Of a stretch of DNA of 64,000 bases, positions 1 through 64,000 are shown in pieces. A model generated the notes under the pieces. That model was not told the origin of the DNA. It made no database searches and worked only from the letters and a program-made list of their open reading frames with translations. The stretch comes from Branchiostoma floridae. Taxonomy: Eukaryota; Chordata; Leptocardii; Amphioxiformes; Branchiostomatidae. Every line of letters begins with the position of its first letter. Position 1 is the first letter of the stretch. The stretch lies in assembly GCF_000003815.2 (NCBI RefSeq), contig NC_049992.1, forward strand, positions 6,547,081-6,611,080, read 5' to 3'. A program made the position numbers and the translations under genes.

Positions 1-500
1 GTAAGGTACCGTACAGGTAACTATTGGATAGCTTGCTTGGATTAACAACAAGGCCAGCAAGAAATTGCAAAAACTCAGATTTAAATAAGGGCTAATACCA
101 AACATGAAGAATAATACATTGTCAGCTTGAAAAAAAGCAAACAAAAGCTACCTCTTTGCAGTAGCTGCACCTGTTTGTACAGTTTTAATGTATTTAACAT
201 GTCTTCATGATTGAAAAAATTCACTACAATGATGGATGTGCCAAGTAATGAGCTTATACTTACTTTGTAAGCCAATTTACCATACTGGAAAGTTATTTGT
301 AATGGTGACATGATAATATGCTGAATGGCAAGTGTGTTGAATTTTTTTTTTTCATTTTTGGAAAAATAGGAATAGACAATTCTGAGAACCAATTGCTTGA
401 ATTGGTGTGACCTTATAAACCTGAGAAAAAGATTGAATGGGTAACTGAGTGTTAGTGTTTGATCAGAAGTCACATGTCAGAAGTACATCACTGTGGACAG
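1..500. other. Non-coding stretch at window edge
   Basis: AT-rich sequence in which I see no convincing exon on either strand. The first bases (gtaagg) look like a splice donor, so the window may begin inside an intron of a plus-strand gene, but nothing upstream is available to test this. Poly-T runs occur at about 340 and 500; the second forms the pyrimidine tract of the candidate acceptor at 514. Confidence 0.4.
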
Positions 501-514
501 ATTTTTTTTTTCAG

Positions 515-597
515 GGCATTGATGTCTGAAAACGTGTATTGGCAGAAGTGGAGAAGCTGATTACACAGCAGGAGATGGAGCTCTTCATGCATCCCCC
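515..597 (+). CDS. Possible last exon of a plus-strand gene
   Basis: A long T-rich tract ending in cag at about 512-514 makes a good splice acceptor. Two frames compete downstream. One reads ALMSENVYWQKWRS and stops at TGA. The other, entered through a second cag about 30 bases later, reads EVEKLITQQEMELFMHPP and a few more residues before TAG. Its acidic/amphipathic composition looks coding, but it has an in-frame TGA if entered from the first acceptor. I do not recognise the protein. The long AT-rich stretch that follows would be 3'UTR. Only a terminal exon is claimed; the frame is unresolved. Confidence 0.35.
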
Positions 598-639
598 TGT
601 CATCTGTCCATAGAATGGTCAAAGCACCAGCTTAAGTTG

Positions 640-1840
640 TTAACAACATTTTGGGCTTGACAGAAGACTACATATGCATGTACATGTACTGTATATAGAA
701 AAAGTTGACATGTAGATTTGTTTAGAAGTAGAGTGTCCTGATGGTTTGTAAAATCTGTGTGGGGTTGTATAATAATTGGTTCCTTTGATGCCAATTCCAT
801 TTGATACCAAGTCATCTGACTCTGAGTGGTACATGTATATACAGTTGTCGCAATAAGCCTCTAAACCTGTATAAAGCTATAATAGTAGTGCCATAATGTA
901 TGCTGTATTTAGCACAATATTTTATATTCTTCGATACTGTAGTACTTTGTACTGATAAGTGTAATACTGTATGTTGAGTAACATTTGCATATGTTCAACC
1001 ATTTGTCTAGTTAGATGTACCTGCATTGAATTGTTCTGCCAGTTCATTCTAGCGACGCTGAAGAATAGTGATGGATGTCACAAAAAAGATATATGGAGAT
1101 AAATCTTTTTTTTACCTAGTTGTATAGACTGATTTGTATTTGAAGACTGTAAATGTCCTTCTCCAATAGGAGTACGATATTTACTGGGATACTGTATATT
1201 CATGATAGTTTGATACACCATATTTAGAACACTTATTAAAACTGAACAATACCTGTTTACTCATTTGTTTCAAATGTGTTTGATGTGCAGTGTACATAGG
1301 GTCATAGGTTCTTTTTTCAATGACCTTGCCCAACAAAGGTAATATACAGGCCAGAAAATGGAATTATTTTAGATTTCAAAGACGTTGACAGGTTAACCTG
1401 ACATGGGTATCATTGAGTCTTTCCCAACATACCATTCACTGAAGTGCACATTTGGATCGGAGAAACATACATTTTTAAGAAATAATCCACCCCACCCCCC
1501 CTACCACCAGCAATTCTAATATAAACCTTGGAAACACTTATCAATAGTCAAAATAAGTCTATTATCTTCACTTCATTTGTTTTACCAGGAACGTACACAG
1601 ATCAAGCTGGACCTGATTTTCAGGCAGTCCTGGATTTACATACTATCTAGTCTGACTTAGAATACTTACTCCACATTTTCTAGATTACTGTTTGTAGTAT
1701 GTTCTGCTATGTTCTGTTCTGCTATGAATATCCATCAGTAGTAGTTCTATACTTAGCTTTAGAAAACTTATTTTATAATACCATTATTTACAGTATCATG
1801 CCCATATAAAGCTACATTGTTAGACAGTGTATGTTGCCCA
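640..1840. other. Non-coding AT-rich region
   Basis: No exon-like frame with splice signals is visible. Part may be 3'UTR of the candidate exon ending near 600. A short segment at 846-880 (aataagcctctaaacctgta) resembles one at 8761-8785, indicating a dispersed repeat. Confidence 0.4.
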
Positions 1841-1854
1841 TGCCTGGAGTGCTT

Positions 1855-2062
1855 GATAACTTATCTCCAAGCAGATCCTAATCTCCAAGCAGATCCTACG
1901 GTGGCATAAGATAGTGTCATTAAGCTAGCCAAGGCATGTGGTCAGCCAAGGAGACAATTGACACCACATTGCCGGCTACACCCCTTGGCTACATGTAGCT
2001 AATGATACATGTACTACTACATTGTAGTATATTATGCCACCGTAGGATTTGCTTGAGATAAC
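1855..2062. mobile_element. MITE with inverted ends (CCAAGCAGATCCTACGGTGG family)
   Basis: The left end reads atctccaagcagatcctacg followed by gtggcataagatagt. The right end carries the reverse complement in diverged form (atgccaccgtaggatttgct). The left end is partly doubled (ctccaagcagatcct occurs twice in a row). A second copy with better-preserved ends lies at 33092-33270, and decayed relatives lie at 33440-33630. No coding capacity is visible, which fits a non-autonomous DNA transposon. Confidence 0.75.
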
Positions 2063-2130
2063 CGTGATAACCATGAATGAATAACTTACGCCACTTCCTG
2101 TTCATCACATCCCTCACTTTGATTCTTAAG

Positions 2131-3752
2131 GCCTCTGTGCAAAGCCTTATATCTCCTAACAGAATCAAGCAACAGCAAAGTTATCAACACCACAGATTAG
2201 CGTATTAAACTACTTTCCTGAAAATTTCATTGAGATGTATCACTCGTCTTACAGAGAAAAACGCGATTACGTTTGATGCGGTAAAATTTCGCCCGAAATC
2301 GTCCACGCAAACAAGCGCAGTTGACACGCGGCCTCGCTTTGCGCGAGGCTAAAACGTCTCTTACTTTCGTATCTCCTTCAAACTACCACAGAATTACTTC
2401 AAATTTAGCTGAAATATGCATGAAAGTGTACTTAGCTAGGATCTGAAACGTCATGTGATGTTTGTACTTTGGTATTGAGATACGTGCAGTTGAACTTCTG
2501 ATAGGAAATCACGCATTTTTGACCTTGCGTCCAAATAAAAGTTCAAATATCTCCAAAATCTTTTATTGAAAGTAGTCAGAAAGAAAGTGGTGGCATCATG
2601 ACAATGTATTTGACAGACTTCTATGAAAAACTGCGTCCTTTTTACTTTATATATCTAACCCTACAGGGAGTTTGGGGTAAAACCTACTTTCCGAAGGTGG
2701 GCTTTTGAGCGGGGTGAAAATGACAATAGATCAAAGCCTTATATCTCCTAACAGAATAAAGCGAGAGAAAACCTATTAGGAACACAGCTAGATAAGCGTA
2801 CTAACCGGCTTTCCTGAAAATTTTATTGAGATATTTCACTCCTTTCTCGTCTTACAGAGAAAAACGCAATTACCTTTGATGCGGTAGAATTTCGCCCGAA
2901 ATTGTCCATGCGAACAAGTGCAGTTGACAAGCGGCCTCGATTTACGCAAGGCTAAAATGTCTCTTACTTAATTTCGTATCTCCTTCAAACTACCACAGAA
3001 TTACTTCAAATTTGGCTGAAATATGTATGAAAGTGTACTTAGCTAGGATCTGAAACGTCATATGATGTTTGTACTTTGGTATCGAGATACGTGCAGTTGA
3101 ACTTCTGATAGGAAATCAGCATTTTTGACCTTGCGTCCAAATAAAAGTTCAAATATCTCCAAATTTTTTTATTGAAAGTAGTCAGAAAGAAAGTGGTGGC
3201 ATCATGACAATGTATTTGACAGACTTCTATGAAAAACTGCGTCCTTTTTACTTTATATATCTAACCCTACAGGGAGTTTGGGGTAAAACCTACTTTCCGA
3301 AGCTTACTTACTGAGCGGGGTGAAAATGACAATAGTTCAAGGCCTTATATCTCCTAACAGAATAAAGCGAGAGAAAACCTATTAGGAACACAGCTAGATA
3401 AGCGTACTAACCGGCTTTCTTGAAAATTTCATTGAGATATTTCACTCCTGTCTCGTTCTACAGAGAAAAACGCAATTACCTTTGATGCGGTAGAATTTCG
3501 CCCGAAATTGTCCATGCTAACAAGTGCAGTTGACAAACGACCTCGCTTTGCGTGAGACTGAACGTCTCCGACGTTCGTATCTCCTCTAAACAACAACAAA
3601 TTTACTTCAAATTTGGCTGAAATAGGCATGAAAGTGTGCTTAGTTGTGATCTGAAATACCATATGATGGTTGTACTTTGGTATTGAGATAAATGCAGTTG
3701 AACTTCGGATAAGAACTCACGCATTATTGACCTTGTGTTCAAATATCTCCAA
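2131..3752. repeat. Tandem array of ~608-bp units, about 2.7 copies
   Basis: The phrase gccttatatctcctaacaga recurs at about 2142, 2734 and 3342. Each time it is followed by the same order of blocks: an agagaaaaacgc box, gcccgaaat, cttcaaatttggctgaaat, and a closing gagcggggtgaaaatgacaa. Units two and three are nearly identical; the first is more diverged. The third runs into the assembly gap, so the true copy number is unknown. The open frames within it are short and not shared in frame, so I do not read it as coding. Confidence 0.85.
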
Positions 3753-4075
3753 NNNNNNNNNNNNNNNNNNNNNNNNNNNNNNNNNNNNNNNNNNNNNNNN
3801 NNNNNNNNNNNNNNNNNNNNNNNNNNNNNNNNNNNNNNNNNNNNNNNNNNNNNNNNNNNNNNNNNNNNNNNNNNNNNNNNNNNNNNNNNNNNNNNNNNNN
3901 NNNNNNNNNNNNNNNNNNNNNNNNNNNNNNNNNNNNNNNNNNNNNNNNNNNNNNNNNNNNNNNNNNNNNNNNNNNNNNNNNNNNNNNNNNNNNNNNNNNN
4001 NNNNNNNNNNNNNNNNNNNNNNNNNNNNNNNNNNNNNNNNNNNNNNNNNNNNNNNNNNNNNNNNNNNNNNNNNNN
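3753..4075. other. Assembly gap (323 N)
   Basis: Run of N between the 608-bp tandem array on the left and the 147-bp satellite on the right. Its position between two repeat arrays suggests the assembler failed on repeats, so the gap length may be arbitrary. Confidence 0.98.
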
Positions 4076-4113
4076 CATAGACCACGTTTCAATCAACACA
4101 GGAACATCATTGT

Positions 4114-4700
4114 CGACATCTCATTTTTGGGTTGAAATCTGCTATTTTTGGTTCAAAGGGCCAAATTTAGCCTTTTTTGACAAAAAGAGGGTGAACGAGA
4201 TGTCAGGAAGTTATTCCGCACTCAGTAAAGTTGGTTCGAAGGAAATCGGACATCGTTTGTCGACATCTCATTTTTGGGTTGAAATCTGCTTTTTTTGGTT
4301 CAAAGGGCCAAATTTAGCTTTTTTGACAAAAAGAGGGTGAACGAGATGTCAGAAAGTTATTCCGCACTCAGTAAAGTTGGTTCGAAGGAAATCGGACATC
4401 GTTTGTCGACATCTCATTTTTGGGTTGAAATCTGCTATTTTTGGTTCAAAGGGCCAAATTTAGCTTTTTTGACAAAAAGAGGGTGAACGAGATGTCAGGA
4501 AGTTATTCCGCACTCAATAAAGTTGGTTCGAAGGAAATCGGACATCGTTTGTCGACATCTCATTTTTGGGTTGAAATCTGCTTTTTTTGGTTCAAAGGGC
4601 CAAATTTAGCTTTTTTGACAAAAAGAGGGTATACGAGATGTGAGGAAGTTATTCCGCACCCAATCAAGTTGGTTTGAAGGAAATCAGACTTTGTTTCGCG
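4114..4700. repeat. 146/147-bp satellite, four units
   Basis: Units begin at 4114, 4261, 4407 and 4553 with cgacatctcatttttgggtt. They contain ttcaaagggccaaatttagc and gacaaaaagagggtgaacga, and close with ggaaatcggacatcgtttgt. Spacing is 147, 146 and 146 bases. The first three units are almost identical; the last degrades after about 4640. The reading frame shifts between units because of the one-base length change, which argues against a coding repeat. Confidence 0.9.
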
Positions 4701-4759
4701 ATATCTATGTTTTATGGAAAAATTGCTGTTCTTGCGTCTGAATAGCAAATTTAGCTTTC

Positions 4760-5480
4760 TCTATAAAAAAAAGGAACATACATAGGCAAAATACCACTAA
4801 GAATATAGTTATTTGCAATGTCAGAAGATTCTGTGTCACTATTCAAAAACATGACAACTTCAACACCATGCATATGGTAGGCTTTCTTTTCAGTACTGTA
4901 AATAACCTTACGTCACCATGGTAACTTAAAGAAGCAACTGATTTACCCTTCACTCAAAAATATTGATGATGGCTGCTTAACTACCCTAAAAACCATGGAC
5001 CTCAGAAGCAGATTTTTTCCCAAAGACCACTGTTTATTTCTTGACGATTTGACTGCAGCAAAATAAAGCTTGACAAAAAGGATCTAGATCAATAACTGTC
5101 TACCTGCAAAATAGAGGCCAACTTGTTCATACCTTTATATACAATGCACAACTGGATGTTGTCCTGTGTTGGCACTTATTTTTGTATATGCATGCAAATA
5201 AGGAAAATTCATGAATTACCGTTATGTATCGTACAGACATGAACAGGTAAAGCAATAATGATTCAGATTATTAATTTCAATATGAAATGAAAGCTAAATA
5301 AAAGCTTTTATAAAAATAAAATCAATTTTGTTCTTCTTATCCCCATCATCGTGACATACTTTAAGTGTCTATGACACCAAAATACATAATTTTATTACTA
5401 ACTTTGCCGGTAATAGTATTCTTGCATGAACACAGACAGTTACAGTCGACTAGTCGTATGATGTTATAGAACATCAAACC
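4760..5480. other. No gene seen
   Basis: AT-rich, with no exon-like frame or clear repeat structure that I can support on either strand. Confidence 0.4.
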
Positions 5481-5488
5481 CTGTCAAA

Positions 5489-5911
5489 GATCATACTTCA
5501 GCTCTTGTTTCCTGCCACCAGGTAATTGAATTGAGCATTGATTATTACTTCAATGACATCTCATTGAACACTGCGGCCGGTTCAGAACAAGACATTGAGT
5601 GTTGCTAAAAAGTACTGTTGATGAGCACACTGTGCTTAGTTTAAGGAGATAACACATACTTGCAAGATACAAAAATATTTGCTTAGTTTGCTTCCTAAAA
5701 TTATTTTTTCGCAAGCCACCGTGGCAAGTTAAGAATCATCGTGACATCATCAAAGTAATCCTCAACATCATCATCCTCATCATCAGTCGGTGGCAGAGCA
5801 CTTGATCACAAGTTTCATCCACAACTGACGGTCCGCACCCAGTGCAGCTACAATCAATGTTTAATTCAATTACCTGGTGACAACCTGGAAACAAGAGCTG
5901 GAAGTATGATC
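5489..5911. mobile_element. Inverted-repeat element, ~420 bp
   Basis: The left arm begins gatcatacttcagctcttgt and includes caccaggtaattgaattgag. The right arm (5851-5911) is its reverse complement with a few differences, ending acaagagctggaagtatgat. Arms are about 55 bases and the interior is unrelated, including a short tcatcatcatcat run near 5770. It has the form of a MITE; no coding sequence is seen. Confidence 0.75.
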
Positions 5912-6119
5912 TTCAATTGGTTTTATATTCAATAACACCAGGAGGGTTTATTTTAGTGCAAAGTTCTATTTTCAATTAGTAATTCTATCTCAATGGATTA
6001 CAATCACCAAAATGTTATACATTGCTATCATTGGTGTCATTAACACTTTAAGTCAGCATTGCATAGCAGGATACACACCAGGTCCCATCACATTGACAAT
6101 GATCTCATACATGTGTGTA

Positions 6120-6640
6120 CAATGTAGGGTGAAAAGCTCTACACTTAAAGCATGAAATGTACTGTTTTTTTTTTTTAAAGAATCATTTCATCAGGAATTG
6201 CTCAACATTATATACCTAAACATTTCCTGGAGAGTATCTTAAACACACAATTAATTCACCCCTCTCCATAGCTACCTGTTCAATGGAGTTTTGATAAAAC
6301 ACAGAATTCGAACATCAGAAAGTGCTCTGCTTCCTTGGTCAATCAGTCATGCCTCAGGGACTTACAGTTACTGACAGCATACATATAGTCATGAAGTATA
6401 TAATTGCAAGATATTTGTAGATATGGATATGCAAAATGGCTCCTCACAACATTGCATCTAGGATACTGCATGCTACATATTAGCTTCAACATGACAATTA
6501 CATCTACAGTCCAAAGAGCTATGATTTCAAAGCATCTAAATCTGAGTCATAATAAATGCCATAGTACCACAGTGCATCACAGAAAGGCACGCTTCTAGTT
6601 CTACTAGCTGTTTATCTTTTTACAGACTCATTGTTTATGC
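6120..6640. other. No gene seen
   Basis: AT-rich sequence downstream (on the minus strand) of the last exon that stops at 6674. It could include that gene's 3'UTR. No exon or repeat is supported. Confidence 0.35.
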
Positions 6641-6673
6641 ATGTTAAAGAAATTGGGACTTGGTTAGTGTTCA

Positions 6674-6786
6674 TTATAACTCTGCCATCTGCAGGTAGAA
6701 GCAGGTAATCCATTGCATAATCAGCTTCTCATCTGCTGTCATCTCATGTGCACTGATGGCCTTCCTGGGTTGAGTGTCATCAGCAC
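6674..6786 (-). CDS. Last exon of an unrecognised minus-strand gene
   Basis: On the minus strand, an acceptor ending gctatag at 6787 opens a frame of 36 codons to TAA at 6674-6676. It reads ADDTQPRKAISAHEMTADEK, then a more hydrophobic end with QWITCFYLQMAEL. The exon starts with two bases completing a split codon. Its polar, helix-like composition and the clean acceptor-to-stop architecture support a real exon. I do not recognise the family. The candidate first exon of the same gene is at 10019-10086. Confidence 0.6.
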
Positions 6787-6984
6787 CTATAGCAACAACA
6801 ACATTACAAATTAAAATATTTCAGTGTTGTAATAGACATTATTCTGGTGAAGGTTGCAAAGCAAAGTCACTGTATAGCCTTGTTGTCAGTGCCTATTGAA
6901 ATACATCTGATATATACATGTAGTAAGTAAGTAAGTATCGTGTCCTGTGATCTTATGACAACAAATAAAGACCTAACTAATGAA

Positions 6985-7135
6985 ATACAGGGAGTATTGT
7001 CAAAACACAAACACACATATACTCTCTCTCTCACACACACACACAAACACACTGTACACACAAATAGTATACACACACACTGTACACACAAATACACACA
7101 CAAACACACACACACACACATGCATGCATGCACAC
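6985..7135. repeat. (CA)n-rich microsatellite
   Basis: Interrupted CA/CT dinucleotide tract, with two copies of a longer unit (cacactgtacacacaaata) and a terminal gcatgcatgcat. Low-complexity open frames across it on both strands are not genes. Confidence 0.9.
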
Positions 7136-7304
7136 ACTCATATTCAGTATATTGGTACCTATAGTAGTGAGTTTATCGCTGTCAAAATAAGCGATATTGG
7201 TGCTACCACACCCTTCGTATTAGAAAAAAAAGACTTATCTATTACACATATTGTTTCATTATTACTGTAAACACCAATGTCTTAAATCAATTATAAGGCA
7301 CTAC

Positions 7305-7371
7305 ATTTGATATTGTGGGGGGTGACTTCTCGTTGAAGGCAGTGGTTATGAACTGTCTTCCAAGTTCCATA
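7305..7371 (-). CDS. Possible internal exon
   Basis: On the minus strand, an acceptor (actcattattcag) is followed by one base and then an open frame, MELGRQFITTAFNEKSPPTI, before a gtagtg donor. The single leading base T would complete the split codon left by the candidate first exon (10019-10086), so the phases of those two agree. Its end phase does not match the last exon at 6674-6786, so at least one further exon would be needed. Tentative. Confidence 0.3.
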
Positions 7372-8079
7372 CTGAATAATGAGTGGGTAGATAAAAATCA
7401 ATGACAGATATAAAGAAAATATGGTGAATGTTTGAAAATTTGCTCTTTTCTGGAAAGAGGTTTTAGCATGTTAGTGTTACTGCTAGAGTCCTTCTGATAA
7501 TGAATATACTGCCTATAGTACACCAGAGTAGGCAGCTGCAATGTATTATTACACTGAAGGACTACCTAGTATTATACTCTGGATGAGAAACAGGCATTCA
7601 GATATATGTGCTAGGTAAACCAGATAGAGAGAGCAAGAAAAGACTAGCATAAAAACGACTTTGTTAGGATCTTAAATTCTAGTCTATTTTGGGACATTCT
7701 ATTTTTTTAAACACACAAGTGTGTACCTGTAGTACATTTTTGTGACAATGATACTAACACTAACAGACCTTGAAATGGGATTTACCCAGGTACAGGATTG
7801 ATCCAAATTTGCAAATCCTGGTATAACCAGTCAGGATCCAGATTGTCAGTAAATCTCCTTTTTGAGGTAAAATCAGCAGATTGGGATTGGCAATTTGCCC
7901 AACCTACACCTAATACTAGAACTAGTATATCATTAAGTATATGCCGCCTATATCATATGTGGTGACAAGAGTTAACGTGGCACTTTTGCCCAAAGGCGGC
8001 AAAAGGAAAAACACAGTCTTTCAAATATGTAACCTTTATTAATTTTATACACAAACTCCTATTAGTTTTCAAGATGTGC

Positions 8080-8262
8080 ACCACCAAAATGAGAAAACTT
8101 GTCCATGCAGATTGACTGACTCAATAGGGAAATTCCCTTCTCCATTTAGCAGGAAAGGTTTGATCCACTCACGCCAGGAAGGTCCCCTACTCTTTTCAAT
8201 AAGTGTGACAGGTTCTTCTACACGCTCAGGGTGGGGCTCTCACAAAACACAGGATCTCCATT
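8080..8262 (-). other. Unexplained open frame, possible element remnant
   Basis: The minus strand is open for about 58 codons. It includes EPVTLIEKSRGPSWREWIKP and then FLLNGEGNFPIESVNLHG. It lacks a convincing acceptor, donor or start, and lies beside a hairpin and a CAGGTCC-rich palindrome. A decayed transposon coding fragment is as likely as an exon. No family recognised. Confidence 0.25.
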
Positions 8263-8272
8263 TGACCCTAGC

Positions 8273-8300
8273 AAGGACGTTACATCAGTAACGTCCTTGA
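8273..8300. repeat. Perfect hairpin, 12-bp arms
   Basis: caaggacgttac and gtaacgtccttg flank a four-base loop (atca). The hairpin is bracketed by ccctag on the left and accctagg on the right, so the symmetry extends imperfectly outward. It is probably the inner part of a small inverted-repeat element. Confidence 0.7.
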
Positions 8301-8499
8301 CCCTAGGTACTCATTTTCACCTGAGTGAGTTTTGGGTTATAATCAAATCGGGTGACTCCACTTTTTTAACAAAAGTTAACATGATGTATCATGCTCAATT
8401 TTCTGGGTTCAACTTAAAAAATAATTTCCAGTCCATTACTGGATTGGCAAGAATTTCTTACGGGTACCGCATGAACTAGGGGTGGGTTACATAAAATTC

Positions 8500-8570
8500 A
8501 GGACCGTCCAGGTCCGGTTCAGGTCCAGAGGATCAGGTTCAGGTCCGGACCTGAACTTGGACCTGATTCA
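8500..8570. repeat. CAGGTCC-rich palindromic repeat
   Basis: Several copies of caggtcc in both orientations, including the perfect 20-base palindrome gttcaggtccggacctgaac. It looks like the end or core of a small transposon. No gene is associated. Confidence 0.6.
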
Positions 8571-8906
8571 GTATGTGAAAACTTGTGAATGGACGATACT
8601 CAAACCAATTGTCCATTTCACTACACAGAAATCTGTATTATTAGTCTGCCACTGGCATTTTGAAATCCTACAACGCTAAGTGCCTCTTTACAATTGGCTT
8701 TAAAACTTGGTAGGAATGACTCTAGACTCTACTCAACTTCACTCGTTATTTTCTTCGACCAGTAAGCCCCCAAACCTGTACAATCTAATTTTAAACATTA
8801 CTACTTAATAATAGATTATATAGCACATATGTGACACTAGATAATTTCTATGTGAACAACACATCATCCAAATATGTGTTTTCTCAGGTGGGTATAACAT
8901 AATAAA

Positions 8907-9038
8907 AATACAACACGGTGTATTTAGCATCACCCTCCAGTCCCAGCCCTCCCACAGATCGGATTGCCCAACGGTCAAAGGCCTTCGACCGTCAGGCGAT
9001 CCGACCTGCGGGTCAAACGTAATACACCGTGTTGTATT
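8907..9038. mobile_element. 132-bp MITE with 18-bp perfect inverted ends
   Basis: The left end aatacaacacggtgtatt is exactly repeated in reverse complement at 9021-9038. The interior is GC-richer and contains an inner inverted pair around acggtcaaaggccttcgaccgt. There is no coding capacity. Confidence 0.8.
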
Positions 9039-9159
9039 CTTATTTTCTATATATATATATCCCACAATCAAACACCAAACAGCCCAAACATCACAACAGA
9101 TCATTCAGTTGTGTCACTGTTTGCGCCTTTTTTTACCTCCTTGATTTTACCAATTGAGA

Positions 9160-9400
9160 TATTTTGTGAGTCTCCAAGCAGACGTATTGCTGGATGAAAA
9201 AGAGAAAGATTTAGCCAAATAGGGACAAATAAGTTGCAATGGCATTTCAGTCAGTACTGTGCTATCTATCTACCCTACTCTACCCAGCTATCAGTCACAA
9301 GCTCATTATGTATACCTTTAGCCACCTGACTCCTATTTCAGTATTTGTTCAATATGTACAGTTTTTCCAGCGACCTCTGGAGTCTGTTAGAGACTAATAC
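9160..9400. mobile_element. Dispersed repeat, second copy at 62545-62745
   Basis: Shares ccaagcagacgt, ccaaatagggacaaataagt and, further on, a gcgacctctggagtctg block with the segment at 62545-62745 inside the last LamG module. The similarity is interrupted by small indels over about 200 bases. Family not recognised. Confidence 0.6.
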
Positions 9401-9448
9401 TTAGTACTACTCATACTATTATGTAACACGGTACAAGTACACTGTATA

Positions 9449-9652
9449 CTGTAAATGCATTTAAGTTCGCGGGGATTTAATTTCGCAGTAGTGGGAAAAG
9501 GGACTTTTCGCGGTGGAAGTTCGCGGTAACACCATAGACTGTAGTCTAATATCATAATAGAAAAATGTTCGCGGTGGTTTTAAGTTTGCGGTGAAGTGGT
9601 CACCCCGAAAACCGCGAACATTAATCCACCGCGAACATTTCTGCATTTACAG
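9449..9652 (-). mobile_element. TTCGCGG-type MITE, copy 1, TA-flanked
   Basis: The ends are ctgtaaatgca... and ...tgcatttacag, each flanked by TA. The inside is rich in ttcgcgg and ccgcgaac. Copies 2 (22747-22954) and 3 (28904-29111) are in the opposite orientation. The TA target-site duplication and short inverted ends suggest a Tc1/mariner-type non-autonomous element. Confidence 0.85.
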
Positions 9653-10018
9653 TAATTTTAGTAACCGCAATCAGTATAACCTGTACTCTGAGGGCTTACA
9701 ATTGCAAACAAATTGTCCTTGTAACCTCGGATTTTCAAAACAAATGCAAGTATCAATGAGACAACTGGGCCCTGGAACCTATCATGTAACGTTATAATGT
9801 ACCTGCACCAGTAAAAAATATTAGTAACGTGGAAACAAGGTGGAAATTGTCAAGGAGGCCGGAGAGACCTCCGGGGTGAAAAATTGTTAAATCTGTTTAG
9901 AATGGATTATGATTTTTCTATGCCTCATTTATGATCAAGAAGGACAAAAACGATGCCTTGATGAATTAGACCTACCTTTAGAACGGGTTACGTGGAATGA
10001 ATACGTTTGGAAAGGTAC

Positions 10019-10086
10019 GTTTCGAACGTTTCCAGGCGTGTTCGTGTGTAATCTCGTTCGATACGATAATCTGTGGAGGCCGCCAT
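10019..10086 (-). CDS. Candidate first coding exon with YY1-like start context
   Basis: On the minus strand, ATG at 10086-10084 lies in caagatggcggcctcc, a match to the YY1 promoter/start motif often found at metazoan TSS-proximal start codons. The frame reads MAASTDYRIERDYTRTRLET before a gtacct donor at about 10018; other GT donors lie slightly further on, before an in-frame TAA. The surrounding 150 bases are CpG-rich, as in a promoter. It is the natural 5' end for the minus-strand gene whose last exon is at 6674-6786, but the middle exons are not secured. Confidence 0.45.
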
Positions 10087-10639
10087 CTTGGATCTTGGAC
10101 CGCTCATTCCCATGACGCATCGCGCCTGTCCAAGCCACGCTGATCACCGCGGGCTGTGCGCGCTTGGCGTTGTCCTCGACACAGCACTGCTGATAACGCA
10201 GGTCATCCTAGGATGAAAGGACACGAACCTACCACAGCAACGACTGCCTAACGCCGTCCTTAGTTATACAGTTATTTCTATTAACGCTATGTGTATGGGG
10301 TGAATTGGGCACTGAGGTGAATCAATATCCAAATTTGCACTAAGTTCCTCAAACCTGGGTAATAATAGCACAGAAAAAATGACCACATTGTAAATATCAG
10401 TCAGATGATAGCACTATGAAATGAAAATCTTGTTCAGAATTCACTCTAAAATGGTTGTATGAGAAGCTATGCTACAACAGTCCCTCCCGCGATACTTATA
10501 GAACAGTCCCGCAAGGAGGTCACATGACTAGTGCCCGCCATTTTGAATTGCTATAGTTAAAGTATGGTAGTATCGTCGCCGTACATTTTGACCAAAAACA
10601 GGGACTTAAAATGCTTGTAAAGCACGGAAACTCCGTACA

Positions 10640-10945
10640 CATCAATGGGACACCATCTTGAACATGTTTGTGGCGGTAGGTTTAGGTGTCGTTGCGCGAC
10701 GGCCGATATTTTTGTGGATATTGTGGGCATTCGCTAAAAAGACATTTTGCTGGGCGTTCGCTAAAAAGACCATCGAGAATCGAAAACTTTGATTTATGTC
10801 ACTTCGGGTCAATGGATTGACTTGAAACTCAGGATTAATACATGGGAGCACAACGTGGACATATTCCAAGCAAAAAAATGAGATTCGTGCAGCGCGGACT
10901 TCTCTAGAGTGGGCGTTTGTGGGCATTCGCTAAAAAGACCCTCCC
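10640..10945. repeat. Three dispersed copies of a short motif
   Basis: The string gggcattcgctaaaaagac occurs near 10727 and 10922, with a one-base variant (gggcgttcgctaaaaagac) near 10752. The spacing is irregular, so it is not a simple tandem repeat. Possibly remnants of a mobile element. Confidence 0.5.
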
Positions 10946-11187
10946 TTTACGATTCAAAGTATTTTCACTATGTCATTGTAGCCATAGAGTGTTTGGTAAT
11001 AGTTGCAAACACATGTTTGAACACTTGTTTAAGTCTAACTCTATATCACTAGAAAAGACGATGGCGTTGTGACATCTACAACAATCATTGATATCAAGAA
11101 ACAAACTAGTACATAAAGTAGATACAAGTAGTCTTCTTTCTAAATTCATATCCCTCAGCAAAACTCTATGTTTATTTGTCCTTGCAG

Positions 11188-14100
11188 CGTCAACAACAAC
11201 AGCAGGAGTTTACACTTCAACAGTGCCAGCCACAACATTAGACGCATGTAAGATATCTTGATGTTGTATTAGGTATTTCAGTTTATGTAAATGTATCTAT
11301 GTAACCCGTATAGTGTGATCGTGTAACTGTACAGTATGTATTATAATAGTATCTTGATATGTACAGTATAGGGTATAACTACTAGTAGTATATTATGCTA
11401 ATATCTGTACTGTATATATCATTATTGAGCCAAACGACATTTAAAAAAGACGGAAAAAAGCATTTCGACATAGCAAGTCTTCTCTCTAAGGGTATTGTAG
11501 TATATGCATATTATATGTGTTTAATGGTTAAATAGGGCCTTGTAGATGCATTTGGGTTTCGAATGTATATCATTACCTTTGCCAAAATGGCTAAGGTTAT
11601 ACTTTCGGTCCGTTTGTGTGTTTTCCCCGTTTGTGAACAGCATAACTCGAGAAGACTGCGACGGATGCAGCTGATATTTGGTGGGTGGGTAGGGGTCCGG
11701 AGAACGAAGGGGGGGGGGGTCGATAATGGGCCCCCTAGCGGCTTGCTAAGGTACTGCAGCGGAACCTCCATGCTTGATATCTCGCGTTCTGGACATGCTG
11801 CGGTCGTTTTTGAGCGGTAGGGAGCCCTTAAAGCAGAGAGTGATTGCTGCGAGTTTGGGCCCCCTAGCGGCTTTGTTGGAAGTGCAGGCGCCGGTTTACT
11901 TGCAAACTTTTGTCCGTGGACAGCGGTTAATGGTTCGGTCCAATTTTTTTTAAACGGTTTGCGTGGATGGGAATTTGAATGTTCTAATGAATGAAGCTCA
12001 ATGGTGCTGGTAGTCTTTGGGCTGAAGGATTGTTATGTCCCAATTATTTTACTAATCAACTCCATCCTCAGTCATAGATGGACAGCCCATGGCATTTGTG
12101 ATATTGGTTCATCTTTAGGTAGCTTTCCATCTAACGCAATTTCTCTCATTGCAGTGAGTACAACTACACCAACACCGACACCAACAACCGTCCAGCCATT
12201 AGCTACTGCTACACAAGCAGGTGTGGAAACCATAAATCGTTTTTCTTTGGATATTGATTTAACGCAATGTTTCAATATTTTAAAGGGGTCGATGCAATGT
12301 TGAGAATGATCGTTACAATTATCATACTAGACATTTTAAATGTAGTGGCAAAAAATATCATGGTATCAAAGTATGATAGTTTACCTTAAATTTATTTTGT
12401 GTTCATTATCTTGATGCCAATTTCTGAAAGATCTAAAATTTTACCTGTCCTACATTAGAATGAAATCTGTAAGAAAGAAAATTAATAACTCGTCCAACAG
12501 CATGCCCAAGGGGACTTTTTCGATGTGACAGTGAACGATGTATTTCAAGTAACTGGCAGTGTGACGGTGATGACGACTGTGGTGACGGGAGTGACGAAAG
12601 AGACTGCAGTAAGAAAAGCCTGATTGCCAGCGATTGTTTTGCCAGCTAAGCTGCTTAACCCTTCCTTTCCACTTGCCCGCGAAAGCACTGCGCTCTCACT
12701 GTGAAAAACGAATGTGTATAGAGTTCGATTTCATACTGAGTACATCATGCAAAATGTACAAGTGTTTTAGACAAGAAAATATTAACACAGAATGTGTAAA
12801 AAGATTTTTTGTCTACACAATTCAAATTTTAGGTCGCAAAATTAGTGCGGTCAGAGAGCCGTCCTAGTGGAAAGGGGTATAATGGCGCGTGTGTGCTTTT
12901 GAAATTGCCGCGTTGTCGTTTCTCTTCCATCTTGCTTGTTATTTAACGTCTGCTTTCATTGGAGACTTATGAGTGAACAAAATGTTGACCGATAGTGTAT
13001 TGCATTGTGCTTGCAATTATAATCTAGCGCGTTGCCTCGTTCCAATTATAAACTCACGCAGATGCGCCTATCGCTGTTCAATGGAAAGCCGGGTTACACC
13101 TGAAGTGACAGTTTTCAACCTTCCGTGCACCATGCTTAGCATTGCTTGCGTTTCTTAACTAACCATATAACGTTATACACTTTCATTCAGTACTTATGAG
13201 AACGCTGCCAGCATCTAGCAAACGCACTCATCTTGCTGCCTCTGCAATATCAGAGTGACTGACATAATACATTGTAACATTCAATACAGAGTCTAGCTAG
13301 CGGATTTGCCTTTTCAGGCCTTTTCAAGCTTATTACAGCAGTTATCTTCAATCTGCTTATATATTATATCACTTAAACATTATGAATTTTTCTTTTACAG
13401 GTTCGACAGATTCATCAACTTCAAAGCCGGACACAACGTCACAAGGTGGTAAAGTCGTGGCGAATGGTGTTGATTGTGATTATGTGAATGTTTGCATGCT
13501 TGGAAAGAGTGGCTTGGAAAGAAGTGCGATGAGAATGCATCATTCTACCTTTTCGTGATTGAATGTGAGTCTCTCGTCTTCCACTAAAGAAAATGAAACT
13601 CTTGACGCACGCACGCACACACATGATTCAACATATGCATACACATGTATGGTACACACTTTTTAAAGCATAGGTACCCAGGTTTAGGAAGAAGAGGCTA
13701 GGAGCGCCACGAGGAGCTTGCCTTATGCCAGTCCGGACTGGATGATACGACATGCCTAGCGCAGGATTCACCTATGACAATCTCTGTTGCAGCATTGCTC
13801 GGGTATGGTTCAAAACAGATCTAGATGTGTTACGTTTGTTGGAACACTGGTTTGTAGAGATCCACTCAATATATGAAATACAATCCTAAAGCACGCCATA
13901 AAGCAAGACATACGTTGTTTATGAAATGATGATCAGATTTATCATAACAACTGTTGTAATCATTTCGTGATTACAAATCGCACATAGACAGATACAGCGA
14001 TTAGCAAGTCATTTTCCTTCAAGAAATTGCTCCTATAAAGTTTTATTTATTTTTGTAGGTTTAGGCTTTTAAAATTGTACAACATTTCACAGTCTGTGGT

Positions 14101-14236
14101 ATTAGATATTTTCTTGTGCTTGTGTACGAGTACATGTACGTCTTGCTGCATTTTTGACAATGTAATATGTTTTGTATTAGCAGAGGACACAGGCTCGGTT
14201 CGGATCCAGATATCCCCGGCACCAGAGGCACAGTGA
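11188..14236 (+). CDS. Thr/Ser-rich protein with one LDL-receptor class A repeat (3' part)
   Basis: Five exons join in the same phase (phase 1 throughout): 11188-11247, 12155-12220, 12501-12608, 13401-13448 and 14184-14236 (TGA at 14234). Exons 1 and 2 encode mucin-like stretches ([33 protein letters not shown]). Exon 3 is a complete LDLa repeat, starting [16 protein letters not shown] and ending in the calcium-binding box [16 protein letters not shown], with all six cysteines. Exon 4 is again Ser/Thr-rich ([14 protein letters not shown]). The last exon ends [13 protein letters not shown]. All-phase-1 introns are typical of shuffled extracellular modules. The protein is probably secreted or a cell-surface stalk. 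No signal peptide or first exon was found upstream, and no membrane segment is seen before the stop. The function is unknown. Confidence 0.75.
11560..11900. repeat. Probable dispersed repeat with open frames
   Basis: Lies in the intron between the first two seen exons of the LDLa gene. It includes gggccccctagcgg twice (about 11728 and 11858) and a G run near 11709. An 85-codon frame runs through it but has no splice context. I recall similar text as an interspersed repeat in marine invertebrate genomes, but cannot confirm this here. Confidence 0.45.
12501..12608 (+). CDS. LDLa domain exon
   Basis: A single exon carries one full class A repeat. Six Cys occur in the usual order, with the acidic DGSDE box that binds calcium in LDL-receptor repeats. 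The exon has phase 1 at both ends, so it is a symmetric, shuffle-competent module. Confidence 0.9.
12658..12878. mobile_element. MITE, CCTTTCCACTTG ends, copy 1
   Basis: The left end ccctt-cctttccacttg and the right end ctagtggaaaggggt are inverted. Just inside are gcgctctcact and its counterpart. The same layout occurs at 30108-30360, including the shared internal gtgtaaaaaaagatt-like and caaattttag strings. It lies in an intron of the LDLa gene. Confidence 0.75.
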
Positions 14237-14731
14237 CACACCCCAGATCATCCTGACATTCGGAACCTCGTCACGAACATCACTCTATTTCATATGGCCT
14301 TGATTTTTGTTTCATACTTGTATTGTTCTTTTTAACTTTATCTGATGTATATTATTGATATCCTTTGACATGTATTTTCTTGCAATATAATCATTCAGAC
14401 ATTCTGTTAAATTCATTAAAAAGACATTATTAGTGCAATATGTTTGCACCCATTCACTTGTCATGGTATAAGATTATGAGTCTAAGAAAACAACCACCAG
14501 GCTTGGTAATATAAGTCGGTCCCTTTCTACCTCTTTAAACAAATTCTTTTTGTTCAAGGCGGCGAAGCACTCCTTGCACGATTGGTTGAAAAAAACAAAC
14601 TATATCAATACAATGTTTCTTTATAGCTTCTAGGTCTTACCATCCAGTAATATGATAAAGTTAATATTGCTTGAGTTACAAGTCCTTCTATGCTTGTTTT
14701 TGGCTGAACACAATCGGCTTTCCTGTCAGAA

Positions 14732-17700
14732 CTATTTCGGAGGTATAAGGACATTGTCAATAATATGTATCACGCCATTTATGGTTGGAAACGCAAGTCC
14801 AGTAATCTTACCGTTGTTCACTGCTACCTGCGTGTCTGCAAGAAGGCGAAAATGAAGACATACAACAGTTAGATTTAATCTGAAAATAGACAAACTAACT
14901 TACATGATCGGTATAAAAAGGAATATCTGTTATATAGTTGGAAGATGACTCAGAATTAAAACAAAGAATGTCCCTTTTTAGGACACATATTAACGTGATA
15001 GAGCGATATACAGATCGTGACTTGTCTGTATTTCAGGATGATCTATTATACCGAGCTATCAATCAAATAAGCTTAAGAGTAAACCTACCTGCCCCCACTG
15101 TTCGATTGACGTGACAGACAAGTTTCTCGGTCTGCAAAGTCGTAAGCTCTTCTCTATCGGAAAGGCCAGCTTCATAATAAACGCCGTCAACAACATGGTA
15201 GTTTAAAACACGTGTCAATACCATTTGGTTGTTTAGAATATGATGTAAGGTGGCGTTAGGAAGCTTCTCAAAGGCGGCGTCAGTTGGAGCAAAGAGGCTG
15301 AAAGCGCCGTCATCTGGTGGGATAAAAATATATACTCAGATTCAGTTTACTGTTTTATAGCATTTTATCAGGCCTAGGCATGTTACACGTATATCATATA
15401 CATCATGAAGACTGTTAAAAGTTACAATTGCGGACATAGATCTTAACAATACCTAACAAAGCGTGTTGCATACATTCAGAAACAATGTACACAATAATGT
15501 AAAAGTCAATTATAAAACGTTAGAGAATGTAACCTTTGTAACTCTAAAGCTCATTGGCATTTAAGACACTTCTTGTCATTTTGTTATACTGTTTTCATCA
15601 TCATCATCATCCGGGCGTGCTGATTGCATGGATGGACATGACTCTCTTCCTCTACTGTACTACGTATCTTAATTGTTTTGTTCAAAGTTACAGATGTTGC
15701 CTAGTACCAAAACAAGATGCAACAAAACAAGACAACATCTCGCCATAAGCTTCGCAGGTCAGGAATCAAACCCTGACACTTATAGCATTTTACAGGACTG
15801 TACCTTTGGTAATCAAATTTTAACTCGGAATAACACCCACCATTCAGTAATTGTCCAAGATCAGTCTTCACGATAAGATCTCTCAACACAGAGAGCTGGT
15901 TCATGTACGGCATTTCACTGATGATCGTTCCAGCAGGAAACGGGTACAGGACCTGGTCGACGACGTGAACCACTCCTTTACCGGCAGTGTTGTCTGCATC
16001 ACTAATTAGACAACCGTTTGCCGTGATTACCTGTTATTTGAAAATGTGTAAATCAAATTATTGTTAATCAAAACAAGGGTATAGGTAGGCAGTGGATTGC
16101 TACCATCTGGGTGAGGTGAGAAAAGTCCTGTATAGTGTTGTGTGTTGAGTGGGACCCCCCCCCCCCCCCCACACACACACAAGTATGTGGAATGGTAGGA
16201 CCCCGAGGGGTCAGAGGGAAGAAAAGTAGGTCAGACAGGAGTCTGGAAGGGAGATCCAGAGAGGCGAGAGGTACTCCTGGAGGGAGGGAGGGGGAAGCTG
16301 GCCATGTGACGCGCGAGAGAAGAAGAATAAAATGCACTTATATCTAGTTCGTTTGTCTTGTGAACTTGACTGAGAATCTTACAAAGGCACAGTCTTGTAT
16401 TTTTTTAGCCTTGTATCTTTTAAATGTCATCCTGACAATGAAATCAAGAGTACCAAAAAAAAAAAAACAATTTCCGTCACAATACCGTCGCTCTGCGATC
16501 TACGTCTGGTGGAAAGGCGATCTTAATATTGTCCCACTTCAACGTTTAAGAGCATTATTAAATGACATAGAAGGGATAAAAACTAGAAAGGTGGCAGGAT
16601 GTGTCCTTTATAGTTTTACGAAAGAAGAAGATCAACGCAAGTCTTGACCTAGTTCTCGCAACTCTCGCGAGAACTAGGCCACTCCGTGAGCAATATGGAC
16701 TGGATAGCCATCGAAAATTTGGAGGTACGTGTCCTTAACTTTAATAACAGTCACTGATTGATGAAAAAATTCTATTAACTGTGAACATACGTGACTATTA
16801 ATTGTGAACATAGGGCTTGCTATGGAAAACATGTTCATATTTGCAGTAACAGCTAATATTCCGTTTAAATTTCGAAGAAGAGGACCAAAAAAGGGAGACA
16901 TAATAAACGGGAATAACCTCATTCATGCGTACCTTTCTCGACGGATATTTGTTGAGTCGGATGCCAAAACCCTCCAGAAGCGACGCCAGTACCTGGTTGT
17001 TCGTCATGTTGGTCGTTAAGACTTCGACAGGGCTTACGTGAAGAAACAGCACCTATCATATGTTGGTTTGAAAATGAATAAAAAACACATACACACCGAA
17101 ATTTTATATTTTCTGGCCAACGGTATGAAAACATTGTACTTAGTGACTTCTAAAAATATTTCTGGGATGCAACTTGCCATAAATCTTTAAGAATGATGAT
17201 TTATGGAGTAAGTTTTTAATCCCTAAACTATGAATTGATGTAAAATCGAGGCGAAGACAATATTTGTCAAGGTAGTAGACTCTACCGGAAGCTTTTGACC
17301 GCTTCCAAAATAATATCTAGTTGCTTGAGGAACCATTTGGCGTTTCGGTATCAATACATGGATGTCTAACCAATAGAGTGTGATTCGAATATGTAAGCAA
17401 CTAATAATAACCTCTAACATAAAGAGCTTGTGGTCCGATATGTTCTTCCTAACATCAGCTGGTAGTTTAGAAAATGCGTCGTCTGTCGGTGCAAACACAG
17501 TGCATGGATCTATAATAGGACAGAATAAGCGGCAATTTAATAAATTACATATTCCTTGTTATATTTGATATGTTGTCGTGTCTTCCCCATAGTTGTTGCT
17601 GTTGAGTTTTATAATTACGTGTTTTGATTCTGATTATTAAATAGACAAATAAATAAATTACAGGTAAGGCCGAAGAAGTAAATTTTATGGATGGCATCCT

Positions 17701-18546
17701 CTACATTCTAAAAATTTAACAATGCGAGAGGGCGAAATATGCAAGATGGCTATGTTTTCAAAATAGACACCATAAAAGTGACAGGAATTGAAGCGACAAA
17801 ACATGGAGTCATAGCCAAGTCTTTTACTTCTGTATTTAAGAGGAGCACCAGGTGACACTAGTGTGGCAGAATGGTATCACTTTCTACTAGAAGTATTACG
17901 TTGACAACTACAGTCATCGCTACGAGGGGTGATCGATAAGTCCTCGGCCTCACCCAGAAATAACAAGCACAACTCAGATTGTGAGGCACAACTTCATAGG
18001 TATGCGGGTCAAATTGCCTGCTGGAAGTCAGACACCCAATTCTTTTTGCTTGAAATAGGAAGAGAATCATTATCAAATATTTTGACAATGTCTTTTGTTA
18101 AATTACGGCATGGGGAACTCGACACACACATATCACTTTTTTCTCGCCACTTACCTTCTGATTTGCAAGAAACGAATGCCTGGAAAGTAATGAATGCAAT
18201 GATTTAAAATTTGGTGGATATTGATAAAAGGCTCCATATACTATGAAGTTGTGCCTCAAAATTTGAGTTGTGCTAACTATCTCTGGGTGAGGCCGAGAAA
18301 TTATTGATCACCTCTCGTATGTATACAGGTACGTACATACCACAATTGTTAGTGCAATCAATTTTCGTGCGGTGAGTGCTGATACATGTACGACGTACCT
18401 CCCTTTGCCAGAGTAGTGTTGAACCCGGATACCTCTAGCAGCTGAACCATGGTGTTGAGGCCGAGACTCTGCATGACTTCCATCACATTAGCCTGTGCAC
18501 TTGCTGAGTAGAACAGTGCAAGTAGGGCTACTACAACGAACCTCAT
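14732..18546 (-). CDS. Secreted protein with two FAS1 (fasciclin-like) domains
   Basis: Six exons, all in phase: 18399-18546, 17412-17509, 16933-17052, 15841-16030, 15089-15313 and 14732-14835. Together they give 294 residues plus TAG. The N-terminus MRFVVVALLALFYSASAQA is a clear signal peptide. Domain 1 (about 20-150) has FAPTDDAFSKLP, the LFLHVSPVEVL region and GKGVVHVVDQVLYP. Domain 2 (about 155-294) has FAPTDAAFEKLP, LNYHVVDGV and NGVIHIIDNVLIPP. These are the conserved H1 and H2 boxes of FAS1 domains. FAS1 proteins (periostin, TGFBI, stabilin relatives) act in cell adhesion and matrix binding. Two domains and no membrane anchor suggest a small secreted matrix protein. N-glycosylation sites include NTT, NIS, NMT, NAT and NRT. 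One donor (after exon 2, gttatt) is weak. Confidence 0.92.
15730..15790 (-). other. tRNA B-box-like segment, possible SINE remnant
   Basis: On the minus strand, the sequence gtgtcagggtttgattcctg contains a near-match to the Pol III B box (GGTTCGANTCC). No convincing A box at the right distance is visible, so only a decayed tRNA-derived SINE is proposed. Confidence 0.3.
16148..16180. repeat. Poly-C run followed by (CA)n
   Basis: About 18 C residues, then acacacacacac, in an intron of the FAS1 gene. Homopolymer length in assemblies is unreliable. Confidence 0.9.
16648..16678. repeat. 12-bp inverted repeat containing TCTCGCGAGA
   Basis: The arms cctagttctcgc and gcgagaactagg are perfect. The palindrome tctcgcgaga sits at 16663-16672; this motif is known as a promoter element in animals. 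It lies in an intron of the FAS1 gene, where no promoter is otherwise expected. Confidence 0.7.
17923..18317. mobile_element. TA-flanked inverted-repeat element (CGAGGGGTGATC ends)
   Basis: The left end is cgaggggtgatcgataagtc and the right end is its near-perfect reverse complement ending atcacctctcg. Both are flanked by TA. Homology of the arms continues for about 80 bases (gaggcacaacttcatag inside). It sits in the first intron of the FAS1 gene. A relative of 880 bp is at 50850-51729. The TA duplication and terminal sequence suggest a mariner-type non-autonomous element. Confidence 0.85.
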
Positions 18547-18626
18547 TATACAAAATTTAATCCTGGTGTCGTGTTTTTAATTGAGTGGTTCGAATGGAGT
18601 CGACTGGAGGCTACGTCAATTGGAGA

Positions 18627-18633
18627 TTTTATA
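18627..18633 (-). promoter_or_regulatory. TATA box of the FAS1 gene
   Basis: TATAAAA on the minus strand, 81 bases upstream of the FAS1 start codon at 18546. This spacing fits transcription starting about 50 bases before the ATG. Assigned by motif and position only. Confidence 0.6.
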
Positions 18634-18719
18634 ACGACACGTATGATACGCAAGTGGCTAAAAGATGGTGACCTTTGGTCCCGGGGTTAAAGTTTAGGCA
18701 AGATATACGTACTCACTCA

Positions 18720-18745
18720 CTTACGACCGACCGACCGACCTATGA
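18720..18745. repeat. Short (CGAC) tandem
   Basis: cgaccgaccgaccgacc within a spacer between the FAS1 promoter and the LINE. Minor microsatellite. Confidence 0.7.
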
Positions 18746-18950
18746 CCGCAGATAAGCTAAGGTTGATGTTTAATCAGTTATCGTAAATAGGATTCTACAG
18801 GTCCGGACCATCTTGCTGAGACGCGTGTTTTTTCTGACCTGATATCCTGTCTGTTCGTGGCCTAGTCAGGTTTCTGAAGCGGCAGATGAAGCTCTCTGTT
18901 GCCGGGTTGATCATTCCCACCGGATATTTATTTCAGATACGGCAGCCATT

Positions 18951-21011
18951 TTGGGTCATCCGGGGACATGCACCAAAAGCATCTTGGTTCCAATTCATAA
19001 AGGCGGTACTTCATCCAACCCGTCTAATTATAGAGGAATAGCCATATCCAGTTGTGTCGGTAAATTATTCACATTTATATTAAGCAGACGTTTTCAACAC
19101 TTCCTAGAGAATGACAACTCACTATCCCCTTTTCAGTCTGGCTTTCGTAAAAACTTCCGCACCAGTGACAACATATTTGTACTCAAAACGCTAATTGACA
19201 AGCAGACATCTGAACCCGGGGGTAAACTGTACGCCTGCTTTGTTGACTTCAAGAAAGCGTTTGATTCTGTTTGGAGAAATGGGCTATTTTATAAAATCTT
19301 ATCTTCTGGTATAGGGGGGAATTTCTTTAAAATCATCAAATCCATGTATTCTAACGTAGAATACTGCGTCAAAACGCCAAATGGACTCTCAGATTTCTTT
19401 CAGTCGACATGTGGTGTGCGCCAAGGATGTAATTTAAGTCCGCTCTTGTTCAACCTTTATATAAACGATCTCCCAGCCACTTTAATGTCACCTTTATGTG
19501 ATCCCGTCGTCCTAAAAGACACCCCCATAAGTAGTCTTTTATGGGCAGACGACCTTGTACTGTTGTCAAAATCAGAAACAGGCCTCAAAGAATGTCTCAA
19601 TAGATTAGATGACTTTTGCTCTCTTTGGAAACTATCAATTAACAGAGATAAGACTAAAATCATGATTTTCTCAAAACATGGCAGGACAAGTAAGCAACAG
19701 CAATCAACTTTCCGAACACAAGGGCACACAATAGACATCACTAAATTTTATACTTACTTAGGCATAGATATCACCCCATCAGGGTCATTCTCACGGGCTA
19801 CTAAACAGCTGCGACTAAAAGCTCTCAGGGCCTCCTTTAAACTCAAATCCTTACTAGCATCAAACCATAACCCATCAATTTCCCTTGCCCTTGATCTGTT
19901 CCATAGTTTAGTCAAACCTATATTACTTTACTGTGCTGAGGTACTAGGGACAAACATCCAATGTAGAGACTTGATCTTTAATGGAGTACAGGAATATCCT
20001 GCTGAAAATATACGGGAAGGAATTTATAACATCCTTTCTCCGATATTAGGTTCAAATATACAACTCCTAAAGGTTACACGATTAGGAAAGAAGAACGATG
20101 TGACATCGCCTCGTCCTGTTCTAGTCCGGTTTAAGAGATATAGTGACAAATTAAATATTCTATATCAATCGGAATTACTATCGAATCAAAATATTTTATT
20201 GACACATCCCAAATTCTCATATGAAGTGTCTGATCTAGAGCATGTTCTTCTCAATTACTGTAAAATCCTACTTCAAGTTCCCAGAAGTTCCGTTAATGCC
20301 GCCGTAAGGGGTGAACTCGGAACATTTCCATTATACATTGAAGCCCAATCTCAACTTATTAAATATTGGCTTAGACTACAAAACCTTCCAAACGATAGAA
20401 TAGTTAAAAAAGCTTACGATTTTGCTGTTGAACAAGAACAGGACTGGGCCGTACATGTACAAGACATATTGTGCAGACACGGTTTCCAAAATGTTTGGTT
20501 AAACCCTGCAGTTGACGCCAAACATTTTGGAAACGTGTTCAAGGAACGTCTGAAAGACACGTTTGTTTCTGGCTGGAGGCAAGAGATAAGAAATTATAGC
20601 AAATTGCAAACCTATTCTAAATTCAAGACCAACTTCACTCTCGAAAAGTACCTTTCATCAATTCAAAATAAATCATTTGTTGCTAACATAACAAAATTGC
20701 GAATTAGTGCACATTGTTTGGAGATAGAAAAAGGTCGATATAATAATATACCAGCCACTCAGAGACGCTGTCCTACTTGCAATCATGGTATCGAAGACGA
20801 ACTACACTTTCTATTATTATGTCCCACATATACTGAGGAAAGGCAGAAGCTTATGGACGTTATCAACAAGACTACAAACATAACATTACCTAAGACAAGT
20901 TCAGAAACTTTCAATTTACTTATGTCATGTCCTGATGCAATTTCCTTGTACATAGGCCAATACATATCTACTGCTTTTCAAAAAAGGAATCGTATTGACA
21001 CAAACAATTGA
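18951..21011 (+). CDS. Non-LTR retrotransposon ORF2 fragment (reverse transcriptase)
   Basis: An uninterrupted frame of about 686 codons. Recognisable homology begins near residue 10 with ILVPIHKGG and NPSNYRGIAISS. It continues with the RT blocks CFVDFKKAFDSVW, GVRQGCNLSPLLFNLYINDL and the catalytic WADD (in SSLLWADDLVLLS; FADD/YADD in most LINEs), then KLSINRDKTKIMIF. Downstream comes the thumb/connector (YLGIDITPSG, VKPILLYCAEVLG) and a C-terminal CX2C...HX4-5C zinc knuckle (CPTCNHGIEDELHFLLLC). The endonuclease domain is missing, so the element is 5'-truncated, as usual for LINE insertions. The first codon is TTG, so no start is claimed. There are no stops in 2 kb, so the insertion is young. 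The same clade as the element at 26913-28310; CR1/Jockey-like by appearance. Confidence 0.93.
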   Translation: MGHPGTCTKSILVPIHKGGTSSNPSNYRGIAISSCVGKLFTFILSRRFQHFLENDNSLSPFQSGFRKNFRTSDNIFVLKTLIDKQTSEPGGKLYACFVDFKKAFDSVWRNGLFYKILSSGIGGNFFKIIKSMYSNVEYCVKTPNGLSDFFQSTCGVRQGCNLSPLLFNLYINDLPATLMSPLCDPVVLKDTPISSLLWADDLVLLSKSETGLKECLNRLDDFCSLWKLSINRDKTKIMIFSKHGRTSKQQQSTFRTQGHTIDITKFYTYLGIDITPSGSFSRATKQLRLKALRASFKLKSLLASNHNPSISLALDLFHSLVKPILLYCAEVLGTNIQCRDLIFNGVQEYPAENIREGIYNILSPILGSNIQLLKVTRLGKKNDVTSPRPVLVRFKRYSDKLNILYQSELLSNQNILLTHPKFSYEVSDLEHVLLNYCKILLQVPRSSVNAAVRGELGTFPLYIEAQSQLIKYWLRLQNLPNDRIVKKAYDFAVEQEQDWAVHVQDILCRHGFQNVWLNPAVDAKHFGNVFKERLKDTFVSGWRQEIRNYSKLQTYSKFKTNFTLEKYLSSIQNKSFVANITKLRISAHCLEIEKGRYNNIPATQRRCPTCNHGIEDELHFLLLCPTYTEERQKLMDVINKTTNITLPKTSSETFNLLMSCPDAISLYIGQYISTAFQKRNRIDTNN

Positions 21012-21245
21012 TGTTAACTCTGTATCGTGTACCACTATGTTCTAGTAATACCTGTTTCCCATGAATTAATCCGCTCAGCTAAAGTAGCATAGCGACTAGT
21101 CATTTATTACATAGAACCCTCTATAGTTACCATTGTTATGTATAAGCAACCACGTAGATATTAGTTTTGATGTTCTGTACATGTATTACACCCGAACTTG
21201 CCATACATTGTACCCGTACAATTGTTGCGCAATAAAGATCACCAA
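21012..21245 (+). mobile_element. 3' untranslated end of the LINE
   Basis: Follows the LINE stop codon and ends gtacaattgttgcgcaataaa, an AATAAA-type tail. A related 3' end (acaattgttgcccaataaa) followed by a ccatctatccatctat tail occurs at 24195-24262, showing the family's 3' end has been copied elsewhere. Exact 3' boundary uncertain. Confidence 0.7.
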
Positions 21246-21249
21246 AACG

Positions 21250-22380
21250 AGACTGAAGCTGGCACTATGGCTGGCATAAAAATGAATAGGCAAACTGTGC
21301 CCTATAATCTTGATGGTATACAATCCAACGACGTTACAATAATTACCTGGAGGGGGAAATTACGAGACGGAGCTAAATTTTGTAATGGTTCAATATGTAT
21401 TTTTTGTGCGAATGCTGTCAAAATGTGTTCATAAGTGACAGAAACTACGGTTTTGTTGCATAGACCGTTTGTTTGTTTGTTTATTTCGATCTCCAATTAG
21501 AATTTAAAATGATTATCATAAACTCTATTCTTCCTGCAGTCGTCCATCAACATTATAAAAACACTATCAAATAACATTAAGTCGACAAAAGTATACAGTA
21601 TGACACAAAAAGAACTGAAGTAAACTGAATAACTAACCTGGTAGGCTTTACATAGTTTTCATTCAAACACAGGTTTGTTTTTCTATCTAGTTGATGTAAT
21701 ATATATGAGAATAACGCAAAAATGAACATGAAATACTTAAAGTCGTGATTATAATAGTATATGGTCAAGGACTATCATATGGTAACAGTACATGCATATC
21801 ATAAAGGTAAGAGAATAATACTTTGAAATGAATAAATGATCAAAATTTTTCAGTGCCACTGGGTACAATAATCGGCCACGTAAATTGGGTTATTAATTGA
21901 CAAAATACTATAGTAGTATAGAATAATGATTGTCGAATAACACATATCAACTATACATTAGAATTTTTTACATTTACATCTGATTCATGACATGACCTAT
22001 TACATTTCGTAGCAGTAAACTAGTAAACTTTGATACATGATAATGTAATAGAATGAACGTATTACGTATGGTATCACTATAATTTCCAATATATGACCAT
22101 TTTTACTCGCACAAATTACTATTGGACGTGCCTTATTGTATGGCACAATAATATTGATAATGAGGTCCAATACACATTCAAGAAGATATTGTTTTTAAAC
22201 TCGCACACAGTACTATACTATAATACGATCCTAATGATATATATCACTGTGAGCGAGTAGCTTGATAAAAGGCTACGGTAAAGCATTCTGCATTTTGCGA
22301 AAACTGTTGCCTCTCTAGTATTGTTACTATCATTTAGAAACGGTTTCATCTGAAATAAATTTTTGTGGTGTTAGCTAGCT
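21250..22380. other. Non-coding, AT-rich
   Basis: Spacer between the LINE and the 3' end of the SLCO gene; part must be SLCO 3'UTR. No other exon is supported on either strand. Confidence 0.45.
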
Positions 22381-22391
22381 ATAGGTTTGAG

Positions 22392-25300
22392 TTACATGTA
22401 TCCGTTACGGTTGCGCACACCGACGTTTGTCAGTGAAGGGATGGAGGAAGCCAAAGACCCCATCGATGTAGCAATATCTCTCGTAGTCAAACCTGGTGCC
22501 TGAGATTTCCCCTCGGCAGCCTCCCGGCGATTGTAGAGGTGAATGGCGATGCACAGAAGTATGATGCTGGCAGCTGTGAGCAGGGCCTGAACACCGACGA
22601 ACAGGAGGCGGTTCAGCGGCATGTTGTACAGGAGACATGCGCCCCGCACGCCGCAGCTGGAGGACCACAGCTCGCAGGACGAGTCGATCAGCGCTCCGAT
22701 GTAGATAGGCGCCGGGATATACGCTGGGAAAGATATCGATAAAATACTGTGAATGCAGAAATGTTCGCGGTGGATTAATGTTCGTGGTTTTCGCATCGAC
22801 CACTTCACCGCGAACTTAAAACCATCGCGAACATTTTTCTATTATGGTATTAGACTGCAGTCTATGGTATTACCGTGAACTTAAATCCACCGCGAAAAGT
22901 CCCTTTTCCCGCTGCCGCGAAATTAAATCCCCGCGAACTTAAATGCATTTACAGTAATGAATTTTTGCTGTCGCAACCAGATACATTGAACTGTATTTTG
23001 GCGACGCTATCAGGGGCCGAGCCGCTTAGTGTAGTAGTGTATGTTACCTGTGTTTACACAATCTCTCGCTAGCTGGGGTTAATGACCCCCTAACCCCTGC
23101 CCTCTTAAGGCGGCGGCAATTATAGGGCCGGCTGCTAGGAGCGCGATTTTAGCCAGGTTAGTAGTGTATGCAGTTTGCAAGGATTGCGGTTTCCGCCATT
23201 CAAGGCTACTCTGGGAAACAAACTTCTAGCCAGGGCTGGCAGAGAATTTGTACGGCAGCCAAGGCAGGTCTGCCTTAGATAAGCACTCCGGGGATTTGTT
23301 AGGCATGGAGAGTTTTAATGCCAGGTTCTCAGGGTACATTAAGGCGTTTGCACTTTTATTCTGAAACTACGTCGATGTAGGTTAGACATCCAGCTAATAA
23401 GATACACCAAAAAGTAGTTACTTGAGTAACTGAATATGGTTTTGGAAACGGTCAGACGTTTCGGATAGAATTCACTCAGTGTCACTGACGAAGGATAGGG
23501 GATTCTATCCGAAACGTCTGACCGTTTCCAAAACCATACCCAGTTGCTCGAGTAACTACTTTTTGGTGTATTCTGAAACTATCTTGTGACTGGCTTAAAA
23601 TCACATTATTTTTGGCGACGCATCCAGTGAGCGAGCCTCATAGTATACTTTTGTCTGCATGGATAGCGTGAATTCCACATGCATTAGAGTTTGAAAACAG
23701 ACAAGGTTGCTGAAGCAAAGATCGTTTTTAGATGTGAATCATGGTGGACTGAATCATTTTGATAAACATATACGCACAATCACATTAGTGAGCAGAGTTA
23801 TTAGTTATACTTAGTCTGTATGATTGAAAGATACTTATCAAAGATTCTTTTGAAAAGATAATCACATTCCTAAAAGAAATTGTTATTACAGTTTATTTCT
23901 AACAGGATATCTTTGTTGGATATTTCATAATATCACAGTTGGTTATAACTCACCAAGCAGCCTTGTAGTCAGGCTTTGCAATCCAACTCCAAACGTCTTA
24001 GTGTCTGGTGACAGCACCCTGATAGAGGTTAAATGAAGAGCATATAATAAATTTTAGCAGAAGTAGCATAGACATACTCTGATGTATGTAATAGTTCCCT
24101 TTATTACTTACCATAGATTCTACTCAATGTAGTCCAGTAATTGAAATTGCTGTCATATGATGTGTAGTATTAGACTGCACCTTTTGTTGTCTAAACACTG
24201 GCATACATTGTCGCTGATACAATTGTTGCCCAATAAACCATCTATCCATCTATCAATCTATAATTTAAAAAATCCTAGTAATAGCTACAGCGGCAACGTT
24301 TTCTTAACAGCTTCAAAATATAACATGTAAAAACGTACCTTTGTGCAATGAGGATTTTAAGGTATAATATTTGAAATATCTTAGATTAAGATTAAGGTAG
24401 TAAGAAGCTTCACACTAAATGTTTCTTTGTTATTGTCCTGCAAAGAGAGACCACTGACTTTATGTCTGAGGTGCTTTTTAGGTGCCCACGTTTTGCCAAA
24501 TGCTTCCTTTTTCCTTGCAGGCTTCATATTTCAATATATTTCATATAAAATAGGGGCCTAACTACAGGCTGTGCTTACCTGAGACTGGCCACGACAAGCA
24601 GCAAGGGAATCATCGCACGGCAAACAAGGTTTAGTGTCAGAAGGGCCAGGAAGGACCGCGAGGCGATGCATTTTGTGGGACATGGAATGGAAAAGGCGGA
24701 TGTGCTCGGTGTTATTTGTACTGAAGATGGGAGATTAGTGTAGGCGTTTGGCTCCGAAGTTACGGTAACGGTGCGAGCTTCCGTACGATTTGCTGCGTCT
24801 GTAACTCCGTCTGGTGTAAAGTTTTCAGGATTCGGGGTTGCCCAAACTGATGCAAAATATCCAGTCGACTCTTCCTTGGCAGCCATGATGGTCTGAGTGC
24901 CGGACAGCTGTTTGGTACTTCCTCCCGTGATGCTTTGTGGGTTGGATGTCACACAGCCACAGTTTGAATAATTCTACATTGACGACAAGACAAACTTAAC
25001 GTTAACGTAAGCTATAATTGACGTCTAACAAAAAAAAGGTAGAAGTTTGAACTTTTTATGTTGTAATCATGATCAGTTCCATCATGGGTGAATGATCATA
25101 ACGAGAATATGAATTCCGACACATTGAGATAAGCAGCACCGCAGTCGTATAAGGAGTGACTTAGAAATAAAATATGAAAAGAATAACAGTGTATTTTCCT
25201 GATGTAAATAAAGCTACAGATTCAATTTGAATATGACGAGGCGTCTTACGGCTAGTTTTATCCCTCTGGGGCCTTGAATGCTCTGACTCTCGCGACATCC

Positions 25301-28300
25301 CGCGTGACAGCCCGAGAAGTAAGTGATGCCATCAGACGCACAGACCGGCCGGTACCTGTCCAACGGGCAGCCACAGTCAGCATTGCAGGGGGATGTCAGG
25401 GCGATGCCGCCGGGGAGTCTGCCCAGGGAAACGTTAGCCGTCAAACTGCAACAACAAAAATTATATCTCATGTAGTGGAGTTATACGGAGTGCAAAGCAG
25501 AGAAAGCAGCATGTACCATTATACATGTACACATGACTGGGCTGGAGATCGAACTCAGTCGACCTACAAAAAATAAGGCGAGCACTTTTACCACCCGACA
25601 ATTGTATTGAAACTCGTTGACCTCTCCTCGTCGTTATAGATATCTTAGCAAGGTGTGTGATGATGGGTACGTGTCATACTATATTATTGTAATGTTAGTG
25701 GGCGATGGACGAAAATTTACGTCACAAAAGCAAAGGTTGTGTGGTACATCCATGCCGAAAGTTGCAAACGTTGTAAAAACGCTGATCAAGGATGGAATAA
25801 TGTAAAACAATAAGAACAGGGTGCATGCAAACATGTATGTAGTATGCACCCCAATTTTGACTTACCTGTGTCCGTAGGGAATATTGACCCCTGCGATGGG
25901 AGGGCGGGGGCAGCTGATGAATCCAGCTGGGACCAGGATGACCAGGGAAAGCACAGAAGCGCCTGTGGTCAAGTAAAGACAACCACGGGGTCCCAACTGG
26001 AACCGTCTCAATATGGCAACAGATGCGAACAGTCCGAATAGAGCAGACGGTAAAAAGACCAATCCTGTAAATAGATATATACGATGACTTTGTAAGGAGA
26101 GGCTCTGGGGTTGAAATAGGTCAATAGGTTTCTTATATCTGATATCAATCTGAAAAGATAAACATGCGGAATGCATAATAAGGCATTAATATCTAACACT
26201 GTGAGGTGTTGCTTAAAGTGCACTCTCACTGGACTTGCGTCACGCTTGCGTCACTGCTGGATATCAAAGACTGCTTTGCTATAGAAAGAGTAATGATTTG
26301 ATTGCATGGTCGAAATTGAATGACGCAGTCTATACTTATCGGAAACTTCCCCCATTTTAGGACGATTATACAGGCCATTTCTCCAGNNNNNNNNNNNNNN
26401 NNNNNNNNNNNNNNNNNNNNNNNNNNNNNNNNNNNNNNNNNNNNNNNNNNNNNNNNNNNNNNNNNNNNNNNNNNNNNNNNNNNNNNNNNNNNNNNNNNNN
26501 NNNNNNNNNNNNNNNNNNNNNNNNNNNNNNNNNNNNNNNNNNNNNNNNNNNNNNNNNNNNNNNNNNNNNNNNNNNNNNNNNNNNNNNNNNNNNNNNNNNN
26601 NNNNNNNNNNNNNNNNNNNNNNNNNNNNNNNNNNNNNNNNNNNNNNNNNNNNNNNNNNNNNNNNNNNNNNNNNNNNNNNNNNNNNNNNNNNNNNNNNNNN
26701 NNNNNNNNNNNNNNNNNNNNNNNNNNNNNNNNNNNNNNNNNNNNNNNNNNNNNNNNNNNNNNNNNNNNNNNNNNNNNNNNNNNNNNNNNNNNNNNNNNNN
26801 NNNNNNNNNNNNNNNNNNNNNNNNNNNNNNNNNNNNNNNNNNNNNNNNNNNNNNNNNNNNNNNNNNNNNNNNNNNNNNNNTCTTTGATATAGTGTTACAA
26901 CTCGGAGTTGGGCTATACATGAGATTCATTACTCTTTCTAATAGCAAAGCAGTCTTTGATATATTTGCCTATCCTTGCATTATGGGAGTCGTGGCATCCA
27001 AAGATATATACAAATCTGTCTGTAGCATCGAGTCTCTTGAAATCTGCTGTACTGGATTCGAGAAATGTAAATAGCTCATTACGTAAAATAGCGTATCTAG
27101 AGCATTCCATTAAAAAGTGAAATTCATCTTCAATATGCTTTGGACAGAAAGGACAGAACCTTTGGTCAGGGGCTACATTGTAATATCTACCTGTTTCAAT
27201 ATTCAATTTATGGCTGCTGATTCTTAACTGAGTAATCGCTTTTCGAATTTCAAAATTGTTTATATCATAAAGGTATGTTTCTTGTTCATAATATTCTTTT
27301 GACTTGCTAAGAAAAGACAGCTTTGAATTCTTTTCAATAGAATTAAACCACTTTTGTATATATGTATCTTGTAGCCGGAGGCGTAGTTGGTTGACAATAT
27401 AATCTATATTATAAGCCTCAGGTTTCATCCATATGTGTCCAAAGCCATGGAAACAGAGAATGTCCTTAACATGATTAATCCAGTCTTGATTATCAGTAAG
27501 TACAGTGTTGTATGCATCGCGAAGCAGAGAGTCCTCAGGTAAGTTTACCAAACGGTGCCAGTATTTAATGAGCTGAATTCTAGCAGGTATTATAATAGGA
27601 AAAGTTCCTAACTCTCCTCGCACGCCGTCATTAGATGATTTTGAATGAACACCAAGTAGAAATTTCTGAAAACGTGTGTCAAGTATGTCAAATTCCGGTA
27701 TATCTAAAGGGAGGCGTGTGTTATCGGTTGAAAAGCCATCCTTTTCTATATCAAGCCCAGACGCATATCTTAAGAACATGTCTTTGTCTGGTCTTCTCTC
27801 AAAATTAATGATATAAGAATGAGTTGCATCAGTGCAAGTGCTCTTTCGAATCGACAGTAGAATATTATTGTCGATCTGAAGTTTCTTCAATAAGAAAGAG
27901 AGAGTATTTTTTGGAGAAGATATAGGGATGTTTTTTGAGACAATAAGTTTCCGTGTTTTCGAGGTATGGTCAAAGCATGTTAACTCAGATCCATACATGA
28001 GGATAGGTTTTACAAATTTGTCGAAAAGAGTTTTACCTAGCGCTATGGAAATATTTTCGGAAGATAAAAGTGATTTTAATTTAAAGATAGCTCTCATAGC
28101 TTTGGTCTTTAGAAATTTTCTGGCTGTTTTAAATTTACCTGAGGACGTAAAAGGGATTCCAAGGTAGGTGTAACTGTCTGTAACTTCTATTTCACTATCA
28201 TATATGAAGAATTCTTTTGATATTTTTTTTGTATTGCTTTTAGAGAAGATAAGAACTTTTGTTTTAGATACATTGACAGTTAATTTCCAATTATCACAGT

Positions 28301-31300
28301 ATGTATACATTTCAAAGGTAAAGAACGAATTTTCTTACTTTTGTCGTCTCCTAAGTCATAAATTTACGCATTACGCAATGTCTAAATTATAAAATGACAA
28401 AACAGTGACGCAGTGATAGCCTGGTATCCAGCCGTAATATAGCTCCTGAGTCTCTTTTCTCCTCTTTGCAATTACGTAATTGCAAAGAGGAGAGAAGAGA
28501 CTCAGAAGCTATATTACGGCTGAATACCAGGCTAACGCAGTGAACGAACCCTGCAGTGACGTAAGCTTGAGGCAAGTGCAGTGAGAGTGAAACAATACCT
28601 AACTATGGGATAAACCACAGAGTGTGGTATGCGGACGAAGCGTTTTTGAAAGGTTGTTGTGGTGATGTCATCCCCACGGCATTGCTATATGATAAGAAGT
28701 GATACATACCTAGTAGATAGCTGGCTTGAGCATTGTGCATTCCGAGCTGTGTCTCCATGTATTTAGGGATGAAGGGACCGGTGCTTCCGCTCGCATTATA
28801 ACACACGAAAGCCATGGTTATACACATAAACAGCCAGTTGGTGAGGACCTTTTTTGTACCCAGGATGATATCTGTTGTGAAAACAATCAAAGATGTACGA
28901 GTACTGTAAATGCAGAAATGTTCGCGGTGGATTAATGTTCGCGGTTTTCGCCGTGACCGCTTCACCGCGAATTTAAAACCACCGCGAACATTCTTCTATT
29001 ATGATATTAGATTGCAGTCTATGGTGTTACCGCGAACTTAAATCCACCGCAAAGAGTCCCTTTTCCCGCTACCGCGAAATTAAATCCCCGCGAACTTAAA
29101 TACATTTACAGTATATAAAGATGTATATTAAACTGCAATTGCGGGAAAATTAAGCTTAAGCTCATATCACTCCATCTTCCTCCCAATGCAAGACATGGCT
29201 GTTCCAAAATTGAACTCATTATCTTTTAAATGAACTCTTCCGGCGGCACCTCTAGATGATTAGGACCAATTCAAAATACTTCTATACAAAAAGTCGACTG
29301 TGATGAAATCATTTCAATCCAAACTTGAATTCCCCTGTCAATTTTGGCAATTTTAGGCAAATTGTGTAGATATTTGTGGAAGTTTTAACCGCACCATTTA
29401 GATTTAGAAGGATAACTCAAATGGTCTCAAATGGGATTCTAACACTTTCAGTATTGTTTTAAAAAGGATATGACCACCCACCTTTTGCCTGTTGTTTCAA
29501 TGTTTTAGCAGGGTCAAAGGTCGAGGGGGGTTCTTGTGCTTCTGTTCCGGGAAGCATCTTGTTGCCGTCTTCCTCGTTGTTTTCATTTTCTTCCATCGGC
29601 TTTTTTAATGCTGAAAAGCAAGTGAGAATATTAAAAATGCTAATAGTCGAGTAGCTTTCTCCCTATAATAAATGTAGTAGAAGTCGAATTCTTTATTGTA
29701 ATTAGTTATGATTGCTATCGTAGCTACATGTTCGATCATTTATTTAGAAAGACGTCAAGCGTTACAAGAATAATCAACGTTACTATGTCCAATCTTCTGT
29801 TGCCAGCCCAACTGTGTATGGCGGAAGTGGATAACCAAACAACGGTCATGGCTAGCAATCAACCAATCGTATTCTCCCTGTATTTTTGGTGAGGGACAGT
29901 TATCAGCCGATCACGTTGCATTTTCGACTTTTTCTGACTGGTAATTGTCCATAAAGGCTAAAGCAACAGGCCAGGAAGGATCTGATTGCTCAGCGGCCGC
30001 AAGGGCGCGGACACAATGTCAATGGCAGGCTAGCTTACATGCAACGACCATCGCTTGTTAATGTGTCGTGCATGACACAGGATGTTCTATTCGTTTCATA
30101 AGGCTAGGCCCCATTTCCACTTGACGGCGATCGCGCTGCGGTCTCACTGCGACCTTAAAACGGACAAGTATGACCTTCGCTTTCACACTGGGTATATTAT
30201 ACTAAACGTAAGAGTGTGACTGAGAAGATAACATGTACAAAACACACAAAGTGTAAAAAAAGATTCGTTTCTTTTCTATATAATTATTCGCTGAGCCATC
30301 TGTCAAATTTTAGATCGCAGTGAGAGTGCGACGAGAGCGCCGTCATAGTGGAAAGGGGGTAAAACTAATAAATCTGTTTGAAAACTAATCGCAAAATCAC
30401 ACCTGCTGGGAAGAGAAGCAGCCAAAAGGCGACCAGCCCCAAGGTGCCCATCATGACGAAGTAGCCGAGCCACCAGGCGCCGACCCAGAGGGGGCTCCCC
30501 GGGGACAGCCCGAGGGCGGCAGGGTCGACTCCCTTGTCCATGTCCACGTAACGACTCAGGGTATATCCGCCGAGGAACAGCCCGGCTGAAGGCCCAACCC
30601 CGTACGTGATGTAAGAGAAACCTACAAAAAGAGCAGAATGGCACCACACTTAGTACTTCGCACTTTAAGTGAATCTTACCTCTTTGTGTGTCAAAGTGTT
30701 ATAGAATCCCGTGGGCATGCCATATGTTCTTGGCATCCCCATACCATTTTTCAGGTCCTTTGGTTCAAATACCAGGGAAAAGTACAACGCACATTTTTAA
30801 CCTGTAATCACTAAAAAAAATAAATAATTAGGAAGGAGCTTATGTCGCAAGAGTTAATTAAATCCTGATGGCATATATCCTAGACATACCTGTACCGAGC
30901 TTCAGATACGTTTAGGTAAAATACCATGGTACCAGGGAACTGGAGCAAATAAATACTTTATGGTATTAAATGGCGAAAAGGTCTATATGGCTTGAAGACA
31001 AATACATCACAATGTTGAAGACAAATATATCACAATGTGTCAATGATGTCGTCTGGGAATATGGTCAAATTGCATCTGCCAGGCTTAAAAAATTGTACGA
31101 GTCAAAGAAGATGCCTTCTGGAGAGGATTGTATGCTAAATATGGGAAAAACGGAATAAAGGAAGATTATGGAAGACTACGATAAGGAAATCAGTTTTGAA
31201 TGTACAACGACTCTGGTACACATATTTGTTGACATTCCGTTTTTGGACAAAATGAGCAGTACACATGGACAGTCACTCACCTAAGTAGAATGGAAGGGCC

Positions 31301-34300
31301 TTTTTTGTCACGTGATCGTCCACGTAAGTCGTTCCCAAAGGATAGGTGGGGGCAATGCCAATCCCCTGCAAAAACTTTTAAAGAAGAGAACGTGATTGTG
31401 CGAGCTGTTTGTCACTGGTTGATGGGTGCATTTGATGTAGTTTTTTTGTCTCTCTCTCCTTTACTCCAATGCCTGTCTCTCTCTGGCTGTCTCTCTGTCT
31501 CTGTCTCTCCGTCTCTGTGTCTCTCTCTTTCTGTCTGTCTCTCTGTCTCTGTCTTTCTCTGTCTGTCTGTCCGTCTCTCTGTCTCTGTCTATCTATCTAT
31601 CTCTATCTATCTCTGTCTCTGTCTGTCTCTCTCTGTCTGTCTTTCTGTCGCTGTCTCTGTCTCTCTGTCTCTCTCTGTCTCTCTCTGTCTGTCTTTCTGT
31701 CTCTGTCTGTCTCTACCTCGCTGTATGTTCGCAATGTTTCAGTAAACCAGTGTTCGCACGACAAGATGTCGTTTGTAAACATTTACTCAGACGTCCATTG
31801 GGCATCAGTTTTACTTAACTTTAAAATATTACATAAACCGTGGGTGATATTACCTGTGCAAAAAGGAGTACGGCGTACACGCCACCGTATGGCGAAGATG
31901 ATGATCCCTTGTTTGCTGCACACGTGGTTGATGTAGTTTGGTTAGAAGTGCAGACATCCTGCAAAAATAGTCCACATGGATTATTCTAAACTTCAGTTTT
32001 TATGCCCCTTAAAACCAAAAGGAACTGTTAAGAGATTTATAGGAGTCGAAATATAACTAGAAAGGCTTCTTTTTTCAAGGACACATTTCATAGTTAACTT
32101 CATCGCCCCTTTGCAAAAATTGAATGTTTCTTATTCACGTCTGTAAAAATGCAATGATAAGAACTTACTTCCGCTAAAAAGATAAAAGAACCCTATTGCG
32201 AATTCATACCTCACTGAAGAGTCCCTATTTGACCTCTATGCAAGTCTTGGAATGAATTGTTGCACAAACACACAGTTATATATTCGATCATTCCAAAAAC
32301 CTCGACTCAAAAATGTATATGTTTATATGGAATTGTAATGATGTACGATAATGTGACGATGATAAGGAGATATTCCACCTCTAGCTCACCTTGGGCATCT
32401 CTTGCGTCCCGTTTGCAGGTCCACCTGACGTGACCTCGTAGGCAGGGGTCATGAGATGGGGGAGGCCAAATGCGAACGTCCCAATGGCGAAAATTGATGT
32501 GCAGATTCCTGAATAGGAAATATAGAGATTGTTTCGATTCGAACCAGACTGATTTTTAATTCTTTGCGTATACGATTTGCAACGAACAGAATTTGCTTTA
32601 TGTTGCTTAAAATAATAGGATAAATCTGAAAATACTTGACAAAGAACAAGACAAAATGAGTGCAGTAGTAATACCTTCATTTAAAGCTAGATCCTTACCA
32701 AGTATTTTGGGTCGATTCGCTCCAGGTCTGCCTCCGTAGTAGGACAGCCAAAGTAACCCCAGGACACTCCCGATGTCGGCTGCACTGGCGATCATCCCGA
32801 GATCTTTACTTTCAAGTTGAAACCTGTAACGGAGCAACAACTATTCTAGAATGATCGACTTTAGTTGTGTATATTTAGTCGTATGTTCTATAGTGATTAG
32901 GTGATTATCTTTGAATGTTCTGTACTTTAGATTTATGACTTGAGAATAAAAGGTGAAAAAAACGTGATGCAGCAATCAATATACATATTCAGTTTCTGAA
33001 TTACCTCGCGACTGTCCTCTTATACCTAGTAAATGTAGCCCAAAACTGTTAAACCTAATTTCGAAGAACAAAGCTAAGTTTATCATAAACGTAATCTCCA
33101 AGCAGATCCTACGATGGCATAAGATAGTACTAAACTGGCCAATGAGTGTAGTCAGCTAAGAGCTCGAGGTGTACATTTGCCGGTAGCGAAACACACTCCT
33201 AAGCCGGCTTCACTCCTCTGCCAGCTTTTGATACAATCTTATGCTACCGTAGGATCTGCTTGGAGATTATGATAAACGTTCCCAGCAACACATGTTTTTA
33301 GCACAAACCAAATGCCTATAAGAAAAACATAATCGACCAGTTTTTGGATACCGTTAAATTATGTGACTAGAATGAGCTAATCTATTTTTGTCGCAGCTAG
33401 AATTGCCATTTTGCACATTTCCCTAGGAACGTATTAACTAATCTTCTGGTAGATTTTTGGTGGCATAAGAAAGCTGTGACTGGGGACACTCCTTGGCTGG
33501 TTACACTCCTTGACCGGCTTTGATACTATCTTATGCCACCGGTAAATCTGCCTGGAGATTTCGTTCCTTATGCCATCGGTAATTACTACTAGTATCTTAT
33601 ACCACCGGTCCAATCTGCCCGGAGATCACTATAGGAACGAACATTTGGCGCGCCCATTCACTGTAATTGTCATTGTCTTACATAAGAATTTATTTGTCAT
33701 GTGACAGATGCTTGCTATGTAGTCAACACATAGTTTTAGTACCGTATATCACGGAATGAGTGCACCTGACCATCGATTCAACAGCCACTGTACGAAACCG
33801 GACATACAGTAACCTCAGCAAGGTAAGTTTATTTTGGGGCCTTTGAGGAACTATGTTAAACTTTTGAAGAGAAACATGTCGCTTCTAAAGGCCCCTTTAC
33901 ACGAGAGCAAGAATGAGCTGGAATGCCGTCAGAATGAAAAATTCTTCTCTATTCCTGGGGATTCGTAGTGTATTCTAGATATTTTACTGCATTACAGATA
34001 TTTGTGTCCGTTTTCTCGGCTGGCCCGAAAGTTTTTGACGTTTTAAAAAATTTCGAGGTGCACTTGAAAGTACAGTGGATAAATATCGGACGGCATTCAA
34101 AGTGTATTATAATTGTGTTTTAAATATCATACAGTCTATCTGCAGTATGACCGCATTCTACGGAATTACAACATTATTCGAAACATTCTCATCTCATCCG
34201 ATGGAGAACCGAAACGGCAAGCCACCAGAATGTGGCCAAAAGAATATCTGGAATGCAGTGAGAATTTCTAGAATACACTACAAATTCACAGGAATAGAAA

Positions 34301-37150
34301 AGAAGTTTCATTCTGACGGCATTTTGGCTCATTCCATCTCGTGTGAAGAGGGATATAAAGTCTATTTGGAATTCCCATCCGAATGGCCGCGAATGTGGCA
34401 CGAATTTTGCAAATATTTCATTCTGGCTGGTTCTGCTTGATTCCTGCCAATTCGGTTTCAGTGTGAAGGCCGTATAAACAGAGCTATGCTTCATTATTTC
34501 CCACCTGCCAAGAGGCTATTTCCCCAGTTTGGCGTTTTTTTTCCGCTCACGATAGTCAAATATGGCACCAAAAGTCGCGAACAGTTTCATGTGGTTTAGA
34601 ATCTCAATGGTATTCGATCTGACGTATTAAATTCGAATCGAACTCAGGCGCTTTATTTCGGGTCACTCGCGGTCACCTACCGGTTTAACGTACAGTAAAC
34701 AACGAAGAATATGCCCTTAGTTTCTTGGATGCCTTGAGCCACAAAAAATGAAACCTTTTTTTGACAAAAAAAAGGGAACCTTTATCTGACAACATATTTT
34801 CAATCTTGTTTTGTATGGGAGAAGCGTAATGTAACGAGGCTTCTTGCGTCAAACTTGGTAACCTTTCATTGTAATAAATGTTAACGGTGGTATAAAGCGC
34901 CCCCTGGCACCATCCATGCCAAATGACATGCGCCCATACATGGGACACAAATCCATTTTCTGAAGAAACAAATCAACTTTGAGAAAGCATTTGCTTCACC
35001 TCGTATATCATGCACGAAAGGAACGCTGTCAGGATATCATCAGTTGGTTGAACATGAGACACGACAGCATCGACAAACTACGACTTGAGATTGTCCCCCA
35101 TCTGAATCACTGTGGGCAGTTTGAATTTGAAATCATAGTATTTACTTCAGTTGGTGTTTGTGTTTTTTCATTGATGTTTGGGCCCGTTTCTCCCATTTAA
35201 AGTTGATAACCAAAACACTATAGCTAAGAAACAAATCTCTGGGGTTAGTTAACGGAAGGTGCTGTAACTTCGGACGTAAATTAACGTGTTCGACATCGAA
35301 TTGTATCAGTGTCAGTTGTCTAAAAACTGTTGCGTTTTGACTAATGATAAATGAGAGTGGTGGTGTTTGGGAATTTTCCGTTCAGGAGTTTACTTTACAT
35401 CATCTGTGCACGATTTACACCATGAATCTCGGCCGGTAAAACAGAAAATTGTTGTTGTAAATATTGCGTTCCACATTGTTCCATTCTAAATAGGGTACCC
35501 TAACTTCGGATTACAAATACCTCTGTTTCTCTTTGACTCATTGGAACAATTTTAAGAAAACAGAAAGAAGAATTTTGTGTCAACTAACTTCAGCTTCCCT
35601 CTGGTTCGTATTTTTGGACCGTGCGTAAATTTCCGCCAATGCAAGGCCCGCTGTAACTTAGCGATTGTTTACGCCGCTTGTTGCATTCCAAGTCACTTCA
35701 ACGCTGACGATCTGTTGCTTCGTTTGGCGATGAGAGTAAATACTTCATTTCACACCCATGGCTCTTGAGTATGAGCGCACAAAATGCCACAAATTTGTTA
35801 CAAGAATGCCGAAAGTGTCGGCAGGCATGTTAACACCGGAAACAGATATGCTGACCCCTGCACGGCACCGCATGTGATCTCAAAGTATGCGGCAAATCCC
35901 TCCATCAGTTCAGTGCAAAGTCATTAATATATTTGAACCAAATCCTCGATTTTTTTGGGACCGCTAGATGTGTTTTACTTGGTTTATTTTAGGGCATGCA
36001 ATGACAAATTCACTTTCAATTATGTTCGTGTTATGATGCACTCAGCGATTTGCATATTGTCAGATGGGCGGGCCGCGCGCTGACTTCAAAGCCTGTCGCG
36101 AACTTTATGTGAGTCTAAGGTTTCATGCAGACATGAGTTTGCTACATCAATTATCCAGTCGCGTCGTGTTTCGTCAGCCGGTCACTGAGATTTTTCAAAC
36201 TCAAACTTATACGACGTGTATAAGCTAGATTAAATGCAATTTTACCGATTTGCGAGTCCTACTTGACTTATGTACAGCGCGACCAGAGGTACCTGCACTG
36301 TTGTAGGTACATTTCGAACAGCGGTCAACAGATATGTCCGTGACGTAACTTGGGGAGGGCGTTCGACGCCACGATTACTTCGTAATTTCAGGTCAGTTTG
36401 ATTGCCAGATAAACTCCCCAGTACCCAAGTTATTGGTGTTTTGTATAGCTTTATGCCTCATGTCTAAAACAACTAAATTTGCAAGGTGATTGTCGAGTAA
36501 GTTAGATGTAAGAGGCGCCACTACACAGTGACCTTGTTTCGAACGTAGCCATTTTAAATGCTCAAATTCCTTGGTTACGCAAAAATCGATTATTGTACAC
36601 AAAACCGTGTTTCATCCAGACGACAGCTGTGTGCATTAACGTGGGTTCTTCGCGATTTTATTCAGCACTATTGATGAAGACAAACATGCCTCATTTCTGC
36701 ATAAAGGGACAATCAAAAATTAATCCGAAGTTACAGCACATCCGAAGTTACAGCACCCCCCGTTAGTATTTTCATCAGATTCTATTTATTACAGTAAATA
36801 TGATACTCCATGCTTGTTCTAAATTCAAATATTTATTTTGTTGATACATACAAAGAAGAATTTGAACATATTTCGCAACATTCATAGAGCTAACATATGT
36901 TTGAAATACGCTAGCCGGTCAAAACAAGTAAACATATTCTGTTGCAAAATTGTGTACCTATAATCCAAACTTACCTCGTCTCTATTGAAGACAGCACTGC
37001 AGTGAGAAGACCAGCTCCAGCGATAGTTTGAGTCAAGATGGTCAGACACCAAACTACACAGAACAGTTTAGCATTGGCTAGTCTTCGGGCCCACCTAGGA
37101 TAATAACAAGCCACTCCGCACTTTACTGTGTTGTCTTCCTCTTCAGCCAT
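22392..37150 (-). CDS. SLCO/OATP organic anion transporter, 13 exons, 768 residues
   Basis: Coding exons, 5' to 3': 36975-37150, 32699-32823, 32390-32508, 31854-31958, 31281-31365, 30403-30621, 29482-29610, 28710-28871, 25866-26064, 25250-25445, 24579-24973, 23954-24018 and 22392-22723. All 12 junctions join in phase with GT/AG; the sum is 2307 bases. Organic anion transporters exchange amphipathic anions (steroid conjugates, bile salts, thyroid hormones, drugs) across the plasma membrane. Evidence: 12 hydrophobic segments; PTYPLGTTYVDDHV (loop before TM5); the superfamily signature PLWVGAWWLGYFVM before TM6; a Kazal-type Cys-rich domain between TM9 and TM10; and IPAPIYIGALIDSSC before TM12. 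The start ATG follows ggaaggaagag and opens MAEEEDNTVKCGVACYYP. The loop after the Kazal domain is unusually long and Ser/Thr/Pro-rich. Subfamily not assigned. Confidence 0.95.
22747..22954 (+). mobile_element. TTCGCGG-type MITE, copy 2, TA-flanked
   Basis: Begins ctgtgaatgcagaaatgttc and ends aaatgcatttacag, bounded by TA on both sides, 208 bp. It lies 23 bases upstream (on the gene's strand) of the last SLCO exon, so it abuts the branch-point region of that intron. Confidence 0.85.
23050..23160. mobile_element. Dispersed repeat (ggttaatgaccccct), inverted relative to 38955-39060
   Basis: Carries tacctgtgtttacacaatct, then gctggggttaatgacccc and taggagcgc. The segment at 38955-39060 has the same blocks in reverse complement (tagcgctccta, gggtcattaaccccagc, agagattgtgtaaaca). 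Family unknown. Confidence 0.65.
23403..23573. repeat. Long palindrome (about 70-bp arms) with hammerhead-like core
   Basis: The left arm starts tacaccaaaaagtagttact; the right arm ends agtaactactttttggtgta; arms are about 90% complementary. The centre has ctgacga (23485-23491), a hairpin ggatag/ctatcc (23493-23510) and gaaa (23511-23514), in the order of a hammerhead core. The extra A before the hairpin and a poor stem I make catalysis doubtful. It lies in the last-but-one SLCO intron. Confidence 0.75.
24195..24262 (+). mobile_element. LINE 3'-end fragment with CTAT-rich tail
   Basis: Matches the 3' end of the LINE at 18951-21245 (acaattgttgcccaataaa) and ends in catctatccatctatcaatc, a simple tail typical of CR1/L2-like insertions. 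A very short 5'-truncated insertion in an SLCO intron. Confidence 0.6.
24579..24973 (-). CDS. SLCO exon with extended Ser/Thr-rich loop and TM10
   Basis: The exon begins NYSNCGCV, then encodes about 75 residues rich in Thr, Ser, Asn and Pro (for example TVTVTSEPNAYTNLPSSVQI) before PCPTKC and the hydrophobic TM10 (FLALLTLNLVCRAMIPLLLV). In typical OATPs the link from the Kazal cysteines to TM10 is much shorter, so this is an insertion with potential O- and N-glycosylation (an NRT sequon is present). Confidence 0.9.
25250..25445 (-). CDS. SLCO exon encoding the Kazal-type extracellular domain
   Basis: Encodes CNADCGCPLDRYRPVCASDG, then ITYFSGCHAGCRES. This is the Cys-rich Kazal-like module in extracellular loop 5 of OATPs, with the conserved C-x-C-x(7)-P-V-C-x(6)-Y-x(3)-C spacing. 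The following exon adds NYSNCGC, the last cysteines of the module. Confidence 0.95.
25530..25605 (-). mobile_element. tRNA-derived SINE head (decayed)
   Basis: On the minus strand, gggtggtaaaagtgctcgcc resembles an A box region and gagttcgatctcc a B box, at tRNA-like spacing (about 35 bases). It has no intact cloverleaf, so it is a SINE remnant and not a tRNA gene. Confidence 0.45.
26261..26296 (+). mobile_element. Inverted LINE fragment left of the gap
   Basis: The reverse complement of this stretch matches 26926-26962 (cattactctttctaatagc and cagtctttgatat) with one indel. The LINE 3' part therefore exists in both orientations on the two sides of the assembly gap. Confidence 0.7.
26387..26880. 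other. Assembly gap (494 N)
   Basis: Run of N inside SLCO intron 8, at the 3' end of a LINE fragment and flanked by inverted copies of the same LINE sequence. A palindromic structure probably blocked assembly. The SLCO reading frame is continuous across this intron, so no exon need be hidden here. Confidence 0.98.
26913..28330 (-). mobile_element. LINE fragment: RT thumb and C-terminal zinc knuckle
   Basis: An open minus-strand frame of 465 codons (26913-28310). It begins after the catalytic RT blocks, with NWKLTVNVSKTKVLIFSKS, YLGIPFTSSGKF and FVKPILMYGSELTCFD. It ends with LRISSHKLNIETGRYYNVAP and the zinc knuckle CPFCPKHIEDEFHFLMEC. It aligns block by block with the second half of the LINE at 18951-21011 (same clade, clearly different family). 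The missing N-terminal half means 5' truncation near 28330. The 3' end (about 26890-27010) is the source family of the short inserts in LamG modules 2-6. Inserted in the same orientation as the host gene SLCO. Confidence 0.9.
28417..28534. mobile_element. 118-bp foldback element with 9-bp direct repeats
   Basis: Almost entirely palindromic: tagcctggta at the left, taccaggcta at the right, and a central aattacgtaatt. Mismatches are few. It is flanked by acgcagtga at 28408-28416 and 28535-28543, a 9-bp target-site duplication. It lies in an SLCO intron. Confidence 0.88.
28904..29111 (+). mobile_element. TTCGCGG-type MITE, copy 3, TA-flanked
   Basis: Same ends and orientation as copy 2 (ctgtaaatgcagaaatgttc at the left, acatttacag at the right), 208 bp, flanked by TA. 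Close identity to copy 2 suggests recent activity. Confidence 0.87.
30108..30360. mobile_element. MITE, CCTTTCCACTTG ends, copy 2
   Basis: Left end ccccatttccacttgacggc; right end gccgtcatagtggaaagggg. Directly inside are cgctgcggtctcactgcg and its inverted partner (cgcagtgagagtgcgacg). It ends about 43 bases from the SLCO exon at 30403-30621. Related to 12658-12878. Confidence 0.82.
30403..30621 (-). CDS. SLCO exon with OATP signature and TM5-TM6
   Basis: Encodes GFSYITYGVGPSAGLFLGG (TM5), an acidic loop (VDMDKGVDPAALG), the OATP signature with GAWW, and TM6 (MMGTLGLVAFWLLLFPAG). The GAWW tryptophans and the following G are intact. Confidence 0.95.
31448..31735. repeat. (CTGT/CTCT)n microsatellite
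   Basis: Nearly 290 bases of ctgtctctct-type repeats in an SLCO intron. The open frames of Leu/Ser/Cys-rich text across it are repeat translations, not proteins. Confidence 0.95.
33092..33270. mobile_element. MITE, CCAAGCAGATCCTACG family, best-preserved copy
   Basis: Left taatctccaagcagatccta, right taggatctgcttggagatta, about 40 bases of arm including gtggcataagat-type sequence. The flanks (ttatcataaacg and tgataaacg) are themselves inverted. It lies in the first SLCO intron. Confidence 0.85.
33433..33635. mobile_element. Decayed relatives of the CCAAGCAGATCC MITE
   Basis: Contains ttggtggcataagaaagctg, then atcttatgccaccggtaaat and two further copies of the right-end motif (ataccaccggtccaatctg). 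Probably nested or partly duplicated copies. Confidence 0.6.
33890..34471. mobile_element. ~580-bp inverted-repeat element
   Basis: Outer ends ggcccctttacac and gtgtgaaggcc are inverted. Inside are arms of roughly 90 bases (gccgtcagaatgaaa, ctctattcct, gtagtgtattctaga) at 33915-33990 and 34255-34345. The 121-codon open frame at 34075-34440 lies across this arm and is not shared by the left arm, so it is not taken as a gene. It lies in the first SLCO intron. Confidence 0.78.
34480..35245. other. No gene seen (SLCO intron 1)
   Basis: Between two inverted-repeat elements. No exon with splice signals is visible. A run of tttgacaaaaaaaagg at about 34758 is only low complexity. Confidence 0.4.
35251..36765. 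mobile_element. ~1.5-kb element with GGTGCTGTAACTTCGGA ends
   Basis: Left end acggaaggtgctgtaacttc; the right end carries the inverse twice (tccgaagttacagcaca, then tccgaagttacagcacccc). An internal taccctaacttcggatta sits at 35499. Longest open frame is 63 codons with no recognisable transposase, so it is non-autonomous or decayed. It lies in the first SLCO intron. Confidence 0.7.
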
Positions 37151-37539
37151 CTCTTCCTTCCTTCCTTGTGATCAAGATTCAGATGAAGCGAACGTTTCTT
37201 ACAGAAAGCAATGTCTTCAGATGTCTCCCTTGTCTAACCTAAATTGGGAGTGGTTGAACAACCTCAACACGTCTACAGGTGTGTACAATAATGACAGTGG
37301 CTAAAGAATTTCCTGACTTTTATGTAACCCTCACCAAGTCGTGCATTCGGCGACAGTACGGAAGGTGGAGCATGAAGCCCCAGTTTACAGTCGGTGCGAT
37401 AGTGACAGATGAGGTCAGAGCTGTCATGGGATGTGCTTTCACATGACTGTACATCTTTTTATAAAGCTCTTAACTTAAAAGACATTTCGAGTGAGCTTTT
37501 TAACTAAGTTTGCCTTCTTTCTTTCATTCCTTCGAGGGG

Positions 37540-38285
37540 CAAATCAATAGTGTGCTCTGCTGAAGAAGAATATCTCAGAAAAAAAATCGGGGAGATGGAC
37601 CAACGTGTTGTGCACCAAACTTCACAAAACAGTTTAGGATTGGCAAGTCTCCGGGCATAAAGGCGCGGTCACATGTAGGTCGTTCGATTTTGATAATAGG
37701 ATTTTTAAGCAAGCAGTGACAGAGCCAAACACCCACAAGGTTCCAAGAGAGCGGTTTGTGCAGCAAGACAGCTGAACATTGTAGGACACATGCAAGGCTG
37801 TCCTAAAAATGCCCCAACGATCGCACCAACTATGTGACCGCGCCTTAAATTATATAACTAGGACAGAAATATGCGACTCTGCATTTTACCGTCACGTCGT
37901 CTTCTTCTCTCGATTAAAACTTAAAGTCTCAGACGTCGGATAGAGCGAATGCTTGTTACGTCCATGTGATAATGTCTAAAGAGGTGTCCCTGTCTTTCAA
38001 TCAACCTGGGGAGGGTTTAAGGCATTTACAACACGAGAGTCGCTGAAGAATCCTTGACATTGATATAACGCTGGTACACCTTTATCCGAGGGTAACCTAT
38101 ATTCGATGTTTCTAAAGACAATGTACTTATGAATACCATGTCGACGGACGGTAGTTTCAAGCTGTACAATTGTGAAAATGTTGCAATTTGAATTGGCGAA
38201 ATCACCTAGAGCAGGCACCACGAGATACTCCCTTAACTAAGTCGTGGCAAGACATCACGGAAGGCGAAACATGAAGACATTTGGG
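37540..38285 (-). pseudogene. Decayed duplicate of SLCO exon 1 and 5' flank
   Basis: On the minus strand, 37596-37660 reads RRLANPKLFCEVWCTT, against RRLANAKLFCVVWCLT in SLCO exon 1 at 36975-37150. It then loses frame and has no good donor. The match resumes beyond an inserted MITE (37661-37845): gcgactctgcattttaccgt here against ccactccgcactttactgtg in exon 1. It continues into the 5' flank (aagtcgtggcaagacatcac here, aagtcgtgcattcggcgaca at about 37338). This is a tandem duplication of the SLCO 5' end, now degenerate. Confidence 0.72.
37661..37845. mobile_element. 185-bp MITE inside the SLCO duplicate, TAA-flanked
   Basis: Perfect 14-bp inverted ends aggcgcggtcacat / atgtgaccgcgcct with taa on both sides. 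The 3-bp TAA duplication suggests a PIF/Harbinger-type non-autonomous element. It splits the decayed exon-1 duplicate, so it inserted after the duplication. Confidence 0.85.
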
Positions 38286-38289
38286 GGAA

Positions 38290-39420
38290 CGTTACGTTAT
38301 CTAATAGAACTCAAATTATATCTCAATCGTTTACCCGTCTATATCTGTATCACTAGAGTCGGTATAACTGCCCTTGGCGCAACTCATCGACAATTATATC
38401 TGCTCTTTGATTTTCTGGTTTAGCACTGCTCCAACGCACCCTACTTTTTTTACGAAAGCCCGCTAAGTTGTAAGTACTGTGTCATGTCAGTGGTGAAAAA
38501 AACGCATTAAAAGAGCCACTGTCCGGAAAGATCAAATCTGCCCAGTTACAATCCCTCTCTATGCCGATATTTGTCTCTCCAGGTCACGGTAATTCCACTA
38601 GTACTTCAAAACGCGACCAACCGTGAAACTGATTACAAGATATCGCTGGTGCATGCAGTGTGAAGTGTCTCAACAATTAGTAAAATGTCTTCAAAGTAGA
38701 CCAACACAGATGTTCCCCATTTAAAAGTAGGTTATGCGAATGACCTAACTCATTCATCCGGCCAACTTCCTTCCCCGGCATAGAGAACCTTAACCCAAGT
38801 TGAAAACTCCGAATTAGCGCTCCGCCAAAATAAAATCCACCGGTCCGAAAGGCTGCGAAAGCGGCTGCACATAAATACCTTTTAAGGTAATATCAAGCCT
38901 TTGGTGATTATGCAAAAAAAAAATGACCAAGGACGCCAAAGAAAGACGCCCATAGCCTAACTGAAATAGCGCTCCTAGCGGTTGCCCGTACAGTTGCCAC
39001 CACCTAGGAGGGGGTCATTAACCCCAGCCAGCAAGAGATTGTGTAAACATAGGCTAGAGACTACCAGTGCTGGAAAAATAGACCATGGGGGTTTCAGTGT
39101 TGGACAGAGATTGGTCCAGCGCTGAAGCTGCTTAATATTTAGTAATGTATAGGCTATTTCGTCTATTCGTCGTGTCTATGTGTTTATATGTGGGTACGGG
39201 TCACAGCACCAACAAGAGCTGCCTGTGATCCACGTGTATTGTACTGTTTACAATAGTGACCAATCAAATCAAATGGCTAGCACTACTACCGAAACATGCA
39301 ATCAAAGGTTATCTATCTTAGGTTGTCATAGGTTGCGAAGAGAGCGAGTGAAAAATTATAATCCGATGCAAGAGTGACTTTGACTTTAAATCCACAATTC
39401 CGTTGAAAACTTTCAAAGAG
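38290..39420. other. Spacer, no gene seen
   Basis: Contains the inverted relative of the 23050-23160 repeat at about 38955-39060. Otherwise no exon or structured repeat is supported. Confidence 0.4.
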
Positions 39421-39624
39421 AAATATGATTGACATACTCACTCGCTCGAACAAAAAAAAAAAACAACAACAAAAAAACTGATACCAGATGTTATTTCTGT
39501 TGCAACATCAAACGGAATTTCTGTGATTTTGTAATCTCTCTACTTCATATTTTCCTCGTAAGTGGCTCACAATGTAGCAAAAACCAAGGCACATTTTTAG
39601 AAATACGTGGCGGACGTGGCCTAC

Positions 39625-39652
39625 CCCCCCCCCCCACACACACAAACGTACG
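39625..39652. repeat. Poly-C run with (CA) tract
   Basis: About 13 C residues followed by acacacacaaa. Minor simple repeat. Confidence 0.85.
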
Positions 39653-39802
39653 GACAAATTGCACGTACGGCGGGCTGTGCCCTTAACTTTGTGCAGTGTC
39701 CGAAAGACACGTGAGAGGTTAAACGAGAGGTCAGAGGAGGCGTGGTTTTAACACGAGTTCCTTCACCTTTACAGGTGATCAAGGTTAAAAGTGGTACATC
39801 GA

Positions 39803-39974
39803 ATAAATGAATGAATGAATGAATGAATAAATGAATGAGTGAGTGAGTGAGTGAGTGAGTGAGTGAATGAATGAGTGAGTGAGTGAGTGAATGAATGAAT
39901 GAATGAATGAATGAATGAATGAATGAATGAATGAATGAATGAATGAATGAATGAATGAATGAATGAATGAATGG
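39803..39974. repeat. (TGAA)n/(TGAG)n microsatellite
   Basis: About 170 bases of tgaa and tgag tetramers. It is followed by ggttttatttcgcatc, so on the minus strand it reads as an AATAAAACC end plus a cattcattcatt tail. That matches the tail style of the LINE at 60961-61446 and suggests the microsatellite grew from a LINE 3' tail. Confidence 0.92.
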
Positions 39975-40138
39975 TTTTATTTCGCATCGAGCAACAAACA
40001 ATAACATACAGTGGCAGCCTTTATTTCTTCGGCTGAATTGCAATACGCTTTACACATGTTACAATTAAAATGAACAGCAATAGAAGTGCACAATTCCAAA
40101 CATTATAAAACATAGATTATTAACGGTCGGTAGTAACC

Positions 40139-40571
40139 TTAACTATGGTTCGATATACCAGTACAGCCCAAACCGTGTGACTGACGCGAGCGGTATCTAT
40201 TTTCAATTTATGTACCATATATTGCCGAGTAACGCACTTTACAATTTACAGTCAGGTGCCATACATATACAGTACCGGGTAATAGTACACATGATACCTC
40301 AAGGTTTCATAGCGTACCATGAAACACGCAGGTAACATATAGGTGCTTTTATAGGTTAGCGCGCGTGAGCCATGTAATGCTAGTTCACCTTTATCCGTGG
40401 GGTGACCTTTACCCGTTGTAAACTAATTACTCACTATTTGTCCACGACATACGTATACCGGGGGTTACAGTGGGACTTTTAAAGAGTCCAATGATATTAC
40501 GCATGTTGCGAAAACCGCCAATGCTAATTATCTCGTCCTCGAGAGGCCATGGGGACAGCATCACGGTGTGT

Positions 40572-40611
<40 letters not shown>

Positions 40612-41060
40612 GTGTGTGTGTGTTGGGGGGGGGGGGGCGTTCGCACCAAATCGATCAACTGGCATAACCTCTCCTCTTCATAACCTTACATGCACCACGA
40701 TGTGACAAAGATCAATGCACGTGCCTCGGGGTACAAGACATTTTAACTAAGCACGCATAGCCTTTAGCAGCATCTGTATAGGTGAAAACGTGAGATACTT
40801 GTTATAACAACGTTACAATAGAGGAGTGTTTAAACCACACCGCTATGACCTCTTGCGTAACCTCTCATGTGCCTTCCAGGCTCATACAGAATGTCCCGAT
40901 GTAACCTTAAAGTTTACCAACGGTTGTTACCAATATAACACAAACCGTGTGATACGCCTGGTATCTATTTTTAAGGCACTATAAAGTAGGCCAGGTAAAG
41001 TACTTTGCGATTAACATTCAGTTACCATATACGAGTACATTTGTAGAACCAGATAACACA
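40139..41060. repeat. Two diverged direct copies of a ~140-bp segment
   Basis: 40139-40280 and 40919-41055 share caaaccgtgtga, ggtatctatttt and further blocks ending in an aaccagataa/accgggtaat variant. The spacing is about 780 bases. Likely an old duplication or two related element ends; function unknown. Confidence 0.55.
40567..40637. repeat. (TG)n followed by poly-G
   Basis: About 56 bases of tg repeats with one tgcg interruption, then about 14 G. Confidence 0.95.
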
Positions 41061-41696
41061 CCTTACTACTTCTATCCAGGTGGCATATAGGGTCAGATTA
41101 AATACCTTACGCCCTCCCCTCTCTGTACCCTTCATTAGTTTTGTAGATGGTATCGCCTCAATCTTTGTAATAATCTTTGTACCTCAACGAAAAAAAAATT
41201 TAGTTTGAAAGGCATAAACGCCAAGGTTTTCAGAAACTCAAGGTGATAAAAGATTTAGAGCCAGTGATAACTTAAAAGACGGTGATCTGTATTATTTCTT
41301 TTCATATTCTCTTTTCTGGTACCATCCTCTGGCGACGCTAACTAGCGATGGTACTTATATGTGCACGTTTTTGGCACAGACAATTAGAGGCAAGACGCTT
41401 TAACATGGAAACGTGTGAAATAACGTGATTTACGTTGATTGACAAACAGGATTTTACAGTACATTTGTTCCATTGTTGCACATCAAAGAGGGCATATCAG
41501 ACGTAACTGATGATTGGGCATTTTTTTAATTGCTGGACATTTTTGATTGGTTGAGCTGAAGCCTTCACCTTACCAAAGCTCCTCCCTGAATTCTACCCCA
41601 CGTTACTTTCACCAACCATAGAACTGCGTTCACTTACTACACAATAATGCGGAGAAATTTCCTTTAAAGGCATAAGAAAATTTGCATACGACGTGG

Positions 41697-41703
41697 TATA
41701 AAT
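41697..41703 (+). promoter_or_regulatory. Candidate TATA box of the LamG array gene
   Basis: TATAAAT. A start site about 30 bases on would give a short leader ending at aaataag|gtgtgt (donor after 41801). A leader intron could then join to the small exon at 43075. This is the only good promoter motif I see between the spacer and the first LamG exon, but the link is inferred. Confidence 0.4.
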
Positions 41704-41924
41704 TTCTGAAACTGGCCACTAAACACCAGTGCGCCCCGGTACCAGAGAAGACAACAAGACTTCAGACAGACTTTCTGTGTGCAGCGAACTGAACAAATAA
41801 GGTGTGTCTGCTTTTCATTGATTCATGATTAACACGATCATTACAGAGAATATCATTTCCTAGCTAAGCAAGCTAAACAAAATTTTGTCACCATTTAAAA
41901 TGTTGGCGTCGCGTAGCGTCTAGG

Positions 41925-42030
41925 TGAGGTATTTGGCTCAAAGCCCATAGATCTGGTATTCGAGTCTCCTGATATGCCATTTTGTTGTGCCTTTGAGAAG
42001 GCCATATAGCAGTAAGTCCCTCACTTCACT
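41925..42030 (+). mobile_element. tRNA-derived SINE-like segment
   Basis: Contains gcgtctaggtgaggtatttg (A-box-like region) and ctggtattcgagtctcctga (B-box-like GGTATTCGAGTC) at tRNA spacing. The rest does not fold as a tRNA. SINE remnant, not a tRNA gene. Confidence 0.4.
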
Positions 42031-42181
42031 ATGGTGAAAATATTCACCTATCTTCAGTTAGAGGCGTCCTACGGAAAACACTTACCCTAAGGTTAACATT
42101 GCTTGAAGAGAGCCACACATCGAGCACGTAAAACAACAATTTGAACTTATCGAGAAGAGTAGGGGTAACGTCGGCTATCAT

Positions 42182-42378
42182 AATTCCACCAGGTGCCATA
42201 ATACCGCCACCTCAAAAAAACGTTACTCTAGAGGTCTTCCAAAGATTGTCTTGAGCACCGAATCGTAAATATCCGAAATGTAATACATTTCAGATATTCA
42301 GGTGTTGACGACAATCTTGAGAAGTCCTCTATAACAACGTTATTGAGGTGGCGGTATAATGGCAACTGGTGGTATTAT
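42182..42378. mobile_element. ~195-bp palindromic MITE
   Basis: Left taccgccacctc and aacgtta; right taacgtt... and gaggtggcggta, with arms of about 70 bases converging on gaaatgtaatacatttc in the centre. No coding capacity. Confidence 0.82.
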
Positions 42379-43074
42379 GCAAATGTATGTTTAGAGGTGA
42401 GAGTAGGTAAATCAAATTTGTATGCAGCTTGAACGTTTCATGATTAGTAGCACAAATCTGTTTTGTTACACCATGAGATGGTTTACCATGCATGTTTGTA
42501 ATACAAATAAATACAAACAAACCCATTTGCCGTGTAATGTATAGAACCCGTTTTCAGATGAATACTTAAACCCCTGACTCTTTCCAATAGATCGTCTTCC
42601 CAACTAACATGTACGGTGGCTTCTTTTATCACTCATTTTTCTATGATAGATAATCTAAGGGTTTGAAGGTCATGTAAAGTTCGCTCGTCACCTGCGAAAT
42701 AGCTGTTATATATACCCGTATATAAGTTTTTATTCGGTTTGAAATTCAACTTCGGCGTATATCGCCCAGCCAAATCATGTCTTAGTCAACTAAGGAATTT
42801 TAAAAATCATGACGCAGTTGAACCGATTACAATCTGTCTTACCTGTTAACCTGTTGTACGACGAATTCTAAGCTAAATGCTACTAATAGTACTATCAACT
42901 GATTGCCAGTCGAGCTAAGACCTGCCTTTTTTACGTCGTTCGTCATGATAATGTCAGCAGTATCACAAGCAAGCTGTGATGCTTATCGACCTCACATTTG
43001 ACATGATACTTCGGAGGTTAAGCTTCAATAGTTCACATGTGACCTCCCGCGTCAGAGTTGGAACCGTTTGACAG

Positions 43075-46000
43075 CTCAATGCCTCAGGATGACGGATGGG
43101 TACGTGTGACCTCACATGCGGCTCTCCCTGTCAGAAGTAGAGCTTTGACAACCAAAACGTTTGCCTCGGGGTGCCCGCATCTAGCCAAGGCCACCTGGCT
43201 CCATATGTTCTACTTGTTGATTGTCTTGTTCTTCTGTTACAATGACTGTGAAACTATCAAATCATACGCGGATAACTTAATGTTTTTTTGGTGGAGATGT
43301 TCATTTGATTCGAAGCTCAGATTTTGTGAGCTCTGTGTTATCTTTTGAAACAGCTTCATTGCGCCACCATATTCCTTTGTTAAGATCTAACATTTGTGTT
43401 CTGAAAAAGAATTGAATACAATACTTTTTTCTATTTACAATTTGATCCGTGTTCACCATAGTGTTGGAAGAAAGGTTAGCATTATATTTATGATCACTAA
43501 CAACAGGGATACGCTTTCATGAAAACGGTTTGTCCCATTAGATGCATCATCAACTAATAAAAATACTGCAACTTGCAAAATGTGGTTCTCCAATGTTATT
43601 CTGTGTTGTTGTAGATGGCGTCTGGACTAGTCGGTCACTGGCCACTGAATTCTAAACATGGCGCCCGTGACGTCAGCGGCTATGGTAATCACGGCGTTCA
43701 GTTCGACACGGGGTTGGCGCAGGGGCCGGGGGGAGAGACTGATGTCGATGGAGCATTCTACTTCAAAGGAGCTGTTGGTAAACAATTATAGTTCTTTTGA
43801 ATGTATTATAGTCTTGCAACATCTTTGATTCTGTGGGGCACACATGACGCGGTGAAAATCCACATGTCTTCTGTTTAATAACTGTTGTTAGATTTGACAA
43901 AAGCAACGTGACCCTCAACATTCCACACACAGGTGATGCCAGATCCAAGTTGTAGATTGTGAATGTTTTAACCAACATGAATTTACTCCTCGGCATGAAC
44001 ATGAAGAAAACAAACTGTAAATGATCCAGTAAAAAAAAAACATTACAACATGCAACGTTACTTATGCTTTATGTAATTTATTTTTTTAATACCGAAGGCT
44101 CTAGGATCGAGTTTCCCAACAACGGAGCCCTGGCCCCAACATCCAACATGACCATGCAGGCCTGGGTCTACCCGGAGGGGCTAGCCGTCTCGCCCATCTT
44201 CAGCTACCAAACGGACCTGAAGAACGATCTCTACAAATATGGAGTCACCTTTTGGTTCCATAACACTGAAAGCAAGCTTTCTGCACAGTGAGATTTATTT
44301 CTCGTCACGAGATACTTTTTCGTCACGTACCCTTCTATAGGCTATCTATCCGAACTCATTGGGAGGCATATGTCTGTCTGTTTCTGTTTCTGGTATGTAA
44401 GGTCACTGTAAGTTTGAAAAGACCCTCTGGATTGAGAGAAGTGGAATATATTCTGGTCCATATAGTAGGTCACATAGTGGTTGCATGAGTAAAAAATCAA
44501 AGAGGACAACTGAAAGAAAGGAGAAATTAGTTTAGAGATGGATGTACAGAAATGTAATTGACCCGAATTAGGACTTTTATTGCGTAATTAATGATCTTAT
44601 TATTATTTCTTATGTGGTATTTTTTGGCATGACCAGCCCCGGGTTAATTTTAAGTCGGATTTAAAATCATCTTGGTAACTAATAGCCACTGTACTATGTG
44701 ACCTGTCCGTGAGAGGTACCCCGCCGGGACAAATTTGGGGCTTTGGGGCCAGCCAGAGCTACATCCCCTACGGGTACCGCTACAAATATGAGCAAAACAT
44801 AGCTAAGGATGTGGTTGCATTTCAGTTCTTTTTATTTCAATGTCTGCAGATTCGTTGACCAGGGTGGGAAATCATCAGCAGAAGTCAAAGCGGATGTGAT
44901 GACGGACGGAGAGTGGCAGTTCGTGACGGCCACCTACAGCAGTAAGACAGGCCTGGTGAAGCTGTATAGGAATGCCGAGGAGGTACAATGCCATTCCAAA
45001 TCATTATACTATACGTTTCTCTCATTTTTTTTATTCCACATTTAACACAACTGCTGACTGTGCAAACAAAACAATTTTTGGTTTGATATTCTTGATTTAT
45101 ATTTGCTGGATGGTTTGAATACTTTTGTTTGTTGAATAAAAGAAAAACCTTTGCCTTCACCTTCGGCATGGAAACTATGTTTTCGGTTGCTTATCTCTCT
45201 TCTCTTCTGTGTGTCCGTCCGTGAAGACGATTACTCAAGGATGCATCGGCGGATTGTCTTGATATTGGGGCAAGTTTTTATGAAACCAACAAATGTTTAG
45301 TTTTTGCCAGGTTATGTTTCACCAGGTTAACATCAATACGTTTATAAAATGTCTCCATGCAGGTTGCCTCCGAAGAAGTAGGGGTTCTGGATCTGGCCAC
45401 CAAGTATCCTGTGTGCATGGCCGGCAAACCGGCAGACGTCAATGGTAAAGAGGACAAGCGCTGCTTCAAGGGGCGTATTGCTCACATGCAGGTACAGCTT
45501 GTCTCGATCCTCAACTTTTCTTGTCCTGCTGAGTCCATATATATATACAGGTTGCACATCTATAATGCTTGTACTCGTATGTGTGTCCAGTATCTTTACG
45601 GGTTTGGGGTATTTCTCACTAAAATGCGGCATACCGCAGCAAACAGAATCATACCGAGAAGTAAATCTGCAGCAGCAGCACTGAATAGATCAAGTTTAGC
45701 GGGACAAGATTTAGAAAAAATCCATATCCACTTTTAGCAATGATGCTGAAAGTTTTAAAAAGAGTATCAATTTATAGTTGATAGTATGAATATATATATA
45801 CAATATACTGCTTTTCCCTCAGGTGTACAACACCGCCCTGACCCAGGAGGAGATCAAGGAAGTCATGGACCGTACCAGGGGGGTACGTGTGACCTCACAT
45901 GCGGCTCTCCCTGTCAGAAGTAGAGCTTTCTCACACGAAACGTTTGCTTCGGGGTCGCCACATCTAGTCAAGGCCGCAGAACTTCATACGTCTTACTTGT

Positions 46001-49000
46001 TGACTGTCCTGTTTCTCTGTTACAATCATGACCGAACATCTAACAACTAATATGTGGATAACTTAGCTCGGATTTCGGTCTCTGTGTTATTCGTTCCTTT
46101 TGAATAGAGCACATAGACTAGTAACTTCATTGCGTCACCATAATTATAGTAGCTAAGAATGTGTCAAGAAAAAGAATAGAATGCAATCTTGTTCTTCAGA
46201 GGATGTCGGTTTAGATCTAACAACTGAAGTATTTGAACCCAGTAGAACCATCGTTAACTACTATATGTGCTGTCGGTTGCAAATGTAATTGTCGAATGTT
46301 ATTCTGTGTTGTTGCAGATCGCGTCTGGACTAGTCGGTCACTGGCCACTAGATTCCAAACATGGCGCCCGTGACGTCAGCGGCTATGGTAATCACGGCGT
46401 GCAGTTCGACACGGGATTGGCACAGGGACCAGGGGGTGAGACTGATGTCGATGGAGCATTCTACTTCAAAGGAGCTGTTGGTAAACATTTTAAAACACAT
46501 TATAGTCTTATCATAGAAGTCCATCTGTTTTAGTAGTAATCGTAGTATAACGCTTAAATTTCTTCCAACTCAAAGGTATACACGGATCAATTCTTTAACG
46601 ACCACTGTCACCTTCTTCAGTAGAAGGCGACAGTGATCGTTGAAAATTTGATCCATATGTACCTTTGTGTTGAAAGAACGTTGACTATATTATAGTCTTG
46701 CCACACCTCTGATACTGTTGAATGGACCGTATGACACATGGAGCAGTGAAACCCCACATTTATTCGGTTAACTGATTTAAAAGTCTACAAAGGCATCATC
46801 ATCGCCAATATTCCACACACATGTGATGCGAGGTTTACAGCAAGTTATACATTAATATTGTAGATATTTTAAACAACATGAATCAAAGTACTCCTCGGCC
46901 TTAGGCAACAACATCAAGAACGAACTGTACAATGCTCCACCATCTAAAAAAAGGAAATGTTTAAATATGCAACGTTACTTTTGCTTATGCAATTGCTGTT
47001 GTGTTGAAAACCGAAGGCTCTAGGATCGAGTTTCCCAACAACGGAGCCCTGGCCCCAACATCCAACATGACAATGCAGGCCTGGGTCTACCCGGAGGGGC
47101 TAGCCGTCTGTCCGATCTTCAGCTACCAAACGGACCTGAAGAACGATCTCTACAAATATGGTGTCACCTTTTGGTTCCATAACACTGCAAGCAAGCTCTC
47201 TACACAGTGAGATATTTCTTCGTCACGTAGAAGAACTTAATTGCACGACAATTGTACATGATACAATATATGGCAACAGCCATTACATAAAGTACAAAAT
47301 CGAGGTATAGGATAAAGCTTAACAACCTAGTTAACATAACTAAAGGGCTAACATAATTCTCTGAGATAGTAATACAATGAAGTAGGCTAATCATCAGTTT
47401 GGGTATTCTTTCTAATAGCATAACGGTCCTTGATATATTTACCTATTATTGCATTATCGGAGTTCTGATATCTAAAGATATATACAAATTTGTTAAAAAT
47501 ATGACCAAAGCATAGCCATGAGTGTTGTTGCATTTATTGTTTTTATTTCAATGTCTCCAGATTCGTTGACCAGGGTGGGAAATCATCAGCAGAAGTCAAA
47601 GCGGATGTGATGACGGACGGAGAGTGGCAGTTCGTGACGGCCACCTACAGCAGCAAGACAGGCCTGGTGAAGCTGTACAGGAATGCCGAGGAGGTTCCAT
47701 GTCATTCAAAATCATTATAACAATACGTTTCCCTCATTTACCTTCGGCATGGGGACTATGTTTTCGGTTGCCTTTCTCTCTTTGTGTATCTGTCCGTGAA
47801 GACAATTACTCAAGGATGCATTGCTGGATTGTCTTGATATTGGGAAAGTTTTGATCAAACAACAAATGTTTAGTTTTTCCTGTTTGTGTTTTATCGGGCT
47901 AACATCAGGACGTTTATGAAATGTCTCCATGCAGGTTGCCTCCGAAGAAGTTGGGGTTCTGGAACTGGCCACCAAGTATCCTGTGTGCATGGCCGGCAAA
48001 CCGGCAGACGCCAATGGTAAAGAGGACAAGCGATGCTTCAAGGGGCGTATTGCGCACATGCAGGTACACCTGGTCTTGATTCTAAACTTTCCTTATCCTG
48101 TTGAGTCCATATATACACAGGTTGCACATATATAATGCCTGTACTCGTATGTGTGTCCAGTATCTTTACGGGTTTGGGGTGTTTCTCACTAAAATGCGGC
48201 ATACCGCAGCAAACAGAATCGAACGGAGAAGTAAATCTGCAGCAGCAGCACAGAATAGGTCAGGTTTAGCGGGACAAGGTTGAGGAAAAATCCATATCCA
48301 CTTTTAGCAATGATGCTGGTGAGCTTTAAATAGATTATCAATTTAAAGTTGATGGCATAAATATATATACAATATACTGCTTTTCCCCTCAGGTGTACAA
48401 CACCGCCCTGACCCAGGAGGAGATCAAGGAAGTCATGGACCGTACCAGGGGGGTACGTGTGACCTCACATGCGGCTCTCCCTGTCAGAAGTAGAGCTTTC
48501 TCACACGAAACGTTTGCCTCGGGGTGGCCTCATCTATTCAAGGTCGCAGGACCTCATACGTCCTACCTGTTGACTGTCCTATTCTTCTGCTACAATCGTG
48601 ACTGTACATCTAACAATTAATATGTGGATAACTTAGCTTTGGTCTCTGTGTTATTCATTACTATTGAACAGAACACAAAAACTAGTAACTTCATTGCGTC
48701 ATCATATTTATAGTCGCTAAGAATGTGTCAAGAAAAAGTCTTTGAATAGAATGCAATTTTGTTCTTCAGAGGATTTCGGTTTAGATCTAACAACTGAAGT
48801 ATTTGAACCCAAAAGAACCATCGTTAACTACTATAGGTGCTGTCGGTTGCAAATGTAGTCTCCAATGTTATTCTGTGTTGTTGTAGATGGCGTCTGGACT
48901 AGTCGGTCACTGGCCACTAGATTCCAAACATGGCGCCCGTGACGTCAGCGGCTATGGTAATCACGGCGTGCAGTTCGACACGGAGATGGCACAGGGGCCG

Positions 49001-52000
49001 GGGGGAGAGACTGATGTCGATGGAGCATTCTACTTCAAAGGAGCTATTGGTAAACATTTTAAAACACATTATAGTCTTATCATAAAAGTTCATCTGTGTA
49101 AGAAGTAATCGTAGTATAATGCAAAACTTTCTTCCAACTCAAAGGTATACACGGCCGGATCAAATTTTTAACGACCACTGTCACCTTCTTCAGTAGAAGG
49201 CGACAGTGATCGTTAAAAATTTGATCCATATATACCTTTGTGTTGGAAGAACGTTTAGCATTGTACTATATTATAGTCTTGCCACACCTCTGATACTGTT
49301 GAATGGACCGTATGACACATGGAACAGTAAAACCACACATTTATTCGGTTAGCTGATTTAAAAGTCTACAAAGGCATCATCATCGCCAATATTCCACACA
49401 CATGTGATGCGAGGTTTACAGCAAGTTATACATTAATATTGTAAATATTCTAAACAACATGAATCAAAGTACTCCTCGGCCTTGGGCAACAGAATCAAGA
49501 ACAAACTGTACAATGCTCCACCATCTAAAAAAAGGAAATATTTAAATATGCAACGTTACGTTTGCTTATGCAATTGCTGTTTTGTTGAATCCCGAAGGCT
49601 CTAGGATCGAGTTTCCCAACAACGGAGCCCTGGCCCCAACATCCAACATGACAATGCAGGCCTGGGTCTACCCGGAGGGGCTAGCCGTCTGTCCGATCTT
49701 CAGCTACCAAACGGACCTGAAGAACGATCTCTACAAATATGGTGTCACCTTCTGGTTCCATAACACTGAAAGCAAGCTTTCTACACAGTGAGATATTTCT
49801 TCGTCACGTAGAAGAACTTAATTGCACGACAATTGTACATGATACAATATATGGCAACAACTATTACACAAAGTATAAAATCGAGGTATAGGATAAAGCT
49901 TAACAACCTAGTTAACATAACTAAAGGGCTAACATAATTCTCTGAGATAGTAATACAATGAATTAGTTTCGGTATTCTTTCTAATAGTAGAACGGTCATT
50001 GATATATTTGCCTATTTTTGCATTATGGGAGTTCAAATATATCTTAAGATATATAAACATTTGTTACAAATATGACCAAACCATAGCTATGGATGTGGTT
50101 GCATTTAATTTTTTTAAATTTCAATGTCTCCAGATTCGTTGACCAGGGTGGAAAATCATCAGCAGAAGTCAAAGCGGATGTGATGACGGACGGAGAGTGG
50201 CAGTTCGTGACGGCCACCTACAGCAGCAAGACAGGCCTGGTGAAGCTGTACAGGAATGCCGAGGAGGTGCCATGTCATTCAAAATCATTATAACTATACG
50301 TTTCCCTCATTTTCCGCATAAAACACAACTGCTGACTGTGCAAAAAAACACTTTGCTTTTTGGTTTGATATTATTTCATACCTTCTTCTTTTCTACTTGC
50401 TGGATAGTTTTCATACTTTTGTTTTTGTTGAATAAAAAACCCTTTGCTTTTACCTTCGCCATGGGGACTATGTTTTCGGTTGCTTTTCTCTCTTCGTGCG
50501 TCTGTCCGTGAAGACGATTACTCAAGGATGCATTGGCGGATTGTCTTGATATTGGGGAAAGTTGTGATGAAACCAACAAATGTTTAGTTTTTGCCTGGTT
50601 GTATTTCATTGGGCTAACATCAATACGTTTGTGAAATGTTTCCATGCAGGTTGCCTCCGAAGAGGTTGGGGTTCTGGAACTGGCCACCAAGTATCCTGTG
50701 TGCATGGCCGGCAAACCGGCAGACGCCAATGGTAAAGAGGACAAGCGCTGCTTCAAGGGGCGCATTGCTCACATGCAGGTATACCTTGTCTTGATTCTAA
50801 ACTTTCCTTGTCCTGTTAAGTCCATATAGATACAGGTTGCACATATATACGAGGGGTGATCAATAAGTTCTCGGCCTCACCAAGAAATAATAAGGACAAC
50901 TCAAATTTTCATGCACAACATCATAGTATGAAGCCTTTTATCAATACCCACCAAATTTCAAATCATTGCAGTGATTACTTTACAGGCATTCGTTTTTGGC
51001 AAATCAGAAGGTAAGTGGCGAGAAAAAAGTGGTGTGAATTGTGATCAGACATGTGTGTGTCGAGTTCCCCATGCCGTAAATTAAGAAAAGACATTGTCAA
51101 GATATTTGATAATGATTCTCTTCCTTTTTCAAGCAAAAAAAATGGGTGTCTGCCTTCCAGCAGCGCAAATTGACCCGCACACTCAGGTCAGGTCAATTGT
51201 CCACGTTTTTTTCCTTCTCCCTTACCTAACATTACTGGGTGTCGCCTGCAAAGTAATGATCACAATAATTTGAATTTTGGTACATATTTATATAAGACTT
51301 TATACTTGACATTTATGCTTCGAAATCTGAGCTGTGCTTATTATTTCTCGGTAAAACCGAGGACTTATTGATAATCCTACGTACACGTATAAAGTCCTGT
51401 ATAAATGTGTACCAAAATTCAAATTATTGTGATCATTACCTTGTAGGCGACACCCAGTAACATTAGGTAAGGGATAACGAAAAAAAATGTGGACAATTGA
51501 GCTGCCACCTGAAGTGTACGGGTCAAATTGTTTGATCACACTTCACCCTTCTTTTTCTCGCCACTTACCTTCTTATTTAGAAAAAACGAATGCCGGGAAA
51601 GTAATGACTCCAATGATTTGTAATTAGGAGGATATTGATAAAAGGCTTCGTACTACGAAGTTGTGCCTCAAAGGCAGACTTGTGCTTGTCATTTATAGAT
51701 GAGGCCGAGGACTTATTGATCACCCCTCGTAATGCCTATACTCGTATGTGTGTCCAGTATCTTTACGGGTTTGGGGTGTTTCTCACTAAAATGCGACATA
51801 CCGCAGCAAACAGAATCAAACGGAGAAGTAAATCTGCAGCAGCAGCACAGAATAGGTCAGGTTTAGCGGGACAAGGTTGAGGAAAAATCCATATCCACTT
51901 TTAGCAACTATGCTGATGAGTTTTAAATAGATTATCAATTTAAAGTTGATGGTATAAATATATATACAATATACTGCTTTTCCCCTCAGGTGTACAACAC

Positions 52001-55000
52001 CGCCCTGAGCCAGGAGGAGATCAAGGAAGTCATGGACCGTACCAGAGGGGTACGTGTGACCTCACATGCGGCTCTCCCTGTCAGAAGTAGAGCTTTCTCA
52101 CACGAAACGTTTGCCTCGGGGTGGCCTCATCTAGTCAGGCCGCAGAATTTCATACGTCCTACTTGCTGACTGTCCTATTCTTCTGTTACAATCATGACTG
52201 TGCATCTAACAATTAATATGTGGATAACTTAGCTCAGATTTTGGTCTGTGTGTTATTCATTACTATTGAACAGAACACATAGACTAGTAACTTCTTTGCG
52301 TCATCATACTTATAGTAGCTAAGAATGTGTCAAGAAAAAGAATAGAATGCAATTTTGTTCTTCAGAGGATGTAGAATTAGATCTAACAACTGAAGTATTT
52401 GAACCCAATGGAACCATCTTTAACTACTATATGTGCTGTCGGTTGCAAATGTAATTGTCCAATGTTATTCTGTGTTGTTGTAGATCGCGTCGTCTGGACT
52501 AGTCGGTCACTGGCCACTAGATTCCAAACATGGCGCCCGTGACGTCAGCGGCTATGGTAATCACGGCGTGCAGTTCGACACGGGGTTGGCACAGGGGCCA
52601 GGGGGAGAGACTGATGTCGATGGAGCATTCTATTTCAAAGGAGCTGTTGGTAAACAATTTCAAAACACATTATAGTCTTATCATAGAAATCCATCTGTGT
52701 TAGCAGTAATCGTAGTATAATGCTTAAATTTCTTCCAACTCAAAGGTATACCGGATCAAATTTTGATTGACCACTGTCACCTTCTCCAGTAGAATGTGAC
52801 AGTGCTCGTTGAAAATTTGATCCATATATACCTTTGTGTTGGAAGAAAATTTAGCATTGTACTATATTATAGTCTTGCCACACCTCTGATGCTGTGGAAT
52901 GGACCGTATGACACATGGAACAGAGAAACCGCACATTTATTCGGTTAGCTGAATTAAAAGTCTACAAAGGCATGATCATCGCCAATATTCCACACACATA
53001 TGATGCGAGGTTTACAGCAAGTTATACATTAATATTTTAAATATTTTAAACAACATGAATCAAAGTACTCCTCGGCCTTAGGCAACAACATCAAGAACAA
53101 ACTGTACAATGCTCCACCATGTAAAAAACAAGAAATGTTTAAATATGCAACGTTCCTTTTGCTTATGCAATTGCTGTTTTGTTGAATCCCGAAGGCTCTA
53201 GGATCGAGTTTCCCAACAACGGAGCCCTGGCCCCAACATCCAACATGACAATGCAGGCCTGGGTCTACCCGGAGGGGCTAGCCGTCTGTCCGATCTTCAG
53301 CTACCAAACGGACCTGAAGAACGATCTCTACAAATACGGTGTCACCTTTTGGTTCCATAACACGGAAAGCAAGCTTTCTACACAGTGAGATATTTCTTCG
53401 TCACGTAGAAGAACTTAATTGCACGACAATTGTACATGATACTATATATGGCAACAACTATTACACAAAGTACAAAATCGAGGTATAGGATAAAGCTTAA
53501 CAACCAAGTTAACATAACTAAAGGGCTAGCATAATTCTCTGAGATAGTAATACAATGAATTAATTTCGATATTCTTTTTAATAGCAGAACGGTCCTTAAT
53601 ATATTTGCCTATTTTTCCATTATGGGAGTTCAAATATATCTAAAGATATATAAAAATTTGTTACAAATATGACCAAACCATAGCTAGGGATGTGGTTGCA
53701 TTTAATCTTTTTTTAAATTTCAATGTCTCCAGATTCGTTGACCAGGGTGGGAAATCATCAGCAGAAGTCAAAGCTGATGTGATGACGGACGGAGAATGGC
53801 AGTTCGTGACGGCCACCTACAGCAGCAAGACAGGCCTGGTCAAGCTGTACAGGAATGCCGAGGAGGTACCATCTCATTCAAAATCATTATAACTATACGT
53901 TTCCCTCATTTACCTTCGGCATGGGGACTATGTTTTCGGTTGCTTTTCTCTCTTTGTGCGTCTGTCCTTGAAGACAATCACTCAATTGATCAAGGATGCA
54001 TAGGCGGATTGTCTTGATATTGGGGAAAGTTTTGATGAAACCAACAAATGTTTATTTTTTGCCTGGTTGTATTTCATCGGGCTAACATCAATACGTTTGT
54101 GAAATGTTTCCATGTAGGTTGCCTCCGAAGAGGTTGGGGTTCTGGAACTGGCCACCAAGTATCCTGTGTGCATGGCCGGCAAACCGGCAGACGCCAATGG
54201 TAAAGAGGACAAGCGCTGCTTCAAGGGGCGTATTGCTCACATGCAGGTACACCTTGTCTTGATTCTAAACTTTCCTTGTCCTGTTTAGTCCATATATATA
54301 CACGTTGCACATATATAATGCCTGTACTCGTATGTGTACATATAGTATATACAGTACATACAGTATCCATATCCACTTTTAGCAATGATGCTGATAAGCT
54401 TTAAATAGATTATCAATTTAAAGTTGATGGTATAAATATATATACAATATACTGCTTTTCCCCTCAGGTGTACAACACCGCCCTGACCCAGGAGGAGATC
54501 AAGGAAGTCATGGACCGTACCAGGGGGGTACGTGTGACCTCACATGCGGCTCTCCCTGTCAGAAGTAGAGCTTTGTCACACGAAACGTTTGCCTCGGGGT
54601 GGCCTCGTCTAGTCAAGGCCGCAGCATTTCATACATCCTACTTGCTGACTGTCCTTTTCTTCTGTTACAATCACGACTGTGCATCTAGTAATTAATATGT
54701 GGATACCGTAGCTCAGATTTTGATCTCTGTGTTATTCATTACTATTGAACAGAACACATAGACTAGTAACTTCTTTGCGTCATCATACTTATAGTCGCTA
54801 AGAATGTGGCAAGAAGATGAATAGAATACAATTTTGTTCTTCAGAGGATGTAGGATTAGAACTAACAACTGAAGTACTTGAACCCAATAGGACCATCTTT
54901 AACTACTATATGTGCTGTCGGTTGCAAATGTAATTGTCCAATGTTATTCTGTGTTGTTGTAGATGGCGTCTGGACTAGTCGGTCACTGGCCACTAGATTC

Positions 55001-58000
55001 CAAACATGGCGCCCGTGACGTCAGCGGCTATGGTAATCACGGCGTGCAGTTCGACACGGGGTTGGCGCAGGGGCCAGGGGGAGAGACTGATGTCGATGGA
55101 GCATTCTACTTCAAAGGAGCTGTTGGTAAACATTCTTAAAACACATTATAGTCTTATCATAGAACTCCATCTGTGTTTTACTTAGCAGTAATCGTAGTAT
55201 GATGCTTAAATTTCTTCCAACTCAAAGGTATACACGGATCAAATTTTAGACGACCACTGTCACCTTCTTCAGTAGACTGCGACAGTGATCGTTGAAAGTT
55301 TGATCAATATATACCTTTGTGTTGGAAGAACGTTTAGCATTGTACTATATTATAGTCTTGCCACACCTCTGATACTGTTGAATGGACCGTATGACACATG
55401 GTGCAGTGAAACCCCACATTTATTCGGTTAGCTGATTTAAAAGTCTACAAAGGCATCATCATCGCCAATATTCCACACACATGTGATGCGAGGTTTACAG
55501 CAAGTTATACATTAATATTGTAAATATTTTAAACAACATGAATCAAAGCACTCCTCGGTCTTGGGCAACAACATCAAGAACAAACTGTACAATGCTCCAC
55601 CATCTAAAAAAAGGAAATGTTTAAATATGCAACGTTACTTTTGCTTATGCAATTGCTGTTTTGTTGAATCCCGAAGGCTCTAGGATCGAGTTTCCCAACA
55701 ACGGAGCCCTGGCCCCAACATCCAACATGACAATGCAGGCCTGGGTCTACCCGGAGGGGCTAGCCGTCTGTCCGATCTTCAGCTACCAAACGGACCTGAA
55801 GAACGATCTCTACAAATATGGAGTCACCTTCTGGTTCCATAACACTGCAAGCAAGCTTTCTACACAGTGAGATATTTCTTCGTCACGTAGAAGAACTTAA
55901 TTGCACGACAATTGTACATGATACAATATATATCAACAACTATTACACAAAGTACAAAATCGAGGTATAGGTCAAAGCTTTACAACCTAGTTAACATAAC
56001 TAAAGGGCTAACATAATTCTCTGAGATAGTAATACGACGAATTTGTTTCGGTATTCTTTCTAATAGCTGAACGGTGCTTAATATATTTGCCTATTTTTGC
56101 ATTATGGGAGTTCAAATATATCTAAAGATATATAAAAATTTGGTACAAATATGGCCAAACCATAGCTATGGATGTGGTTGCATTTAATTTTTGTTTAATT
56201 TCAATGTCTCCAGATTCGTTGACCAGGGTGGGAAATCATCAGCAGAAGTCAAAGCGGATGTGATGACGGACGGAGAGTGGCAGTTCGTGACGGCCACCTA
56301 CAGCAGCAAGACAGGCCTGGTGAAGCTGTACAGGAATGCCGAGGAGGTACCATGTCATTCAAAATCATTAAAACTATACGTTTACGTCATTTTCCGTATA
56401 AAACACAACTGCTGGCTGTGCAAAAAACACTTTGCTTTTTGGTTTGATATTATTTCATACATTCTTGTTTTGTACTTGCTGAATGGTTTTCATACTTTTG
56501 TTTTGTTGAATAAAAAACCCTTTGCTTTTATCTTCAACACGGGGACTATGTTTTCGGTTGCTTTCCTTCCTTTGTGCGTCTGTCCGTAAAGACGATTACT
56601 CAAGGATGCATTGGCGGAATGTTTTGATATTGGGTCAAGTTTTGATGAAACCAACAAATGTTTAGATTTTGCATGGTTGTGTTTCATCGGGCTAACATCA
56701 ATACGTTTGTGAAATGTTTCCATGCAGGTTGCCTCCGAAGAAGTTGGGGTTCTGGATCTGGCTACCAAGTATCCTGTGTGCATGGCCGGCAAACCGGCAG
56801 ACGCCAATGGTAAAGAGGACAAGCGCTGCTTCAAGGGGCGCATTGCTCACATGCAGGTACACCTTGTCTTGATTCTAAACTTTCCTTGTCCTGTTGAGTC
56901 CATATATATACAGGTTGCACATATATAATGCCTGTACTCGTATGTGTGTCCAGTATCTTTACGGGTTTGGGGTGTTTCTCACTAAAATGCGACATACCGC
57001 AGCAAACAGAATCAAACGGAGAAGTAAATCTGCAGCAGCAGCACAGAATAGATCAAGTTTAGCGGGACAAGGTTGAGGAAAATCCATATCCACTTTTAGC
57101 AATGATGCTGATGAGCTTTAAATAGGTTATCAATTTAAAGTTGATGGTATAAATATATATACAATATACTGCTTTTCCCCTCAGGTGTACAACACCGCCC
57201 TGACCCAGGAGGAGATCAAGGAAGTCATGGACCGTACCAGGGGGGTACGTGTGACCTCACATGCGGCTCTCCCTGTCAGAAGTAGAGCTTTCTCACACGA
57301 AACGTTTGCCTCGGGGTGGCCTCATCTAGTCAAGGCCGCAGGACCTCATACGTCCCACTTGTTGACTGTCCTATTCTTCTGTTACAATCACGACTGTGCA
57401 TCTAGCAATTAATATGTGGATAACTTAGCTCAGATTTTGGTCTCTGTGTTATTCATTACTATTGAACAGAACACATAGACTAGTAACTTCTTTGCGTCAT
57501 CATACTTATAGTCGCTAAGAATGTGTCAAGAAGAAAAATAGAATACAATTTTGTTCTTCATAGGATGTAGGATTAGAACTAACAACTGAAGTACTTGAAC
57601 CCAATAGGACCATCTTTAACTACTATATGTGCTGTCGGTTGCAAATGTAATTGTCGAATGTTATTCTGTGTTGTTGTAGATGGCGTCTGGACTAGTGGGT
57701 CACTGGCCACTAGATTCTAAACATGGCGCCCGTGACGTCAGCGGCTATGGTAATCACGGCGTGCATTTCGACACGGAGATGGCACAGGGGCCAGGGGGAG
57801 AGACGGATGTGGATGGAGCATTCTACTTCAAAGGAGCTGTTGGTAAACAATAGTTCTTTTGAATATATTATAGTCCTGCAACATCTTTGATACTGTGGGG
57901 CAGACATGGCGCGGTGAAAATCCACATGTATTCTGTTTAATAACTAGTGTTAGATTTGACAAAAGCAACGTGACCCTCAGCATTCCACAAACAGGTGATG

Positions 58001-61000
58001 CCAGATCCAAGTTGTACATTATGAATGTTTTAACCAACATGAATTTACTCCTCGGCATGAACATGAAGAAAACAAACTGTAAATGATCCGTTTAAAAAAA
58101 AGACAAATTACAAACATTACAATATTCAACGTTACTTATGCTTTACATAATTCATTTTTTAACACCGAAGGCTCTAGGATCGAGTTTCCCAACAACGGAG
58201 CCCTGGCCCCAACATCCCAAATGACAATGCAGGCCTGGGTCTACCCGGAGGGGCTAGCCGTCTGTCCGATCTTCAGCTACCAAACGGACCTGAAGAACGA
58301 TCTCTACAAATACGGAGTCACCTTTTGGTTCCATAACACTGCAAGCAAGCTTTCTACACAGTGAGATTATGTTTTCGTCACGTACCCGTCTATAGGCTAT
58401 CCATCCTAACTCATTGGGTGGTATCTGTCTGCCTGTCTGTTTGTGTTTCTGGTATGTGAGGTCACTGTAAGTTTTTTGACGGATGCACAGATGTAACGTT
58501 TGCCAATAAGACTATAATCGCGTAGATAATGATAAAATCATTATTTATTGTGTGGTAATGTTGGGCATGGCCGGGTTCCGGGTTGATTTTAAGCCGGATT
58601 TGAAATCAACCATGGACTTGGTAACAAATAGCCTCCGTGACCTGCCCGTGAGAGGTACCCCGCTGGGACAACTTTGGGGCCAGCCAGAGCCACATCCCCA
58701 ACGGGAAGCAGTACAAGGAGAAGAACTTTATTGCACGACCATTGTACATGATACAATGTATGGCAATAACTATTACACAAACTAAAAAATAGAGGTATAG
58801 GATAAAGCTTTAGAACCTAGTTAACATAACGATAAGGGCTAACATGATTCTTTGAGATAGTAATACAATGAAGTAGGCTAATCATCAGTTTCTGTATTCT
58901 TTCTAATAGCAGAACGGTCCTTGATATATTTACTTATAATTGCATTATCGGAGTTCTGATATCTAAAGATATATACAAATTTATTTAAAATATGATCAAA
59001 GCATAGCCATGAGTGTTGTTGCATTTCATTTTTTTTTTTATTTCAATGTCCCCAGATTCGTTGACCAGGGTGGGAAATCATCAGCAGAAGTCAAAGCTGA
59101 TGTGATGACGGACGGAGAGTGGCAGTTCGTGACGGCCACCTACAGCAGTAAGACAGGCCTTGTCAAGCTGTACAGGAATGCCGAGGAGGTACCATGTCAT
59201 TCAAAATCATTATAACCATACGTTTCCCTCATTTACCTTCGTCATGGGAACTATGTTTTCGGTTGCTTTTCTCTCTTTGTGTGTCTGTCCGTGAAGACTA
59301 TTACTCAAGGATGTATTGGCGGATTGTCTTGATATTGGGGAAAGTTTTTATGAACCTAACAAATGTTTTGTTTTTGCCTGGTTGTGTTTCATCGGACTAA
59401 CATCAACACCTTTATAAAATGACTCCATGCAGGTTGCCTCCGAAGAAGTTGGGGTTCTGGAACTGGCCACCAAGTATCCTGTGTGCATGGCCGGCAAACC
59501 GGCAGACGCTAATGGTAAAGAGGACAATCGCTGCTTCAAGGGGCGTATTGCTCACATGCAGGTACATCTTGTCTCGATCCTCAATTTTCCTTGTCCTGTT
59601 GAGTCCAATATAGATACATGTTGCACATATATAATGCCTATACTCGTATGTGTGTCCAGTATCTTTACGGGTTTGGGGTATTTCTCACTAAAATGCGGCA
59701 TACCGCAGCAAACAGAATCAAACGGAGAAAAACATCTGCAGCAACAGAATAGGTCAAGTTTAGCAAGATAATGTTTAGGGAAAATCCATATCCACTTTTA
59801 GCAATGATGCTGATGAGATTTAAATAGGTTATCAATTTAAAGTTGATGGTATAAATATATATACAATATACTGCTTTTCCCTCAGGTGTACAACACCGCC
59901 CTGACCCAGGAGGAGATCAAGGAAGTCATGGACCGTACCAGGGGGGTACGTGTGACCTCACATGCGGCTCTCCCTGTCAGAAGTAGAGCTTTCTCACACG
60001 AAACGTTTGCCTCGGGTGGCATCATCTAGTCAAGGCCGCAGAATTTCATACGTCCTACTTGCTGACTGTCCTATTCTTCTGTTACAAGCATGACTGTGCA
60101 TCTAACAATTAATATGTGGATAACTTAGCTCAGATTTCGGTCTCTGTGTTATTCATTACTATTGAACAGAACACATAGACTAGTAACTTCTTTGCGTCAT
60201 CATACTTATAGTAGCTAAGAATGTGTCAAGAAAAAGAATAGAATGCAATTTTGTTCTTCAGAGGATGTAGAATTAGATCTAACAACTGAAGTATTTGAAC
60301 CCAATGGAACCATTTTTAACTACTATATGTGCTGTCGGTTGCAAATGTAATTGTCCAATGTTATTCGGTGTATGTTGTTGTAGATCGCGTCGTCTGGACT
60401 AGTCGGTCACTGGCCACTAGATTCCAAACATGGCGCCCGTGACATCAGCGGCTATGGTAATGACGGCGTGCATTTCGACACGGGGTTGGCACAGGGGCCG
60501 GGGGGAGAGACGGATGCGGACGGAGCCTTCTACTTCAAAGGAGCTATTGGTAAACATTTGTTGTTGTTGTTGTTTACATATTACAGTCTTATCATGGAAG
60601 CTCATCTGTGCTGGTAGTAATCACAGTAGAATTTAAAGTATACGCGGATTAAATTTACAACAAACACTGGCGACAATAATAGTTGAAACTTTGATCAGTG
60701 TATACCTTTGTGTTGAAAGAAAGTTGAGCACTGTACTATATCATAGTCTTGCCACATCTTTAATACTGTGTGGCATACATTTAATGACTGCATGATACAT
60801 GGAGCGGTAAAAATCCACATGCACTTGGTTTAATAACTGATTATTAATTCTACAAAAAAGTTCGTAACACAGGTGGTGCCAGGTTTACACCAAATTGTAT
60901 ATGGAACTTGTAAATACTCCTCGGCCGTATGCAACAAAATCAAGGAAATAAACTGTATACAGCACAGAGTAGCTGTCACTAAACTCCGGATTAGTTGCCA

Positions 61001-63488
61001 CAAGTTACATATCGAAACTGGAAGGCACAACCGCACCCCTCTGCAGCATAGAGTCTGCCAATTTTGTGATCTACAACATGTAGAAGATGAACAGCATTTT
61101 ATTTTACACTGTAAATTGTACCATAATGAACGGATTGTGCTTTATGAATATATCAGAAAAGAGTTCCCATATTTTGAACATCTTAATGCAACGGATAAAT
61201 TTCTATTTTTGATACGCCTAGACAAACCCTGTATATCAAACATTATATGTTCTTATATCTACATCTGTACAAAGAAGCGAGAAGATGTCGACCATCCTGT
61301 TAGCTTAGTACCTTCAACTAGTTAAATTGTATCCTGTTTTTTTTTTCATATGTTTGTTATTCTGTTATCAGTCATGTCTGTTATCAGTGACCTGTACCTA
61401 GCCCGTCGAGGCATGAATGTACAATAAAGGTCTTTCATTCATTCATTATCCATTTGAAAAAGAAAACTTTAAAACATACAACGTTACATGCTTTACTTCA
61501 TGTAATTGTTCTTTTGTTGAATACCGAAGGCTCTAGGATCGAGTTTCCCAACAACGGCGCCCTGGCCCCAACATCCTACATGACCATGCAGGCCTGGGTC
61601 TACCCGGAGGGGCTAGCCGTCTCACCCATCTTCAGCTACCAAACGGACCTGAAGAACGATCTCTACAAATACGGAGTCACCTTTTGGTTCCATAATACTG
61701 CAAGCAAGCTTTCTGCACAGTAAGGTTTTTTTTCTTTGCATACCTTTCTTAATAATATATAGGTTGTTTATCTTAACTCCGTGGATAATATCTGTCTGCC
61801 TGTTTGTGATTCTGGTATGTGAGGTCACTGCCGTTTTTTAAAAGAACCTTTGGATAGGGTGAAGGAAAATAAGAATAAGTTCTGGTCCTTATAACAGTTC
61901 ATATGAATCTGAATGGGGTAAAAAAAATCAAGGAGGACAACCGAAAGAAAGGAGAATGAAATCCAATGTTTTTCAGCAGAAATTAGTTTAGAGGCGGATG
62001 TACACAGATGTAACGGACGCGAATTATGACTTTTATTGCGTAATTAATAATGAAATTATTACTTCTTGTGTGGTAATTTGGGGCATGACCGGGCCCCGGC
62101 TTACTTTCAAGTTGGATTTCAAATCAACTAGGGACTTGGTAACAAATAGCCGCCGTGACCTGCCACTGAGAGGTACCCCGCCGGGGCAACTTTGGGGCTT
62201 ATGGGCCAGTCAGAGCTACATCCCCTACGGGTAGCGCTACAAATATGACCAAAGCATAGCTATGGATGTGGTTGCATTTCATTTTTTCTTATTTCAATGT
62301 TCCCAGATTCGTTGACCAGGGTGGCAAAACATCGCCTGAACTCAAAGCAGAAGTGATGACGGACGGAGAGTGGCAGTTCGTGACGGCCACCTACAATGCC
62401 ACCACAGGCCAGGTCAAGCTGTACAGGAATGCCGAGGAGGTACGATACGGTATCATTCAAAATCATAATAACTATACGTTTCCCCTTTTCCCCCGTATAA
62501 AACACAGCTGCTGGGCTGTACAAAATCTCGCTTCATCTTAGTTTCCAAGCAGACGTTTTAGTTGGATGAAAAAAAAAAGAATTTGGCCAAATAGGGATAA
62601 ATAAGTTGCCATGGAATTTCAATCAGTCACTACTAGGCCAATTAACTCCTACTAGGCTTTTATTCCTAGAAGTCCCCTATTACTGTTCGGCCAGACCGGA
62701 GTCTGGTAGAAACTAGCCTCTTCTATTACCTTCGACAAGGGGGCAAATAAAGTAATCTAAGTTTAGGTACCCTATCCGCTGTTTTGAACCGCAGGGACGG
62801 ATTTTGTTTCGGAGTTTGAAAAATATAACTCAATGAGATGTTACCAAATTAACCTTATATGATGAATCACTGTTGTTATATTTTTGTCATGTTGTTTCAT
62901 TTTATGCCTGGAATTGTTACATTGGGTTGACATCAAGGCCTTTATGAAATGACTCCATGCAGGTTGCCTCCGAAGAAGTTGGGGTTCTGGAACTGGCCAC
63001 CAAGTCTCCTGTGTGCATGGCCGGCAAACCGGCAGACGCTAATGGTAAAGAGGACAAGCGCTGCTTCAAGGGGCGCATTGCTCACATGCAGGTACACTTT
63101 GTCTCGATCCTCAACTTAACAACCCTTGTCTTACTGAATCCGTATATACACGGGTTGCACACATGTATAATACCTGCTGTAGGTCGGCCCTGAATCTTTA
63201 CAGGTTTGGGGTATTTCTACGTACGTGCGGCATACTGCAGGTAACCGCATATACAGTGGAGAATAAATCTGCAGCAGCAGCACAGAATAGGTCCTGTTTA
63301 GCGGGACAAGGTTTAGAAAAAAATCCATATCCACTTTTAGCAATGATGCTGATGAGCTTTCAATAGACTTTCAATTGAAAGTTGATGATACATACAATAT
63401 ACTGCTTTTCCCTCAGGTGTACAACATCGCCCTGACCCCGGAGCAGATCAAGGAAGTCATGGACCGTACCAAGAAAGGGTACTACTAG
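43075..63488 (+). CDS. Seven-module LamG-like (jelly-roll) repeat protein
   Basis: The gene is a small first exon (43075-43099, ATG at 43079, MPQDDGW), then seven copies of a five-exon module (A-E; 163, 190, 133, 129 and 60 bases; 225 residues). It stops at TAG 63486-63488, giving about 1,587 residues. Each module is one concanavalin-A-like LamG domain: GLVGHWPLDSKHGARDVSGY, MTMQAWVYPEG, TDGEWQFVTATYSSKTGLVK, LYRNAEE, two Cys in exon D, and FKGRIAHMQVYNTALTQEEI. Such domains bind sugars, matrix proteins or other ligands outside cells. Exons join A-B phase 1, B-C phase 2, C-D, D-E and E-A phase 0, so the whole unit is 0-0 symmetric and can be added without breaking the frame. No signal peptide is seen, so an upstream exon or another start may be missing. 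No transmembrane segment is visible. Confidence 0.9.
43615..45882 (+). CDS. LamG module 1
   Basis: Exons 43615-43777, 44098-44287, 44850-44982, 45363-45491 and 45823-45882. Distinguishing residues: NSKHG (others have DSKHG), VSPIFSY (shared only with module 7) and PADVNG in exon D (PADANG elsewhere). Its A-B intron is short (320 bases) and like that of module 6. Its B-C intron has no LINE insert. Exon A begins with ATG, so it could be the true translation start if the exon at 43075 is not used. Confidence 0.93.
46318..48452 (+). CDS. LamG module 2
   Basis: Exons 46318-46480, 47017-47206, 47561-47693, 47935-48063 and 48393-48452. Exon A begins ATC, not ATG. The A-B intron has the hairpin insert (about 46573-46666). 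The B-C intron has the LINE 3' fragment (about 47230-47490) in minus orientation. The C donor is gttcca, where most modules have gtacca. Confidence 0.93.
46573..46666. repeat. Hairpin insert in A-B intron (module 2; also modules 3, 4, 5)
   Basis: aggtatacacggatcaa and cgaccactgtcaccttct on the left pair with ggcgacagtgatcgttg and ttgatccatatgtacct on the right, around cttcagtag. Equivalent hairpins lie at about 49142-49243, 52743-52834 and 55226-55318. A weak trace is at 60640-60710 in module 7. Absent from modules 1 and 6. Confidence 0.8.
47230..47490 (-). mobile_element. LINE 3'-end fragment in B-C intron (module 2; also 3, 4, 5, 6)
   Basis: On the minus strand this matches the 3' end of the LINE at 26913-28310. 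Shared blocks are attctttctaatagca, ccttgatatatttacctat, gcattat-ggag and taaagatatatacaaat. Equivalent inserts lie at about 49807-50075, 53407-53665, 55875-56145 and 58733-58985. All have the same boundaries, so this was one insertion copied with the module. Confidence 0.88.
48887..52049 (+). CDS. LamG module 3
   Basis: Exons 48887-49049, 49598-49787, 50134-50266, 50650-50778 and 51990-52049. It carries FDTEMAQ in exon A (shared with module 6) and LSQEEI in exon E (LTQEEI elsewhere). The D-E intron is enlarged by the 880-bp inverted-repeat element at 50850-51729. Hairpin and LINE fragment are present as in module 2. Confidence 0.93.
50850..51729. mobile_element. 880-bp TA-flanked element, compound of two related units
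   Basis: Outer ends cgaggggtgatcaataagtt and atcacccctcg with TA on each side, as in 17923-18317. An internal end (gaggacttattgataatcct) lies near 51360-51380. A second inner inverted pair (cattactgggtgtcgcct / aggcgacacccagtaacatt) lies around 51226-51470. Found only in module 3, so it inserted after the modules had duplicated. Confidence 0.85.
52484..54527 (+). CDS. LamG module 4
   Basis: Exons 52484-52649, 53195-53384, 53733-53865, 54118-54246 and 54468-54527. Exon A has one extra codon (ASSGLVG), shared only with module 7. The D acceptor is tag where the others have cag. The D-E intron has lost the gggtttggggt block present in the other modules, replaced by a short tatatacagtacatacag stretch. 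Confidence 0.93.
54963..57244 (+). CDS. LamG module 5
   Basis: Exons 54963-55125, 55677-55866, 56214-56346, 56728-56856 and 57185-57244. Exon A starts ATG. Hairpin in the A-B intron (about 55226-55318) and LINE fragment in the B-C intron as in modules 2-4. The C-D intron is of the long type (with caaaaaacactttgcttttt), shared with module 3. Confidence 0.93.
57680..59945 (+). CDS. LamG module 6
   Basis: Exons 57680-57842, 58171-58360, 59056-59188, 59433-59561 and 59886-59945. A mosaic: its A-B intron matches module 1 (no hairpin), but its B-C intron contains both the module 1/7-type sequence (gtgagaggtaccccgctggg) and the LINE fragment found in modules 2-5. One Lys-to-Asn change (EDNRC) in exon D and PTSQMTM in exon B are private. 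Confidence 0.93.
60384..63488 (+). CDS. LamG module 7 (last, most diverged)
   Basis: Exons 60384-60549, 61530-61719, 62307-62439, 62963-63091 and 63417-63488. Exon C differs most (KTSPELKAEVM; YNATTGQVKLY, against SSAEVKADVM; YSSKTGLVKLY). Exon E reads YNIALTPEQIKEV and runs past the usual donor into RTKKGYY and TAG. A different LINE fragment (60961-61446) sits in the A-B intron and a dispersed repeat (62545-62745) in the C-D intron. Greater divergence fits an older or terminal unit that escaped homogenisation. Confidence 0.92.
60961..61446 (+). mobile_element. LINE C-terminal fragment with 3'UTR and CATT tail (module 7)
   Basis: The plus-strand frame from about 60965 to the TAA at 61323 reads VAVTKLRISCHKLHIETGRH and a zinc knuckle CQFCDLQHVEDEQHFILHC, as in the other two LINEs. 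It then has an untranslated stretch with acaataaaggtc and ends cattcattcatt. A 5'-truncated insertion in the same sense as the LamG gene. A different family from the insert in modules 2-6. Confidence 0.88.
62545..62745. mobile_element. Dispersed repeat in module 7 C-D intron
   Basis: Relative of 9160-9400: ccaagcagacgtttta, gccaaatagggataaataag, then a ggccagaccggagtctggta block. Absent from other modules. Confidence 0.6.
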
Positions 63489-63545
63489 ATCCTGACCAAC
63501 ATGCAGGTACAAAAAGGAGGAAAACGATACAGTTTAGATACATAT

Positions 63546-63602
<57 letters not shown>

Positions 63603-63737
63603 TTCGTGTGTGAATGTCATTATGATGCAATACACAATCAACTAGGTATATATAAATAAAGATAACTAACGTTTCACTCTGTTTCCCGTTTGCAGGCAAG
63701 CATGCAGTTTGCACAGAACAAATACAGCAATGCTTGA
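63489..63737 (+). other. In-frame continuation beyond the LamG stop
   Basis: After TAG (63486-63488) the same frame reads ILTNMQ to a good donor (gcag|gtac, exon end 63506). A strong acceptor (cccgtttgcag, 63695) then continues in phase with ASMQFAQNKYSNA and TGA at 63735-63737. Either the annotated stop is a recent nonsense change, or the last exon is 3'UTR with a chance frame, or readthrough occurs. Confidence 0.5.
63546..63600. repeat. (CA)n microsatellite
   Basis: About 54 bases of pure CA in the last intron of the LamG gene. Confidence 0.97.
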
Positions 63738-63899
63738 GCAGACTTTGCTACTTCGCAAGACTAGTGTTTTCCTTTAGGGGTGTGATTGGTGTAAAACGAA
63801 ATGTTTGATCATGAGCAATATGTTGTATTGATGTCATTATTTTTGGTGTATAAAATATGAAAGAGAGGGCATGACATTAGTTGATGATTGGTTTACCAA

Positions 63900-63905
63900 A
63901 ATAAA
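63900..63905 (+). terminator. Polyadenylation signal of the LamG gene
   Basis: AATAAA followed by an A-rich stretch, about 165 bases after the downstream TGA at 63737 and 412 bases after the TAG. The sequence between has no further exon. Confidence 0.55.
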
Positions 63906-64000
63906 AAAAGCGAAAGACGTCACAAACAATAATTGCATGAAAATTCCAATAGACAATTAACTAGAACATGTTATGCCAATGTAAAAAAAATAGCATAAGG

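Follow-up and report, generated by a model that had tools for sequence, protein, structure and literature searches.

The kringle IV type 2 (KIV-2) coding VNTR of LPA is reported to have 1 to about 40 units per allele (in an excerpt of PMC11462820), and alleles of DMBT1 are described as carrying 7-21 SRCR domains, with better bacterial binding when more SRCR domains are present (in an excerpt of PMC9038570). More generally, the part of Bjorklund 2006 drawn upon here (PMC1553488) states that, where exon shuffling expands a repeat, growth may proceed by single domains, and describes for domain repeats a pattern of older ends and a younger middle. The array compared with these systems lies in a stretch of 64,000 nucleotides from Branchiostoma floridae, analysed as a whole and referred to as the window. 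A literature search of titles and abstract openings returned nothing on this gene, and no claim is made that it is unpublished.

Anchoring on splice sites placed seven consecutive five-exon units (modules M1 to M7, exons A to E) on the + strand, at 43615-63488. Exons A to E are located at 43615-43777, 44098-44287, 44850-44982, 45363-45491 and 45823-45882 in M1 (43615..45882); at 46318-46480, 47017-47206, 47561-47693, 47935-48063 and 48393-48452 in M2 (46318..48452); at 48887-49049, 49598-49787, 50134-50266, 50650-50778 and 51990-52049 in M3 (48887..52049); at 52484-52649, 53195-53384, 53733-53865, 54118-54246 and 54468-54527 in M4 (52484..54527); at 54963-55125, 55677-55866, 56214-56346, 56728-56856 and 57185-57244 in M5 (54963..57244); at 57680-57842, 58171-58360, 59056-59188, 59433-59561 and 59886-59945 in M6 (57680..59945); and at 60384-60549, 61530-61719, 62307-62439, 62963-63091 and 63417-63488 in the terminal M7 (60384..63488). 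The modelled introns start with GT donors and end with AG acceptors, and joining the 35 exons yields 4,743 nt, read as a single open frame of 1,580 codons whose sole stop is at the end, in M7. The exon sizes of 163/190/133/129/60 nt, which the original prediction had given for all seven units, are true for 32 of the 35 exons, the exceptions being exon A of M4 and M7 (166 nt, one extra codon) and exon E of M7 (72 nt, TAG-terminated). Its unit spacing of 2.5-3.6 kb agrees with the measured 2479-3597 bp (2703, 2569, 3597, 2479, 2717 and 2704 bp between successive exon A starts), and the gene model bears out phase 0 at both ends of each unit. Comparison of the array region with itself likewise yields a repeated block at ~43.1-63.5 kb: in a self-BLAST of the window, array stretches of 2.0-2.6 kb match at 92-95% identity (E = 0), far beyond chance. 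The array is free of N runs, the two of the window being located at 3753-4075 and 26387-26880, and no further module copies were seen when one module was searched against the window with tblastn (38 hits at E up to 10, 2 of them outside the array, with E of 4.3 and 6.0). This assembly does contain the seven-module array, whose consecutive units, with equal exon order and phases and a frame that is open throughout, make it a tandem, in-gene array of multi-exon domain modules.

The Pfam scan took in two of the seven modules and found Laminin_G_3 (PF13385, gathering cut-off 27.6) in both, with 76.0 bits for M1 (E 4.6e-21, profile 4-151 of 151) and 70.3 bits for M7 (E 2.5e-19, profile 5-151 of 151). 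Together with the one frame running across all copies, this upholds the predicted tandem amplification of a five-exon LamG module. Pentraxin (PF00354) did not reach its gathering cut-off of 25 in the same two modules (24.9 and 22.3 bits, respectively), and among solved structures, a sequence search with M1 found PTX3 pentraxin domains to be nearest (E 2.1e-4). Judging from these matches, the modules appear to be related to pentraxins, yet they are not classed as pentraxin. The Laminin_G_3 match and PTX3 as the nearest structure indicate that each module is a complete lectin-like (concanavalin-like, pentraxin-related) domain of ~225 residues. The product would probably be a multivalent binding protein with its avidity set by the number of modules, an idea supported by analogy with DMBT1, for which the excerpted source reports binding that rises with domain number. 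Searches of non-animal collections gave no tblastn match in plasmids for one module, and an alignment of four of the seven modules gave 75 pattern matches in viral contigs and 105 in genome contigs, with no confirmed relative in either set.

With the extra codon of M4 and M7 correctly aligned, the 15 pairs among M1-M6 have dS values of 0.041-0.134, dN values of 0.002-0.025 and dN/dS ratios of 0.02-0.28. The range of dS is 0.041-0.091 for the six pairs within M2-M5, and 0.126-0.193 for the six pairs that include M7 (dN 0.044-0.053). The introns of M2-M5 differ by 0.049-0.071 (A-B), 0.040-0.099 (B-C), 0.076-0.166 (C-D), 0.030-0.118 (D-E, with an element private to M3 left out) and 0.041-0.091 (E-A), and the 26 variable codons among these four modules comprise 19 silent and 7 amino-acid-changing ones (P = 7e-8 against the site proportion, in a rough binomial test). 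The dN/dS ratios show that purifying selection maintains the domain sequence. Since the introns of M2-M5 have diverged about as much as their silent sites, the near-identity of the proteins is chiefly due to purifying selection, more than to extreme youth. The near-identity of the coding sequence had been put down to recency, and as the main cause this does not hold for M1-M6, given how far dS exceeds dN. Homogenisation of exons alone within M2-M5, for example by cDNA, was also considered; it is unneeded, as divergence is similar at silent sites and in introns, and dN alone is low.

The introns also carry structural markers. Those of M2-M5 align end to end save for indels, namely a C-D deletion in M2 and M4, a D-E deletion in M4 and an insertion in M3. 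The predicted alignment of introns over most of their length is therefore correct for M2-M5 apart from these indels, and incorrect for M1, M6 and M7, in which the A-B and B-C introns are partly other versions. The A-B introns of M1, M6 and M7 differ from those of M2-M5 by 22-29% (25-29% for M1 and M6), and the B-C introns of M1 and M7 are not really alignable with those of M2-M5. The A-B introns of M2-M5 have a palindrome in common, of which M7 retains a diverged trace (80-86% over ~90-100 bp), and M1 and M6 have in common another version of this intron, 7% apart. An insertion found only in the A-B intron of M7, at 60950..61440 on the + strand (edges approximate), is LINE-like by eye. The D-E intron of M3 alone contains a ~884-bp element with inverted ends (50849..51732, edges approximate, no strand assigned), which accounts for the long spacing of this unit.

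In the B-C intron, an old part is found in M1, M6 and M7, a new sequence in M2-M6, and both together in M6. The coexistence of the two types in M6 suggests that the new sequence probably entered first and that loss of the old part followed, ahead of the spread of M2-M5. The end of the new sequence matches, at about 76%, a repeat at 26881-27019. This repeat fragment is located at 47358-47493 in M2, 49962-50064 in M3, 53565-53661 in M4, 56047-56142 in M5 and 58849-58980 in M6 (no strand assigned), and was not found in M1 or M7. The copy at 26881-27019 adjoins an N gap and lies at the end of a 473-codon frame on the - strand (26913-28334), which is LINE-like by eye and has no reverse-transcriptase match in Pfam. 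According to the intron markers, the outer modules M1 and M7 are older, M6 is intermediate and M2-M5 form a younger core, which amounts to at least three layers. The expansion had been described as caught at an early stage, and these layers contradict a single early burst.

We consider in-gene tandem amplification, accompanied by unequal exchange and purifying selection, to be the best reading of the array and a reasonably probable one. After an initial duplication, the middle (M2-M5) would have grown by later unequal exchange, some of it perhaps by two modules at a time. The contrast between the core and M1, M6 and M7, with introns far apart and an exon dS of at most 0.134 in M1-M6, could be due either to exons homogenised after the introns had diverged or to larger intron events such as insertions and deletions. 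The former belongs to the reading that survives next best, although we hold it to be rather unlikely, namely an old array, constant in size and without recent module gain, whose copies have stayed alike through concerted evolution. Across the intron classes the exons are indeed much more alike than the introns, as seen from the A-B introns of M1 and M6 and the unalignable B-C intron of M1. Exon B of M6 is moreover of the M2-M5 type (pS 0.062 against M2-M5, 0.086 against M1), in contrast with its M1-type A-B intron and with its B-C intron, which starts as the M1/M7 type. This mismatch between exon and introns suggests homogenisation of exons between modules with already diverged introns; the case of exon B, however, involves few sites, and conversion tracts between M2-M5 are non-significant after masking. 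The derived intron structures that M2-M5 have in common throughout the unit, among them the loss of the old B-C part, are also more simply explained by duplication than by many long conversions.

Intron markers that conflict, as exchange between modules would make them, are seen in M6. Its A-B intron is nearest to that of M1 (7%, against 26-29% to M2-M5), while its B-C intron has the new sequence of M2-M5 that is absent in M1. Hybrid modules of this sort, with conflicting intron markers, would have been made by unequal exchange. A deletion of ~140 bp in the C-D intron is present in M2, M4 and M6 and absent in M1, M3, M5 and M7, and all four combinations of this deletion with the old B-C part occur among the modules, so that exchange or repeated mutation is needed. 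All four combinations were found for 8 of the 21 pairs of the seven markers entered into the test; 3 of these pairs use a hand-set call of the M7 palindrome and 4 depend on the extra codon that M4 and M7 carry, whose position in a TCG/TCT run would allow two independent origins, the only pair free of both caveats being the old B-C part and the C-D deletion. A substitution-run test (GENECONV style) without masking gave p<0.05 in 5 of 6 pairs within M2-M5 and, from exon C to the E-A intron, in 8 of 10 pairs within M2-M6 and 10 of 15 within M1-M6; these results were rejected as mostly an indel-edge effect, the runs being largely beside the large C-D and D-E indels. When 15 columns around indels of 5 or more were masked, p was below 0.05 for one of the six M2-M5 pairs (M4-M5, p 0.014) and for 2 of 15 M1-M6 pairs over exons C, D and E and the E-A intron, and for none in either set after Bonferroni correction. 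The best remaining case is that of M3-M6 in the E-A intron, with 6 differences in 433 positions (p 0.0048, masked). It is the structural markers, not the substitution runs, that point to exchange between modules. The alternating C-D deletion suggests duplication of two modules at a time, mainly one intron being behind this pattern. A strict two-module repeat fits the deletion and was rejected, as the pairing of the other introns disagrees with it.

Allelic divergence can reach considerable levels in very polymorphic outbred animals, and the dS of M2-M5, like their intron differences of mostly 3-12%, could fall within it. The array could then be an assembly expansion, in which two haplotypes, each with fewer modules, were placed one after the other and some of M2-M5 are alleles. 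The N gaps elsewhere in the assembly favour such stacking, whereas the array itself is without N. If haplotypes had been stacked, one block would match another throughout; instead, the nearest pair switches between segments, from M3-M4 in the B-C intron to M2-M5 in D-E and M3-M6 in E-A. The private markers (the M3 element, the M4 deletion and the M7 insertion) also speak against it, and we regard this explanation as improbable.

As part of the favoured amplification reading, and with the same reasonable degree of confidence, the locus would be one gene encoding at least seven consecutive Laminin_G_3 domains. Among the seven modules, only M7 has a stop codon. AATAAA and ATTAAA are absent from all six inter-module introns, and AATAAA occurs 3' of M7 at 63655 and 63900. 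The absence between modules carries little weight, because the same signals occur 10 times in introns within modules, and there is one in the intron preceding M1. The 5' end was not found, as three + strand frames over 34001-43618 had no Pfam match at E up to 0.1, and a crude scan of 31900-43614 for a signal peptide gave 5 candidates, 3 of them within a CA/GT microsatellite and none convincing. An upstream coding exon at 43033-43092 is doubtful, since this flank partly copies the intron start itself (local score 19, against a top score of 13 among 500 shuffles). It is very unlikely that the modules are alternative cassettes of which not all enter one mRNA (a Dscam-like choice), for although phase 0 at both ends means that skipping a module keeps the frame, every module is a whole five-exon domain with ordinary splice sites.

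The edges of the array bear on how the amplification began. The intron before M1 (43098..43614, + strand) is homologous to the six E-A introns, with BLAST matches in its first ~180 bp and last ~40 bp only. Homology to the inter-module introns begins at a GGGTAC motif (43098-43103, + strand) at the upstream splice donor, the putative left edge of the duplicated unit; the motif is also found at the inter-module junction and, just before the terminal stop, at the putative right edge (63477..63482, + strand). Upstream of GGGTAC, 10 of 40 positions agree between the 5' flank of M1 and exon E of the same module, and downstream of it 11 of 40 agree between M7 and the E-A intron of M1, both at chance level. 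The duplicated unit appears to be bounded by GGGTAC, the pattern expected from a tandem duplication edged at 43098 and 63482. A one-module ancestor would thus have been duplicated in tandem between the donor of the intron before exon A and a point just before the terminal stop, and the former last exon would have lost its stop and gained a donor. Should the present end of M7 be the ancestral one, the simplest junction would miss the frame of exon A by 2 nt, and a further small indel would be needed.

The first 47 bp of the intron before M1 (43100..43146, + strand) are identical to those of the introns after exon E of M1-M6 (7 of 7 copies). The next 132 bp of the pre-M1 copy are 20-25% different from each of the six others, and beyond the 47 bp, 70 of 379 gap-free columns are variable among M1-M6. 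A simple estimate, which takes no account of relatedness, puts the chance of an unchanged 47 bp at those rates at 1e-6 to 7e-5. Possible explanations include a splicing element, an alternative donor and a late conversion. RNA structure at this start was no better than in shuffles for the four of seven copies folded (z -0.30 to -1.28), and a coding extension of exon E into the intron, open at first, was rejected on account of 1-nt deletions in M3 and M6. We propose only tentatively, as an account that is on balance unlikely, that the founding event can still be read in the array. A tandem duplication whose edges overlapped by 6 bp (GGGTAC) would have made the terminal exon an internal phase-0 exon in one step, the 47-bp start would have been kept since for splicing, and exons would have kept exchanging between modules with already diverged introns.

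The rest of the window holds an OATP (SLCO) organic anion transporter gene with a Kazal domain (22600-31500, - strand, pieces in several frames), head to head with the LamG gene, and fragments of a fasciclin-domain gene (15100-16040, - strand). A 722-codon open frame at 18843-21011 (+ strand) is LINE reverse transcriptase-like by eye. Beside an N gap, a 146-bp unit is present four times (4110-4696, 96% matches), and a direct repeat of ~1 kb, offset by ~0.6 kb (2137-3745, 89% identity), ends near an N gap. Imperfect inverted repeats at 42179-42379, 28417-28534 and 23402-23571 are possibly small transposons, and Rfam gave no match at the gathering threshold.

Because of the layered intron markers, part of the expansion history, with its old, young and hybrid modules, is legible from one sequence. 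As in the excerpted account of LPA KIV-2, tandem multi-exon units of a whole domain lie in one gene and introns are repeated along with the exons, on a comparable scale (5.6 kb and two exons per unit in LPA, 2.5-3.6 kb and five exons here). The domain family is another one, and the unit number, which varies among LPA alleles, comes here from one assembly. The same applies to DMBT1, which is alike in having binding domains in tandem within one gene and for which the excerpted source reports allele sizes. Should the unit number vary among individuals here as well, the locus would offer, like LPA and DMBT1, a natural test of lectin-like domain number against binding. The young M2-M5 core fits the general expansion of domain repeats given in the part of Bjorklund 2006 cited above (PMC1553488), and the alternating C-D deletion may do so; that work is a survey of proteomes and exon structures, whereas here intron markers order the events in one gene. 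The array is a further example of the known in-gene gain of domain repeats, of the kind of LPA KIV-2 and DMBT1, and involves no new principle.
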